From Tetracentron sinense (lineage: Eukaryota; Streptophyta; Magnoliopsida; Trochodendrales; Trochodendraceae): 64,000 bases of DNA. This document shows positions 1-64,000 of this stretch, one piece after another (the stretch's first letter is position 1; each line of letters starts with the position of its first letter). Made by a program: the position numbers and the translations under genes. The notes beneath the pieces were generated by a model that ran no database searches, was not told the DNA's origin, and was given only the letters and a program-made list of their open reading frames with translations. The DNA lies in assembly GCA_015143295.1 (NCBI GenBank), contig CM026557.1, positions 29,979,760 through 30,043,759 of the forward strand, read 5' to 3'.

Positions 1-49
1 TCTACACACTCTCACATAACAAAATATCATATCCCTCTAACTGACGGAG

Positions 50-183
50 TCAATAGAAATCAAAGTCATGACGCCTATCTAGTGGACCATCATCCTGGTA
101 GTTGTCCATAAAAGGCTCCGGGTCATAATACTCTTCCTCTACCTAAGGCTCCATACCACACAAATCGAAAGGAACATGGGCAC
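50..183 (-). pseudogene. Acidic LTR short frame, broken copy (C 3' LTR)
   Basis: Same frame as the intact copies elsewhere: an SSAG-like start, then a short spacer, then EP-stop-VEEEYYDPEP, and it ends at TGA 50-52. The conserved Trp codon of PWVEEEY reads TAG, which fits a G-to-A change. There is no ATG at the usual position, but the AG|GT acceptor-like junction is kept. Confidence 0.4.
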
Positions 184-1172
184 CTGCCGATGATAACAAA
201 TATCGATTGAGCGTGAAATACTTAGCGTATACATACTACTAACAATAAGACAATAATAGCATAGAGCATGCGAATCATGGAGAATAAAATCCTTAAAACA
301 TATCAAAGCGTGGAAACCGTGAAATGACACATGATGAAATCCGAAACCGAAACCGTGTGAGTCATGCGATAATCATAGCCTTGTGAGTTATTTGATTTCA
401 TGGAGTTCATAGAGTTCCTTAGAGTTATTTATGATCCATAGAGACATAGAGCAATACCGTAGAGCATAACCATAGAGATCTTAGAGCAATTTCATTTGTG
501 ATCCTTAGAGCTTGTGAACCGATCTTAGACATTATCATAGAGCTTCTTGTGAGTGTATCATGATCCTTAGAGCTTGTGAACCGATCTTAGACGATATCAT
601 GGAGTTGCTTAAAATCATTTATATAAGTCACTTATTCAAAAACCCTTTTCGTAACTTTGAGAAATCCATGGAAAAACAACGGTTCATGCGAGACATGCGA
701 ACATATGAGAGAATAACACATTTAATCACCAAAAACCCTTAGAGGCATTTAACCAAACACATAGAGTGCATAATAATACTAGTTTACATCCAAGTATAAA
801 AATACCATCATACACCATAACAAAACAAGATTTATAGTATAGAATGAGAAGAACCTCATGTGGTAACTAGTAGTATCACAAGATTGGTAGTAGAATGTAT
901 CTACCTTGGTGAAATCGAGGAATTCGATTCCAAAGGCTTGGAACACGTGAGAACCTTGAGTTCCTTGTTGAATCACCAAAGAAGGGAAGAGACTTGATCT
1001 TCTCTTCAAGCTTTGAGCAAACCCTAGCTTCCTCCTTCTTCTTCCTCTCAAAATCCTCTCAAAATAGTGCACTAAGGGTTTCTGAAACCCTAAGGCACGA
1101 AACAATCCTTTTATAGGCAAAGGAACATTGATTTAGGACTTAAAAACCCTTAATGAAGAAAATTTACATATA

Positions 1173-1358
1173 ACCGATCGATCGGTGGTCATGACCGAGC
1201 AATCGGTGGCTTACCGAGCGATCGGTGGTTTCAACCGAGTGATTGGTTGAAAACACCCCTTGTGGAATTTTTCCCCATACAAATTAGTTAACCAGTCGAC
1301 AGCTACCGAGCGATCGGTAGATGACCGGTCGATTGGTGGTTATCACCGAGCGATCGGT
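1173..1358 (-). promoter_or_regulatory. Palindrome promoter cassette, C 3' LTR
   Basis: Repeated copies of ACCGATCGATCGGT and variants (ACCGAGCGATCGGT and decayed forms) flank a core that contains CCCCATACAAA and CCAGTCGACAG. The cassette lies just upstream, in element sense, of TATAAAA at 1109-1115. The position suggests a proximal U3 enhancer; no binding protein is identified. Confidence 0.6.
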
Positions 1359-1591
1359 GCTCCCCTGTTTTGCTGCAAAACCCTTTTTCTACTACTTGAA
1401 CCTTCTCCATCCAATTTTAACACCTTTTATGCTTAACACACACTCCTTTAGGCTATATAGACCTATCAGCACATGTACACTATATATCCCAACATTTCTA
1501 TTAGCATAAACCCACAAGTTTACAAGGCTACACTTGAACACTATTCACACACTATTCACTACTTAGTGAAATACGGATTTGGGGTTCTACA

Positions 1592-1605
1592 TCCTCTCCC
1601 CCTTA
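1592..1605 (-). other. Polypurine tract of element C
   Basis: The plus strand reads TCCTCTCCCCCTTA directly after the LTR end, which is a purine run on the element strand. This is the expected plus-strand primer next to the 3' LTR. Element L has the matching tract at 60986-60999. Confidence 0.85.
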
Positions 1606-1685
1606 CAGGAATTTCGTCCTCGAAATTGGAACAACACCAAAAGAATCATAACAAGAAAAAAAATACAAAAATCCAATGAAGGAAA

Positions 1686-2883
1686 CTACACAAACAAGTA
1701 AGGGTACTTTTCCTTCACTTCAGCTTTACGCTCCCACGTAGCCTCTTCCTTGGAATGATGCTGCCACTTCACAAGGACTAACAGAATAGTCTTGGTGCGC
1801 AAGACTTGATCTCGACGATCTAAGATCTGAGCTGGTTGTTCAACCAAAGTGAGATCTTCTCGAATCTCCATGGGATCAAGAGCAATGACGTGGGAAGGAT
1901 TTAGAATGTATTTCCTAAGCATGGAAACGTGAAATACATTATGGACTGCTGCTATACGAGGTGGTAGGGCTACTCTATAAGTGACCTCACCAACCCTAGT
2001 GATGATCTCAAATGGCCCCACATACCTAGGGCTGATCTTTCCTTTCTTTACGAATCGCATGATTCCCCGACTCGGCGAAATCTTCGCAAAGACTCGATCC
2101 CCAACTTGGAATTCCAAATCTCTGTAATGAGTGTCCGCGTAGCTCTTTTGCCTATCCTGAGCAGTTTTCAATCGCTCCCTGATGATTTTGACCCAGTACC
2201 TTTCTCTCAGGACCCAGTACCTTTCTCTCACCAACTTCGTCCCAGTATAGAGGAGATCTACAACTGCGACCATATAGAGCTTCAAAAGACGCCATTTGGA
2301 TGCTTGCCTGGTAACTATTGTTGTAGACAAATTCAACCAACGGCAAACGTTCCTCCTAACTGCCCTAGAAGTCCAACATACAAGCTCGGAGCATATCCTC
2401 CACAACCTGGTTTACCCGTTTAGTCTGCCCATCGGTTTGAGCATGAAAGGCGGTGCTGAAATCTAAACGAGAACCTATAGCGTCCTGAAATGTTTTCCAA
2501 AACCTGGAAGTAAACCTAGGATCTCGATCAGACACGATAGAAACCGGCACTCCGTGTAGATAGACTACCTCCTTAACATACAAAGCTACCAACTTATTCA
2601 AATTGAAAGTAGTCTGGTATGGAAGAAAGTGTGCAGACTTTGTCAATCTGTCAACTATCACCCAGATAGCATCAGAGCCCTTCGCCGTCTGCGGTAAGCC
2701 CACGATGAAATCCATCGAGATATTCTCCCATTTCCATTCTGGAATAGGGAGGGACTGTAAAAGACCTACTGGCCTCTGATGCTCGGCCTTCACCTGCTGG
2801 CACACCAAACATATAGAAACATATTCTGCGACTTCCCTCCTCATGTTTCGCCACCAGTAGTGCCTCTTGAGATTCTGGTACAT
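1686..2883 (-). pseudogene. Element C integrase core, GPF module and chromodomain
   Basis: The higher-coordinate half encodes the end of the HHCC zinc region (CLVCQQ) and the catalytic core, with DFIVGLP and VSDRDPRFTSRFW carrying the first two acidic residues and an FHAQTDGQT block before the third. The lower half encodes the C-terminal module with GPFEI and then a chromodomain-like tail (VLVKWQHH, EEATWE), which places the element in the Tekay/Del chromovirus group. A frameshift near 2365-2405 splits the two halves. A short tandem duplication around 2198-2232 (repeated ERYWVL) lies near the break. Chromodomains in this group are thought to tether integrase to heterochromatin. Confidence 0.88.
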
Positions 2884-3666
2884 CTTAGTACCTCACGGAT
2901 GTACTGTGTACTTAGATTGATGAGCCTCATCCAAGATCTCACCCCTCAATACTGCGTCGACAAGAACACACAACCTGCCTTTGAATGTGATAGCACCATC
3001 ACCATTCGAAGCAAACTCCTGACTGCCACTACTAACCGACTTGTCTCAGTAGTCAAGCAACTCAACATCCGAATTTTGTAGCTCCTTGATCCGGTTCAAG
3101 ATATGCGGCCTAACTGAGATGCTTGACATCACTGGCCCGTAGGTAGCATGCCTGAGAGTAGTGTCTAAGTTACACATGTCCTTCAATAACTTTCACTCTT
3201 GTACCCTCAAATGAGCCATAACCCCGTAAGGTTTCCTGCTAAGAGCGTCGGCTACTACATTCACCTTACCCGGATGGTACTGAATGAAACAATCATAATC
3301 TTTTATGAACTCCATCTATCGACGCTGCCTTATATTCAGTTCTTTCTGCAAGAAGAGATACTTCAAGCTCTTGTGATCTGTGAACACAACGAACTCTTCC
3401 CCATAGAGGTAGTGACGCCAAATCTTCAGCTCAAAGACGACTACGGTAAGCTCTAGATCGTGAGTGGGGTAGTTCTGCTCATGCTCCTTTAACTAACAAG
3501 AAGCATAGGCAACCACCTGCTTATGCTGCATAAGAACGCACCCAAGCTCAACAAGTGAAGCATCATTGTAGACTTCGAAACCACCGCTTCCAGATGGAAC
3601 TGTGACAACAGGGGCTGTGGTAGGCCTTTTCTTCAACTCCAAGAAACTTGCCTCGCACTTGTCACT
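2884..3666 (-). pseudogene. Element C RNase H end and integrase zinc region, degenerate
   Basis: No long frame survives. By position and by comparison with element L (56740-57540) this stretch corresponds to the RNase H domain, the linker and the start of the integrase zinc finger. Fragments such as a GHPGK-like motif and an RNase H TDHKSL equivalent can be followed only across several frames. It shows gradual loss with no internal insertion. Confidence 0.7.
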
Positions 3667-4347
3667 CTAAGTGAACTTAGCATTCTTTTGTGTGAGGTAG
3701 GTAAGCGGTACCACTAAGCTGGAAAATCCTTCCACGAACCACCTATAGTATCCTACTAGGCTGAGAAAACTACGAATCTCGGTAACACTCTTCAGCCTCT
3801 CCCAATTCATCACTGCCTCAATCTTTGCAGGATCGACTGAGATACCCTCGGCAGATACCACATGACCAAGAAATGACACCTTGTCTAGCCAGAACTCGCA
3901 CTTGCTCAACTTAATATACAGGTAATGCTCTTGAAGAGTTTGCAATACAAGGCGGAGATCTCTCGTGTGATCATCCTGTGTCTGTGAATACACAAGGATA
4001 TCATCTACAAATACGATCACACACTGATCGAGAGACGATTTGAACACCCAGTTCATCAAATCCATGAATGTAGCCGGCGCATTAGTCAGACCAAAAGACT
4101 TAACCAAAAACTCGTAGTGACCGTATCGAGTTCTGAATGCGGTCTTCGGAATGTCTTCTTTCTTGATTTTCAACTGATGAGAACTAGATCGAAGGTCAAT
4201 CTTTGAGAAAAACTTTGCACCCTTCAACTGATCAAACAAGTCATCTATCCGAGGCAATGGATAATGATTCTTGATAGTGACCTTGTTTAGCTGCCTATAG
4301 TCAATGTACATCCGCATCGACCTATCTTTCTTCTTCACGAAGAGCAT
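3667..4347 (-). pseudogene. Element C reverse transcriptase palm region
   Basis: An open frame of 226 codons covers the RT core: [30 protein letters not shown], then the catalytic box FVDDILVYS with its Asp pair, and the thumb/connection region with [18 protein letters not shown]. The upstream frame (4357-4740) is in phase and separated by one TAG codon where relatives have Trp before GAP, again a G-to-A type change. Confidence 0.92.
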
Positions 4348-4356
4348 TGGAGCTCC

Positions 4357-5005
4357 CTAAGGTGAGACACTTGGCCGGATAAAGCCAAAGCCTTGCAATT
4401 CTTCCAACTGCTCCTTTAACTCTTTAAGCTCGATAGGGGCCATTCTATATGGAGCCCTAGAAATCGGAGCCGTGCTTGGAGCTAGCTTAATCGCAAATTC
4501 GATTGCCCGATCAAGAGGTAGTCCCAGCAAGATCTCCGAAAAAACATCCATATACTCACATACAACCGGAATGGATGTGGAGTCTCGTACTTCTACATTC
4601 GCGAGACTGAGAGCTGCAAAGCGAGCAATGTCTCTCTTTTGAAGTCCCCTGAAATGAAATGGCTTCAACCCTGTGGGTTTAAAGTTTACCACTTTCTCGA
4701 AACATGCTAAGTGTCCATGGTAAGCTGAGAGCCAATCCATACCTAGGATAACATCGAAATCCCAATCTTGAAATCCCAGAATGATCAGGTCGATGGCAAC
4801 TCATGTTGCATGACTTGCACAACACTGCCCAGATACACTTTATCTGCCTCAAAAGACTTACCCAGTGGAGTCGAAATGGACAACTTTTGTGGTAGCTTAC
4901 TAGGCTTGGACGTAAAGCATTTGGCAAAACTAGGCGAGACGAATGAATGAGTGGATCCCATATCGATCAACACCCTTGCTAAACACTCATTTACTAGCAA
5001 CGATC
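4357..5005 (-). pseudogene. Element C protease and N-terminal RT
   Basis: It starts right after the proposed intron with LLVNE and RVLIDMGSTHSF, where the usual aspartic-protease DTG reads DMG. It continues through ILGMDWL to the RT entry block [20 protein letters not shown] single-base frameshift near 4790-4800, shortly after QVMQHEL, separates the protease part (4785-5005) from the RT part (4357-4740). Confidence 0.88.
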
Positions 5006-5152
5006 CTATGAATTATTGCTACTCAAGTTATAATTTGCTATATGCATAATACATATTGACACAAGCATAACAATAAGCATTATATAGCATATATATATAT
5101 ACAACACATCATGGTAACTCTAGAACTTTAACAATATCAAACTCGCACGTAC
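5006..5152 (-). other. Candidate gag-pol intron, element C
   Basis: In element sense this 147-bp AT-rich segment begins GTACGTGCG after GTGCAAG and ends TTCATAG before GATCGTTGC. It has stop codons in the reading phase. Removing it joins a DVVQ codon series to GSLLVNE in phase, exactly as in element L (148 bp). One retained length is a multiple of three and the other is not, so retention could not keep both elements in frame. Splicing itself is inferred. Confidence 0.6.
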
Positions 5153-6382
5153 CTTGCACAACATCATCAGATGCCTATGCGTCTCTATCGGTCATGGCAA
5201 ACACCTTGCCTTGATTAGCCTGACGAGGCTGCTGGGTGAGTGGCAAGGATCTGGAGGCTTGAGATGAAGACCCCTGAAGCGAAGTTTGCCTGCCTGGAGG
5301 TTGGACTCCCTGTGGCCCAGTCTGTGATTGCTTGTGTGGGCAATCCTGTATCACATGAACAACCTCGCCACAGTGGAAGCATCCACCTGATAATCTACGG
5401 CAATCCCCAGTCTTGTGCCGATGACCACACACGGCGCACTCCTCGAATACCTGCGATGTGGAGGAAGCCGGAGGTGTAACCCTCGTGGCTTGTGATGTCA
5501 TGGGGCACGGTGCCTGAGGCACAAAAGGAAGCCTCTGAGCCAGCATCGCCTGCGAGAACTGATATGGTGCAGTCCTGGTCCTCTTCTCGGACTGTGATAA
5601 ACTACTAGATTGACCCCGAGACATGCTCCTCCCGAAGCCACTATCCCTTCTTCGGAATAACTCCTCTGCATTCTTCTCGGTGATCTTCGCCTTTCCCACT
5701 ATCTCCCTCCAGGATTCCACTTGGAGGATGGACACCCTATCGCGGTGAATGCCTTTAATCCCATCTCAAACTTTCTGACCCACTGGTCTTCAGTCGCAAC
5801 CAAATGCGGAGCAAATCTCGACAACTTGGTGAACTTAGCCTCATACTCGGCCACGTTCATCGCTCCCTGCTTTAAGAGCATGAATTCTCTTGCCTTCTGT
5901 TCCCGGATAAATCTGGAAAAGTACTGCTCACGGAAGGTGTTTAGGAACTTCGCCCATGTCCAGGGTTCCCCTGCCTTCGCAACATCTCTCTGGCTTTGGG
6001 CAGCTCTCCACCAATGTTCAGCTTCACTTTCCATCACGAAGGAAGCCCATTCAACCCGTTGTTCCTTAGTGCATCGGAGAGCCCGAAAGGTCTTCTCCAA
6101 CTGCATAATCCATGCCTTTGCCACCATTGGGTCCAGCGTACCATAGAATGTAGGAGGCCGTAGTCTCCGGAAAGCTTCAAGTCCCGCGGTGTGATGCACT
6201 GGCGGATGCACAAGAGTAGTCGGTGGGGTAGGAGTAGCCACATCCGGTCTGGCTGCCAACAAAGCCAAGGTCTCTGCTATGGAGTCCATAGCATTCGTGA
6301 AGTAAAGCGGCTCTTCCTCTCTCGAAACCTCACCCTCGGATCTCCGAGTATGGTAACCACGACCCCGATTGCCATGTCTCAT
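5153..6382 (-). pseudogene. Element C gag
   Basis: Capsid/nucleocapsid polyprotein that packages element RNA. The ATG at 6382 begins MRHGNRGRGY, favoured over upstream starts because K and L start the same way. The retrotransposon-gag domain is clear (FRRLRPPTFYG, AWIMQLEKTF, EHWWRAA, FLNTFREQYF, EYEAKFTKLSRFAP). It is followed by a CAVCGHRHKTGDC segment and the zinc knuckle CFHCGEVVHVIQDC, where the usual Gly-His spacing is altered (VVH). A frameshift near 5735 divides the capsid and nucleocapsid halves, and TAG at 5175-5177 lies just before the intron donor. Confidence 0.9.
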
Positions 6383-6773
6383 GATGTAAAATCCTAAGAT
6401 CAATTGGCAAAACATGAGTCTAACTTGGATACCAACCCTCACACAACATATAGCAATTTAATAAACATGAAATGCTAATACCACATATAGTATACATCAA
6501 AGTATACACGTAATCACACAATTATAACTTAGAGTTTTCTAGCGTAGCTAAGATCCTTGTGTTCGGCATCTACCCTCTGGGATGAGACTAAGGACACAGT
6601 TTAAACACGACATCTAATTAGGATCCTAGACAAACCTAAGGATTCGCTTGATACCGATTATGTCATGGTAGCAAGCTTAACACCCAAGTCCATCTGAGTT
6701 CTAAGTTCAACTCAGAGAAATCACTTCTGCTTAGCCCAAGGGAAACCGATCCCTAGAGCTTTGATACCAAGTT
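6383..6773 (-). other. Element C untranslated leader with primer binding site
   Basis: Leader between the 5' LTR and gag. The primer binding site is the complement of GCTTTGATACCA (6758-6769), one mismatch from the standard initiator tRNA-Met site TGGTATCAGAGC, four bases from the LTR edge. I see no other feature here. Confidence 0.85.
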
Positions 6774-7066
6774 TGTCGCAACCCAAAATACCCCCTAGGA
6801 GTTAGGGATATTTTGACTCGTGACCGTCGTATCATACCTTCCATATGATACATAAGGCATGCATAGCAACCTGTCAGAGTAAATAGACATACATAGCGGA
6901 AACGATCTAAACATATAGCGGAAGCAAAAATATAAATAAACACTCCTATTCCTTGGTCCAAGTATGAACCAGCAAAAATATACACATGTGTAAATATCCT
7001 AAAGGGTGGAGTGGACAAGTCCTACTCTCACATAACAAAATATCATATCCCTCTAACTGATGGAGT

Positions 7067-7199
7067 CAACAGAAATCAAAGTCATGATGCCTATCTAGCG
7101 GACCATCATCCTAGTAGTGGTCGACAGAAGGCTCCAGATCGTAATACTCTTCCTCTACACAAGGCTCCGTACCACACAAATTGAAAGGAACTCGGGCAC
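7067..7199 (-). pseudogene. Acidic LTR short frame, C 5' LTR
   Basis: Frame begins after the TTGGTAG|GT junction and encodes a PCVEEEYYDLEP variant (Trp changed to Cys), with an in-frame TAG before DDGPLDR and a TGA at 7067-7069. The C-terminal block resembles that of element K (DHYQDDG, LDRR) rather than that of L. Confidence 0.4.
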
Positions 7200-8159
7200 C
7201 TACCAATGATAGCAAATATCGGTTGAGCGTGTAATACTCAGCGTATACATACTACTAACAATAAGGCAATAATAGCATAGAGCATACTAATCATGGAGAA
7301 TAAAATCCTTAAAACATATCAAAGCGTGGAAACTGTGAAATGACACATATGATGAAATCCGAAACCAAAACCGTGTGAGTCATGCGATAATCATAGCCTT
7401 GTGAGTTCTTGGAGTTCATAGAGTTCCTTAGAATTATTTATGATCCATAGAGACATAGAGCAATACCGTAGAGCATAACCATAGAGATCTTAGAGCAATT
7501 CCATTTGTGATCCTTAGAGCTTGTGAACCGATCTTAGACATTATCATAGAGCTTCTTGTGAGTGTATCATGATCCTTAGAGCTTGTGAACCGATCTTAGA
7601 CGATATCATGGAGTTGCTTAAAATCATTTATATAAGTCACTTATTCAAAAACTCTTTTCGTAACTTTGAGAAATCCATGGAAAAACACCGGTTCATGTGA
7701 GACATGCGAACATATGAGAGAATAACACATTTAATCACCAAAAACCTTTAGAGACATTTAACCAAACACATAGAGTGCATAATAATACTAGTTTACATCC
7801 AAGTATAAAAATACCATCATACACCATAACAAAACAAGATTTATAGTATAGAATGAGAAGAATCTCATGTGGTAACTAGTAGTATCACAAGATTGGTAGT
7901 AGAATGTATCTACCTTGGTGAAATCGAGGAATTCGATTCCAAAGGCTTGGAACACGTGAGAACCTTGAGTTCCTTGTTGAAACACCGAAGGAGGGAAGAG
8001 ACTTGATCTTCTCTTTAAGCTTTGAGCAAATCCTAGCTTCCTCCTTCTTATTCCTCTCAAAATAGTGCACTAAGGGTTTTTGAAACCCTAAGGCACAAAA
8101 CAATCCTTTTATAGGCAAAGGAACATTGGTTAAAGACTAATGAAGAAAATCTGTGTATA

Positions 8160-8324
8160 ACCGATCGATCGGTGGCCATGACTGAGCGATTGGTGGCTTG
8201 CCGAGCGATCAGTTGAAAACACCCCCTCTGAAAATTTTATCCATACAAATTAGTTAACCAGTCGACAGCTACCGAGCAATCGGTAGATGACTGGTCGATC
8301 AGTGGTTATCACTGAGCGATCGGT
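8160..8324 (-). promoter_or_regulatory. Palindrome promoter cassette, C 5' LTR
   Basis: Second copy of the C cassette with more decayed palindromes (many CG changed to TG or CA, such as ACTGAGCGATTGGT). CCATACAAA and CCAGTCGACAG of the core remain. It precedes TATAAAA at 8107-8113 in element sense. Confidence 0.55.
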
Positions 8325-8752
8325 GCTCCCCTGTTTTGCTGTAAAACCCTTTTTCTACTACTTCAACCTTCTTCATCCAATTTTAACACCTTTTATGCTT
8401 AACACACACTCCTTTAGGCCATATAGACCTATCAACCCATGTACACCATGTTGCGACCCAAAACCCACCCTAGGAGTTGAGTGAATCTTGGACAACTCAT
8501 CATGACTTGCATGACTTGCTTGACCAAATTTACCTACAAAAGACCTGGAGCACATACAATAGAGGACTATAATAGCGGAAACATAACTACAAAGCACAAT
8601 GGAAGTCTAACCAAAAACCTCTATGTATATATATATATGATCCATGTTTGGTACAAAAAGAAACCAAAAGAAGGTGCGGACAGGCCCGCCAAAAATACAT
8701 CAATCTAATCTCTCAAACTCACACCCACAGACTCACTCAGAATCTACCACCT

Positions 8753-8872
8753 CTAATAGTAGCCCTCAACCGGAGGTTCCTCCACAGGTTCCTCGACATA
8801 CTCCTCTTCCACCCATGGGCCAGGAGCACAGACATCAAATGGAGCAGCAGCTCCCTCAGTACCTGCCGACAT
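8753..8872 (-). CDS. Acidic LTR short ORF, element D (39 codons)
   Basis: Starts ATG at 8872 with MSAGTEG, contains APFDVCAPGPWVEEEY, ends VEGYY and stops TAG at 8753-8755. No known domain is recognised. It is strongly acidic after the Trp. The same frame is open in E, J and both L LTRs, with substitutions that mostly keep the acidic pattern. It lies just after the stem-loop and spans the acceptor-like GCAG|GT. Whether it is translated is unknown. Confidence 0.45.
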   Translation of the reverse strand: MSAGTEGAAAPFDVCAPGPWVEEEYVEEPVEEPPVEGYY

Positions 8873-9214
8873 AAATGTACGGTTGAGCATGGAATACTCA
8901 GCGTGTACCAAATACTAACCAACAGTCATAGCATAACAATAGCAATATATAAAGCAGAGAACAATTCATATTATAATGCAGGAATCAATTCATATAATAA
9001 TAAGGAAGTAAAGCAGTTTATATTCATGCTTGCATCACATAAAAGCCGATAAATCTCTTGAAATCATCGTGCACTTGACTTGACTCAAAATACTTGGTGC
9101 GTGCTTGAAAACTTGTCATGTTTATCTTGTTTGATCTTGTTGAGCGTGCCATGTCATGCGTGCTTGCTTGGAATCTAAACATGCTTATGCGCTTGTGAGA
9201 TGCGCTTGTGAGAT

Positions 9215-9285
9215 GCACTTGTGAGGGAAGGGAGACCCTTCTTTCATGATATGCACTTGCGAGGGAAGGGAGACCCTTCATTCAT
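9215..9285 (-). repeat. GGGAGACCC hairpin repeats in D
   Basis: Two units of GAGGGAAGGGAGACCCTTC lie between CTTGTGAG/CTTGCGAG motifs. GAAGGG-TCT-CCCTTC on the other strand can fold into a 6-bp stem. Longer arrays occur at the same LTR position in E, F, J and L. Confidence 0.7.
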
Positions 9286-10091
9286 GATATGCTAGTTCTT
9301 GTCCTCTTGCCAAAAGCGAGGTAAAACGTATCGTAAGATATGTCCCACCTCTAACATCCTTATTCTTGAAAATCATCGGTAAACCAAGTCATACATGCCG
9401 TGCTCGTGAAATCGTGTACATACTTTCATTTGAAATTAAATATGACATTTGGGGATTTCAACAATACATAGAAGATCACAATTGAGCAAGTCATAATTTA
9501 TTCAATTTAAGGAAAGCGAGGAATCACACTATCGTATGCCCTAGCAATTTCATAAGTATTTAAGCATGCATTTCTTGATTTATCACTCGGTTTCTTCACC
9601 TTGGCATTTCATCAAAAATATGGTGTGTACATTATTTGTTAAAGCCTAAATCATACTTTTCTATGTGTTCACAACACACACGTATGTTTATTATTGGTAC
9701 AATGCCCTTCCCATTTCATTCATCACGATACATACTCTCGGCATCCATCGCCCTTTCATCTCCATACAACATCCATCTCATATTTATATTCATACTTTTA
9801 GGGAAAACAAGAAAGAAGGGAAGAAAAGGAGAGAATATGAACTGGGAGGGTAGCAAAACGTACCAACCTTGAAGAAGCGTGTAGAGCTCCAGACTTTTTC
9901 ATGCTTAATACATGGCACTTTCGTAGCCAATTTTCCTTTAAAGTAGTACAATTAATAAATGAGGAAGAAATTGAAAATTCTGAAACATCAAAAATGTTCC
10001 TTTTCGAAGTACGAACCCAACGCAAGTTGAATCGTCAAAATCTGACGAACGAGTCAAAAGATATGGTCAAAACAGTCCAAACCTGCAAAGC

Positions 10092-10275
10092 ACCGATCGC
10101 TCGGTCCATGGAGCGATCGATCGGTCCAAAACCGATCGATCGGTAGCTATCTACTGGTTGAAGAATTTGTATGGGAAAATTTTCCAGAGAGTTGATTTTT
10201 GGTCGAGAGCTCGGTCAACACACCGATCGCTCGGTAGGCAACCGATCGATCGGTCATAACCACCGATCGCTCGGT
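10092..10275 (+). promoter_or_regulatory. Palindrome promoter cassette, element E
   Basis: ACCGATCGCTCGGT, ACCGATCGATCGGT and related copies on both sides of the GTATGGGAAAATTTTCCAG core. Conserved flanks are GATATGGTCAAAACAGTC on the left and GTTTTTGCAGAAATTTCAG on the right. The same flanks enclose the 26-bp array in L and G. Confidence 0.62.
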
Positions 10276-11321
10276 CTTCGTGTTTTTGCAGAAATTTCAG
10301 TAAGGGTGTTTCGGTCTTTTGGCATTTCACTCTTTATTCTTAAGGGATGCCCGAGCCTTTAGGGCTCATTTACCACACTTAGAGACATTGAGAGTTAGAG
10401 AAAGAGGAGAGAGCGATTTCTAACCTAGGGTTTACTTTTGGGGAGAAATCAAAGGGGTTTTCAAGACCCACAATCACCTCAAGATTGGATTGCTTCAAGA
10501 TTTCGATTCAAGCACGCGAGGAGTAGTTTCTCCAAGCTAGGGCAGTGCCCCACGAACGTTTTTGGAGGAGTTTTCTTCCTCATTGATCAAGGTCGGTACT
10601 TCTTGCTACCCTCCTAGTTATAGTTCCTTCTTTTCCTTTATTTCTCTTTGTTTTCTTTCATTTACACATGTGCTATGAGATCGATGGGTGTGAATGGTGA
10701 ATGGAGACGGAATGGGCGATTGGATGCCGTATGTATGGTTGTGATTAATGCAATGGGAAGGGCATTGTGCAAATAATAAACATACAAGTGTGATGTGAGT
10801 ATAACCCACCTAGAAAAGCATGACCTAGGTTAAGAAAATAATGAACACACCCTATGTTTGATGAAATGCCAAGGTGAATAAAATGAGTGATAAATTAAGG
10901 GAATACATGCTCAATTATTCATGAAATTGTTAGGGCTTATGATAGTGTATGTGTAAATTATTACTTGCTTAAATTGTGATATGCTATGCTTTATGAATTA
11001 CCCAAATTATCATATTTAAATTCAAATGCAAGTATGCACACGATCTCACGAGCATGCATGCATGACATGGGTTACTGACGTTTTTCAAGAATGGGATTTA
11101 GAGGTGGGGTGTAGAGCCCCGGACCTTTTCACATTTAATGCATAACACTTTCATAGCCATTTTGCCTTTAAAGTAGTACAATTAATAAATAAGGAAGAAA
11201 TTGAAAATTCCGAAATGTCAGAAATGTTCCTTTTCGAAGTACGAACCCAACGCAAGTTGAATCGTCAAAATCCGACGAGCGAGTAAAAAGATATGGCCAA
11301 AACAGTCTGGACCTGCAGGCA

Positions 11322-11465
11322 ACCGATCGCTCAGTCCATGGAGCGATCGATCGGTCCAAAACCGATCGCTCAGAGGCTATCGACTGGTCAAGATTTTTGT
11401 ATGGGGAAATTTTCCAGAGAGTGAAATTTTAACCGATCGATCGGTCATTAACACCGATCGCTCGG
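11322..11465 (+). promoter_or_regulatory. Palindrome promoter cassette, element F
   Basis: A shorter cassette: ACCGATCGCTCAGT, a GCGATCGATCGGT half, ACCGATCGCTCAG, then the core CTATCGACTGGTCAAG and TTTTCCAGAGAG, then ACCGATCGATCGGT and ACCGATCGCTCGGT. Compared with E, part of the downstream palindrome group is missing. Confidence 0.6.
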
Positions 11466-12384
11466 TACTCGCGTTTTTGCAGAAATTTCAGTAAGGGTAT
11501 TATGGTCTTTTGGTCGGTTTACTCTTACCTTAAGAGTTTAACCCGAGCCTTTAGGGCTTCATTTCGACACTTAGAGAGATTGGGAGATAAGAAGAGAGGA
11601 GAGGGCGATTCCTAAACCTAGGGTTTCCATTTTGGAGAGAAACCAAGGGGTTTGTGAACCCACACTCAACTCAAGCCCATTTTTCTTCAAGATCAAGGCA
11701 CAAGCTCGTGAGGAGCATCTCCTCAAGCTAGGGCAGCAACTCACGGTCATTTTTGGAAGGGGATTTCTTCCTCACTTGATCAAGGTCGTACTTCTTACTA
11801 CCCTCCTAGTTATAGTTCCTCTTTTCCCTTTATTTCTTTTGATTTTCCTTTATTTACACATGTGCTATGAGATGGATGGTTGTGAATGGTGAATGGAGAT
11901 GGAATGGGCGATTGGATGCCAATGGTTGTGTTGTGATGATTAAAATGGGGAGGGCATTGTATCCATAATAAACACATATTTATGATGTGAGTAAACCCAC
12001 CTAGAAAAGCATGATTTAGGTTTAAATGAATAATGAATAATGAACACACCATGTTTGATGAAATGCCAAGGTGAATAAAGTGAGTTGTAAATTAGGAAAT
12101 GCATGCCTAATAAATCTTGGATATTGCTAGGGCCTATGATAGTGTGTTTTCTTGCTTTCCCTAAATGATGTGAATATTACATTGCTCAACCATTGATGTT
12201 ATATGTGTTGTGAATTACCCAAATGTCATATTTAAATTTAAATGCAAGTATGTACACGATTCCCACGAGCACGGCATGCATGACATGATTTACCGAGGTT
12301 TTCAAGAACATGGTTAGAGGTGGGACATATCCTACGATATGTTTTACCTCGCTTTTCACAAGAAAACAAGAACCAACATTCCAC

Positions 12385-12525
12385 AAGGGGTCTCCCCTCA
12401 CTCACAAGTGCATATCATGAAGAAGAGCCTCCCTTCCCTCGCAAGTACATACATATCATGAAGAAGGGTCTCCCTTCCCTCTCAAGTGCATTGCATAAAG
12501 AAGGATCTCCCTTCCCTCTCAAGCG
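12385..12525 (+). repeat. Hairpin repeats GAAGGGTCTCCCTTC in F
   Basis: Units of AAGAAGGGTCTCCCTTCCCTC alternate with CTCACAAG or CTCTCAAG and CATATCATG spacers. Each GAAGGG/CCCTTC pair can form a small stem. The array lies in the interval between the donor-like and acceptor-like sites. Confidence 0.7.
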
Positions 12526-12893
12526 CATCTCACAAGGATATCTCACAAGTGTATCTCACAAGTTACATGATCACAAGCAAGCACGCATGACATGACATGC
12601 ATGACATGACACGTACGACCACTCGACAAGATCAAGCAAGACAAACACGACAAGCTTTCAAGTACGAAAAGATATTTCAAGCCAAGTCAAGTGCACGAGG
12701 TTTTCAAGAGGTTTTATCGGCTTTCTACGAAATACAAGCATGATCATAAATTGCTTTACTTCCTTGTATGATATGAATTTTTTCCGTCTAACATATATGA
12801 ATTGCTCCTGATTTATGTATTGCCATTTTTATGCTATGACTATTGGTTAGTATTTGGTACCCGCTGAGTATTCCATGCTCAGCCGTACTTCTT

Positions 12894-13020
12894 ATGTCGG
12901 CAGGTTTTGAGGGAGCTGCTGCTCCATTTGATGTTTGTGCTCCTGGTCCATGGGTGAAGAGGAGTACGTCGAGGAGCCTTTGGAGGAACCTCCCGTAGAG
13001 GGTTATTAGTAGGTGGTGTT
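12894..13020 (+). pseudogene. Acidic LTR short ORF, frameshifted copy in F
   Basis: Starts ATG 12894 with MSAGFEG and follows the family to GPWV. One missing base in the GTGGAAGAG run then moves it into a basic frame (KRSTSRS) that ends early. Intact relatives have GTGGAAGAGGAG at this spot. It is the only member of the L-type subgroup seen with a shift. Confidence 0.45.
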
Positions 13021-13374
13021 AGATTCTGAGTGGATTAGCTGTGGGTGAGCATGAGTGATTATATCCATGTATTTTGGCGGGCATGTCCGCACTTTCTTTG
13101 TTTTGATTTTTTTGTATTAAACTTGGACCATGTGTATATACTTAGAGGTTGTTAGACTTCCGCTGTGTTTTATAGTTATGTTTCCGCTGTCATCCTCTAT
13201 TGTATATGCTCTGTGGGTTTTTGCAGGTTGGTTTGTCAAGCAAGTCATGTAAGCCATGATTAGTCGTCCAAAGTTCACTCTAACTCCTAGGGTGGGTTTT
13301 GGGTCGCGACATGGGGCATATCCTACGATATGTTCTACCTCACTTTTCACAGGAAAACAAGAACAAACATTCCA

Positions 13375-13520
13375 CGAGGGGTCTCCCCTCACTCACAAGT
13401 GCATAGCATAAAGAAGGGCCTCCCTTCCCTCGTAAGTACATACATACATATTGTGAAGAAGGGTCTGCCTTCCCTCTCAAGTGCATTGCATAAAGAAGGG
13501 TCTCCCTTCCCTCTCAAGGC
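13375..13520 (+). repeat. Hairpin repeats GAAGGGTCTCCCTTC in E
   Basis: Four units (one as GGGGTCTCCCCTC, one with GGGCCTCCC, one with GGGTCTGCC) separated by CTCACAAG or CTCGTAAG and CATATTGTG spacers. They lie at the same position as the F and L arrays. Confidence 0.68.
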
Positions 13521-13873
13521 ATCTCACAAGCGTATCTCACAAGTGTATCTCACAAGTTACATGATCACAAGCAAGCACGCATGACATGCATGACATGACA
13601 CGACATACAAGAATAATGAAGATAGACAAGACGAGTTTTCAAGCACGAAAATGGTACCTTAAGTCAAGTCAAGCGCACGGTGTTTTCAAGGGTTTTATCG
13701 GCTTTTATGAATGCAAGCATGATTATATACTACTTTACTTTATTGTTATGATATGAATTATTCATGCTTTGCATGTGTGAATTGTTTCCTGTTCTATGTA
13801 TCGCTATCTGCATGCTATGACTGTTGGTTAGTATTTGGTACACGCTGAGTATTCCATGCTCAGCCGTACATTT

Positions 13874-13993
13874 ATGTTGGCAGATTCTGAGGGAGCTGCT
13901 ACTCCATTTGATGTCTATGCTCCGAGCCCTTGGGTGGAGGAGGACTACGTTGAGGAGCCGGTGGAGGAGCCTCAGGGAGAGGGTTATTATTAG
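13874..13993 (+). CDS. Acidic LTR short ORF, element E (39 codons)
   Basis: ATG 13874 starts MLADSEG, continues PFDVYAPSPWVEEDY and ends EGYY with TAG 13991-13993. It stays open although the adjacent acceptor-like junction has changed from AG|GT to AG|AT. If the frame depends on splicing, this copy should be impaired; if it depends on its ATG, it should not be. Confidence 0.42.
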   Translation: MLADSEGAATPFDVYAPSPWVEEDYVEEPVEEPQGEGYY

Positions 13994-14587
13994 GTGGTGG
14001 TAGATTCTGAGTGAATAGCTGTGGGTGAGATGAGAGATATACATTCATGTATTTTGGTGGGTCTGTCCGTACTTTCTTTTGGATTTCTTTTGTGTAAACT
14101 TGGATTTGTATATACATAGAGGTTTGTTTAGACTTCCGCTGTACCATGTTAGAGTATGTTTCCGCTGTTTTTATCCTCCATTGTATATGCTCTGTGGGTT
14201 TTGCAGGTTGGTTTGTCAAGCAAGTCATGATTAGTCGTCCAAAGTTCACTCTAACTCCTAGGGTGGGTTTTGGGTCGCGACAAAGCGAGGAAGATCCTCC
14301 TACACGTGCGTGGAGTTGCTGCCCTAGCTTGAAGAACGTGCTCCTCACGAGTCGAACCTTGGATTTGAAGAATCCAAGCCTTGGAACAATCTTGGGTAAT
14401 CCAAGCTCCTAATTTATTCTCAAAAGGAAAACCTTAGGTTAGAATCCCCTTTCTCCTCTCTCTATCTCTCAGAACACTCTAAGTATGGTGAATGAAGCCC
14501 TAAAGGCTCGGGGCAAGCCTTAATAGGAAAGGGTTTAACGCCCAAAAGATGAAAAAGCCATTACTGAAATTCTACAAAACGCGATAT

Positions 14588-14781
14588 ACCGATCGATCAG
14601 TCGCCTACCGAGCGATCGGTGTTCTTGATCGAACTCTTGGTCAAAAACATGCTCTCTGGAAAAATTCCTCATACAAAAAAGTTAACCAGTCGATAGCTAC
14701 CGATCGATCGGTTGTGGACCGATCGATTGCTAATTTGGACCGAGCGATTGGTTGTGAACCGATCGATCCCTAGCGATCGGT
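14588..14781 (-). promoter_or_regulatory. Palindrome promoter cassette, element D
   Basis: ACCGATCGATCAGT, ACCGAGCGATCGGT, ACCGATCGATCGGT and weaker copies around CTCTGGAAAAATTC and CCAGTCGATAG. It sits in the part of D to the right of E, that is, toward the U3 end in element sense. Confidence 0.58.
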
Positions 14782-15120
14782 ACTCTACAGATTTTTTGAC
14801 CATTTTACTATTTTGGCCATATCTTTTGACTCGTTCGTCGGATTTTGATGATTCAACTTGCGTTGAGTTCGTCTTTCGAAAAGGAACATTTCTGATATTT
14901 CAGAATTTTCAATTTCTCCCTTATTTATTAATTGTACTACGTTAAAAGCCAATTGGCTACGAAAGTGCTATTCATTTAGTACGGAAAAGTCCGGGGTTCC
15001 ACACACCATATATCCCAACATTTCTATTAGCATAAACCACCCACAAGTTTACAAGGCTACACTTGAACACTATTCACACACTATTCACTACTTAATGAAA
15101 TACGGATTCGGGGTTCTACA

Positions 15121-16254
15121 TAGTGTGTGAGATCCTAAGGGATCTCCTATTTTCGGTTGTGGGACCAAGTGCTTCACCTTTTGGTTGAAGCCTTGTTGCT
15201 AGGAAACATTTTCCTATAATACCATTAGGATCATAGAATTTTATCTATGTTCCTGGACTTCTACTAATCACAATAATATCCATTAACACAATGTGACTAA
15301 CCCCCATAAATTAGAGAATTACTTGCAGGTATTATCTATTACAAGATTTGTTTACAGACACGTCATTCCACCATCCAATATTGTTATAAGCTTACGTGAC
15401 AATATCTTATACTCTCTGTAATCCCTAGTTTATATTGAGAACCCTTTCTCTTTGATACTTTTAGTCAAACTTGGACTTTCAAAACTATTTGAAATTCTTT
15501 AAAATAAATAATAATAATTATTACTTTCCTTTTACATATAAAATAACATTTTCGATAAAACCATTTCATCGATAAATACCAGCACTGGTTTTCCGAGTCC
15601 GGTTTGACAAGTATCAACTCAATATAAATTACTCTAAAAGAAGAGTGGTGGAGTCCTTGTTGAGCGTGCACACACTTCTTTAAGTATAGCGTACTTAAGC
15701 TAACGAGCCCGTATTTAGTCCGGTGTGTTGGACATTGACGATTGGCTACATCAAAGCTATATAGGCAAATACTATAGAAGATGTTGACCTCTCAGGTTAA
15801 GGACATTCTGTTAAATGGACTATCCTAAATATATAGATAGTATATTTCTAAAGGTATCGACTTTGCAATCCTATTGCAATATAAGTACTTTTTACTTATA
15901 TCCACATCTTAGTCAAGAGACCGTTCTTCAGTGATTGAGATTCATCACTCTATCATATGGAACTAACTATGTGTAAGTTAGTAGGAATACATTGTCCAGA
16001 TGTATCATAAATAACTTAGAACAATTTTAGGTCTACAAGGAACCGGAAAACCATATCTCCTTAGCAATTGGTTAAAAACCAACTTGATGGTTTTCCTACA
16101 ATGTTACCTAAGGGACAAAGTAGTCTCATCTTATGAGATACTTTATAATATATTACCCAATGCAAAAGACAATATGTGAATGTAAATATGCTTTTATAAA
16201 TAAAGTAGATTAATACAATTCCGGAATGACTTTTGTGGGCATATATGTCTAACA
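15121..16254 (-). repeat. 3' LTR of element B (part right of C)
   Basis: Aligns with 40863-41993 over its whole length, with scattered small differences, and ends TGTCTAACA at 16254. The purine-rich strand just outside reads AAGTGGGAGAT (complement of 16255-16265), a typical Ty1 polypurine tract. Long AT-rich stretches; no coding. Confidence 0.9.
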
Positions 16255-16275
16255 ATCTCCCACTTGCACTCAAAG

Positions 16276-16726
16276 CTAATCTCCTATGTATTTAATACCC
16301 ATCGTCTCTATATGTTTCTCAAACACCTTTTGAGGAAGAGCTTTAGTAAAGGGGTCTACCACATTATCCGCTGACGCAATCTTGGATATCTCGATGTTTC
16401 CTCTCTTGACAATGTCTTGAATAAGATGGAATCTCATTTTTTTGTGCTTAGTCCTTTATTGTGCTCTAGGCTCTATGACCTGAGCAACTGCACCACTATT
16501 ATCACAATAAAGTGTAATAGGAGATTCAATTGAGGAAACAACACCAAGTTCAAGAATGAACTTCTTTATCCACATTCCTTCCTTTGCAGCATCACTTGCG
16601 GTAATGTACTTCGCTTCAGTTATTGAGTCAGCAGTTGTTGTTTGCTTGCAACTCCTCCAACTAAAACTCATTTCCCAAGAGTAAAGACAAACCTTGAGGT
16701 GGACTTTCTATCATCTATATCTGCCT
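16276..16726 (-). pseudogene. Element B RNase H C-terminal part
   Basis: Encodes DIDDRKSTS, SWRSCKQTTTADS, EAKYITASDAAKE, YCDNSGAV, then an RTKH block, RGNIEI and DPFTKAL, and ends TAG at 16276-16278. A TAG stands where relatives have Gln after DSDF, and another follows EPRAQ. The N-terminal continuation is at 30705, on the other side of solo LTR G; the AAAAA duplication accounts exactly for the join. Confidence 0.88.
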
Positions 16727-16779
16727 AAAAATGTAGCACCCCGGACTTTTTCATCCTTAATGAATAGCACCTTCGTAGC

Positions 16780-17991
16780 TGAAATTTATCCAGATCAATG
16801 ATCTCTAAGACCTAGAGGGGGGGTGAATAGGTCTATCTAATAATTTCTAACCAATTTTAATTTTTCAATTAATATGTTTAGAAATCAATGAACAAGTCAA
16901 TTAGACAATTCACACAAATCAAACACAGAAGATTTTTACGTGGAAAACCCTAACGGGAAAAAACCACGGGACCTTGTCCAGCAATAAACTTCACTATGAA
17001 AAGATATCAAGTACAAGACAAGACCTTACCAATACAGAAACGACGTTCCTAGGTATAGACTCTTACTCTTGATTTCCACGAACCAGCAGGTTCGATCTCC
17101 GCCGTAGCAGCTTCGGTTCCACACCGACCAAATCTTTTCAAGCTACTTCAAAACCACGATCACACACGATCGATCTCCTTCCACGAAGGCTCCGGATCAA
17201 ACACCGGACACACACACACAAGGTGTAGGGTTGTGAATCAATTTAGGAAATTTCAAACCCTAGAGGGATCTCATACAGATCTGAGATCACACAATGCAAG
17301 ATCAAAGGTTTAGATCTATACTTGCATTCTCTAGGATCAAAGAAAGAGGAGGGATCAACAAAGATCTAATAAAATCAATAAGAAAAACCTTAAAAGAGTT
17401 TCTCAGACCTCTACTCTTTCAAAAATATCAAAGACACGAATTAGGTCTCCAAAAATTTGTTTATATAGGGTTTTAAAAAAAGAATCCAGAAAAAGAAAAA
17501 TTCTTTTTACGGGGACCGATCGATCGGTGCTCACTACTGATCGCTCGGTCCAAATGACCGATCGCTCGGTTATAAATCAATTCTCTGGAAAAATACCCCA
17601 TACAAACTTTTTGTCCAGTCGATAGCCACCAATCACTCGGTAGGACACCGATCGATCGGTCCCAGTACCGAGCGATCGGTTGAGACAGAATTTTAGCCAA
17701 AACAATTTTCTTTTATTTTTGATTGATTCAAACAAGACCAAAAGACTTTGGTAGGCTTAAAACTATCCTCCTAAGTATGTTTAGATTTATCTAAGTCAAA
17801 TTCAACCTAGGTAAGGGTCTCTAAGTCCATTACCTGTCTAGATCCAGAGTAGGAGCTTTTTCTTTTCTTTCTTCAATCTTCTTTAATCTTTAGCTCTTCT
17901 CTTCTGACAAGTTGAACATGACTCGACGACTCGACTCACATGACCTATCTAATGATCACGGAATTTGCCAACACCTATTTAGGGATTTACA
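16780..17991 (-). repeat. 3' LTR of element H
   Basis: 1212 bp from TGAAATTTATCC to AGGGATTTACA. In element sense it starts TGTAAATCCC, then has the palindrome cassette (17515-17680), TATATAA (17461-17467) and a leader with CT-rich and AC-repeat stretches (CACACACACA near 17210). Confidence 0.95.
17461..17680 (-). promoter_or_regulatory. Palindrome cassette and TATA box, H 3' LTR
   Basis: ACCGATCGATCGGT at 17515-17528 and several ACCGATCGCTCGGT-type copies flank the core with CCCCATACAAAC and CCAGTCGATAG (17615-17625). The core, the palindromes and their order match the Ty3 cassettes in J and I. TATATAA follows in element sense. Homology to Ty3 ends outside the cassette. Confidence 0.72.
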
Positions 17992-18003
17992 ATCTCCCCC
18001 TTT
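17992..18003 (-). other. Polypurine tract of element H
   Basis: ATCTCCCCCTTT on the plus strand, so AAAGGGGGAGAT on the element strand, immediately next to the 3' LTR. Confidence 0.88.
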
Positions 18004-18602
18004 GGCAATTCCGGGACAAAACAAGACTAACTCATATACTAGGTTCAAATTTTTCCAATTGATTCAAAAATGAAAAATTGACCTTTACATGACTCAAAAA
18101 TATAATTACAGGACTTTTGACATGTTAGCTTGTCATGATTCACCAAACTTAGAACCTGTTTGCCTGCACATGCTAAATCAAAAACCTGTGAAGCATGAGA
18201 AATAAAATATGGGATAAAATATTGGAAGAATGAAAATATGTATAACATAACATCCAAAATTCCACAATACTATATCCATAACAGGTTAAGCATTCCATAA
18301 CATCATCCAAAACATTTATAACCTCATCCAACACATTAACACATCAATTTAAAACATCAATCATAACATCATAACTCTCCCCCTTTTTGGCTCGAAATGC
18401 CAAAGGTGGACTAGAAAATTAATGCATAACCATCCAAATGAGATGAGATAGAAGATAATGAGCATAAACCATTCAAATGTATACATCCATAACAAGTCAA
18501 TAATATCCAAGTAGGTTTGTACTAAGTACAACCAAGACAAAATACATCAAAATGTCAAACAAAAAATATCACTCGACTAAGATAAACTCCAATCACGAAC
18601 TA
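18004..18602 (-). other. H region between ORF3 and 3' LTR
   Basis: AT-rich, about 600 bp, no coding frame. It includes a second CTCCCCCTTTTTGG tract near 18377 that could act as an additional purine primer on the element strand. Short repeats of CATAACATC are seen around 18240-18375. Confidence 0.5.
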
Positions 18603-19893
18603 TCACTCCTGCTCATCATCAGAAGTGAGCTGGGACTCATAGTAAGCTCGAAAATCTCGAACATCTCTCTGTACGCCCAGCACCGCTGCATCGAGAGATC
18701 CAAGTCTACCACGAACCTCTGTAGTAAACTCCTCGTATGATGAAACATGAGTCCGGAGATCCATCTGCATCTCTCGCATCATCCTCCCAAGATCATCCAT
18801 AGTGGTCGGAGGAGGACGAGATGACCCAGCACCAACTTCTGCTCCCTCTTCTGTATCTCGAACTGAGGCATGTGAAAAACTCTGAGCTAGGGTCTTTTTG
18901 TTGATTGGACCCTTAGGAACTCGAGTAGGAACACCAGGAGGAGCGATAACTCCTTGAGACCCAAGAAGTTTAGTGATGAGTGAACCAAATGGTAGGGCTC
19001 CAACTGCTGTACTAGTTTGATGGGCTTGGATCATCAAGTCAATGATGTGAGCGGCAAGATCAATATCACGCCCACGTAGAAGACTAAACAGAAATCTAGC
19101 TCTATCTTCCCTAAGGTCCGCAGTATGAACCTTTGGATGGATATTTGCACTCATAACTAGGTTTACTAGTCTAGCATCCTTAGTGAGTTTCGCCACTTCA
19201 ATAAGAGACCCAACCCAAAACGTAGGAGTACCACTAAGAAAGGTAACAACAAGTTCCATGGAGTCTTTATCCTCATCAGTCTTATAAATATAAGGATAAT
19301 ATGCATTTGGAACTCGAGGACAGCCAAGGAATTTAGAAATCAAATCAGCATTTATGACAACAGATTGTTCTAATGCTCGAGATTTGAATGACCATTTTTT
19401 CTGGTTGATTTCAGAAAAAATTAGAGTAAAATTCTCTAACTAACTGGACAGAAGCAGGACGGGATAAGGTAAGTATACCTTCCCATTGACGATCTGTAAT
19501 GAGTGTAGGAAGATAATAATCACCAAAATCAGAAATATGTATGTCCCTTTCAACCATAACACCTTTCTTGCTAAAATACTCACTATAGAGTTGAGCAGCA
19601 GTAGGACTTATAAACTGGGATAACTTACTGGACTGGGAAGATGAAGCTTTACCTTTATTTTTCCGAGTTTTATCAGCCAAAGATTTTTGACGATTCTCAA
19701 TTGTAGAATCTATCATTCTACGAATTGGCCTGTCCCCAATGGAAATACCATGCCCTATTGGAGTGAAAGTAAAAGGCTCTAGGTTTTCCTCATCTTGAGG
19801 AGGGTCCTCTTGGTTGTTGAGGACCAACCTCCGACGTTTGGGAACGCCAGACATGAGATAGGCAAGAAGGATTAACGAAAAAACGAAAGCCAT
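18603..19893 (-). pseudogene. Element H ORF3 (envelope-position gene), frameshifted
   Basis: Two abutting frames. The first (19893-19411) begins with a hydrophobic stretch then PKRRRLV, and ends LVREFYSNF. The second (19343-18603) contains ISKFLGCP, LLRGRDIDLAAHII, a Pro-rich linker and a likely coiled coil (MREMQMDL to DFRAYYESQL). LVREFY followed by a FLGCP-type motif resembles the putative plant transposon protein domain of third ORFs in SIRE- and Ogre-type elements. One extra T in a T run near 19428 causes the break. The function is unproven; I see no convincing fusion peptide. Confidence 0.75.
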
Positions 19894-21315
19894 GGAAGAA
19901 AACGCAAGAAAAACGATGCCCTAGATGAGAAAATCAATCTAAATCCAAGAAAATGCACAAATCTTACCTTTTAGATGCTTGGGAAACCTTTAGAATAGAA
20001 TGGAATGACCGTAGGAAAGATTTGGAGGAGAGGTAACCGAGAGATCACTCTGGAGATCGGAGAACAAGTGAACAAAAAAAAATAGAAATGAGGGTTTTAT
20101 AACTCTGTTCACGAAAGACCGATCGATCGGTCTTTAGCACCGAGCGATCGGTGGTCTGAAAAATTTTCAAAAATTTTACAATTTTAAACTTTTCTCCCCC
20201 TCAACCTATGGTTTGGTTTAAACTCATTGTTTACCTCAAAATGACCAATTGACCAAAAAATATGCAACAATTGATTTCATTAAAATCATAAATAATAATC
20301 ACCCAAGAATTGATATATCAAGAATAGTCATAAACAAGGATTATGTAAACATTAATTGATTTTCACCGGTGATTAAATATGGTATTTGCATCAAATTCAC
20401 AATCAGAATCAAGAAACAATTAGAAGTAATGTGAGTATGAAATCAAAATTCATTACTTGACTCTTTGAATTGGTTTCCTTCCTTAATCTAGATTTTGACA
20501 TTATAATTCAAATGGGACTCTAAAATTTTCAAAAACTAGTTTTAAAACCAATAATCATCCATATTTATATGATGAGCAATTTTTACCCCAAATTTGACTA
20601 AACATATTTATTTCATTTCTTTTTCAGTCAAATTGTACTCATTGTGAAAATTCTTTTTGGAGTACACATATATAGTTTTTAGCACATTGGTGACTTTCAC
20701 TCAAGTGAGAAGGTAGCTCTTTCTAATGACAGTAGGGGCTTTCACACTAGCTACTGTTTGTCTAGGTAGCCATTACTCACTGTTTGCATTCACTAGTAGC
20801 TATCACACAAACTCACAGGTAGTCCTCTCCATGTCAATAATTTTTATAACTAGGGGGCTCACCTTATGGAATTTTTTATGACATTGGTTATACTAGTTTT
20901 GATTAATCTAGGGAACCATATGGTATAATATCAGAACCTTTAATTAGGAACTAATACCATCTAAAGAATCAGTCAGAGTGCATGTGCAAAATAGAACATC
21001 TTTGTATGCTCAACTCTAACTGAGATTAGTTAGCCTGACCAAATTCAATCACAAGATCGAACCAACAATTGAACTATCCTATATTACTCAATCCTATGAA
21101 ATATTTACCCTTGGATTATATGTTTAAATATGATTTCAAGGAAATAACATTAAGCAAAATGATTGGAAAGAAGGTCATACTAACACATTATTTTTTGCAA
21201 TATTTTTCAATTTTTTGAATGTTTTTGGATTTTTATTACTTAAAGAAAATAAAAAAATAGCTCTATGACATAAATAGAACATGAAGAACACATAGGCTAT
21301 GAAACAAGTACATCT
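19894..21315 (-). other. H spacer between RNase H and ORF3
   Basis: About 1.4 kb, AT-rich, no coding frame in element sense. It holds the internal palindrome/TATA module at 20095-20152 and tandem variants of GGTAGCTCTTTC / AGTAGCTATCACAC near 20700-20830. Confidence 0.6.
20095..20152 (-). promoter_or_regulatory. Candidate internal promoter of H ORF3
   Basis: In element sense ACCGATCGCTCGGT (complement of 20139-20152), ACCGATCGATCGGT (20118-20131), then 16 bp and TATAAAA (20095-20101). ORF3 begins about 200 bp downstream. It repeats the palindrome-then-TATA order of the H LTR, without the central core. Promoter activity is inferred. Confidence 0.55.
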
Positions 21316-21572
21316 TTACTCAACTCCGCACAAACCTATGGATTTCCTAAGGAGTTCAAACCTAAGGGAATCTAAGGGTTTTGTTAGAATGTCCGCAAAT
21401 TGATTCTCTGTTTGGACATACTCTATAGACACAATCTTTTGCTCAACAAGATCACGGATGAAGTGATGTCTTATGTCTATGTGTTTTGTGCGAGAATGTT
21501 GAACGGGATTTTTGGAAATATTGATAGCACTAGAATTATCACAATATACAGTCATAGTGCTCTGTTCAATCC
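21316..21572 (-). pseudogene. Element H RNase H tail
   Basis: Encodes VYCDNSSAI, KHIDIRHHFIRDLV, ENQFADILTKPL and stops at 21316. It is the last part of Ty1 RNase H, shifted one frame from the main pol frame by a one-base loss after MLND. Confidence 0.9.
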
Positions 21573-24161
21573 CTAATCATTCAACATCTGTTTCATCCAC
21601 AGAAGTTGAGTGCAACAACTGCCAGCTGCTATGTACTCAGCTTCTGCAGTGGACAACGAAATTGAATTCTGCTTTTTGCTAAGCCAAGCAACTAAGCAGT
21701 TTCCAATATAGAAACATCCTCTAGAGGTGCTTTTCCTATCATCAGCATTTCGGGCCCAATCGGCATCGGAATATCCAACTATCATGGCATTTATATCAAA
21801 AGAATACAAGAGGCCAAATGATAGAGTTCCACTCACATATTGAATGATACGCTTAACTGCAAGCAAGTGAGACTCTTTTGGGCTCGCTTGATAGCGGGCA
21901 CATGCACCAACACTAAAGGCTATGTCAGGTCTAGTAGCAGTTAGGTAGAGTAAACTACCAATCATGCTTCTATAAGAAGTTTGATCAACATCTTTGCCTG
22001 TAGCATCTTTACTAAGTTTTGTAGTAGAACTCATAGGAGTTCTTACATGCTTAGCAGAGCTCATGCCAAATTTCTTCACTAGATTTTTAGCATATTTGAT
22101 TTGAGATACTGAGATCTCAGAATCCAATTGCTTGATCTGAAGACCAAGGAAGAAACTTAGCTCACCAACCATGCTCATTTCAAATTCATTTTTCATTTGT
22201 TCAGCAAATGAACGAGCATGTAAGTCTAATGTGGAACCAAACACTATGTCATCAACATATATCTGGGCGATGACAATATCACCTTTCACATTCTTTATGA
22301 AAAGAGTTCTGTCTACTCCCCCTCTCGAAAATCCGTTTTCCAAGAGATAAGTAGTCAGCCTCTCATACCAAGCTCTTGGAGCTTGCTTTAAACCATAGAG
22401 GGCCCTTTTTAGCCGATATACTTGATCAAGGTGATGTGGATCTTCAAACCCTTTTGGTTGTTCCACATAGACTTCCTCATGTAGAATGCCATTCAGAAAG
22501 GCACTCTTAACATCCATTTGAAAAAGTTTGAATTTCATATGGCAAGCCACAGCTAGAAGAATTCTTATTGATTCTACCCTGGCTACAGGAGCAAACGTTT
22601 CATCGAAGTCAATACCTTCAATTTGGGCGTATCCTTGTGCAACTAACCTAGCCTTATTTCTTATGATAATACCTTTTTCATCAGATTTGTTCTTGAAAAT
22701 CCATTTGGTACCTATCACATTTGTATTGTTAGGCCTAGGTACTAAATACCAAACATCATTCCTAGTAAACTGAAGTAACTCTTCTTGCATTGCATTTATC
22801 CAATTATCATCTGCAAGAGCTTCAGTTACATTCTTGGGTTCAAAAGATGAAGTATAGCAAATGTAGCTAACTTCATTTTCAATTTGTTTCCTCGTTCTCA
22901 CTCCACTTTCAACATCACCAATTATATCAGTGGGGGTGTGAGGACTCATGACCCTAGAATGTGTAGGTTTTGATGGAGATGATTGCTTATTTATAGGTGG
23001 AGTTGAAACAGTTTCAACATTTTCATTTACAGCACTTTCATCATCCTCAAGTTGCACAGTTTCTACACCGGAGTCATCCACAACTACATTTATGGACTCC
23101 ATAATTGTAGAGGTTCTCAAGTTATACACTCGATAAGCTCTACTGTTGGTGAAATATCCAAGAAATATCCCTTCATCACTCCGGGATTCAAATTTGCCCA
23201 GTTGCTCTCTATCCTTAAGGATATAGCATTTACTTCCGAATTCTCGAAAGTACTTGACACTAGGTTTCTTGTTATTCCACAACTCATATGGGGTTTTCCT
23301 TGTTCCAGGTCTTACAAAAACTCTATTAACTATATAGCAAGCAGTGTTAACTGCCTCAGCCCAGAAATGAGAAGCTAGATTGTTGCTATGAAGCATAACT
23401 CTAGCCATCTCTTGGAGAACCCTGTTCTTCCTCTCTACTACACCATTCTGCTGAGGTGTAATAGGTGCAGAAAATTCATGTTTGATACCCGACTCATCAC
23501 AAAAGTCGTTGTACTTAGAGTTTTCAAACTCCTTTCCATGATCACTTCGAATTCGAGTGATTGGGCATCTTTTCTCATTTTGAATTTTCAGGCAAATACT
23601 TTTGAAATTGTCAAAAGCATCGGATTTCTCCCTTATAAATGCCACCCATGACATTCTTGAGAAATCATCAACCATGACTAGGATGTATCGCTTTCCACCT
23701 AGACTTTCAGTTCTTGTAGGACCCATAAGATTCATATGAATTAATTCCAGTGGATATGAAGTAGCAATACTTGAAGTCTTCTTATGTGGGGTTCTAATTT
23801 GTTTACCAATTTGGCATGGCCCACACACAGCAGTAGAAGGCTTTCCTAGTTTGGGAACACCTCTCACAAGCTCTTGCTTAGAGATTTTGCATAGGTCTTT
23901 GAAGTTCATGTGACCTAGTCTTCGGTGCCATAAATCAACTTCCTCAATTTTAGTCTTATAACAGACATTTGAGGGATTAGAACTGGGAGTTAAGCCGTAG
24001 CAATTGTCAGTGGTTCTCAATCCTTCTAGAACACACTTACCTTTACCATTAATGACTAAGCATTTATTTTGGGTAAAGTGTACAGCATGGTTATCATCAC
24101 ATAGTTGACTTATGCTAATTAAATTAGCTTTCAGTCCTTCAACAAACAAGGCATCTTTCAA
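21573..24161 (-). pseudogene. Element H integrase, reverse transcriptase and RNase H
   Basis: An uninterrupted 862-codon frame. Integrase zinc finger HRRLGH...CGPCQIGK; catalytic core with [15 protein letters not shown] and QNGVVERKN (D, D, E). RT has [11 protein letters not shown] and the catalytic YVDDIVFGS. RNase H has YSDADWA, DRKSTS and STAEAEYIA. The frame is in phase with the upstream 24162-25330 block, split from it by one TAA just before LKDALFVEG. It would reverse transcribe and integrate element RNA; this copy cannot make the full polyprotein unless the stop is read through. Confidence 0.94.
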
Positions 24162-25333
24162 TTAAGGTATGCCTGGTGAATCGATGATACCCTTTCCTTT
24201 GACTAAAGACTTGCTTCCATCACCAAAAGTAACAGTCCCATCTGGACAGTCCTCAAATTGAATAAATAAGGACTTGTTACCTGTCATATGCCGAGAACAC
24301 CCACTGTCGAAGTACCACATTTCTGTGTTTTGGGCTTTCAAGGCAGTATGAATGACAAAGCACTTAAGGTCATCCTTTCTTACATACACAGTCTTTAAAC
24401 TTTGTTTAGATCTTTGATCATTAATCTGTGTAGTAGAGACCTTTTTCCTTTTTGTCCTCCTTGACCTTTTTCTGTTTTGTTCAGTTCTAGCTTTTTGATA
24501 AGTCAAATTGTTTCCTCTTGAATAATCATTTGGAATAAATTGACCAGTTCTTGTCCTAGAGATTTGAGCAATTCTATTAACATCATCGCTCAACATTCTA
24601 GACTTTTCAGCTAGAACCTGAATCTGCCTTTGAAGAGTCCCTTGACTTTGATTTTGGTTCCATGAACCATTTCGGGGAGCTCTCCTAAAAGCATTACAAT
24701 TAGGTCGAATGTGACCTCTCACACCACAAAAGTGACATGTGGGTATGAATCTTGGAAGATGAGGATTTCTTCTAACAGGAATTTGATTCCTCACAGCATT
24801 CACTCTAGGAGCTGTATTTCTAGGCTTTACAAAATTTGTATAAGCCTTAGTACTTGATGTAGAAGGTAAATTTTCTTTAGGATCAGAATGTATTGGCTCA
24901 AACACTGCACTAGCCATTGTACCAACAGCTAAAGGACCAACTGGTGTGTCAGCATGTCCTATCCCAGATCTACTCGAATTTGATCCATACTTTCTAACTA
25001 ATTCATCTAGGCAGCTAGTGTTACCAAACATTCTTACTTCTTTTTCAAGAGTATAGACCTTCTGAATCAAGTCAGTCTTGTCTTTAAGGGTAATTTGATG
25101 CTCTTTTTCAAGAAATTTCACCTTATCAACAAGAGAGTCTTTAAAAGTTTCCAGCTCCATTTGCAGAGTTCTTAACTCTTCAATTTCTTTCATGGAAGTG
25201 TCTCTTTCAAATTCTAATTTTTTGACCACATTAGTCAATGAGACATTCTCTTCCAAAAGACATTGGACTTTTATAACAAATGCTTCTTTTTCATTTTCCA
25301 ACTGACTAACTAGAGCACTCTTCTCTTCTGCTA
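24162..25333 (-). pseudogene. Element H gag C-terminus and protease
   Basis: Coiled-coil-rich segment (heptad-like EEN, VKKLEFERD, VDKVKFLEKEH), then a second zinc knuckle CHFCGVRGHIRPNC, a basic RKRSRRTKRKK block, and the aspartic protease site YFDSGCSRHM. It lies one frame away from the N-terminal gag, the shift being in an A-run at about 25381-25390. It ends at TAA 24162-24164. Confidence 0.88.
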
Positions 25334-26617
25334 CTAGTTTACAAATATCTCTTTCATTTTGAGTTTTTTGCTCAAGGAGATTTTTTTTTTAGTCAGCTTC
25401 AAACTTTCAGCATACAACTTATCATAAGTTGTTTTCAAATCTTCATCACTTTCAGAGTCAGTTTGACTCTTCTGTATGTCATCACTAGACTCAATATGAA
25501 CACTCTCATCACTTCTATCCTTTTCATCAACCGCAGAGGTAGTCTCAAGAATCCCAGAAAGGGAAACAGTGAAAGCCGTATGATTTCCAGTATCTTCACT
25601 TGAAGAGGAACTGTCCGATTCTTCATTTTCGGAATCACTGTCATCCCAACAGGCATTCATCACCTTGCCCTTACTCTTCTTCTTGTTAGGACAGTTAGGT
25701 GAAATATGACCGAAGCCATGGCATTCATAACATTGAACACCTTGGGATTTCTTGTCGCCACTCTTGGAATTTTTCTTGTTTTCCCAGGGCTTAGACTTTG
25801 ACTTCTCAAAAGATTTTCCTCCCTGTTTTGGATTAAACCTCTTTTTCGTTCTAAATTTTTTTTGAAATTTCTTAACGAAGAGAGCCATTTGTTCCTCATT
25901 CATATCTCCATCACTGTCATCCTCATCCAAAGTTTCCTTGATGGATTTCAAGGCTAAAGATTTGTTCTTCTTGGATGGACGGAGATTGAGTTCATAGGTT
26001 TGGAGTGAACCAACCAATTCCTCAATCTTCAGAGAGTCAACATTTTTACTCTCTTCGATTGCAGTGACTTTGGGTTGAAATCTCTCTGGGAGAGATCTAA
26101 GGACTTTTCTAACTATTTTGGACTCAGATATTTTCTCACCTAAATTGAAACTAGCGTTGACAATGTCACTAAGTTTTGCATAGAATTCATCAAAAGTGTC
26201 ATTGTCTTCCATGTTTAAATGTTCAAATTTGGTGGTTAACATTTGGAGTTTTGAGATTTTAACAGTGGTAGTACCCTCATGGGTAATTTCAAGAATGTCC
26301 CAAGCCTCCTTCGCTGTTTCACATGAAGAAATTCGTCTGAATTCCTCAGCAGTGACTGTAGTAAAGATAGCATTGAGACCTTTAGTATTCCATCCACTTG
26401 ACTCAAGCTCTTCTCTGGTCCATTCATCAGAATATTTGACCACAGTCAAATCTCCTACAATTTTTATGGGTGTAGTCCACCCATTCTGTATAGACATCCA
26501 AATTCTCTCGTCAATAGATTTGAGAAAGGCTCTCATTCTAGCTTTCCAATAAGCATAATTATTCCCATCAAAAAGTGGGAGACGAGAGACGGATCCTCCT
26601 TCTCTTAGAGTACTCAT
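25334..26617 (-). pseudogene. Element H gag N-terminal part
   Basis: ATG 26617 (MSTLREGG) is preferred to the GTG two codons upstream. The Ty1 gag fold is recognisable: FDGNNYAYWKARM, AKEAWDILEITHEG, KLQMLTTKFEHL, LRSLPERFQPKV. A CCHC zinc knuckle follows (CYECHGFGHISPNC) and a Ser/Asp-rich acidic tail. The frame runs out at 25334 after the A-run frameshift. Confidence 0.92.
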
Positions 26618-26670
26618 GATCACGGATAATACAGGATCACACTTAAGGGATTAGCCTTATCAGTGAACTT

Positions 26671-26682
26671 GCTCTGATACCA
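26671..26682 (-). other. Primer binding site of element H
   Basis: GCTCTGATACCA on the plus strand is the exact complement of TGGTATCAGAGC, matching the 3' end of initiator tRNA-Met. Two bases separate it from the 5' LTR. Confidence 0.93.
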
Positions 26683-26684
26683 AT

Positions 26685-27915
26685 TGAAATTTATCCAGAT
26701 CAATGATCTCTAAGACCTAGAGGGGGGGTGAATAGGTCTATCTAATAATTTCTAACCAATTTTAATTTTTCAATTAATATGTTTAGAAATCAATGAACAA
26801 GTCAATCAGACAATTCACACAAATCAAACACAGAAGATTTTTACGTGGAAAACCCTAACGAGAAAAAACCACGGGACCTTGTCCAGCAATAAACTTCACT
26901 ATGAAAAGATATCAAGTACAAGACAAGACCTTACCAATACAGAAACGGCGTTCCTAGGTATAGACTCTTACTCTTGATTTCCACGAACCAGCAGGTTCGA
27001 TCTCCGCCGTAGCAGCTTCGGTTCCACACCAACCAAATCTTTTCAAGCTACTTCAAAACCACGATCACACACGATCGATCTCCTTCCACGAAGGCTCCGG
27101 ATCAAACACCGGACACACACACACAAGGTGTAGGGTTGTGAATCAATTTAGAAAATTTCAAACCCTAGAGGGATCTCATACAGATCTGAGATCACACAAT
27201 GCAAGATCAAAGGTTTAGATCTATACTTGCATTCTCTAGGATCAAAGAAAGAGGAGGGATCAACAAAGATCTAATAAAATCAATAAGAAAAACCCTAAAA
27301 GAGTTTCTCAGACCTCTACTCTTTCAAAAATATCAAAGACACGAATTAGGTCTCCAAAAAGTTGTTTATATAGGGTTTTAAAAAAAGAATCCAGAAAAAG
27401 AAAAATTCTTTTTACGGGGACCGATCGATCGGTGCTCACTACCGATCGCTCGGTCCAAAACGGATCGCTCGGTCCAAATGACCGATCGCTCGGTTATAAA
27501 TCATCTCTCTGGAAAAATACCGCATACAAACTTTTTGTCCAGTCGATAGCCACCGATCGCTCGGTAGGCCACCGATCGATTGGTCCCAATACCGAGCGAT
27601 CGGTTGAGACAGAATTTTAGCCAAAACAATTTTCTTTAATTTTTGATTGATTCAAACAAGACCAAAAGACTTTGGTAGGCTTAAAACTATCCTCCTAAGT
27701 ATGTTTAGATTTATCTAAGTCAAATTCAACCTAGGTAGGGGTCTCTAAGTCCATTACCTGTCTAGATCCAGAGTAGGAGCTTTTTCTTCTCTTTCTTCAA
27801 TCTTCTTTAATCTTTAGCTCTTCTCTTCTGACAAGTTGAACATGACTCGATGACTCGAGTCACATGACCTATCTAATGATCACGGAATTTGCCAACACCT
27901 ATTTAGGGATTTACA
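26685..27915 (-). repeat. 5' LTR of element H
   Basis: 1231 bp, nearly identical to 16780-17991. The chief difference is an extra 19-bp palindrome-containing unit near 27455-27475, plus scattered single-base changes. TATATAA at 27366-27372. Confidence 0.95.
27366..27604 (-). promoter_or_regulatory. Palindrome cassette and TATA box, H 5' LTR
   Basis: One more palindrome than in the 3' LTR copy (an added CGGATCGCTCGGT unit). Core CCAGTCGATAG at 27539-27549. The cassette and TATATAA have the same spacing as in the 3' LTR, which argues that unit number can vary while the promoter layout stays fixed. Confidence 0.72.
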
Positions 27916-28089
27916 GTAGCTAATTGGCCGTTTTTGTAGTCTAATTAATAAATAAGGAAGAAATTGGAAATTCCAAAACATCAAAAATGTTCCTTTTCGA
28001 AGTACGAACTCAACGCAAGTTGAATCGTCAAAATCGGACGAACGAGTCAAAAGATATGGCCAAAACAGTTTGGACCTGTAGGTAATCGA

Positions 28090-28477
28090 TCGCTCGGTTA
28101 TGCACTTGAGGACGAGCTCTGGAGAGGCACCGGGCATATGCACTTGAGGATGAGCTCTGGAGAGGCACTAAGGACGTAGCTCGGAAGGCACTAAGGACGT
28201 AGCTCGGAAGGCACTAAGGACGTAGCTCTGATAACGTGCTCTGACAACGTGCTCTGATAAGGCATAGACAACGTATAGACAACGTACTCTGATAACGTAG
28301 CTCTAGCTTTGATAACGTATACGTTGTGCATCCGTTGTGCAACAGACAACGGGTACGTCGTGCAGCAGACAACGTGTATGTTGTACAGCAAACAACATGT
28401 ACGTTGTACAGCTCACGACGGGCACGTTGTACATAAGACAACGGACAACGAGCTCAGCACTATGCACAACACAACGT
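28090..28477 (+). repeat. ACAACG/CGTTGT mosaic in G
   Basis: Irregular repeats: GGACGTAGCTCGGAAGGCACTAA units, then GATAACGT and GACAACGT, then many alternating ACAACG and CGTTGT words that can pair (ACGTATACGTTGT, CAACGTGTATGTTGTACA). It begins immediately after a residual ATCGATCGCTCGGT at 28086, where other LTRs have the palindrome cassette. Related mosaics lie at 51230-51528 and 61240-61532. Confidence 0.75.
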
Positions 28478-28651
28478 GACAACGTGTTCGGCACTATTCA
28501 CAGCACAACGTGTTCGGCACTATTCACAGCACAACGTGTTCGGCACTATTCACAGCACAACGTGTTCGGCACTATTCACAGCACAACGTGTTCGGCACTA
28601 TTCACAGCACAACGTGTTTGGCACTATTCACAGCTCAACGTGTTCGGCACT
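28478..28651 (+). repeat. 26-bp tandem array in G (6 copies plus partial)
   Basis: Unit contains ACAACGTGTTCGGCACTATT followed by CACAGC. Six full copies and one truncated. ACGTG cores recur every 26 bp. The array ends at the conserved GTGTTTTTGCAGAAATTTCAG-like flank that also bounds the palindrome cassette of E and F. Confidence 0.9.
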
Positions 28652-29044
28652 CGTGTTTTTGCAGAAATTTCAGTAAGGGTATTATGGTCTTTTGGTCGGT
28701 TCACTCTTACCTTAAGAGTTTAACCCGAGCCTTTAGGGCTCATTCTCAATACTTAGAGGATTTGGGGGACTAGAAGAGAGGAGAAAGGGTTTCCTAAACT
28801 AGGGTTTTGCTTTTGGAGAAGAATCAAAGGGGTTTTGAGACCCTAGATCACTTCAAGTCCGGTTTTTCTCCAAGATCACGGCTCAAGCACTCGTGGAGAG
28901 CGTTCTCCAAGCTAGGGCAGCAACCCAAGCATGTTTTTGAAAGGGGTTTCTTCCCCAACTCAAGTCTCCTTCAAGCAAAGGTGTTCTTCTTTCAAGTTGG
29001 AGCTTCAATCAAGGTTTCTACCAAGGATCAAGCATTGATCTAAG

Positions 29045-30285
29045 GTTAGTACACCCTACTAACTTACCCTAGCAAAGATCTAGGTTTTCTATATAAAAAT
29101 GTGATTCTTTATATTATGTTTTCCTCCTTATGAAATGTGTTATCCCACATTAAATATAAACAAGATAATGGAAAATGTGTGGATGTGTGGATAGAATGTT
29201 GGATGTGGCGATTGGATGCCGAGATGTATGTTGTGTGATGTGTGTGATGGAAATGGTGGATGGGTATTTTACCAATAATGAACTTACCTTGATGTTTGAA
29301 TGGAAAATATGCGCTAAAAAGAACACGATGAATTATTAAGAAACATTGCATGTGTTGCGTTTGACAAAATGCCTAAACTATGAATAAACGACTTAGATGA
29401 AGAAAATGGAAATAGGTTTTATGCATGTGTTCTTATAGACGATGAATTGATCCAATGTCATGTGAATTACTTAAGTTACCTATGCTAATATTATGAATTG
29501 AATTGTAATGCCATATCTCTTTTGTTAAGTGCATTCCCACGATTGTTATTATTAGCACGCACGTGAGCACACATGATAGCATGAACCGAGATTTCAAGAG
29601 CATGTGCATATAATAAACAACAAGAAAATATTGCATGTCAAGGAGGTTGGTAGCCCAGGGACATTCGGGTACTAGCCTCTGGCTCACAAGATAACCCCTA
29701 AATCACCTATTGTCAAGGAGGTTGGTAGCCTAGGGAGATTCGGGTGCTAACCTCTGGCTCACAAGAAAACTAAACAAGTAATAAAAATTACCTATTGTCA
29801 AGGAGGTTGGTACCCCAGGGACATTCGGGTACTAGCCTCTGGCTCACAAGAAAACCAAACATTGCATATCAAGGAGGTTGGTAGCCCAGGGACATTCGGG
29901 TACTAGCCTCTGGCTCACAAGTGCATTGCATATCAAGGAGGTTGGCAGCCCAGGGAGATACGGGTGCTAGCCTCTGGCTCACAAGTTACGAGATGGAGGT
30001 TTACAAGATGATGATCATGCATTTATGCATGCACGCATACATGATTTCTACGAGGCATACCGGGACATGACATGGGTTTTCAAGCATGAGTTTTATCGGC
30101 GTTTTCGCATTCATGTACGCACGTCAGGATGCTTGTATTGTATCTTGCCTTATACTGTTTCTTTTGTGATGTTTCTATTACTGCTTGTATGATATTACTA
30201 TTGTGTGTTTTTATTATTGTTATGGTCTGCTATTAGCTTGTACTCGCTGAGTATTCCATGCTCAGCCGTACTTTCATGTCGGCAG
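29045..30285 (+). other. Candidate LTR leader intron, element G
   Basis: Starts GTTAGTACA after GATCTAAG and ends TCGGCAG before GTACTGAG. 1241 bp, AT-rich, containing the variable tandem repeats of this LTR. The donor-like context AAG|GTTAGTA is close to a plant 5' splice site. The equivalent interval in L is 52097-53225. Confidence 0.45.
29640..29985 (+). repeat. Five-copy GGAGGTTGGTAGCC repeat in G
   Basis: Each unit reads roughly TCAAGGAGGTTGGTAGCC, CAGGGACATTCGGGTACTAG, CCTCTGGCTCACAAG, at about 60-80 bp spacing with variable linkers. The shared end CTCACAAG is the reverse complement of CTTGTGAG found in the repeats of the other LTR families. Confidence 0.85.
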
Positions 30286-30428
30286 GTACTGAGGGAGCCC
30301 TCGACCCGGAGCCTTGGGTCGAGGAAGAGTATATAGAGGAGAGAGAGCCGGCTATTCCATTACAGTCTCAGGCGGACCGAGACCTCGATGGGTGGCATAC
30401 CTCGACTACTGTTGAGGGGAGAGTATGA
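30246..30428 (+). CDS. Stem-loop and acidic LTR ORF, element G (50 codons)
   Basis: Stem GCTGAG / CTCAGC with a 9-base loop at 30246-30266, then ATG 30276 in MSAGTEGALDPEPWVEEEY. The C-terminus (REPAIPLQSQ, DGWHTSTTVEGRV) is unlike that of L or K, and TGA is at 30426-30428. The N-terminal MSAG, the PWVEEEY core and the stem-loop are shared with far-diverged LTRs. No known family recognised; translation unproven. Confidence 0.45.
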   Translation, partial: AEYSMLSRTFMSAGTEGALDPEPWVEEEYIEEREPAIPLQSQADRDLDGWHTSTTVEGRV

Positions 30429-30704
30429 GAGGGTCTTGTGTATTTTGATATTTTGATAGGTGGGCTTGTCCACCTTAGACTTAGACATGTCTTGTATTTA
30501 TGTTAACTTGGAATACTATTTTGGATCATTAGAAGAAATGAAAATTTGTTTATGCTTCCGCATATATGTTAGCTTCCGCGCTCTGATTATCGTTGTTAGT
30601 ACTGTATTTTATCTTGTGCATTATAGGATGGTTTGATAGGTACGTAGTGTGACACCTAAAATATCCCTAAACTCCTAGGGGGTATTTCGGGGCGTTACAA
30701 AAAA

Positions 30705-33398
30705 TCTGAATCTGTGTAGCCTACAACAGTCAGATCTTCTTCACTGTAAACCAAACAGTGATGCATAGTCCTCCTCAGATACTTGAAAATGTGTTTAACT
30801 GCTGTCCAATGCTCAGGACTAGGGGTTTGAATGATACTCATGATACTCACTACGTGACAAATATCAGGCTTTGTGCACAACATAGCATACATGAGACTTC
30901 CTATTGCTGATGCATATGGGCAATGACTCATTTGCTCTCTTTCATCATTAGTCTTTGGAGACTTTGATTTGGAGGGACTAATTCCATGCCTAAAGGGTAA
31001 TATCCCTTTCTTGGAATTTTTCATGCTATATTTGCAAAAGATTTTGTCAATATAATTGATTTGGGACAATCCAAGCATCCTTTTCTTTTGATCTCTAAAC
31101 AATTTAAGACCAAGAATATAGGAGGCTTCACCAAGGTCTTTCATAGCATAGTTACAAGACAACCGGATTTTAACAGTTGATAACATTCCTATATTATTCC
31201 CAATGAGTAGAATATCATCTACATAAAGAACTAGGAAAGTTATTGCACTCCCACTAACCTTTTTGTACACACATGCCTCATCAATGTTTTGGTAAAAACC
31301 AAACGATTTGATTGTTTCATCAAAACAGATGTTCCAACTTCGAGAAGCTTGCTTTAGACCCGTATATCAATTTCATCAATTTGCACACTTTATTATTTTG
31401 GCTATGGAGTACAAAACCTTCGGGCTAGTCTATATAAATATCCTCTTGAATGTTGCCATTCAAGAAAGTGGTTTGCACATCCATCTGCCAAATTTCATAA
31501 TCATAGTGAGTAGCAATTGATAACAACATTTTGATAGGCTTAAGCATTGCTACTGGTGAAAAGTTTTCTTCATAGTCGATACCAGCTTTTTGACTATAAC
31601 CCTTCGCCACTAGCCTTGCTTTAAAGGTCTCTACCTTTCCATCAGATTCGCGTTTTCTCTTATAGATCCATTTGCACCCAATGGGTCTTATACCCTTAGG
31701 TTTTTCAACCAAGGTCCAAACACCATTTGAGTACATGGAGTCCATTTCAGATTGCATGGCCTTATGCCAATTCTCAACATCAATATACATATTGTCTCTT
31801 GATAAGTGTAAGGATCATCTTCTAAGGAATCTGATTCCGTAGTATACACCTCATGTTGATAAGACAATCTATCTGGAGGTCGACTAATCCTTGTACTTCT
31901 CCTAGGCTGTTGTGTACTTAAAGGTTCAATTAAGATAAGTTTAATCATGGTCATTTTATTCTGGTTTTGCTCCTCAAGATTTATTTTAAATTCTCTTTCT
32001 CTAGTGAGGATAAAATCCTCTTCTAGAAAAATGGCATTCCTGCATACAAATACCTTTTGTTTGTTAGGATTATAGAAATAGTATCCATGCGTTTTTTTTT
32101 GGTATCTTATAAATAGGCACTTTTCAGTCCTACTTTTCAACTTGTTAAAGTTCTGCTTTCGTACATGAACTGGACAACCCCATATCCTGACATGCTTTAG
32201 ACTGTGCTTTTGCCCCATCCATAGCTCAATAGGAGTCTTGGAAACAGACTTAGAAGGCACCCTATTTAATAGATAAATAGCAGTCTCTAATGCATATCCC
32301 CAAAATGAAATAGGCAAATCAGTTTCATTCATCATAGAACGAACCATATTCAATAAGGTTTGATTTTTTCTTTCTGAAACACCATTAAGTTGAGGTGTTC
32401 CTGGGGGAGTCCATTGGGATAAAATTTCATTATCTCTAAGATAATCCTTGAATTCATTTGAGAGGTACTCTCCTCAATCGGATCTAAGAGTTTTAATACT
32501 TTTACCTATTGCTTTTCTACTTCATTCCGGAATTCTTTGAACTTTTCAAATGATTCTGATTTATGTTTCATTAGATATATGAAACCAAATATGAAAAAAT
32601 CATCTGTGAATGTTATGAAGTAGATAAAGCCACCTCTTGCTAAATGAGTCATGGGTCCACATACATCAGTGTGAATTAATTCCAATATACTAGTGGCTCT
32701 CTTTGATTTAACAGAAAATGACCTTTTTGGTCATTTTACCTTTCAAACAAGGTTCACAAGTTGGATAAGGTTCAATATGTAAATGGTTTAAAGGACCATC
32801 CTTTACCAATCTGTTGATCCTATCCAAATTTGAATGGCCTAACTGGAGATGCCATAAGTATGTTGGATACACATAATCTCTACCTCTTTTCTGAGGTCAC
32901 ACTTGTAGACATATTATCCTCAATTTTATTAACAGAATTGCATATAGGATCAATATAATAAAGACCATTAGACATTGTGCCAGAAATAATAAATTTATTA
33001 TTTTGCTTGATAACTACACTAGTATTAGAATAAACTGAATAACCAAAAAAGATTAAACTAGAAACAAAAATCAAATTTTTGCGCATGTTTGACACATATA
33101 AATGGTCTTTCAAAATTAAGATCCTATCTAAAGCAAATTCTAAAATATAAGTTCCGATGGCGATCACAGTAACACTTACATCCATTCTCATCCTTATATT
33201 AACTTCCCCATCATTGAGCTTTCTGCTCTCCTGAAACACCTGTAATATATTGCAAATGTGAGGTAGATTCAGTATCTACACACCAAGAGTTAGAGGAACC
33301 AACAATTAAGTTGGACTTAATGATAAGTGAATCGAACATACCTTCCAAAGGTTTGTCCTTAAGGGATGCTAAGTAAGCTCAGCAATTCCTCTTCTAGT
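30705..33398 (-). pseudogene. Element B protease, integrase and reverse transcriptase
   Basis: In sense order: the protease site (DTE replaces the usual DSG, near 33270), a degenerate integrase zinc region (about 32700-32880), the integrase C-terminal half (SFWGYALETAIYLLNRVPSK, 32353-31688), then RT with GCKWIYKRK, YSQKAGIDYEENFSPV, QMDVQTTFLNG and catalytic YVDDILLIG. It ends at GYTDSDF where G entered. At least four frame changes. Integrase carboxy motifs fit a TNT1-like Ty1 lineage, which I do not assign further. Confidence 0.88.
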
Positions 33399-33685
33399 GA
33401 CTTTGTAACGACCCCAAAATCCCACAAGGCTAAAATAGGACTTTGGGATCGCCACATTACTTAAACCTGCTTAAAACCATGCATACAAGGCTACTACACG
33501 AGTCTCCAAAAATGAGGATAATAAAAATTCCGATATATAAACCCAATCCAACCTGCACAAGTCTAAGGTCTATATATACAACTCACAATGAACCAACAAG
33601 TCTGATACACAACTAATAAGAAGTCTACTGAGCAACATCCTCTAAAAGTCAAATACAAAACTCTCTCAATGAAAAGAAATGTAAA

Positions 33686-33802
33686 CTAAGAGGTGTAGCC
33701 GCCCAAGTCTCCGGCTCCTTCCTCAGAAGGCTCACCTTCACCTCCTTCCTCGAGGTAAGTCTCCTCAACCCACGGCTCCGCCGTGTACTCCTGCTCTAAA
33801 CC
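33686..33802 (-). CDS. Acidic LTR short frame, element I
   Basis: Open from the acceptor-like junction: LEQEYTAEPWVEETYLEEGGEGE, ending GGYTS and a stop at 33686-33688. Lacks the ATG of D, E, J and L (TTG at the equivalent place) but keeps AG|GT and the PWVEE core. The very acidic middle (about ten Glu) resembles the group only in composition. Upstream the frame stays open to about 33874. Confidence 0.4.
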   Translation of the reverse strand, partial: GLEQEYTAEPWVEETYLEEGGEGEPSEEGAGDLGGYTS

Positions 33803-34153
33803 TGCCAAGACAAAGTCCGGCTGAGTACAAAGGTACTCAGTGTATATAAAATCCAACCAACTGTCGCGCCCCAAAACCCACCCTAGGAGTTAGAGTGAAC
33901 TTTGGACGACTAATCATGACTTGCTTGACAACCAACCTGCAAAACCCACAGAGCATATACCATAGAGGACAATATAGCGGAAACATAACTATAAAACACA
34001 GCGGAAGTCTAACCAAACCTCTATGAATATACATAAGCAAATCCAAGTTTATACAAAAAGTAACCAAAAGAAAGTGCGGACAGACCCGCCAAAATACATG
34101 AATGTATATCTCTCATCTCACCCACAGCTAATCCACTCGGAATCTAACACCAC

Positions 34154-34273
34154 CTACTGATAACCCTCTACGGGAGGTTCCTCCAAAGGCTCCTCGACGT
34201 ACTCCTCCTCCACCCAAGGGCTCGGAGCACAGATATCAAATTTAGCAGCTGCTCCGCCATCACCTGCCGACAT
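34154..34273 (-). CDS. Acidic LTR short ORF, element J (39 codons)
   Basis: ATG 34273, MSAGDGGAAAKFD, then APSPWVEEEYVEEPLEEPP, ending GYQ with TAG 34154-34156. It has the same 39-codon length as D, E and both L copies despite codon changes in the first half. Confidence 0.45.
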   Translation of the reverse strand: MSAGDGGAAAKFDICAPSPWVEEEYVEEPLEEPPVEGYQ

Positions 34274-34569
34274 AAGAAGTACGGCTGAGCATGGAATACT
34301 CAGCGGGTACTAAGCACTAACCAACAGTCATAGCATACAGATAGCATACATAAAGCAGGAACAGTTCATATATGTTAGAAGGAAACAATTCATATCATAC
34401 AAGGAAGTAAAAGCAATTTATAATCATGCTTGTATTTCGTAGAAAGCCGTTAAAACCCTTGAAAACTTGTGCACTTGACTTGATTGGAAATACCATTTCC
34501 GTGCTTGAAACTTGTCATGTTGTCTTATCTTATCATATCATGCGTGTCATGCCATGTCATGCTTGCTTG

Positions 34570-34905
34570 GAAAGTAAAATACTTGTGAGGGAAGGGAGAC
34601 CCTTCTTTCTAAATGCCCATGCTTGTCATGTCATGTATCATGCTTGCTTGTTCGGAAAAGTAATCTACTTGTGAGGGAAGGGAGACCCTTCTTCCTAAAA
34701 TGCTCATGCTTGTCATGCCGTGTCATGTCATGCTTGTATCATGCTTGGAAGAGTAAACTACTTGTGAGGGAAGGGAGACCCTTCTTTCTATATGCTCATG
34801 TCATGTCCTTTCACTTGTGAGATGTCCTTGTGAGATGTACTTGCGAGGGAAGGGAAACCCTTCTTATGATATGTATGTACTTGCGAGGGAAGGGAGACCC
34901 TTCTT
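34570..34905 (-). repeat. GGGAGACCC hairpin repeats in J (5 units)
   Basis: CTTGTGAGGGAAGGGAGACC units, each able to pair GAAGGG with CCCTTC, separated by ATGCTTGTCATG-rich spacers with many CATG words. Spacing is about 80-95 bp for the first three and shorter for the last two. Confidence 0.75.
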
Positions 34906-35821
34906 ATGATAATGCATGATTGACTTGCCCTTGCCAAAAGCGAGGTAAAACATATCGTAGGATATGCCCCACCTCTAAATCCCATTCTTGAAAAACGTCG
35001 GTAATCCATGTCATGCATGCGTGCTCGTGAGATCGTGTGCATACTTGCATTTGGAATTAAATATGACAATTTGGGTAATTTACAAAGCATAGCATATCAC
35101 GATTTGAACAAGTAATAAATCGCACATTTTGAGAAATGTAAGAAACACACTATCATATGCCCTAACAATTTCATGAAAAATTAAACTTGTATTCCCTTAA
35201 TTTATCACTCATTTTATTCACCTTGGCATCTCATCAAACATAGTGTGTTCATTATTTATTAACCCTACAACATGCTTTTCTAGGTGGGTTTTACTCATAT
35301 CACATATGTATGTTTATTATGGGTACAATGCCCTCCCCGTTCATCCATCACATCAATACACACGGCATCCAATCGCCCACATTCATCATTCACCATTCAC
35401 CATTCACAATTCACAACCCATCTCATAATACATGGATGTATAAAGGAACACAAGGAAAATAAAGGAAAAGAAGAACTATAACTAGGAGGGTAGCAAGAAG
35501 TACCGACCTTGAACAATGAGGAAGAAACCCCTTACAAAAACGACCGTGTAGCTGCTGCCCTAGCTTGGATCACGAGCTTCTCGAATGCTTGAGCCTTGAT
35601 CTTGAAGAAAACGGGCTTGGGGTTGATCTAGGGTCTTAACCCCTTTGATTTCTCCCAAATGAAAACTAGGTTTTGGAAACCCTTCTCCTTTCTCTCTATC
35701 TCTCAAAAGACTCTAAGGGTTGTGTATGAACCCTCAAATGATCGGGCAAAGCCTTTAAGGTATGAGTGAAACGCCCAAAAGACGAAAACACCCTTACTAA
35801 ATTTTCTGCAAAAACGCGAGT

Positions 35822-36005
35822 ACCGAGCGATCGGTGTTAATGACCGATCGATCGGTTGCCTACCGATCGATCAGTTTCATAACCGAGTGATCGGTTAAAA
35901 TTTCACTCTCTGGAAAATTTCCCCATACAAAAATCTTGACCAGTCGATAGCCTCCGAGCGATCGGTTTTGGACCGATCGATCGCTCCATGGACCGAGCGA
36001 TCGGT
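35822..36005 (-). promoter_or_regulatory. Palindrome promoter cassette, element J
   Basis: Best preserved Ty3 cassette: ACCGAGCGATCGGT, ACCGATCGATCGGT, ACCGATCGATCAGT, ACCGAGTGATCGGT, the core CTCTGGAAAATTTCCCCATA and CCAGTCGATAG (35940-35950), then three more palindromes. It was used as the reference for comparison with element H. No clear TATA box was seen next to it. Confidence 0.65.
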
Positions 36006-37429
36006 TGCCTGCAGGTCCAGACTGTTTTGGCCATATCTTTTGACTCGCTCGTCGGATTTTGACGATTCAACTTGCGTTGGGTTCGTACTTCGAAAAGGAA
36101 CATTTCTGACATTTCGAAATTTCTAATTTCTTCCTTATTTATTAATTATACCTCTTTAAAGGCAAAATGGCAACGAAAGTGTCATGCATTAAATGTGAAA
36201 AGGTCCGGGGCTCTACACCAACAATAATAATATACCTGCACTTAGTCAGAAACATATCCAATAACATAATAACATAATCAGAGTGCGGAAGAACGTGTGC
36301 GTATATACATCATATCATCACCTTGACTCGTGTACTTGTGAGAATCTTAGACTTAGAAAACCATACACTTATGAGGTACTTATGCTTACAAGACCACGTG
36401 CTTGTGAGATGCTTATGCTTATGCTTATGCACTTATTCAGATCATACAAGGATGAGACATGCCTTTCTTGGCGGATACGGACCATGCCTTAGAAATCATG
36501 TGGTTGACATGCCGTTCTTGGCGGATACGGACCATGTCATGCTTATGCTTATTCAGAATGCCATACATATGTCATGCTCATGCTTGTGGCCCACATGTGT
36601 GACTTGTGAGATTCTTATCTTAACATACACGTGCTTGTGTGCTTAAGTGTCGAAATTAACATTCGAGTTGGTAATTGCTTAGATTCCGATCTCCCACCAA
36701 GGAAACTCCACTATATGTCCCATACCAAATAGTTAGAGAATTCCCGGTCTGAGAGATTTTCCTCTAAGTTCTTACCTTCCCGACTACCAATTTCCATGCA
36801 AGTAATTAGATATACTTACCAAACAATCACATATATATCTTATCATAATCCTTAACACGATTCATAATCAATTTGCCACCATTTCATAAGAGTATAATCG
36901 CATTTATCCTTTCAAGCATTTTCACAAACACCTTGTGTACGCATAATATGAATCCATTTCTCCTCTATATTTTCAAGCATTCATCAAACCATAATTCATC
37001 CATACAATCAATTCACTATTCACATCCACATATTAATCCCATCCTCCATACATTTCCCATCCTCCATATATTTCCCATCCACATCCAATCCACATTTCCA
37101 TCCACATTTCCATTAATAATTAGCTTACTTCATAGAAAATTAGGGAAAATGCATCAAACATCTATTTCTACCATTCCTAGCATCTTAACATTCACAAAAC
37201 CTTAAAATAAAGTTGATTAGGATAGTATATCGACCTTAGGAATCCTTCCCTTGGATTCAAAACACTCCCGAGACGATCTGGAGAAGCTTCCCAAACTTTT
37301 CTTGCAATCTCCTATCAATCTCCTCCTTCTCCAAGAAAACCCTCTCTCAAAACCCTAGGGTTTCTCCCCCTTTTTGCCAAATTAGGTTAGAACTAGGTGG
37401 AGTATTTTAATATTTCAAGTAGGACCCCC

Positions 37430-37689
37430 TATTTATAGCCTCAAGGTTTGAGAACAAAAAGACCAAAAAGCCCATACTAAAATTCTGTAAAAATGCTCGA
37501 AGGACCGAGCGATCGGTGGTTATGACCGAGCGATCGGTTGCCTACCGATCGATCGGTGTTTATGACCGGGCGATAGGTCAAAAACACACTCTCTGGAAAA
37601 TTTCCCCATACAAAATTTTGGACCAGTCGATAGATACCGATCGATCGGTTTTGGACCGATCGATCGCTGGTTCTGACCGAGCGATCGGT
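37430..37689 (-). promoter_or_regulatory. Palindrome cassette and TATA box, element I
   Basis: ACCGAGCGATCGGT twice, ACCGATCGATCGGT, a decayed copy, the core CTCTGGAAAATTTCCCCATA and CCAGTCGATAG (37623-37633), then ACCGATCGATCGGT and others. TATAAATA at 37430-37437 lies about 67 bp beyond the last palindrome in element sense. Confidence 0.68.
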
Positions 37690-38188
37690 TCCTGCAGGTT
37701 TTGACTCCCTTTACTGTTTTGGCCATAACTTTTTACTCGTTTATCGGATTTTGACGATTCAACTTGCGTTAGATTCGTCTAACGAAAATGAACATTTTTA
37801 GCATTTTAGAATTTCTAATTTTCACTTAATTTAATAGACTAAATTGTCCCCAAAGTTGACTGATCTGCAATTCCATTAGATAAAACCCACCATTGACTTG
37901 GCTTAAACTCAAAATAAGGAAAAACATTAAACATGAACTTCGAAGAGGGTTCCAACACCTTTCTAATGGTTCAAGAATCACTCAATTCCCGTGAACGGTG
38001 CCAAAACTAGAGCTTCCTAAAGTTTAGGATGTGCTATGACATCCATCCGTTACAAGTTGATTAAGCCTAGTTTACACCACAATAATTAGGCATAAAAAAA
38101 ACAATAAACATCAAACATCACAAGGACTAAAATACCCTTAACACAATGAAATAAAAACATGAAAAAGATTCGGGGTCTCTACAGACTT

Positions 38189-38965
38189 GGTTTCTTGCAA
38201 TAGAAGCAGACATTCTAATTCTTTTCCTTGTCCTTCTCGAAAGATGCTTTCTTGTTCTTCCCTTTCTTGCCTTTGAGGAACTAGGAGAAATTGGACTTCT
38301 TCCTCTTCTTGCCTTTGGCCTTAGGCTTAGGTCTTGAAGGTCCAACTCCCTCTACCACATATGCAAACGGCTTATTACGCTTCATAAGGTCTTCAACTGT
38401 TTGTAACATGTTTAGGAGCTCTGGCAGAGTAGTCTCCAATTTGTTCATGTTGTAATTCAACACAAACACTGAAAAAGATTCTGGGAGAGAGTTAAGGATC
38501 GCATTTGTTTGACTCTGATGATCAAGATTTGCACCAAGAGTCAAGAGTTCATTAATGAACCCCATCATCTTGATGACATGCTCTCAGAATGGGTTTCCAT
38601 CAGACATTGTGGTTCCCATAAGTCCTTTTATAGTCAACTGCCTAACAGTCTTATTTTGTTCCATAAACATCTCACTGAGATTTGTTATAATGTCCTTAGT
38701 AGTACCAAACCCTCGTGCTGCTGCTATAGGACATTGACATAGATGCAAGAATATAACATTTGGCCAAAATATTTGACTCATACCATTTAGAGGCTTTCTC
38801 AACCTGCTGTAGGGTTTGAGTTGCCACAGTAAATTCTGGGTACTCAGAAGTAAGAACATAAGCAATTTTTTGAGAGATGAGCACAATTTCAAGGTTTCTC
38901 TTCCAGTCCACATAATTAGGACCAATCAAATGATTCTCATCTAGAATCTAGGAAAGGGGATTCAT
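38189..38965 (-). pseudogene. Element B gag
   Basis: Ty1 gag beginning ATG 38965 (MNPLS, then TAG at 38948-38950), followed by GPNYVDWKRNLEIVL, EKASKWYESN, ILASMSM, a block like EMFMEQNKTVRQLTIKGLM, and LPESFSVFVLNYNMNK. It ends in a basic KKRKKS region and the first half of a zinc knuckle (CFYCKKP) where I inserted. At least three frame changes. Confidence 0.85.
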
Positions 38966-39936
38966 GGTTATCTACAAAATAAAGCATAAATAATTACATT
39001 ATTATTCACACATATATTCATCGGATTTTGGGATTTTAAATCTGCGATGATCTTCTCATCATTCTTCAAATTTCATAAGTCGCTTCATTATATGAAATTA
39101 GGAAATAAACCATTTATTTTTGATGAGTATTGGGATCCTAATAATACACATGTAATCTTCCATTTTAGAATAGTACTACACATGTACCACAAGGTGGATA
39201 ATAACTATCCATCATACTAAACATCTCATGCTGACTCCTTATACAAATCAGTGATTCCCAATTTTCTTAAGACCTCCAAAAACAACATGACTGTCACTGT
39301 TTCAGCCGTCATGTTTCCTTGTTTAAGTGAAACCCATTATTCTGGTTCGTTATATGATCAAGTAAGACTGTGCCCCCATTTTAGTTGACACTCCTTATTA
39401 GGCTATACACAAACCTATCTACCATAGAAATAAGGCTCTAGGAGTTTAATTCAGACTGAATTATGTCAATACCTTTTGGCAAGACAAGACTCAGGCTAAT
39501 TAATTCATAGTCTTATAGATAATGGAAGGCCATAGGATTAATAATCCCATTTAACATTACTTAATATTTTTCTTGAAGGGATTAATAAAATTACATGCAC
39601 TTTCATCACATGGAATATGAGACTTTTAGATAATGATGGAGTGATGAACTCCCACTAGCCCTTACAGGAGGTATGACCACTTAGGTTTTCACCATATGGT
39701 CGAAATCTACTCATCCCTTTCTTGTTTAGGGTTAATGGAGGATAGTTTAGTGATCCATCTCACTTTTCAACCTTTCATATTGCTTAATGTCTTTTCAAAC
39801 ATGATTATCATATAATCTTTTAAGCCAAGGTAACCTTTTATAGTGCTTAATGCCCTTACCAGACAAAGCCAAGGTTTTACGAAAAAGTATATCCTCAATG
39901 GTCACAAACTCCAATTCCAAAAGAACACTAGTAATG
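38966..39936 (-). other. Element B leader between LTR and gag
   Basis: About 970 bp, AT-rich, no coding frame. I could not find a tRNA-Met primer site here, so the exact LTR edge and the primer used by B are uncertain. Confidence 0.5.
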
Positions 39937-41993
39937 TGTTGTGTCTAAAATATAAAAATTTTACAATTAAGCACAACGCATTAGAAAAGATATAATCTAA
40001 TTATTATAAATTGTCATAGAGGTGATAATCTCAATTATCAAAGCTTCCAAGCTTAAAAGAATTATTAATCATCATATGAATAATAATATATTATTATAAA
40101 TATACAATAATCTCACAATGGGTTCACAAAAATCATACAAACTTATTTAATTACAACAAGGGAATTAAATAAAGCCTTATAACTATTGAAGATCTTCTAT
40201 CTCGCAATGGTTCACCAGGAAACTCCTTCGGTTGATATTCTCCACCAAAAATCAGCAACCCTATTCTAAAATTACAAATTCTGTAAAATAAGAAAAAATG
40301 GGGGAGGGGAGGGAAAGAGAAGGAGATATGATTTGTGGAACCCATCCATCATTTACAATAATAATAAATATTTATCATGATAAATATAATATATTATTAT
40401 TTGCTCTCTCATGGCACTGGAGGATAAATAAACAATTTAATTTAAATATGCAAAAATGATTTCCTAAATCCTTAAAGGGCTTCAACCAAATTTATATCTC
40501 TATATACCTATCCCTATCAAATTTTGGGAAGTATTGGATTCATCCAAAAATTAAATTAGTATCACACTAACCTTACTCCTATTTAGTAGGAAGTCATTAA
40601 TTAGCAACTAATAAATTAGCAACTAATGAAGTGGGCATCCCACCCTAGGTGGGCCCCACTACCTTACACCCCTTTTGAGTTCCAAACTCATTGTGGTCAC
40701 TTTTTTGATCTTTATCAAAATCTCATATGGGTCCTACCCATTTGATTAATAACATCTCATGTGATTTCACCTATTAGAGCTTCACTATACCATATAGTGA
40801 TTTACATGGAGAAATTCATTAATTTAATTATTAATTAAATTAAAATTCCTTAAGAAGGTCCTAGTGTGTGGGATCTAACGGGATCTCCTATTTCCGGTTG
40901 TGGGACCAAGTGCTTCACCTTTTGGTTGAAGCCTTGTTGCTAGGAAACATTTTCCTATAATAACATTAGGATCATAGAATTTTATCTATGTCCCTGGACT
41001 TCCACTAATCACAATAACGTCCATTAACACAATGCGACTAACCCCCATAAATTAGAGAATTAATTGCAGGTATTATCTATTACAAGATTTATTTACAGAC
41101 ACATTCTTCCACCATCCAATATTGTTATAAGCTTACGGGACAATATCTTATATTGTCTATAATCCCTAGCTTATATTGAGAATCCTTTCTCTTTGATACT
41201 TTTAGTTAAACTTTTTGTACTTTCAAAACTATTTGAAATTCTTTAAAAGATAATAATTAGTACTTGCCTTTAACATAGAAAATAACCTTTTCGATAAAAC
41301 CATTTCATCGATAAATACCAACGCTGGTTTTCCAAGTCCGGTTTGACAAGTATTAACTCAATATAAATTACTCTAAAAGAAGAGTGGTGGAGTCCTTGTT
41401 AAGTGTGCACACACTTCTTCAAGTATAGCGTACATAACTTAACGAGCCCGTATTTAGTCCGGTGTGTTGGACATTGACGATTGGCTACATCAAAACTATA
41501 TAGGCAAATACTAGAGAAGATGTCGACCTCTCAGGTTAAGGACATTCTGTCAAATTGACTACCCTAAATATATAGATAGTATATTTCTAAGGGTATGCAC
41601 TTTACGATCCTATTGCAATATAAGTACTTCTTACTTATATCCACATCTTAGTCAAGAGACCCTTCTCTCAGTTATTGAGATTCATCACTCCATCATATGG
41701 AACTAACTATGTGTAAGTTAGTAGGAATACATTGTCCAAATATATCTTAAATAAATAGAACAATTCTAGGTCTACAAGGAACCGGAAAACCATATCTCCT
41801 TAGCAATTGGTTAAAAACCAACTGGATGGTTTTCCTACAATGTTACCTAAGGGACAAAATAGTCTCATCATATGAGATACTTTATAATATATAACCCAAT
41901 GCAGAATACAATGTGTGAATGTAAATATGCTTTTATAAATAAAGTAGATTGATACAATTCCGAAATGGCTTTTGTGGGCATATATGTCTAACA
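39937..41993 (-). repeat. 5' LTR of element B (left edge tentative)
   Basis: The right edge TGTCTAACA at 41993 is firm (same as 16254). The left edge is set at TGTTGTGTCTA because it gives a TG...CA LTR of about 2.06 kb, close to the 2179 bp of the related solo LTR M. From 40863 on it matches the 3' LTR copy. Confidence 0.75.
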
Positions 41994-43500
41994 AAATCCA
42001 CTCGAATCTCTAAAGGGTCAAGATCAATCACATGAGAAGGATCTGAAATGTATTTCCTCAACATGGAATACATTATGAATAGCCACCATGTGAGGAGGTA
42101 ACACAATCCTATAAGTGACTTCACCTACCCTTGTGGTGATTTCAAAGGGTCCCATGTATCTTGGACTGAGTTTTCCTCTTTTTCCAATTCTCATTAGTCT
42201 TTTCATTGGAGAGATTTTCACAAACACTTGGTCCCTATCTTGAAATTCCAAGTCCCTTCAGCGAGTGTCAGCATAACTCTTTTGCCTACTTTATGTAGTC
42301 TTCAACCTATCTCTGAGTAACTGAATCCTGTTTGATGTCTGTTCAATGACTTTAGAACCCAATATTTGTCTTTCACCTACTTCATCCCATCATAGAGGTG
42401 AACGATAACTTCTACCATAAAGTGTCTCGAAGGGTGTCATTGAATGCTTGCCTGGTAGCTGTTGTTGTAGGCAAACTCTACTAATGACAATTGATCTTCT
42501 CAATTGCCTTTGAAATCCAACATGCATGCTTGTAGCATATCTTCAATAATTAGATTCACTCTTTTTGTTTGCCCATCAGTTTGAGGAAGAAAGGTTGTAC
42601 TGAAATCTAATCGAGAACACATAGCTTGCTAAAAGCTTTTCCAAATCTCGAGGTGAATCTTGTATCTCTATCCGAGACAATACTAATAGGTACTCCATGC
42701 AAATGAACCACTTCTTTTATATACAGCTCTGCCAGCTTGTTCGAATTGAAGGTAGTGCGATATGGAAGAAAGTGAGCCGACTTGGTCAATCGGTCAACTA
42801 TAACCCATATAGCATTGGAGTTCTTCGGTGTCCTTGGCAATCCTACTATAAAATATATCGAGATGTTTTCCCACTTCCATTCTGGAATAGGGAGTGGCTG
42901 AAGTAATCCAGCTAGTCTCTTGTTTTCGGTTTTGACTTGTTGGTAGACCAAACATTTGGACACATGTGTAGCCACATCTCTTTTCATATTCCTCTACTAA
43001 TAGTGTCTCTTGAGATTTTGGTACATCTTGGTACCACCAGGATGAATTGTATATTTAGATCGGTGTGCTTCATCCAAAATCTCATGCCTTAATTCTTCAT
43101 TGGCTGGAACACATAGTCTACCCCTGAATGTGATGGCTCCATCTCCATTGGTCAAGAAATCCTCGTGTCCAATTTTTTAAGGATTTGGATCGATAGGCCA
43201 ATAGTTCTTCATCTGACCCCTGTAACTCTATGATTCTATCTAGAATATATGGCTTGACTATAACGTTGGCCATTAATACCCCAAAAGTGCGAACACTCAA
43301 GCTAGTTTTGTTGGTAGACATACCTTTTAACAACTTCCACTCCTGGACCATCATGTAAGCTAATAGTCCGGAAGGCTGCCTGCTGAGTGCATCCACCACT
43401 ACATTGGTCTTTCCCAGATGGTACAAGATAGAACAATCATAATCTTTGAAGAATTCCACTTAACGATGTTGCCTCAGATTCAATTATTTCTGAGAGAAGA
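41994..43500 (-). pseudogene. Element A integrase fragment
   Basis: Oldest Ty3 copy. In sense order: an RNase H/integrase junction (LGKTNVVVDALSRQP), the zinc region (CLVYQQ, where CLVC has lost its last Cys), the integrase core with YFIVGLP instead of DFIVGLP, so the first catalytic Asp is Tyr, VSDRDTRFTSRF, and the GPFEI module at 42024-42251. It breaks at SDPSHVIDLDPLEIR where B inserted. Multiple frameshifts. Confidence 0.88.
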
Positions 43501-43807
43501 TGTCACGCCCCAAAATACCCCATAGGAGTTAGGGATACATTAGTTCGTGACCGCCGTGTCAAGCCATCCGGTATGACACATAAGGCATACTTAACATCCT
43601 GTTAGAGCGCACAAGTTATACATATAACTAAAACAAAGCGGAAGCAATTCAAAATAATATACTTCTATCATTAGGTTCAAGTTTGAACCATAGAACACTG
43701 TAACTTTAAGTATGAAGTGGACAAGTCCCACCCTCAATACTCTCAATATATAATCTAAAGTGGACATTTCCCACTTTCAAAATACAAGACCTTCTCCTTC
43801 ACTTCCC

Positions 43808-43932
43808 TCAACAATAGTTTAGATAGGCCCTCCTATCTAGAGCTCCATCATCTTGGTAGTGATCCATAGCAGGCTCAGGCTCGTAGTACTCCTCCTCTAT
43901 CCAAGGCTCAGGAGTAGGTGCGTCCACAAAAC
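43808..43932 (-). CDS. Acidic LTR short frame, K 3' LTR
   Basis: Open from the acceptor-like junction: VDAPTPEPWIEEEYYEPEPA, then DHYQDDGALDRRAYLNYC and TGA 43808-43810. No ATG at the family position (TTG instead). It defines a C-terminal subtype shared with C. Confidence 0.42.
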
Positions 43933-44218
43933 CTACCGAAGTCAATAATCGGCTGAGCATGGAATACTCAGTGGGTACAAAATACTAGCTAACAGTGTCA
44001 TAAAGTAACAATATGATGCGAGCACATAGAGGGTTAACAATTCATATTTCATGCTTTAAATCGAACTTGGAATCATACTTTTACAAGCGCATAGCTTTTT
44101 AACCTTATCTTTTGAGCTTTCGTAAAAACAAAACGTCTCTTATGAGGTCTTGTGTAAATCAATCGCTTATGAGTTCTTAAGAGTGCTTATGAGTACTTAT
44201 GAGTTCCTATGAGTCATG

Positions 44219-44440
44219 TGAGCCACATATGATGCCTTGTGAGATATGAATGATGCCTTGCGAGATATGAATAATGCCTTGTGAGATATGCATGAGCTTT
44301 TGAGATGATGCCTTGCGAGATATGAATGATGCCTTGCGAGATATGAATGATGCCTTGGGAGATATGGATGATGCCTTGCGAGATATGAATGATGCCTTGC
44401 GAGATATGGATGATGCCTTGCGAGATATGCATGAGCTTTT
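44219..44440 (-). repeat. 21-bp tandem array, K 3' LTR
   Basis: Units of ATGATGCCTTGCGAGATATG with small variants (TTGTGAG, TGGGAG), about nine copies, broken once by a CATGAGCTTTTGAG insert near 44290. The 21-bp period gives histidine-rich or HISQGII-like translations that I treat as artefacts. Confidence 0.88.
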
Positions 44441-45216
44441 GAGATACTTGTGAGCATCTATGATCCCGTAAAATCACTTGTGAGTTCTTATGAGGTTTTC
44501 TTAAACATTTCTTATGAATTTTGAAAACATCCAACTTGTGAGAAATCTGATTCATGCTAGACTAGTGTACATGCAAGACTTGTGAACATCTTAATAGACT
44601 TAGAAAACCTTTTGGCATAATAGCGTAATCCTTTGAAAACTTGGAATATAACATGTGAGAACTTTGAGTATCATGTTAGACTTAGAATCTCTTAAACATA
44701 GCATATAGCTCTTGTGAGTATCATGGAAATCATAAAATACCTTAATAGCATTGAGGCATGTGTATAAAGTATCATATATCATAGAAATCTAAACTTTCTT
44801 AAACATAGAGGATTTATTTTATACGAAACATCATAAAGTGAATAACAAAGTGAATTCATAACAAAGCTAGATAGTAGATTATATCTACCTTAAAAGGAAG
44901 TTTTTACACTTCTGTGGATCAGAATCAAGCTTGAGGAAAGCTTGGTTGAAGCTTGGGAAAATCTGGGTTTGAAAACCCCCTTATTCAAGAACACGAACAG
45001 AATTTCTTTGGAGGAATTCCAAGCTTTGAAATCACCTTAGTGATGATTTGTGAGCTTGAAAACACTGAAGGAAGGAAGCTTGACAAGGTTGCAACCTCAC
45101 TTGAGCTTGGGGAAGAACAGTTGGAAAGGAACAAAGTTTATCTTCCTCTTCTTATTCAATCTCTCTCTCAATTACATCAAAGGGTTTGGTAACCCTTATA
45201 CACGAAATTCAGACCC

Positions 45217-45375
45217 TATTTATAATCTAAAGGTTGCCAAATATCTCAAAATACCTTAGAAAAAGATCCCCCAAGATCGGTGATGAGTTACAGCTCATTA
45301 CTGGGCGTTTTTGCCCATTTTCGAGTTGAATTCGTCGACGAAATTCGGCCCCCAGCACACTTCGTCGCCGAAATG
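45217..45375 (-). promoter_or_regulatory. Promoter region of K 3' LTR with alternative palindromes
   Basis: TATAAATA at 45217-45224. About 105 bp further out are TTCGTCGACGAA (perfect palindrome) and TTCGTCGCCGAA. The flank toward the LTR end shares CGATTCAACTTG with other Ty3 LTRs, so this slot corresponds to the palindrome cassette of J and I but with a different CpG palindrome. Confidence 0.6.
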
Positions 45376-46000
45376 GCACTCTGCCTGAGCAGGTTTTTCC
45401 TACTTTGGTATTTTAGCCATAAATTTTGATTCCCTTATCCAATTTTGACGATTCAACTTGTGTTGGATTTTTTATTCAAAGGGGAACAACTTTTATGTTT
45501 TATACAAAGTCTAATTTTGAGTTTTAAATGGTCTGAATGGGCCCACAAGTGGACTGGTCCTGGGATGAATCTCAGTAGACCAAAATTGACAGCAGGCCCG
45601 TTTGCGGAAATCTGACATTTTACCCAAATTTTACTCAAAATCTGAAAAAGTGGTAAACATGAATCTCGAAGAGGGTTTCAATACCTTTCCAAAAATTTAA
45701 GAATCACTCGATTCCGATCAGCAGTGAGAATTCTAGAGCTCATTAAAGTTGAGGGCATGTTTAGGCATCCCTTTCTTTGATACTTGGAGTATGTCCTACT
45801 CTCATTTTTCATTTGTTCCTAACCCCCAAAAACACTTTCCATACATATTTTGATTCATTCAATACCTCCGTTCATTATAAAAAATGAACCCACAATTTCA
45901 TTAAGGCTTTAGGCCTTGAAGGCACTATTCATAGCACTATTCACACACTATTCACAACACTATTCACATGAACAGTGAACCTAAATTCCGGGGCTCTACA

Positions 46001-46016
46001 TCCTTTCCCCTTTATA
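46001..46016 (-). other. Polypurine tract of element K
   Basis: TCCTTTCCCCTTTATA on the plus strand next to the LTR edge, purine-rich on the element strand. Just inside, TTTCGTCC GTGAAATT matches the conserved pre-tract sequence of C and L. Confidence 0.85.
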
Positions 46017-46208
46017 AGAATTTCGTCCGTGAAATTAAGACGACATAAAATCAAGCAGGGATACTTTTTCCACACTTTATTATCTATAACTAAGTCAAGC
46101 AACATATAACAACATCCATAGATTATAAGTAGTATGTTCTTACACACATAGCAACATATATCACATCTATCGATAATTTATAGTTTAACAACTTTGACTG
46201 GAGAGTAC

Positions 46209-47428
46209 CTTGCACAACATCCTCAGGTGCATATACATCTCTCCCAGATAAGGCGAAGGCTCTGCCCTAACTCGCCTGTTGAGGCAGCTGGGTGAGCTGT
46301 AGTGGTCTGTAAGTCTGAGAAGACTCCTGTTGTGTGGCTTGTCGAACTGGAGGCCTACTTCCCTAAGATTGGACTGGCTGCATCTGTCTCCTTGGGCAAT
46401 CTATGATCATGTACCCCGAAGCACCACAGTGGAAACAACCACCAGAGAGTCTACGGCAGTCTCCAACCTTGTGCCTCTTGCCACAAGACGTGCAAGCCTC
46501 TAATGAAAATGCTGAGGATGCGGCCGACACATTTCTAGTGGTTTGCGTCATAGCGAGGCGAGGTGTCTGTGGAAAAAAATGAGGACTCTGAGCTTGTGTA
46601 GATGAAGAAATCTGAAAGGGAGTAGTCCTCGCCCTCTTCTCAGGCGGTACTAAGCCACTGAATTGTCCTTCAGACATGCCTCTCCCTAGATTACTGTCTC
46701 TCCTCCTGAGAAACTCCTCTGAATTCCTCTCGACAATCCTTGCCTTACCCACAATATCCTTCCAGGTTTCTACCTGGAGAATGGAAACCCGATCTCGAAT
46801 GGAAGAGTTTAGCCCCGTCTTGAACTTTCTGACCCGCATACCCTCCGTAGCGACCATTTGCAGAGCAAATCGCGACAAGCCGACAAACTTAGCCTCATAT
46901 GCGGCTACACTCATCTACCCCTGCTCCAAAAGCATAAATTCTCTCTCCTTCTGTTCCTTGATAAACCTAGGGAAGTACTGCTCATAGAATGTATCCAAAA
47001 ACTCTCCCCATGTCCAAGGTACCCCTACCTTTGCACTATCCCTCTACCTCTGGGCAGCTCTCCACCAGTGCTTGGCTTCACCTTCCATCACGAACGAAGT
47101 CCACTCAACGTGCTGCTCATCAGTACTGTAGAGCACCGTGAAAGTCTTCTCCAGTTGCATGATCCATGCTTCTACAGTCGTGGGATCAAGATTCCCATAG
47201 AAGGTAGGGGGCCTTAATCTCCTGAACGCTTCAAGTCCTGCTGTGGGATGTACAAGAGGAGGTGTAGGCGCAATAGCTACAATAGGAGTATTAGCCCTGT
47301 CTGTAAGCATATCCAGTCACAGCTATAGCCCCAAGGATCTGAGTCAAGTCTGGCTGCTCATCTCCCACTGGAATCTCACCCCTATTCCCTCGGTTCTGAT
47401 ACCCTCTACCTCGGATGCCACGCCTCAT
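46209..47428 (-). pseudogene. Element K gag
   Basis: ATG 47428 starts MRRGIRGRGY. Contains FRRLRPPTFYG, AWIMQLEKTF, KHWWRAAQR followed by a stop, EYEAKF-like SVAAYEAKFVGLSRFA, CTSCGKRHKVGDC and zinc knuckle CFHCGASGYMIIDC, in which the His position is Tyr (GY for GH). One frameshift near 47300, a TAG near 46917 and a stop near 47045. It ends in phase at the donor-like CAAG|GT (46209/46208), as in C and L. Confidence 0.88.
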
Positions 47429-47950
47429 AATCAAATACTGACGACAAGAGCAAAGTACGACTTCAACGGAAATCAAACTCTTTGAACATAGCAATTCAAT
47501 GAGCACATCCTATATAACCGCATAGTATACATCAAGGTATACACATATAGTATAATCATACAACTTGGTTTCCTAGCAATTCTAAGTTCTCATGTTTGGT
47601 TAAGACATTAACCGACTTAAGAGTAAGACTAAATATTAGTCTATACTTGGAATACGACTCATAACTTCCACTCCGCTTAGAAGACAACCTAGCCCAAGGA
47701 AACCAAATTCCCTTAGATGGACACCCACTATGTTGCTATCTTAACCTACAATGAGAACAAACTCAAATTCGAAGGAGATATGTTTTCCTTGAAGAACAAC
47801 CTCGACCCTCGGGATTCAAATTCCTAAGTATTGATACTAATCTTGTCGTAGTATCAACATAAGATGTAGGATTCATCTGAGTTTTAAGTTCAACTCAAAG
47901 GACACCCTTAAGTCCCTCAGGTTCTAATACCTAGGCTCTGATACCAAGTC
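47429..47950 (-). other. Element K leader with primer binding site
   Basis: Primer site complement GCTCTGATACCA at 47935-47946, exact tRNA-Met match, four bases from the 5' LTR. The remaining 500 bp has no frame or repeat that I can identify. Confidence 0.88.
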
Positions 47951-48257
47951 TGTCACGCCCCAAAATACCCCCTAGGATTTAGGGATACTTTAGTTCGTGA
48001 TCGCCGTGTCAAACCATCCGGTATGATACATAAGGCATACTTAACATCCTGTCAGAGTGCACAAGTTACACATATAACTAAAACAAAGAGGAAGCAATTC
48101 AAAATAATGTACTCCTACTATTAGGTTCAACTTTGAACCATAGAATACCATAACTTTAAGTATGAAGTGGACAAGTCCCACCCTCAATACTCTCAATATA
48201 TAATCTAACGTGGACATTTCCCACTTTCAAAATACAAGACCTCCTCCTTCACTTCCC

Positions 48258-48382
48258 TCAACAATAGTCTAGATAGGCCCCCCTATCTAGAGCTCCATCA
48301 TCTTGGTAGTAATCCATAGCAGGCTCAGGCTCGTAGTACTCCTCCTCTATCCAAGGCTCAGCAGCAGGTGCGTCCACAAAAC
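48258..48382 (-). CDS. Acidic LTR short frame, K 5' LTR
   Basis: Same open frame as 43808-43932 (PWIEEEYYEPEPA core, LDRR later), with a few substitutions and no stop before TGA 48258-48260. The frame is open in both K LTRs while the gag of K has three lesions. Confidence 0.42.
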
Positions 48383-48672
48383 CTACCGAAGTCAATAATC
48401 AGCTGAGCATGGAATACTCAGTGGGTACAAAACACTAGCTAACAGTGTCATAAAGTAACAATATGATGCGAGCACATAGAGGGTTAACAATTCATATTTC
48501 ATGCTTTAAACCGAACTTGGAAACCATACTTTTACAAGCGTATAGCTTTTTAAACCTTATCTTTTGAGCTTTCGTAAAAACAAAACATATCTTATGAGGT
48601 CTTGCGTAAATCAATCGCTTATGAGTTCTTAAGAGTGCTTATGAGTACTTATGAGTTCCTATGAGTCATGTG

Positions 48673-48840
48673 AGCCACATATGATGCCTTGTGAGATATT
48701 GATGATGCCTTGCGAGATATGAATGATGCCTTGTGAGATATGGATGATGCCTTGCGAGATATGAATGATGTCTTGTGAGATATGGATGATGCCTTGCGAG
48801 ATATGAATAATGCCTTATGAGATATGCATGAGCTTTTGAG
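48673..48840 (-). repeat. 21-bp tandem array, K 5' LTR
   Basis: About seven units of the same 21-bp repeat as 44219-44440, without the interrupting CATGAGC insert until the end of the array. Confidence 0.88.
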
Positions 48841-50376
48841 ATACTTGTGAGCATCTATGATCCCGTAAAATCATTTGTCAGTTTTTCTGAGGTTTTTTTA
48901 AACATTTCTTATGAATTTTGAAAACATCCAACTTGTGAGAAATCCGATTCATGCGAGACTAGTGTACATGCGAGACTTGTGAACATCTTAATAGACTCTG
49001 AAAACCTTTTGACATAATAGCGTAATCCTTTGAAAACTTGGAATATAACATGTGAGAACTTTGAGTATCATGTTAGACTTAGAATCTCTTAAACATAGCA
49101 TATAGCTCTTGTGAGTATCAAGGAAATTATAAAATACCTTAATAGCATTGAGGCATATGTATAAAGTATCATACATCATAAAAATCTAAACTTTCTTAAA
49201 CATAGAGGATTTCTTTTATACGAAACATCATAAAGTGAATAACAAAGTGAATTCATAACAAAGCTAGATAGTAGATTATATCTACCTTAAAAGGAAGTTT
49301 TTACACTTCTGTGGATCAGAATCAAGCTTGAGGAAAGCTTGGTTGAAGCTTGGGAAAATCTGGGTATGAAAACCCCCTTATTCAAGAACACGAACAAAAT
49401 TTCCTTGGAGGAATTCCAAGCTTTGAAATCACCTTAGTGATGATTTGTGAGCTTGAAAATACTAAAGGAAGGAAGCTTGACAAGGTTGGAACCTCACTTG
49501 AGCTTGGGGAAGAACAGTTGGAAAGGAACAAAGTTTCTCTTCCTCTTCTTCTTCAATCTCTCTCTCTTAAATATCATCCAAGGGTTTGGTAACCCTTATA
49601 CATGAAATTCAGACCCTATTTATAGCCTAAAAGTTGCCAAATATCTCAAAATATCTTAGAAAAAGATCCCCCAAGGTCGGTGATGAGTTACAGCTCATTA
49701 TTGGGCATTTTTGCCCATTTTCGAGTTGAATTCGTCGACGAAATTCGGCCCCCAGCACACTTCGTCGCCGAAATGGCACTCTGCCTAGGCAGGTTTTTCT
49801 GGCTTTGGTATTTTGACCATACCTTTTGACTCGCTTATCCGATTTTGACGATTCAACTTGCGTTGGTTTTTTTATTCAAAGGAGAACAACTTTTATGTTT
49901 TACAAAAAGTCTAATTTTGAGTTTTAAATAGTCTGAATGGGCCCACAAGTGGACTGGTCCTGGGATGTATCTTAGCAGACCAAAATTGACAGCAGACCCG
50001 TTTGCGGAAATTTGACATTTGACCCAATGTTTACTCAAAATCTGAAAAAGTGGTAAACATGAACCTTGAAGAGGGTTTCAATACCTTTCCAAAAATTTAA
50101 GAATCACTTGATTCCAATCTGCGGTGAGAATTCTAAAGCTCATTAAAGTTGAGGGTATGTTTAGGCATCCCTTTCTTTGACACTTGGAGTATGTCTTACT
50201 CTCATTTTTCATTTGTACCTAACCCCCAAAAACACTTTTCATACATAGTTTGATTCATTCAATACCTCCTTTCATTATAAAACATGAACCCACAATTTCA
50301 TTAAGGCTTTAGGCCTTGAAGGACTATTCACAACACTATTCACATGAACAGTGAACCTAAATTCCGGGGCTCTACA

Positions 50377-50995
50377 GAAGAGATACTTCAAGCTCTTATG
50401 ATCGGTGAAGATTTCAAACTGCTCTCCTTAAAGATAGTGTCACCATATCTTGAGATCAAACACCACAACTACAAGCTCTAAGTCGTGAGTAGGATAGTTC
50501 TTCTCATGATCTTTCAGCTGTTTGGAAGCATATGCAATCACCTTCTCGTGTTGCATGAGAACACATCCTAGCCCAATATGTGAAGCATCATTGTACACAA
50601 CATAACCTCCACTACCAAATAGAACTGTAAAAAATGGTGCCGTAGTGAGGCGTTTCTTCAACTCTAGGAAACTTTGCTCACAATTGTCATCACATGTGAA
50701 CTTAGCATTCTTCCTAGTAAGGTGGGTGAGTGGTGCGCCAAGCTGGAAAATCCTTCCACATATCTTCTATAATAGGTAGCAAGGTCCAAAAAGCTCCTGA
50801 TCTCTGTAACACTCTTGGGTCTTCCTCAATCTACCACTGCTTCTATCTTGATATAATCCACTAAGATCCTTTGAGCTGACACTATATGGACTAGAAAGGA
50901 TAAGTTTTCTAGCCAAAACTCACACTTTCTAAGTTTAGCATACAACCTATGATCTCTTAGCTTACTCAAAGTAGTCCGGAGGTGCCTATCATGAT
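50377..50995 (-). pseudogene. Element A RT thumb and RNase H fragment
   Basis: Sense order from L: RHLRTTLSKL, YAKLRKCEFWLE, a connection segment like [11 protein letters not shown], then RNase H with [45 protein letters not shown]. It continues at 43500 beyond K and backward at 63613 beyond L. Several frameshifts; the RNase H Asp of NDAS remains. Confidence 0.87.
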
Positions 50996-51229
50996 TGTAG
51001 AGCCCCGGACCATTTCACATTTAATGCATGACACTTTCGTTGCCATTTTACCTTTAAAGAGGTATAATTAATAAATAAGGAAGAAATTGAAAATTCCGAA
51101 ATGTCAGAAATGTTCCTTTTCGAAGTACGAACCCAACGCAAGTTGAATCGTCAAAATCAGACGAACGAGTCAAAAGATATGGCCAAAATAGTCTGGACCT
51201 GCAGGCAATCGATCGCTCGGTTATGCACT

Positions 51230-51528
51230 TGAGGATGAGCTCTGGAGAGGCACTAAGGACGTAGCTCGGAAGGCACTAAGGACGTAGCTCGGAAGGCACT
51301 AAGGACGTAGCTCTGATAACGTGCTCTGACAACGTGCTCTGATAAGGCACAGACAACGCATAGACAACGTACTCTGATAACGTAGCTCTAGCTCTGATAA
51401 CTTATACGTTGTACATCCGTTGTGCAACAGACAACGGGTACGTCGTGCAGCAGACAACGTGTACGTTTTACAGCAAACAACGTGTACGTTGTACAGCTCA
51501 TGACGGGCACGTTGTACATAAGACAACG
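51230..51528 (+). repeat. ACAACG/CGTTGT mosaic, L 5' LTR
   Basis: Follows a residual ATCGATCGCTCGGT at 51210. GGACGTAGCTCGGAAGGCAC units, then interleaved ACAACG and CGTTGT words capable of local pairing. Nearly the same as the mosaic in G. Confidence 0.75.
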
Positions 51529-51780
51529 GACAACGTGTTCGGCACTATTCACAGCACAACGTGTTCGGCACTATTCACAGCACAACGTGTTCGGCACTAT
51601 TCACAGCACAACGTGTTTGGCACTATTCACAGCACAACGTGTTCCGCACTATTCACAGCACAACGTGTTCGGCACTATTCACAGCACAACGTGTTCGGCA
51701 CTATTCACAGCACAACGTGTTCGGCACTATTCACAGCACAACGTGTTTGGCACTATTCACAGCTCAACGTGTTCAGCATT
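51529..51780 (+). repeat. 26-bp tandem array, L 5' LTR (9 copies plus partial)
   Basis: Nine full 26-bp units with core ACAACGTGTTCGGCACTATT and a truncated tenth. Variants (TTTGG, TTCCG) mark individual units and can be matched to the 3' LTR, where one unit is missing. Confidence 0.93.
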
Positions 51781-52096
51781 CGTGTTTTTACAGAAATTTC
51801 AGTAAGGGTATTATGGTCTTTTGGTCAGTTCACTCTTACCTTAAGAGTTTAACCCGAGCCTTTAGGGCTCATTCTCAACACTTAGAGGATTTGGGGGATT
51901 AGAAGAGAGGAGAAAGGGTTTCCTAAGCTAGGGTTTTGCTTTTGGAGAAGAATCAAAGGGGTTTTGAGACCCTAGATCACTTCAAGTCCGGTTTTTCTCC
52001 AAGATCACGGCTCAAGCACTCGTGGAGAGCGTTCCCCAAGCTAGGGCAGCACCTCACGGTCGTTTTTGGAAGGGGTTTCTTCCTCATTTCTTCAAG

Positions 52097-53225
52097 GTCG
52101 GTACTTCTTACTACCCTCCTAGTTATAGTTCCTCTTTTCCCTTTATTTCTTTTGATTTTCTTTCATTTACACATGTGCTATGAGATGGATGGTTGTGAAT
52201 GGTGAATGGAGATGGAATGGGCGATTGGATGCCAAGGGTTGTGTGGTGATGATTAAAATGGGGAGGGCATTGTATCCATAATAAACACACCTTTATGATG
52301 TGAGTAAACTCACCTAGAAAAGCATGATTTAGGTTTAAATGAATAATGAATAATGAACACACCATGTTTGATGAAATGCCAAGGTGAATAAAATGAGTTG
52401 TAAATTAGGAAATGCATGCCTAATAAATTATGAATATTGCTAGGGCCTATGATAGGGTGTTTTCTTGCTTTCCCTAAATGATATGAATATTACATTGCTC
52501 AATCATTGATGTTATATGTGTTGTGAAATTACCCAAATGTCATATTTAAATTTAAATGCAAGTATGTACACGGTTCCCACGAGCACGGCATGCATGACAT
52601 GATTTATCGAGGCTTTCAAAAACATGGTTAGAGGTGGGACATATCCTACGATAGGTTTTACCTCGCTTTTCACAAGAAAACAAGAACCAACATTCCACGA
52701 GGGGTCTCCCCTCACTCACAAGTGCATATCATGAAGAAGGGCCTCCCTTCCCTCGCAAGTACATACATATCATGAAGAAGGGTCTCCCTTCCCTCGCAAG
52801 TGCATTGCATAAAGAAGGGTCTCCCTTCCCTCTCAAGGCATCTCTCAAGCGCATCTCACAAGGATATCTCACAAGTGTATCTCACAAGTTACATGATCAC
52901 AAGCAAGCACGCATGACATGCATGACATGACACGTACGACACGCTCGACAAGATCAAGTAAGACAAACACGACAAGGTTTCAAGTACGAAAAGATATTTC
53001 AAGCCAAGTCAAGTGCACGATGTTTTCAAGAGGTTTTATCGGCTTTCTACGAAATACAAGCATGATTATAAATTGCTTTACTTCCTTGTATGATATGAAT
53101 TGTTTCCGTCTAACATATATGAATTGCTCCTGATTTATGTATTGCCATTTTTATGCTATGACTATTGGTTAGTATTTGGTACCCGCTGAGTATTCCATGC
53201 TCAGCCGTACTTCTTATGTCGGCAG
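52097..53225 (+). other. Candidate LTR leader intron, L 5' LTR
   Basis: 1129 bp between TTCAAG|GTCGGTAC and TCGGCAG|GTTCTG. The same length is found in the 3' LTR (62075-63203). It contains the CTCACAAG-rich hairpin array and ends just past the stem-loop. Equivalent AAG|GT and AG|GT sites are in C, D, F, G, I, J and K; E has AG|AT. Splicing is inferred from position and conservation only. Confidence 0.45.
52690..52840 (+). repeat. Hairpin repeats GAAGGGTCTCCCTTC, L 5' LTR
   Basis: Four units: GGGGTCTCCCCTC, GAAGGGCCTCCCTTC, and two of GAAGGGTCTCCCTTC, with CTCACAAG or CTCGCAAG plus CATATCATG spacers. The same array lies at 62668-62818. Confidence 0.75.
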
Positions 53226-53335
53226 GTTCTGAGGGAGCTGCTGCTCCATTTGATGTTTATGCTCCTGGTCCATGGGTGGAAGAGGAGTACGTCGAGGAGC
53301 CTTTGGAGGAACCTCCCGTAGAGGGTTATCATTAG
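53185..53335 (+). CDS. Stem-loop and acidic LTR ORF, L 5' LTR (39 codons)
   Basis: Stem GCTGAG/CTCAGC (53185-53205), ATG 53216, MSAGSEGAAAPFD, then PWVEEEYVEEPLEEPP, TAG 53333-53335. Ten residues are Glu in the last twenty. Function unknown. It lies in the U5 half, so it would be in the 5' leader of the genomic RNA, upstream of gag. Confidence 0.47.
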
Positions 53336-53634
53336 GTAGTGTTAGATTCTGAGTGGATTGGCTGTGGGTGAGCATGAGTGATTATATCCATGTATTTTGG
53401 CGGGCATGTCCGCACTTTCTTTGTTTTGATTTCTTTGTATTAAACTTGGACCATGTGTATATACTTAGAGGTTGTTAGACTTCCGCTGTGTTTTATAGTT
53501 ATGTTTCCGCTGTCATCCTCTATTGTATATGCTCTGTAGGTTTTTGCAGGTTGGTTTGTCAAGCAAGTCATGTAAGCCATGATTAGTCGTCCAAAGTTCA
53601 CTCTAACTCCTAGGGTGGGTTTTGGGTCGCGACA

Positions 53635-53994
53635 GAAGTGGTATCAGAGCTTAGGCTTTAGGTCTCTAGGGTCACTTAGAATCTTATACCACGGCTTGAC
53701 AAGAGCATATGTTAGGAAACAAGTTAGGGAGGAAGTGAGTCGGGAACGAGTCTGGTTCCAAGTTTAAGACTAACCTTTAGTCTTAGTCTAAAATGGTTGC
53801 TTTAACCAAGTACGGTCCTAGGTACGCCAGAACACTAAAGTATAAGTATAATGTGATGAATACTCTGATGACTTGATGTGATGTGTATTAGTATTATACA
53901 ACTAATACAAATTGAATTATTGTGAAATGGCATTGAAATAAACTGTGGTTTCAAGTTAGACTCATGTGGTGTTATTATTCTTAGGACTTTAGTC
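53635..53994 (+). other. Element L leader with primer binding site
   Basis: TGGTATCAGAGC at 53639-53650 (tRNA-Met), four bases after the LTR. The rest of the leader to the gag ATG has no recognisable feature. Confidence 0.92.
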
Positions 53995-55241
53995 ATGAGA
54001 CGGAACACACGGGGTCGTGGACCATATACCAGAGCTTCCTCTTCTTCACGGGATGAGGATGAGTAGCCGGACCTCTCTCAGGTCTTAGGCTCTATTGCTG
54101 AGACACTTGCCATACTGGCGGCTCGGCAGGCTATACCATCATCGGCGGCACCTACTCGACCGCCCGCAGCTCCAGTACATCGTACCGCTGGAGTTGAGGC
54201 ATTCAGGAGATTGAGGCCTCCACCCTTCCATGGGAGTGTGGACCCTCTTGCTGCGGAGGCATGGATCCTCCAGATGGAGAAGATCTTTGCGGTCCTCTCA
54301 CCTACAGAGGAGGATAGAGTAGCATGGGCAGTTTTCATGCTAGAAGGTGAAGCCCACCATTGGTGGTTGTCCGCATTGAGGACGCGAGATTTGACCATGC
54401 AGGGTCAACCTTGGACTTGGGAGGAGTTCAAAGATACTTTTTACAAGAAGTATTTTCCGATTGGAGCACGGGAAAAGAAAGAGAGAGAATTCATCAACCT
54501 TGAGCAAGGGTTCGATGTCTGTGGCCGCTTATGAGGCCAAGTTCTCGGAGCTATCACGCTTCGCGACACATATGATTGCCACCGAGGCAATGAAGGCGAG
54601 GAGGTTTGAGCAAGGACTCAAGGATGTCATCATGGAGAAAGTATCGGTCTTTAGGCACGCCACTTACGCTGAAGTGGTGGATAAAGCCTTGTTGGTTGAG
54701 ACCAACTCTGAGGCGGTGTCCAAGAAGAGGGAATTGAGGAAAGGCCAATCCAGTAGTTCAGCACCTCTAGAGAGGCGGGCTCATACCGGCCCTTATCAGT
54801 ATGCGTGGCTATTACCACCGATGAGGCCATCTTATGCGCCTCCAGCTCCACGACAGTATGTGCCTCGGGCACCGTGACCTCAGGCTCTTCCGGCCCCACG
54901 GCCTGTTGCACCTTAGACGATGAGGTATGCTCCACCTCCGGCCCCTCCAACTTATACACACGAGATCTGCACTTCATGCGACCGAAGGCACCCGGCAGGA
55001 GATTGCCGAAGAGCATCGGGTGGATGTTTTCATTGTGGTCGCCAGGGCCATATGATCAGGGATTGCCCCAGTCGGCATTTACCAGGCCAGTCTCAGGGGA
55101 TTAGGCCACCAGCACACCCAGCAGGATCATATCAGGCGTCATCTCAGACTACCCGGTCTACACCTTAGTCTCAGGCGAACCAGGGGTGAGTTTTTGCCTT
55201 AACAGAGGGTGATGCACTTGCATCTGACGATGTAGTGCAAG
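53995..55241 (+). pseudogene. Element L gag
   Basis: ATG 53995 (MRRNTRGRG). Gag domain: FRRLRPPPFHG, AWILQMEKIF, HHWWLSA, FKDTFYKKYFP, VAAYEAKFSELSRFA. Then CTSCDRRHPAGDC and an intact zinc knuckle CFHCGRQGHMIRDC. Lesions: TAG 54064-54066, one inserted base near 54509, TGA 54875-54877, TAG 54914-54916, TAG 55166-55168, TGA 55187-55189. Each stop fits CAG to TAG or CGA to TGA. It ends in phase at the intron donor CAAG|GT. Confidence 0.93.
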
Positions 55242-55389
55242 GTACGCAGTTGTAGCTTATTTAATTATCCGTAAATTAAACTGTTAAGTATTAATTGATT
55301 GTGTACGTACTTGGCATGTTATATATGTATATATACCTACATGTATACACTGTTGATGCATGGATTAACTCCGCTAGTTAAAATTTCAG
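55242..55389 (+). other. Candidate gag-pol intron, element L
   Basis: 148 bp, GTACGCAG to AAATTTCAG, with GGATTAACTCC 29 bp before the acceptor as a possible branch site. In-frame stops are present if retained. Excision joins codon G (from 55241) with GA at 55390-55391, giving DVVQ-GTLLVNE, parallel to element C. A phase-1 intron is the simplest reading; RNA evidence is lacking. Confidence 0.62.
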
Positions 55390-57110
55390 GAACCCTACTA
55401 GTCAATGAGTATTTGGCTCGAGTGTTGATTGATACCGGGTCTACTCATTCATTTGTCTCATCGAGTTTTTCAGAAGGCTTTTCTATAGAGCCAAGTCAGC
55501 TAGAACCGGAGTTAGCCATTTCGACTCCTCTCGGCAAAACAGTATTGGCAGATAAAGTGTATAGAAATAGTGTGGTCCAAGTTGGAAGCCACGAGTTGGC
55601 GGTTGATCTCATCGTCCTTGGATTCCAAGACTTTGATGTTATATTGGGAATGGATTGGTTAGCAGCACATCATGGGCATGTAGCTTGCTTTGAGAAAATG
55701 GTACTCTTCAAGCCAGTAGAAGGAAAACCATTCCACTTTCGCGGGTTGAAAAGTAGATATATTGCTCGTTTTACGGCGTTGAGCTTAGCTAACCCCGAGG
55801 CAAAGGACTCATTGACTATTCCGGTTGTGAGTGAGTTCCTGGATGTATTTCCAGAGGAGTTGCCAGGATTGCCTCCAGACAGGGAGATTGAGTTTGTGAT
55901 CGAGCTTGCACCAGGCACAGCTCCTGTTTTCAGGGCTCCGTATAGAATGGCCCCTATTGAACTCAAAGAGTTAAAGACCCAGTTGGAAGAATTACAAGGT
56001 CTTGGTTTCATTCGACCAAGTGTCTCACCGTGGGGTGCCCCGGTGTTGTTTGTTAAGAAGAAAGATGGCTCGATGCGGATGTGCGTCGATTACAGGCAAT
56101 TGAACAAAGTCACTAGAAAGAATAGGTATCCCTTGCCTAGGATTGATGACTTGTTCGATCAGTTGAAGGGAGCGAGATTTTTCTCAAAGATAGACCTTCG
56201 ATCGGGTTATCACCAGTTGAAGATTAAGGTGGAAGATGTTCCCAAAACTGCTTTCAGGACTCGGTATGGACACTACGAGTTCTTGGTGATGCCTTTTGGA
56301 CTCACGAACGCGCCGGCAGCCTTTATGGATTTGATGAACCGGGTGTTCCGGCCATATCTTGATAGGTGCGTGATTGTATTTGTTGATGACATTTTGGTCT
56401 ATTCCCAGACACGGGAAGATCACACACGCGACCTATGCCTTGCTTTGGAAATGCTAAGAGAGCACAAGCTATACGCCAAACTTAGCAAGTGTGAGTTTTG
56501 TTTGGAAGAGGTGGCATTCCTAGGCCACGTTGTTTCTATAGAAGGTATCTCGGTAGATCCAAAAAAGATCGAAGCAATTATGAGTTGGGCGAGGCCCAAG
56601 AGTGTTACCAAGATACACAGCTTTCTTGGGTTAGCAGGCTACTACAGGAGATTCGTAGAGGGTTTCTCTAGCCTTGCAGCACCGCTCACTTACCTGACAA
56701 GGAAGAACCCCAAGTTTGTATGGAGTGATAAGTGCGAGATCAGTTTCACGGAACTGAAGAAGAGGCTTACTACAGCCCCTGTCCTTACTATGCCATCTGG
56801 ACCTTATGGGTATGAGGTGTATAGTGATGCCTCACACGTTGGACTTGGGTGTGTACTCATGCAGCACAAGAAAGTCATTGCCTATGCATCGAGGCAATTG
56901 AAGGAGCATGAGAAGAATTACCCCACGCACGACTTAGAGCTGGCCGCAGTCGTGTTTGCACTCAAGATCTGGCGACATTACTTATACGGGGTGAAATTCT
57001 ATGTGTATACGGACCACAAGAGCCTCAAGTACCTCTTTTCCCAAAAGGAATTGAATCTAAGGCAACGGCGTTGGATGGAATTTTTGAAAGACTATGATTT
57101 TACCATTTAA
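55390..57110 (+). pseudogene. Element L protease, reverse transcriptase and RNase H
   Basis: Protease: [12 protein letters not shown] with an intact [56 protein letters not shown], catalytic FVDDILVYS. RNase [40 protein letters not shown]. The frame ends at TAA 57108-57110, where relatives have Gln (CAA) before YHPGK; it is otherwise the best preserved Ty3 pol in the window. The 30 codons before 55390 that look open are intron sequence. Confidence 0.95.
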
Positions 57111-58527
57111 TACCACCCGGGTAAAGCAAATGTAGTGGCTGATGCTTTGAGTAGAAGACCTCCGGGGTTATTAGCATGCATGTTAGTGCAGGAATGGAAG
57201 CTACTTGAAGACTTGGCAAATCTGGACATTAGTGTGAATGACTCTGTTCGTAGTCCTATCTTGGCAAATGTCACGGTTCGGCCATACATTATAGATTTGA
57301 TCCAAGAATACCAAGCCACGGATGCTGAATTGTTGGCTTATCGGGACAAGGAAGTTGCTAAGGGTAGTGAGGACTTCTCTCTCACTAGTCGGGGTGCTAT
57401 CACATTCAAGGGAAGGCTGTGCGTCCCAGCCAATGCAGATCTTCGAAGAGAGATTTTGGATGAAGCACACCGTTCGAAGTACACAGTGCATCCAGTGGGT
57501 ACAAAGATGTACCGGAACCTCAAGAGTCACTTTTGGTGGCGGAATATGAAGAGGGAGGTTGCGGAATATGTAGCACGGTGCTTGGTGTGTCAACAGGTAA
57601 AAGCAGAACACATACGGCCCGCAGGTCTATTACAGTCCCTTCCGATTCCCGAGTGGAAATGGGAGAACATATCCATGGATTTCATAGTTGGCTTGCCAAA
57701 GACGGCAAGGGGCTCAGATGCGATATGGGTAGTAGTGGATCGTTTGACGAAGTCCGCTCACTTCTTACCTTACCGAACTACTTTCAACTCTAGTCAGTTA
57801 GCCACTTTGTACATCAAGGAAGTGGTGAGGTTGCACGGAGTGCCCGTTAGTATTGTGTCAGATCGGGATCCAAGATTCACATCACGATTTTGGAAAAGCT
57901 TCCAGGAGGCTATGGGTTCCCGACTTGATTTCAGCACCGCTTTTCATCCACAGACGGATGGACAAACCGAGAGAGTGAACCAAGTCATTGAAGACATGCT
58001 TCGGGCTTGTATGTTGGATTTCAGAGGCAGTTGGGAAGAGCACTTGCCTTTGGTTGAATTCGCCTATAATAACAGCTATCAGGCGAGTATCCAAATGGCA
58101 CCATTTGAGGCCTTGTATGGGCGAAGTTGTAGGTCTCCTCTCTATTGGGATGAGGTAGGAGAAAGGAAAGTACTTGGTCCGGAGTTGATTGAGCAAACTG
58201 CAGGCACAGTTAAGATCATTCGGGATCGATTGAAAGCCGCTCACGATCGCCAGAAACGTTATGCGGACACGCGCCGTAGGGACTTGGAATTTCAAGTAGG
58301 GGATCAAGTTTTTGTGAAAGTATCTCCTAGCAAAGGGATCATGAGATTTGGAAAGCGAGGCAAGCTCAGTCCTCGGTATGTTGGGCCTTTTGAGATTATC
58401 ACACGAGTTGGTGAGGTTGCTTACAGGGTAGCTCTCCCACCTCACATGGCCGCAGTTCACAACGTCTTCCATGTGTCTATGCTTCGGAAGTACATTGCGG
58501 ATCCTTCGCATGTCATAGACTTGGAAC
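57111..58527 (+). pseudogene. Element L integrase
   Basis: Continues in phase after the TAA with [16 protein letters not shown]. Zinc region: EAHRSKYTVHPVGTKM and CLVCQQ (HHCC complete). Core: MDFIVGLP, VSDRDPRFTSRFW, FHPQTDGQTERVNQVIEDML (D, D, E intact). C-terminal GPF module: YVGPFEIITRVG, AVHNVFHVSMLRKY. Interrupted at codon 464 from 57135 by solo LTR M; the distal part resumes at 60712 in phase. Confidence 0.95.
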
Positions 58528-60706
58528 TGTTGGACATATATGCCCTCGAAAGCCAATAAGAGACTTTTCTATGTTGATTAGACAAACATCATATTCACAC
58601 AACCAACTATAAAGGGTATTTATATTAATTACTGTCTCATATGATGATGACATAAAGTTCCATAGGTAACATTGTAGGAAAATCATGCAAAGGTTGCGTG
58701 GAGATATGATTTTCCGGTTCCTTATAAACCTAATATTGTTCGAAGCCTCTAGAGTACTGGTTGGGCGCCGTACTTCATCATGGCTTGCACATGTGTAGTT
58801 CTATGAGATAGTGTGATGAATCTCATTCACAGAGAGTGGTGACTCTTGACTAACATGTGAGTATATGTAGCAAGTACATAATACTGAACGGGGTCACTAG
58901 TGGATACCCTATGGAATACACTGTCAGATTGTATTAGGGTTATCCATTTGACAAATTGTCCTTAGACCTGAGAGGTTAACATTTTCTCAGACATTTGTCT
59001 ATATGGCTTTGATGTGCCAATCGGCAATGTCCAATACACAGGACTAACTCCGGGTATGTTGGGTCATGTACACTATGTTTGGAGAAGTGTGTAAACACTC
59101 AATAAGGAATCCACAACTCCTTAATTGGAGATAATGATATCAAGGTGATACTTGTTGAACTGAACTGTTAAATCCAGTACTGGTGCTTTTCGGTAAAATG
59201 GTCTTTATCGAAGTTGATATTTTTAATATGGAAAAGTATGTATAAATATATATGTCAGTTCTTTTCTAATGTTTCTTCAAAAGTGTTTTGGAGGTTCAGT
59301 TCAATGAAAAGTAATCATGAGAAAGAGTTCTATTCATAAGTTAGGGACTAAGACAGTGGAATAGTTCCAATCCCGGAAGCTTACATGTGATATCGGAATG
59401 TGGAAGGATTTATTTGTAAATATATTGTGAGATGGTACTTACAAGTAATTCTCTAATTTCTGGAGGTTAATTACATTGTGTTAATGGACATTAATTGTGA
59501 TTGGTGGAAGTCCAGGGACTTAGATAACATTCTATGATCCTAATGGAGTTTTAGGAAAGGTGTTTCCTAGTAACAATGCTTCAACCAAAAAGGTGAAGTA
59601 CTTGGTCCCACAACCGGAAATAGGAGATCCCTTTAGATCCCACACACAAGGACCTTCTTAAAGTATTTAATTTAATTTATAATTAAATTAATTAATTTCT
59701 CTAAGTAATCACTATATGGTATAGTGAAGCTCTAAAAGGTGGAATCACATTAGATGTGAAAAACCAAATGGGTAGGACCCATTGGGAATTATTATAAAAG
59801 AATAATTCAAGTGACCAAGAGGGTTTTGGAAACCCTTTGGGCGTGTAGAGTGGGACCCACCTAGGGTGGGACGCCCACTTCAAGGAGGAATAATAATTGT
59901 TATTATTTTAATTAGTTTCTAATTAATTAACACCTTATTGGATAAGGTTAGTTAATTAGTTACTAATTAAAGATTCCCTAATTGTTAGGGATTCCATTAG
60001 TTAGTTACTAATTCAAGATTCCTTATTGGATAAGGATAAGATTAGTTACTAATGGATAAGGTTGGTTTCTTTTAAGATTAATCCTAATTGGATTAGGAGA
60101 ATAATCAATAAAGGAAACTATTGAGGAATCCTAATTGGATTAGGATAAGGTTAATGAATTATAATTGGATTACAATTCAAGCAACCAAGAGAGAACTTAT
60201 ATAAAGGATTGGATGCCCAGCCCTTTAATATATATAATTCTCCAGAATTTTTTCTTCTCTCACTCTCCTAAAAAACCTCACACCCTCCCCTCTCTCTCCT
60301 TGAGGTGTACGGTCACACCCATCTCTCTCTTCTTTTGTCTTCTTGATTGGATCTTGAGGAAAAGCAAGAATTCATCTTGTTCATCAAGAAAGGTTCTTGA
60401 TCAATAAAGATTGGATCTTTATTCAAGATTCCTAGAGCTGGAAATTTGGAAGGGCCATTAGCTTCCATTAGAGAAAGCTTTAAAGGAAATAGAAGGTTCG
60501 TGTGAATCGACAGGAGACTTGACACTTGTGAAGTTTTGCGAGTACTATTCTAACGTGGATTTGACTTAACAATTTCAAAGTCGCAAAGGTGAATGTTATT
60601 CTAACCTTCATTGAATAAAATCAATTAGAATCTTAGTCAGATCTTGGGATTCGATGTATGCCCCCCAAGAACTGTGTTTCTAAAAATAAAAAGAAGCATA
60701 CTTTCA
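58528..60706 (+). mobile_element. Element M: solo Ty1/copia LTR in L pol
   Basis: 2179 bp, TGTTGGACATA to CATACTTTCA, TSD GGAAC at 58523-58527 and 60707-60711. Over most of its length it aligns with the reverse complement of the B LTR (for example, GGTGAAGTACTTGGTCCCAC near 59593), so it belongs to the same Ty1 family or a sister. TATATAAA at 60198-60205 is the likely promoter. Tandem words AATTAGTTACTAATT and TCCTAATTGGATTAGGA recur between 59880 and 60170. Confidence 0.95.
60198..60205 (+). promoter_or_regulatory. TATA box of solo LTR M
   Basis: TATATAAA in an otherwise AT-rich stretch, followed within 100 bp by a CT-rich leader. Typical of the U3/R boundary of Ty1 LTRs. Confidence 0.6.
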
Positions 60707-60711
60707 GGAAC

Positions 60712-60899
60712 CGTTGGAGATTCGAGAGGACCTTACCTTGATTGAAAAGCCGGTTCAGATTTTGGATCGAAGAGATCAGGTGCTTCGCAACAAGACAATC
60801 CCTTTGGTTCTTGTGCAATGGCAACACCATGCCCGGGAAGAAGCTACATGGGAGCGTGAAGCCGAAGTCAAAGCAAAGTACCCAGAATTAATTGAATGA
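60712..60899 (+). pseudogene. Element L integrase tail with chromodomain
   Basis: Begins in phase with 58527 once M and one TSD copy are removed. Encodes EIREDLTLIEKPVQILDRRDQ, then the chromodomain-like PLVLVQWQHHAREEATWERE and ends KYPELIE, stop 60897-60899. Matches the tail of C. Confidence 0.92.
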
Positions 60900-60985
60900 G
60901 TTTTTGTATAAGTTTGTATATGACTTGAAATTTTCTTTTTGGTTTGTAATGCAAGTAGCGTCTAAATTTCGAGGACGAAATTTTT

Positions 60986-60999
60986 GTAAGGGGGGAGGA
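60986..60999 (+). other. Polypurine tract of element L
   Basis: GTAAGGGGGGAGGA directly before TGTAGAGCCCC, preceded by the conserved GAGGACGAAATTTTTG. Confidence 0.93.
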
Positions 61000-61532
61000 T
61001 GTAGAGCCCCGGACCTTTTCACATTTAATGCATGACACTTTCGTTGCCATTTTACCTTTAAAGAGGTATAATTAATAAATAAGGAAGAAATTGGAAATTC
61101 CGAAATGTCAGAAATGTTCCTTTTCGAAGTACGAACCCAACGCAAGTTGAATCGTCAAAATCGGACGAACGAGTCAAAAGATATGGCCAAAACAGTCTGG
61201 ACCTGCAGGCAATCGATCGCTCGGTCATGCACTTGAGGACGAGCTCTGGAGAGGCACTAAGGATGTAGCTCGGAAGGCACTAAGGACGTAGCTCGGAAGG
61301 CACTAAGGACGTAGCTCTGATAACGTGCTCTGACAACGTGCTCTGATAAGGCACAGACAACGCATAGACAACGTACTCTGATAACGTAGCTCTAGCTCTG
61401 ATAACGTATACGTTGTGCATCCGTTGTGCAATAGACAACGGGTACGTCGTGCAGCAGACAACGTGTACGTTGTACAGCAAACAACGTGTACGTTGTACAG
61501 CTCACGACGGGCACGTTGTACATAAGACAACG

Positions 61533-61758
61533 GACAACGTGTTCGGCACTATTCACAGCACAACGTGTTCGGCACTATTCACAGCACAACGTGTTCGGCA
61601 CTATTCACAGCACAACGTGTTCCGCACTATTCACAGCACAACGTGTTCGACACTATTCACAGCACAACGTGTTCGGCACTATTCACAGCACAACGTGTTC
61701 GGCACTATTCACAGCACAACGTGTTTGGCACTATTCACAGCTCAACGTGTTCAGCATT
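61533..61758 (+). repeat. 26-bp tandem array, L 3' LTR (8 copies plus partial)
   Basis: Eight full units and a truncated ninth, one fewer than the 5' LTR. Preceded by the ACAACG/CGTTGT mosaic (61240-61532). Confidence 0.93.
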
Positions 61759-63162
61759 CGTGTTTTTGCAGAAATTTCAGTAAGGGTATTATGGTCTTTT
61801 GGTCGGTTCACTCTTACCTTAAGAGTTTAACCCGAGCCTTTAGGGCTCATTCTCAACACTTAGAGGATTTGGGGGATTAGAAGAGAGGAGAAAGGGTTTC
61901 CTAAGCTAGGGTTTTGCTTTTGGAGAAGAATCAAAGGGGTTTTGAGACCCTAGATCACTTCAAGTCCGGTTTTTCTCCAAGATCACGGCTCAAGCACTCG
62001 TGGAGAGCGTTCCCCAAGCTAGGGCAGCACCTCACGGTCGTTTTTGGAAGGGGTTTCTTCCTCATTTCTTCAAGGTCGGTACTTCTTACTACCCTCCTAG
62101 TTATAGTTCATCTTTTCCCTTTATTTCTTTTGATTTTCTTTCATTTACACATGTGCTATGAGATGGATGGTTGTGAATGGTGAATGGAGATGGAATGGGC
62201 GATTGGATGCCAAGGGTTGTGTGGTGATGATTAAAATGGGGAGGGCATTGTATCCATAATAAACACACCTTTATGATGTGAGTAAACTCACCTAGAAAAG
62301 CATGATTTAGGTTTAAATGAATAATGAATAATGAACACACCATGTTTGATGAAATGCCAAGGTGAATAAAATGAGTTGTAAATTAGGAAATGCATGCCTA
62401 ATAAATTATGAATATTGCTAGGGCCTATGATAGGGTGTTTTCTTGCTTTCCCTAAATGATATGAATATTACATTGCTCAATCATTGATGTTATATGTGTT
62501 GTGAAATTACCCAAATGTCATATTTAAATTTAAATGCAAGTATGTACACGGTTCCCACGAGCACGGCATGCATGACATGATTTATCGAGGTTTTCAAAAA
62601 CATGGTTAGAGGTGGGACATATCCTACAATAGGTTTTACCTCGCTTTTCACAAGAAAAAAAGAACCAACATTCCACGAGGGGTCTCCCCTCACTCACAAG
62701 TGCATATCATGAAGAAGGGCCTCCCTTCCCTCGCAAGTACATACATATCATGAAGAAGGGTCTCCCTTCCCTCGCAAGTGCATTGCATAAAGAAGGGTCT
62801 CCCTTCCCTCTCAAGGCATCTCTCAAGCGCATCTCACAAGGATATCTCACAAGTGCATCTCACAAGTTACATGATCACAAGCAAGCACGCATGACATGCA
62901 TGACATGACACGTACGACACGCTCGACAAGATCAAGTAAGACAAACACGACAAGGTTTCAAGTACGAAAAGATATTTCAAGCCAAGTCAAGTGCACGATG
63001 TTTTCAAGAGGTTTTATCGGCTTTCTACGAAATACAAGCATGATTATAAATTGCTTTACTTCCTTGTATGATATGAATTGTTTCCGTCTAACATATATGA
63101 ATTGCTCCTGATTTATGTATTGCCATTTTTATGCTATGACTATTGGTTAGTATTTGGTACCC

Positions 63163-63313
63163 GCTGAGTATTCCATGCTCAGCCGTACTTCTTATGTCGG
63201 CAGGTTCTGAGGGAGCTGCTGCTCCATTTGATGTTTATGCTCCTGGTCCATGGGTGGAAGAGGAGTATGTCGAGGAGCCTTTGGAGGAACCTCCCGTAGA
63301 GGGTTATCATTAG
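63163..63313 (+). CDS. Stem-loop and acidic LTR ORF, L 3' LTR (39 codons)
   Basis: Stem-loop 63163-63183, ATG 63194, same peptide as the 5' LTR copy, TAG 63311-63313. The one visible difference, TAC to TAT in the core Tyr codon, is silent. Confidence 0.47.
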
Positions 63314-63612
63314 GTAGTGTTAGATTCTGAGTGGATTGGCTGTGGGTGAGCATGAGTGATTATATCCATGTATTTTGGCGGGCATGTCCGCACTTTCTTT
63401 GTTTTGATTTCTTTGTATTAAACTTGGACCATGTGTATATACTTAGAGGTTGTTAGACTTCCGCTGTGTTTTATAGTTATGTTTCCGCTGTCATCCTCTA
63501 TTGTATATGCTCTGTGGGTTTTTGCAGGTTGGTTTGTCAAGCAAGTCATGTAAGCCATGATTAGTCGTCCAAAGTTTACTCTAACTCCTAGGGTGGGTTT
63601 TGGGTCGCGACA

Positions 63613-63684
63613 ATGATCCTCGCCAGTCAATGAATAAATCAGGATATCATCCACAAATACCACCATATAGCTATCCAGGATTGG
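63613..63684 (-). pseudogene. Element A reverse transcriptase palm fragment
   Basis: Encodes LDSYMVVFVDDILIYS, the RT catalytic box, then TGEDH, joining the fragment that ends at 50995 in phase across L. The duplicated ATGAT at 63613-63617 belongs to the insertion of L. It is cut on the right by N. Confidence 0.9.
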
Positions 63685-64000
63685 TGTAACGACCCGGATA
63701 TTTTTAGAAATAAAAATATTATATATATTCAATATATGACTGAATAATTAATAATTCATGGTATTATCTAAGTATATAAGACATTATATTACTTAATTAG
63801 GTGATAATGTAATATATATTAAGCTTAGTGTTAAAATAAGTATTTAACACTAAAGTAAATAGGATTATGACAATGGAAATATCCTAGGGTGATGCCCAAG
63901 TAATTAATAGAAGAATTGATCATGAGCTAAGAGGAGGACACGTGGCAAGTGCCACATGTCAACACCACAAGTGGGACGCCTAAGATTAACCAAGGATATG
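63685..64000. mobile_element. Element N: start of another LTR, continues past window
   Basis: TGTAACGACCCGGATATTT begins abruptly inside the RT code of A, with ATTGG (63680-63684) as the expected left TSD. The first bases resemble element I, but the rest does not match any LTR here. ACACGTGGCA-AG-TGCCACATGT at 63938-63959 is a near-perfect inverted repeat with a CACGTG box. Orientation cannot be decided. Confidence 0.75.

Follow-up and report, generated by a model that had tools for sequence, protein, structure and literature searches.

The window, by which we mean the whole 64,000-bp stretch of Tetracentron sinense DNA analyzed, contains at 16780-27915 on the minus strand a Ty1 element, designated H, with long terminal repeats (LTRs) at 16780-17991 and 26685-27915 and the target-site duplication (TSD) GCTAC. 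The two LTRs are 96.75% identical when the gap left by a missing box (see below) is counted. The internal domains run Retrotran_gag_2, then gag_pre-integrs, rve, SH3 and RVT_2. The position of rve (integrase) ahead of RVT_2 (reverse transcriptase, RT) confirms the assignment of H to Ty1, which an earlier reading of this DNA from its letters alone (the sequence-only reading) had made from gene order, RT and integrase.

A 278-aa open reading frame (ORF) at 18603-19439, between pol and the 3′ LTR of H, matched Pfam Transposase_32, which we take to be the family that marks Sirevirus env-like ORFs; a homolog search with this env-like ORF scored none. An AGGGGGAG octamer, present in Sireviruses in a mean of four copies (PMC2829016), was found exactly 10 bp ahead of the 3′ LTR, with linker copies at 18376 and 20193. 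The 5′ LTR junction reads CA/ATTGG followed by TATCAGAGC, as in Sireviruses. Judged from its gene order, octamer copies and LTR junction, H is Sirevirus-like by published criteria (PMC2829016). Seven consecutive C, a candidate for the C-rich integrase signal of Sireviruses, were seen by eye toward the 3′ end of the LTR, but at a greater distance from that end than the average given in PMC2829016.

The 120 matches to H pol listed, of 6433 scored, were 49-66% identical to it, and among these the named sources were plants, mostly eudicots. ARAGORN found no tRNA gene. A search of viral contigs returned no match to the core pattern described below, and matched two stretches for H pol and three for the pol of a Ty3 element, K, none of which was confirmed. 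H is nested in a Ty3 LTR of the K type (27939-28957), near its start.

Putative promoter cassette of element H

Both LTRs of H carry an array of CpG-rich 14-bp palindromes, here called boxes, which are repeated 19-21 bp apart (about two helix turns) and surround a common core. In sense orientation, a complete copy of this cassette consists of three boxes, the core and four boxes. This is the arrangement in the 5′ (left) LTR, where the cassette occupies 186 bp at 27420-27605 on the minus strand. The cassette of the 3′ (right) LTR, at 17515-17681 on the same strand, consists of three boxes, a 57-bp core and three boxes, and a TATA box (TATATA, 17462-17467, minus strand) follows 47 bases past the last box. 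The span 17461-17680, singled out by the sequence-only reading, therefore takes in the TATA box plus the cassette. Matches to the box ACCGATCGATCGGT with at most two mismatches numbered 55 in the window versus 0.09 expected, and CTATCGACTGG with at most one mismatch was found nine times versus 0.72 expected. In six LTRs, the ratio of observed to expected CpG was 1.2-1.8 within the cassette versus 0.53-0.68 in the remaining LTR sequence.

Two further boxes, 21 bp apart and with no core, lie ahead of the env-like ORF of H at 20118-20152 on the minus strand. TATAAA follows 16 bases past them, and boxes and TATAAA together span 20096-20152. A relative of H elsewhere in the genome (L019) retains one box and the TATA ahead of its env-like ORF. 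The segment is a possible internal promoter for this ORF.

Matching cassettes in Ty3 LTRs

Seven Ty3 LTRs in the window carry a matching cassette. The letters J and I used here for LTRs are those of the sequence-only reading, in which C to F were possibly assigned otherwise. On the minus strand, cassettes were found in LTR J (35822-36006), in LTR I (37504-37690, with TATAAA 66 bases beyond), in LTR A (1173-1359, with TATAAA 57 bases beyond), in LTR B (8160-8325, with one box fewer) and in the LTR fragment E (14588-14774). Those of LTR C (10091-10276) and LTR D (11321-11467, shortened) lie on the plus strand. One Ty3 LTR (about 11109-13311) appears nested within an LTR of the same family (9879-11108 plus 13312-14282).

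When the right H LTR was used as BLAST query against the window, these seven Ty3 LTR places were recovered at 68-77% identity and E values of 1.6e-28 to 2e-8. The alignments with J (76% over 169 bp, E 1.6e-28) and I (75%, E 1.0e-24) were both significant. The remaining matches were at 11320-11467 (-) with 77% identity, 10092-10255 (-) with 75%, 14588-14757 with 72%, 1273-1358 with 74% (E 5.6e-9) and 8160-8324 with 68% (E 2e-8). Over the whole cassette, the two H copies are 66-77% identical to the seven Ty3 copies, and the Ty3 copies are 71-95% identical among themselves.

The palindromes keep a near-constant layout around the common core in five LTRs (the left H LTR, J, I, A and C), where the distances from one box start to the next are 20-21, 19, 71, 20-21, 19 and 21 bases. 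The 71-base step that spans the core is present in all nine window copies. Boxes were lost in the right H LTR (one), B (one) and D (two), and E has an extra box upstream and one fewer downstream.

With the palindromes left out, the core alone was compared with 1000 dinucleotide shuffles. H scored 62 with J (largest shuffle, 34), 64 with I (26), 56 with E (27) and 51 with C (27); the score with A was marginal (32 versus 27). Over 53 bp of the core, H is 75-81% identical to C, D, E, I and J and 66% identical to A and B, and A is 72-77% identical to C, D, E, I and J. The core thus matches by itself, and the similarity is not limited to the palindromes, an outcome that the sequence-only reading had named as counting against it. 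Together, the BLAST identities of 68-77% and the core scores above shuffles bear out its proposal of a homologous cassette of about 180 bp, with palindromes on both sides of a common core, in H and Ty3 LTRs. Convergence, in which palindrome arrays grew in both superfamilies to serve one host factor, would draw on the facts that more than one version of the palindromic CpG box has arisen among Sireviruses (PMC2829016) and that L-type Ty3 LTRs (see below) carry another palindrome. However, for J, I, E and C the palindrome-free core scores well beyond the shuffles, and the box spacing is identical, so that convergence appears very improbable.

The LTR sequence flanking the cassette was compared using 500 simple shuffles that preserved base content alone. 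Downstream of the cassette, the similarity of H to J, I, A, D and E was at chance, and that to C was reached by 40/500 shuffles. Upstream, similarity was at or near chance for J (reached by 59/500 shuffles), A (211/500) and D (62/500); 28/500 shuffles reached the value for C, 9/500 that for E and 0/500 that for I, to which the similarity is weak. The claim that LTR sequence outside the cassette is unrelated thus stands downstream and has to be relaxed upstream, where a weak likeness to I (0/500) and E (9/500) is seen. The upstream likeness between H and I may reflect a shared tract that is slightly longer on that side, or base composition.

Exchange of U3 modules within Ty3

LTRs A and B form the pair (8-1483 and 7024-8449, 91% identical) of a Ty3 element in which RVT_1 was detected together with a chromodomain after the integrase (Chromo, 26.4 bits versus a cutoff of 25.1), the chromovirus criterion. 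In the element K, protease, RT and RNase H precede the integrase, the Ty3 order, and no chromodomain was listed in the open frame scanned. K presumably belongs to the Tekay/Del lineage. Its LTRs (50996-53634 and 61000-63612) measure about 2.6 kb and are 98% identical.

In LTR K, the cassette is reduced to its first box (51208-51221), and its place is taken on the plus strand by an unrelated U3 module of about 560 bp (51222-51779) with tandem 26-bp repeats and many ACGT motifs. On either side of their differing modules, the Ty3 LTRs D and K agree, closely upstream and with 94% identity downstream. The RT of K is 95% identical to that of a genomic copy (L014) whose 3′ LTR carries a J-type cassette. 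The Ty3-type LTR L (47951-50376) has yet another U3 module, the third, at 49710-49790 on the minus strand, in which the palindromes are of the TTCGTCGACGAA type. Its partner LTR (43501-46000; pair 92% identical) carries an TTCGTCGACGAA-type module too, and the upstream flank of L is common to D/K-type Ty3 LTRs. The U3 control part of Ty3 has therefore been replaced as a unit; with two unrelated Ty3 modules at the place of the cassette, U3 is modular, and such unit-wise change within Ty3 lends plausibility to a transfer in either direction between Ty1 and Ty3.

Five of the genomic copies with Ty3-type flanks (L006, L031, L044, L049 and L055; see below) combine the cassette and a related downstream part with a common upstream U3 part of their own; this upstream part reads as another swap inside Ty3.

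The replacement in LTR K also bears on the idea that each LTR received the cassette as a small mobile insertion of its own. Its edges are discrete, at the outer boxes. However, inspection by eye revealed no direct repeat or TSD at these edges, although an insertion with its own TSD had been envisaged by the sequence-only reading; LTR K shows replacement of the cassette and not mere absence; and the window copies agree in sense and in their place in the promoter. As that reading had stated, the cassette lies before the TATA box, with equal sense in the window copies, wherever a TATA is recognizable (H, I, A and B). An independent small insertion into each LTR is thus highly unlikely.

Copies of the cassette in the genome

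A search of the 1.16-Gb assembly (1479 contigs, with the window on contig C7) for the 11-base core motif CCAGTCGATAG yielded 10,738 matches (5356 + 5382), versus 167 (93 + 74) for the reversed control. We inspected 54 distinct sites among 100 listed (L001-L008, L015-L048 and L049-L060; L009-L014 duplicate six of the first eight), a nonrandom sample that lies entirely on contig C1. The cassette was present at 50 of the 54, each with 5 to 8 boxes. The array was absent at the other four (L022, L024, L027 and L038), which were therefore taken as chance motif matches. Within this contig C1 sample, 45 of the 50 cassette sites had Ty3-type flanks and 5 (L019, L032, L043, L045 and L054) had H-type flanks. 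The Ty3 label denotes the LTR flanks of a site; an all-protein search covered L001-L028. Four places (L004/L012, L005, L007/L014 and L040) yielded Ty3 pol, and L019 yielded H pol with 93% identity and the env-like ORF with 81%. No second Ty1 family with the cassette was present among the 54 sites on contig C1.

These copies bear on the possibility that a third source, such as a host promoter, a satellite or another element, was captured by both lineages with no direct exchange between them. No donor was found for such a capture, nor a source for the other two Ty3 modules; for the exchange, no donor copy or intermediate was found either. However, among the 54 sites inspected, all 50 cassettes have flanks of a known LTR type and none lies elsewhere, and all boxes in the window are confined to LTRs or to the region ahead of the H env-like ORF. 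We therefore consider a third source unlikely.

The largest cassette tree comprised 47 cassettes (9 from the window and 38 genomic loci, with the 12 short loci L049-L060 left out). The six H-type cassettes formed one clade against all Ty3 cassettes (100/100, a rough and unsettled bootstrap), which makes one old event, rather than frequent exchange, the simplest account. The placement of this clade shifted: it fell weakly inside fam1 among C, D and J in a smaller set, beside A/B (93/80) in another smaller set and outside all Ty3 cassettes in the 47-cassette tree with midpoint root. A grouping of H with A/B was not rejected (p-AU 0.135 in a smaller set and 0.44 in the 47-cassette tree). The sequence-only reading had suggested a comparison of cassette and RT; among five RT segments, no clear case of disagreement between the two was seen inside Ty3.

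Discussion

H and the Ty3 LTRs agree in the order and spacing of their boxes and in the core but differ in their flanks, and H is clearly a Ty1 element, which makes exchange between the superfamilies the best explanation of the cassette. As a reading of sequence comparisons, Ty1-Ty3 exchange is well supported, and we put the probability that a Ty3 lineage and a Sirevirus-like Ty1 lineage were parties to a single old transfer at roughly three in four. The sequence-only reading had likewise proposed exchange; it had overlooked that boxes of this kind are a known Sirevirus trait, and one event fits the data.

We propose that the cassette is a self-contained upstream promoter unit, a rigid palindrome array round a 57-bp core before the TATA box, that would have been handed over once, long ago, between Sirevirus-like Ty1 and Ty3. 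The transfer could have occurred by template switching between co-packaged RNAs or, alternatively, by recombination or conversion between nested copies, and the repeated palindromes may have supplied short homology for either route. The present nest of H was considered as the source and rejected, since the host K-type Ty3 LTR is without the cassette. The boxes ahead of the H env-like gene favor a Sirevirus-first direction, and the greater diversity of the cassette in Ty3 favors a Ty3-first direction. Since cassette identity is close for H-J (76%) and A-J (75%), the transfer would be about as old as the split of A/B from J in Ty3 if the cassette evolves evenly.

Host factors probably bind the boxes and the core, which would place H and the Ty3 families under one signal; a regulatory function of the cassette and co-regulation of these elements are predicted on this basis. 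A broader proposal is that U3 promoter modules in this genome form a pool that crosses superfamilies, is swapped independently of coding parts and has brought LTRs of Ty1 and Ty3, about ten thousand in all, under one host signal. We advance it tentatively, as somewhat less probable than its opposite. LTR promoters are usually compared inside families. From a homologous cassette in the LTRs of both superfamilies it follows that control regions can carry a separate history and that unrelated elements may be activated jointly, and its core motif, countable at 10,738 matches, offers a marker for testing the movement of promoters across superfamilies.

Several known systems share parts of this picture. 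In the Tnt1 superfamily, as here, the U3 control region diversifies separately from the coding parts; the modular U3 described in PMC1838419 concerns one Ty1 group, with no sharing with Ty3. Recombination or template switching inside families of Onsen and Triticeae elements (PMC5668417, PMC1950507) offers a route to LTR chimeras like the one proposed here, although those accounts concern one family or similar elements and not Ty1-Ty3 pairs. The LTRs of wheat Wilma, WHAM and Sabrina have in common a GC-rich motif and a TATA (PMC9744471), but all three families are Gypsy and presumed autonomous and nonautonomous partners, whereas Ty1 and Ty3 are involved here. Del LTRs resemble the present Ty3 LTRs in their CpG-rich variable 5′ part (PMC4029996); in the eudicot group of Del the CpG island is absent, and the text of PMC4029996 does not contain "palindrom."

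The closest precedent is the Sireviruses. In 13 Sireviruses, Bousios and colleagues described palindromic CpG-rich motifs ahead of the TATA box and ahead of env, with a CGG-CCG signature in 12 of the 13 repeated motifs (PMC2829016), and maize Sirevirus palindromes are the topic of Bousios 2016 (cited in PMC5311732). Since this trait is described, boxes are expected in kind in H, and they lie, as in Sireviruses, ahead of both TATA and the env-like ORF. Unlike the Sirevirus motifs, the H boxes read CCG...CGG and not CGG...CCG, and so lack the signature. Among matches listed, no report of a cassette common to Ty1 and Ty3 was found in the open-licence literature, and none of the listed records matching the box and core strings concerned retrotransposons by title or abstract. 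The Sirevirus motifs were specific to Sireviruses among the Ty1 elements compared in PMC2829016, whereas here Ty3 LTRs too carry the array and the core. The new part is therefore the array plus core that is common to H and Ty3 LTRs.
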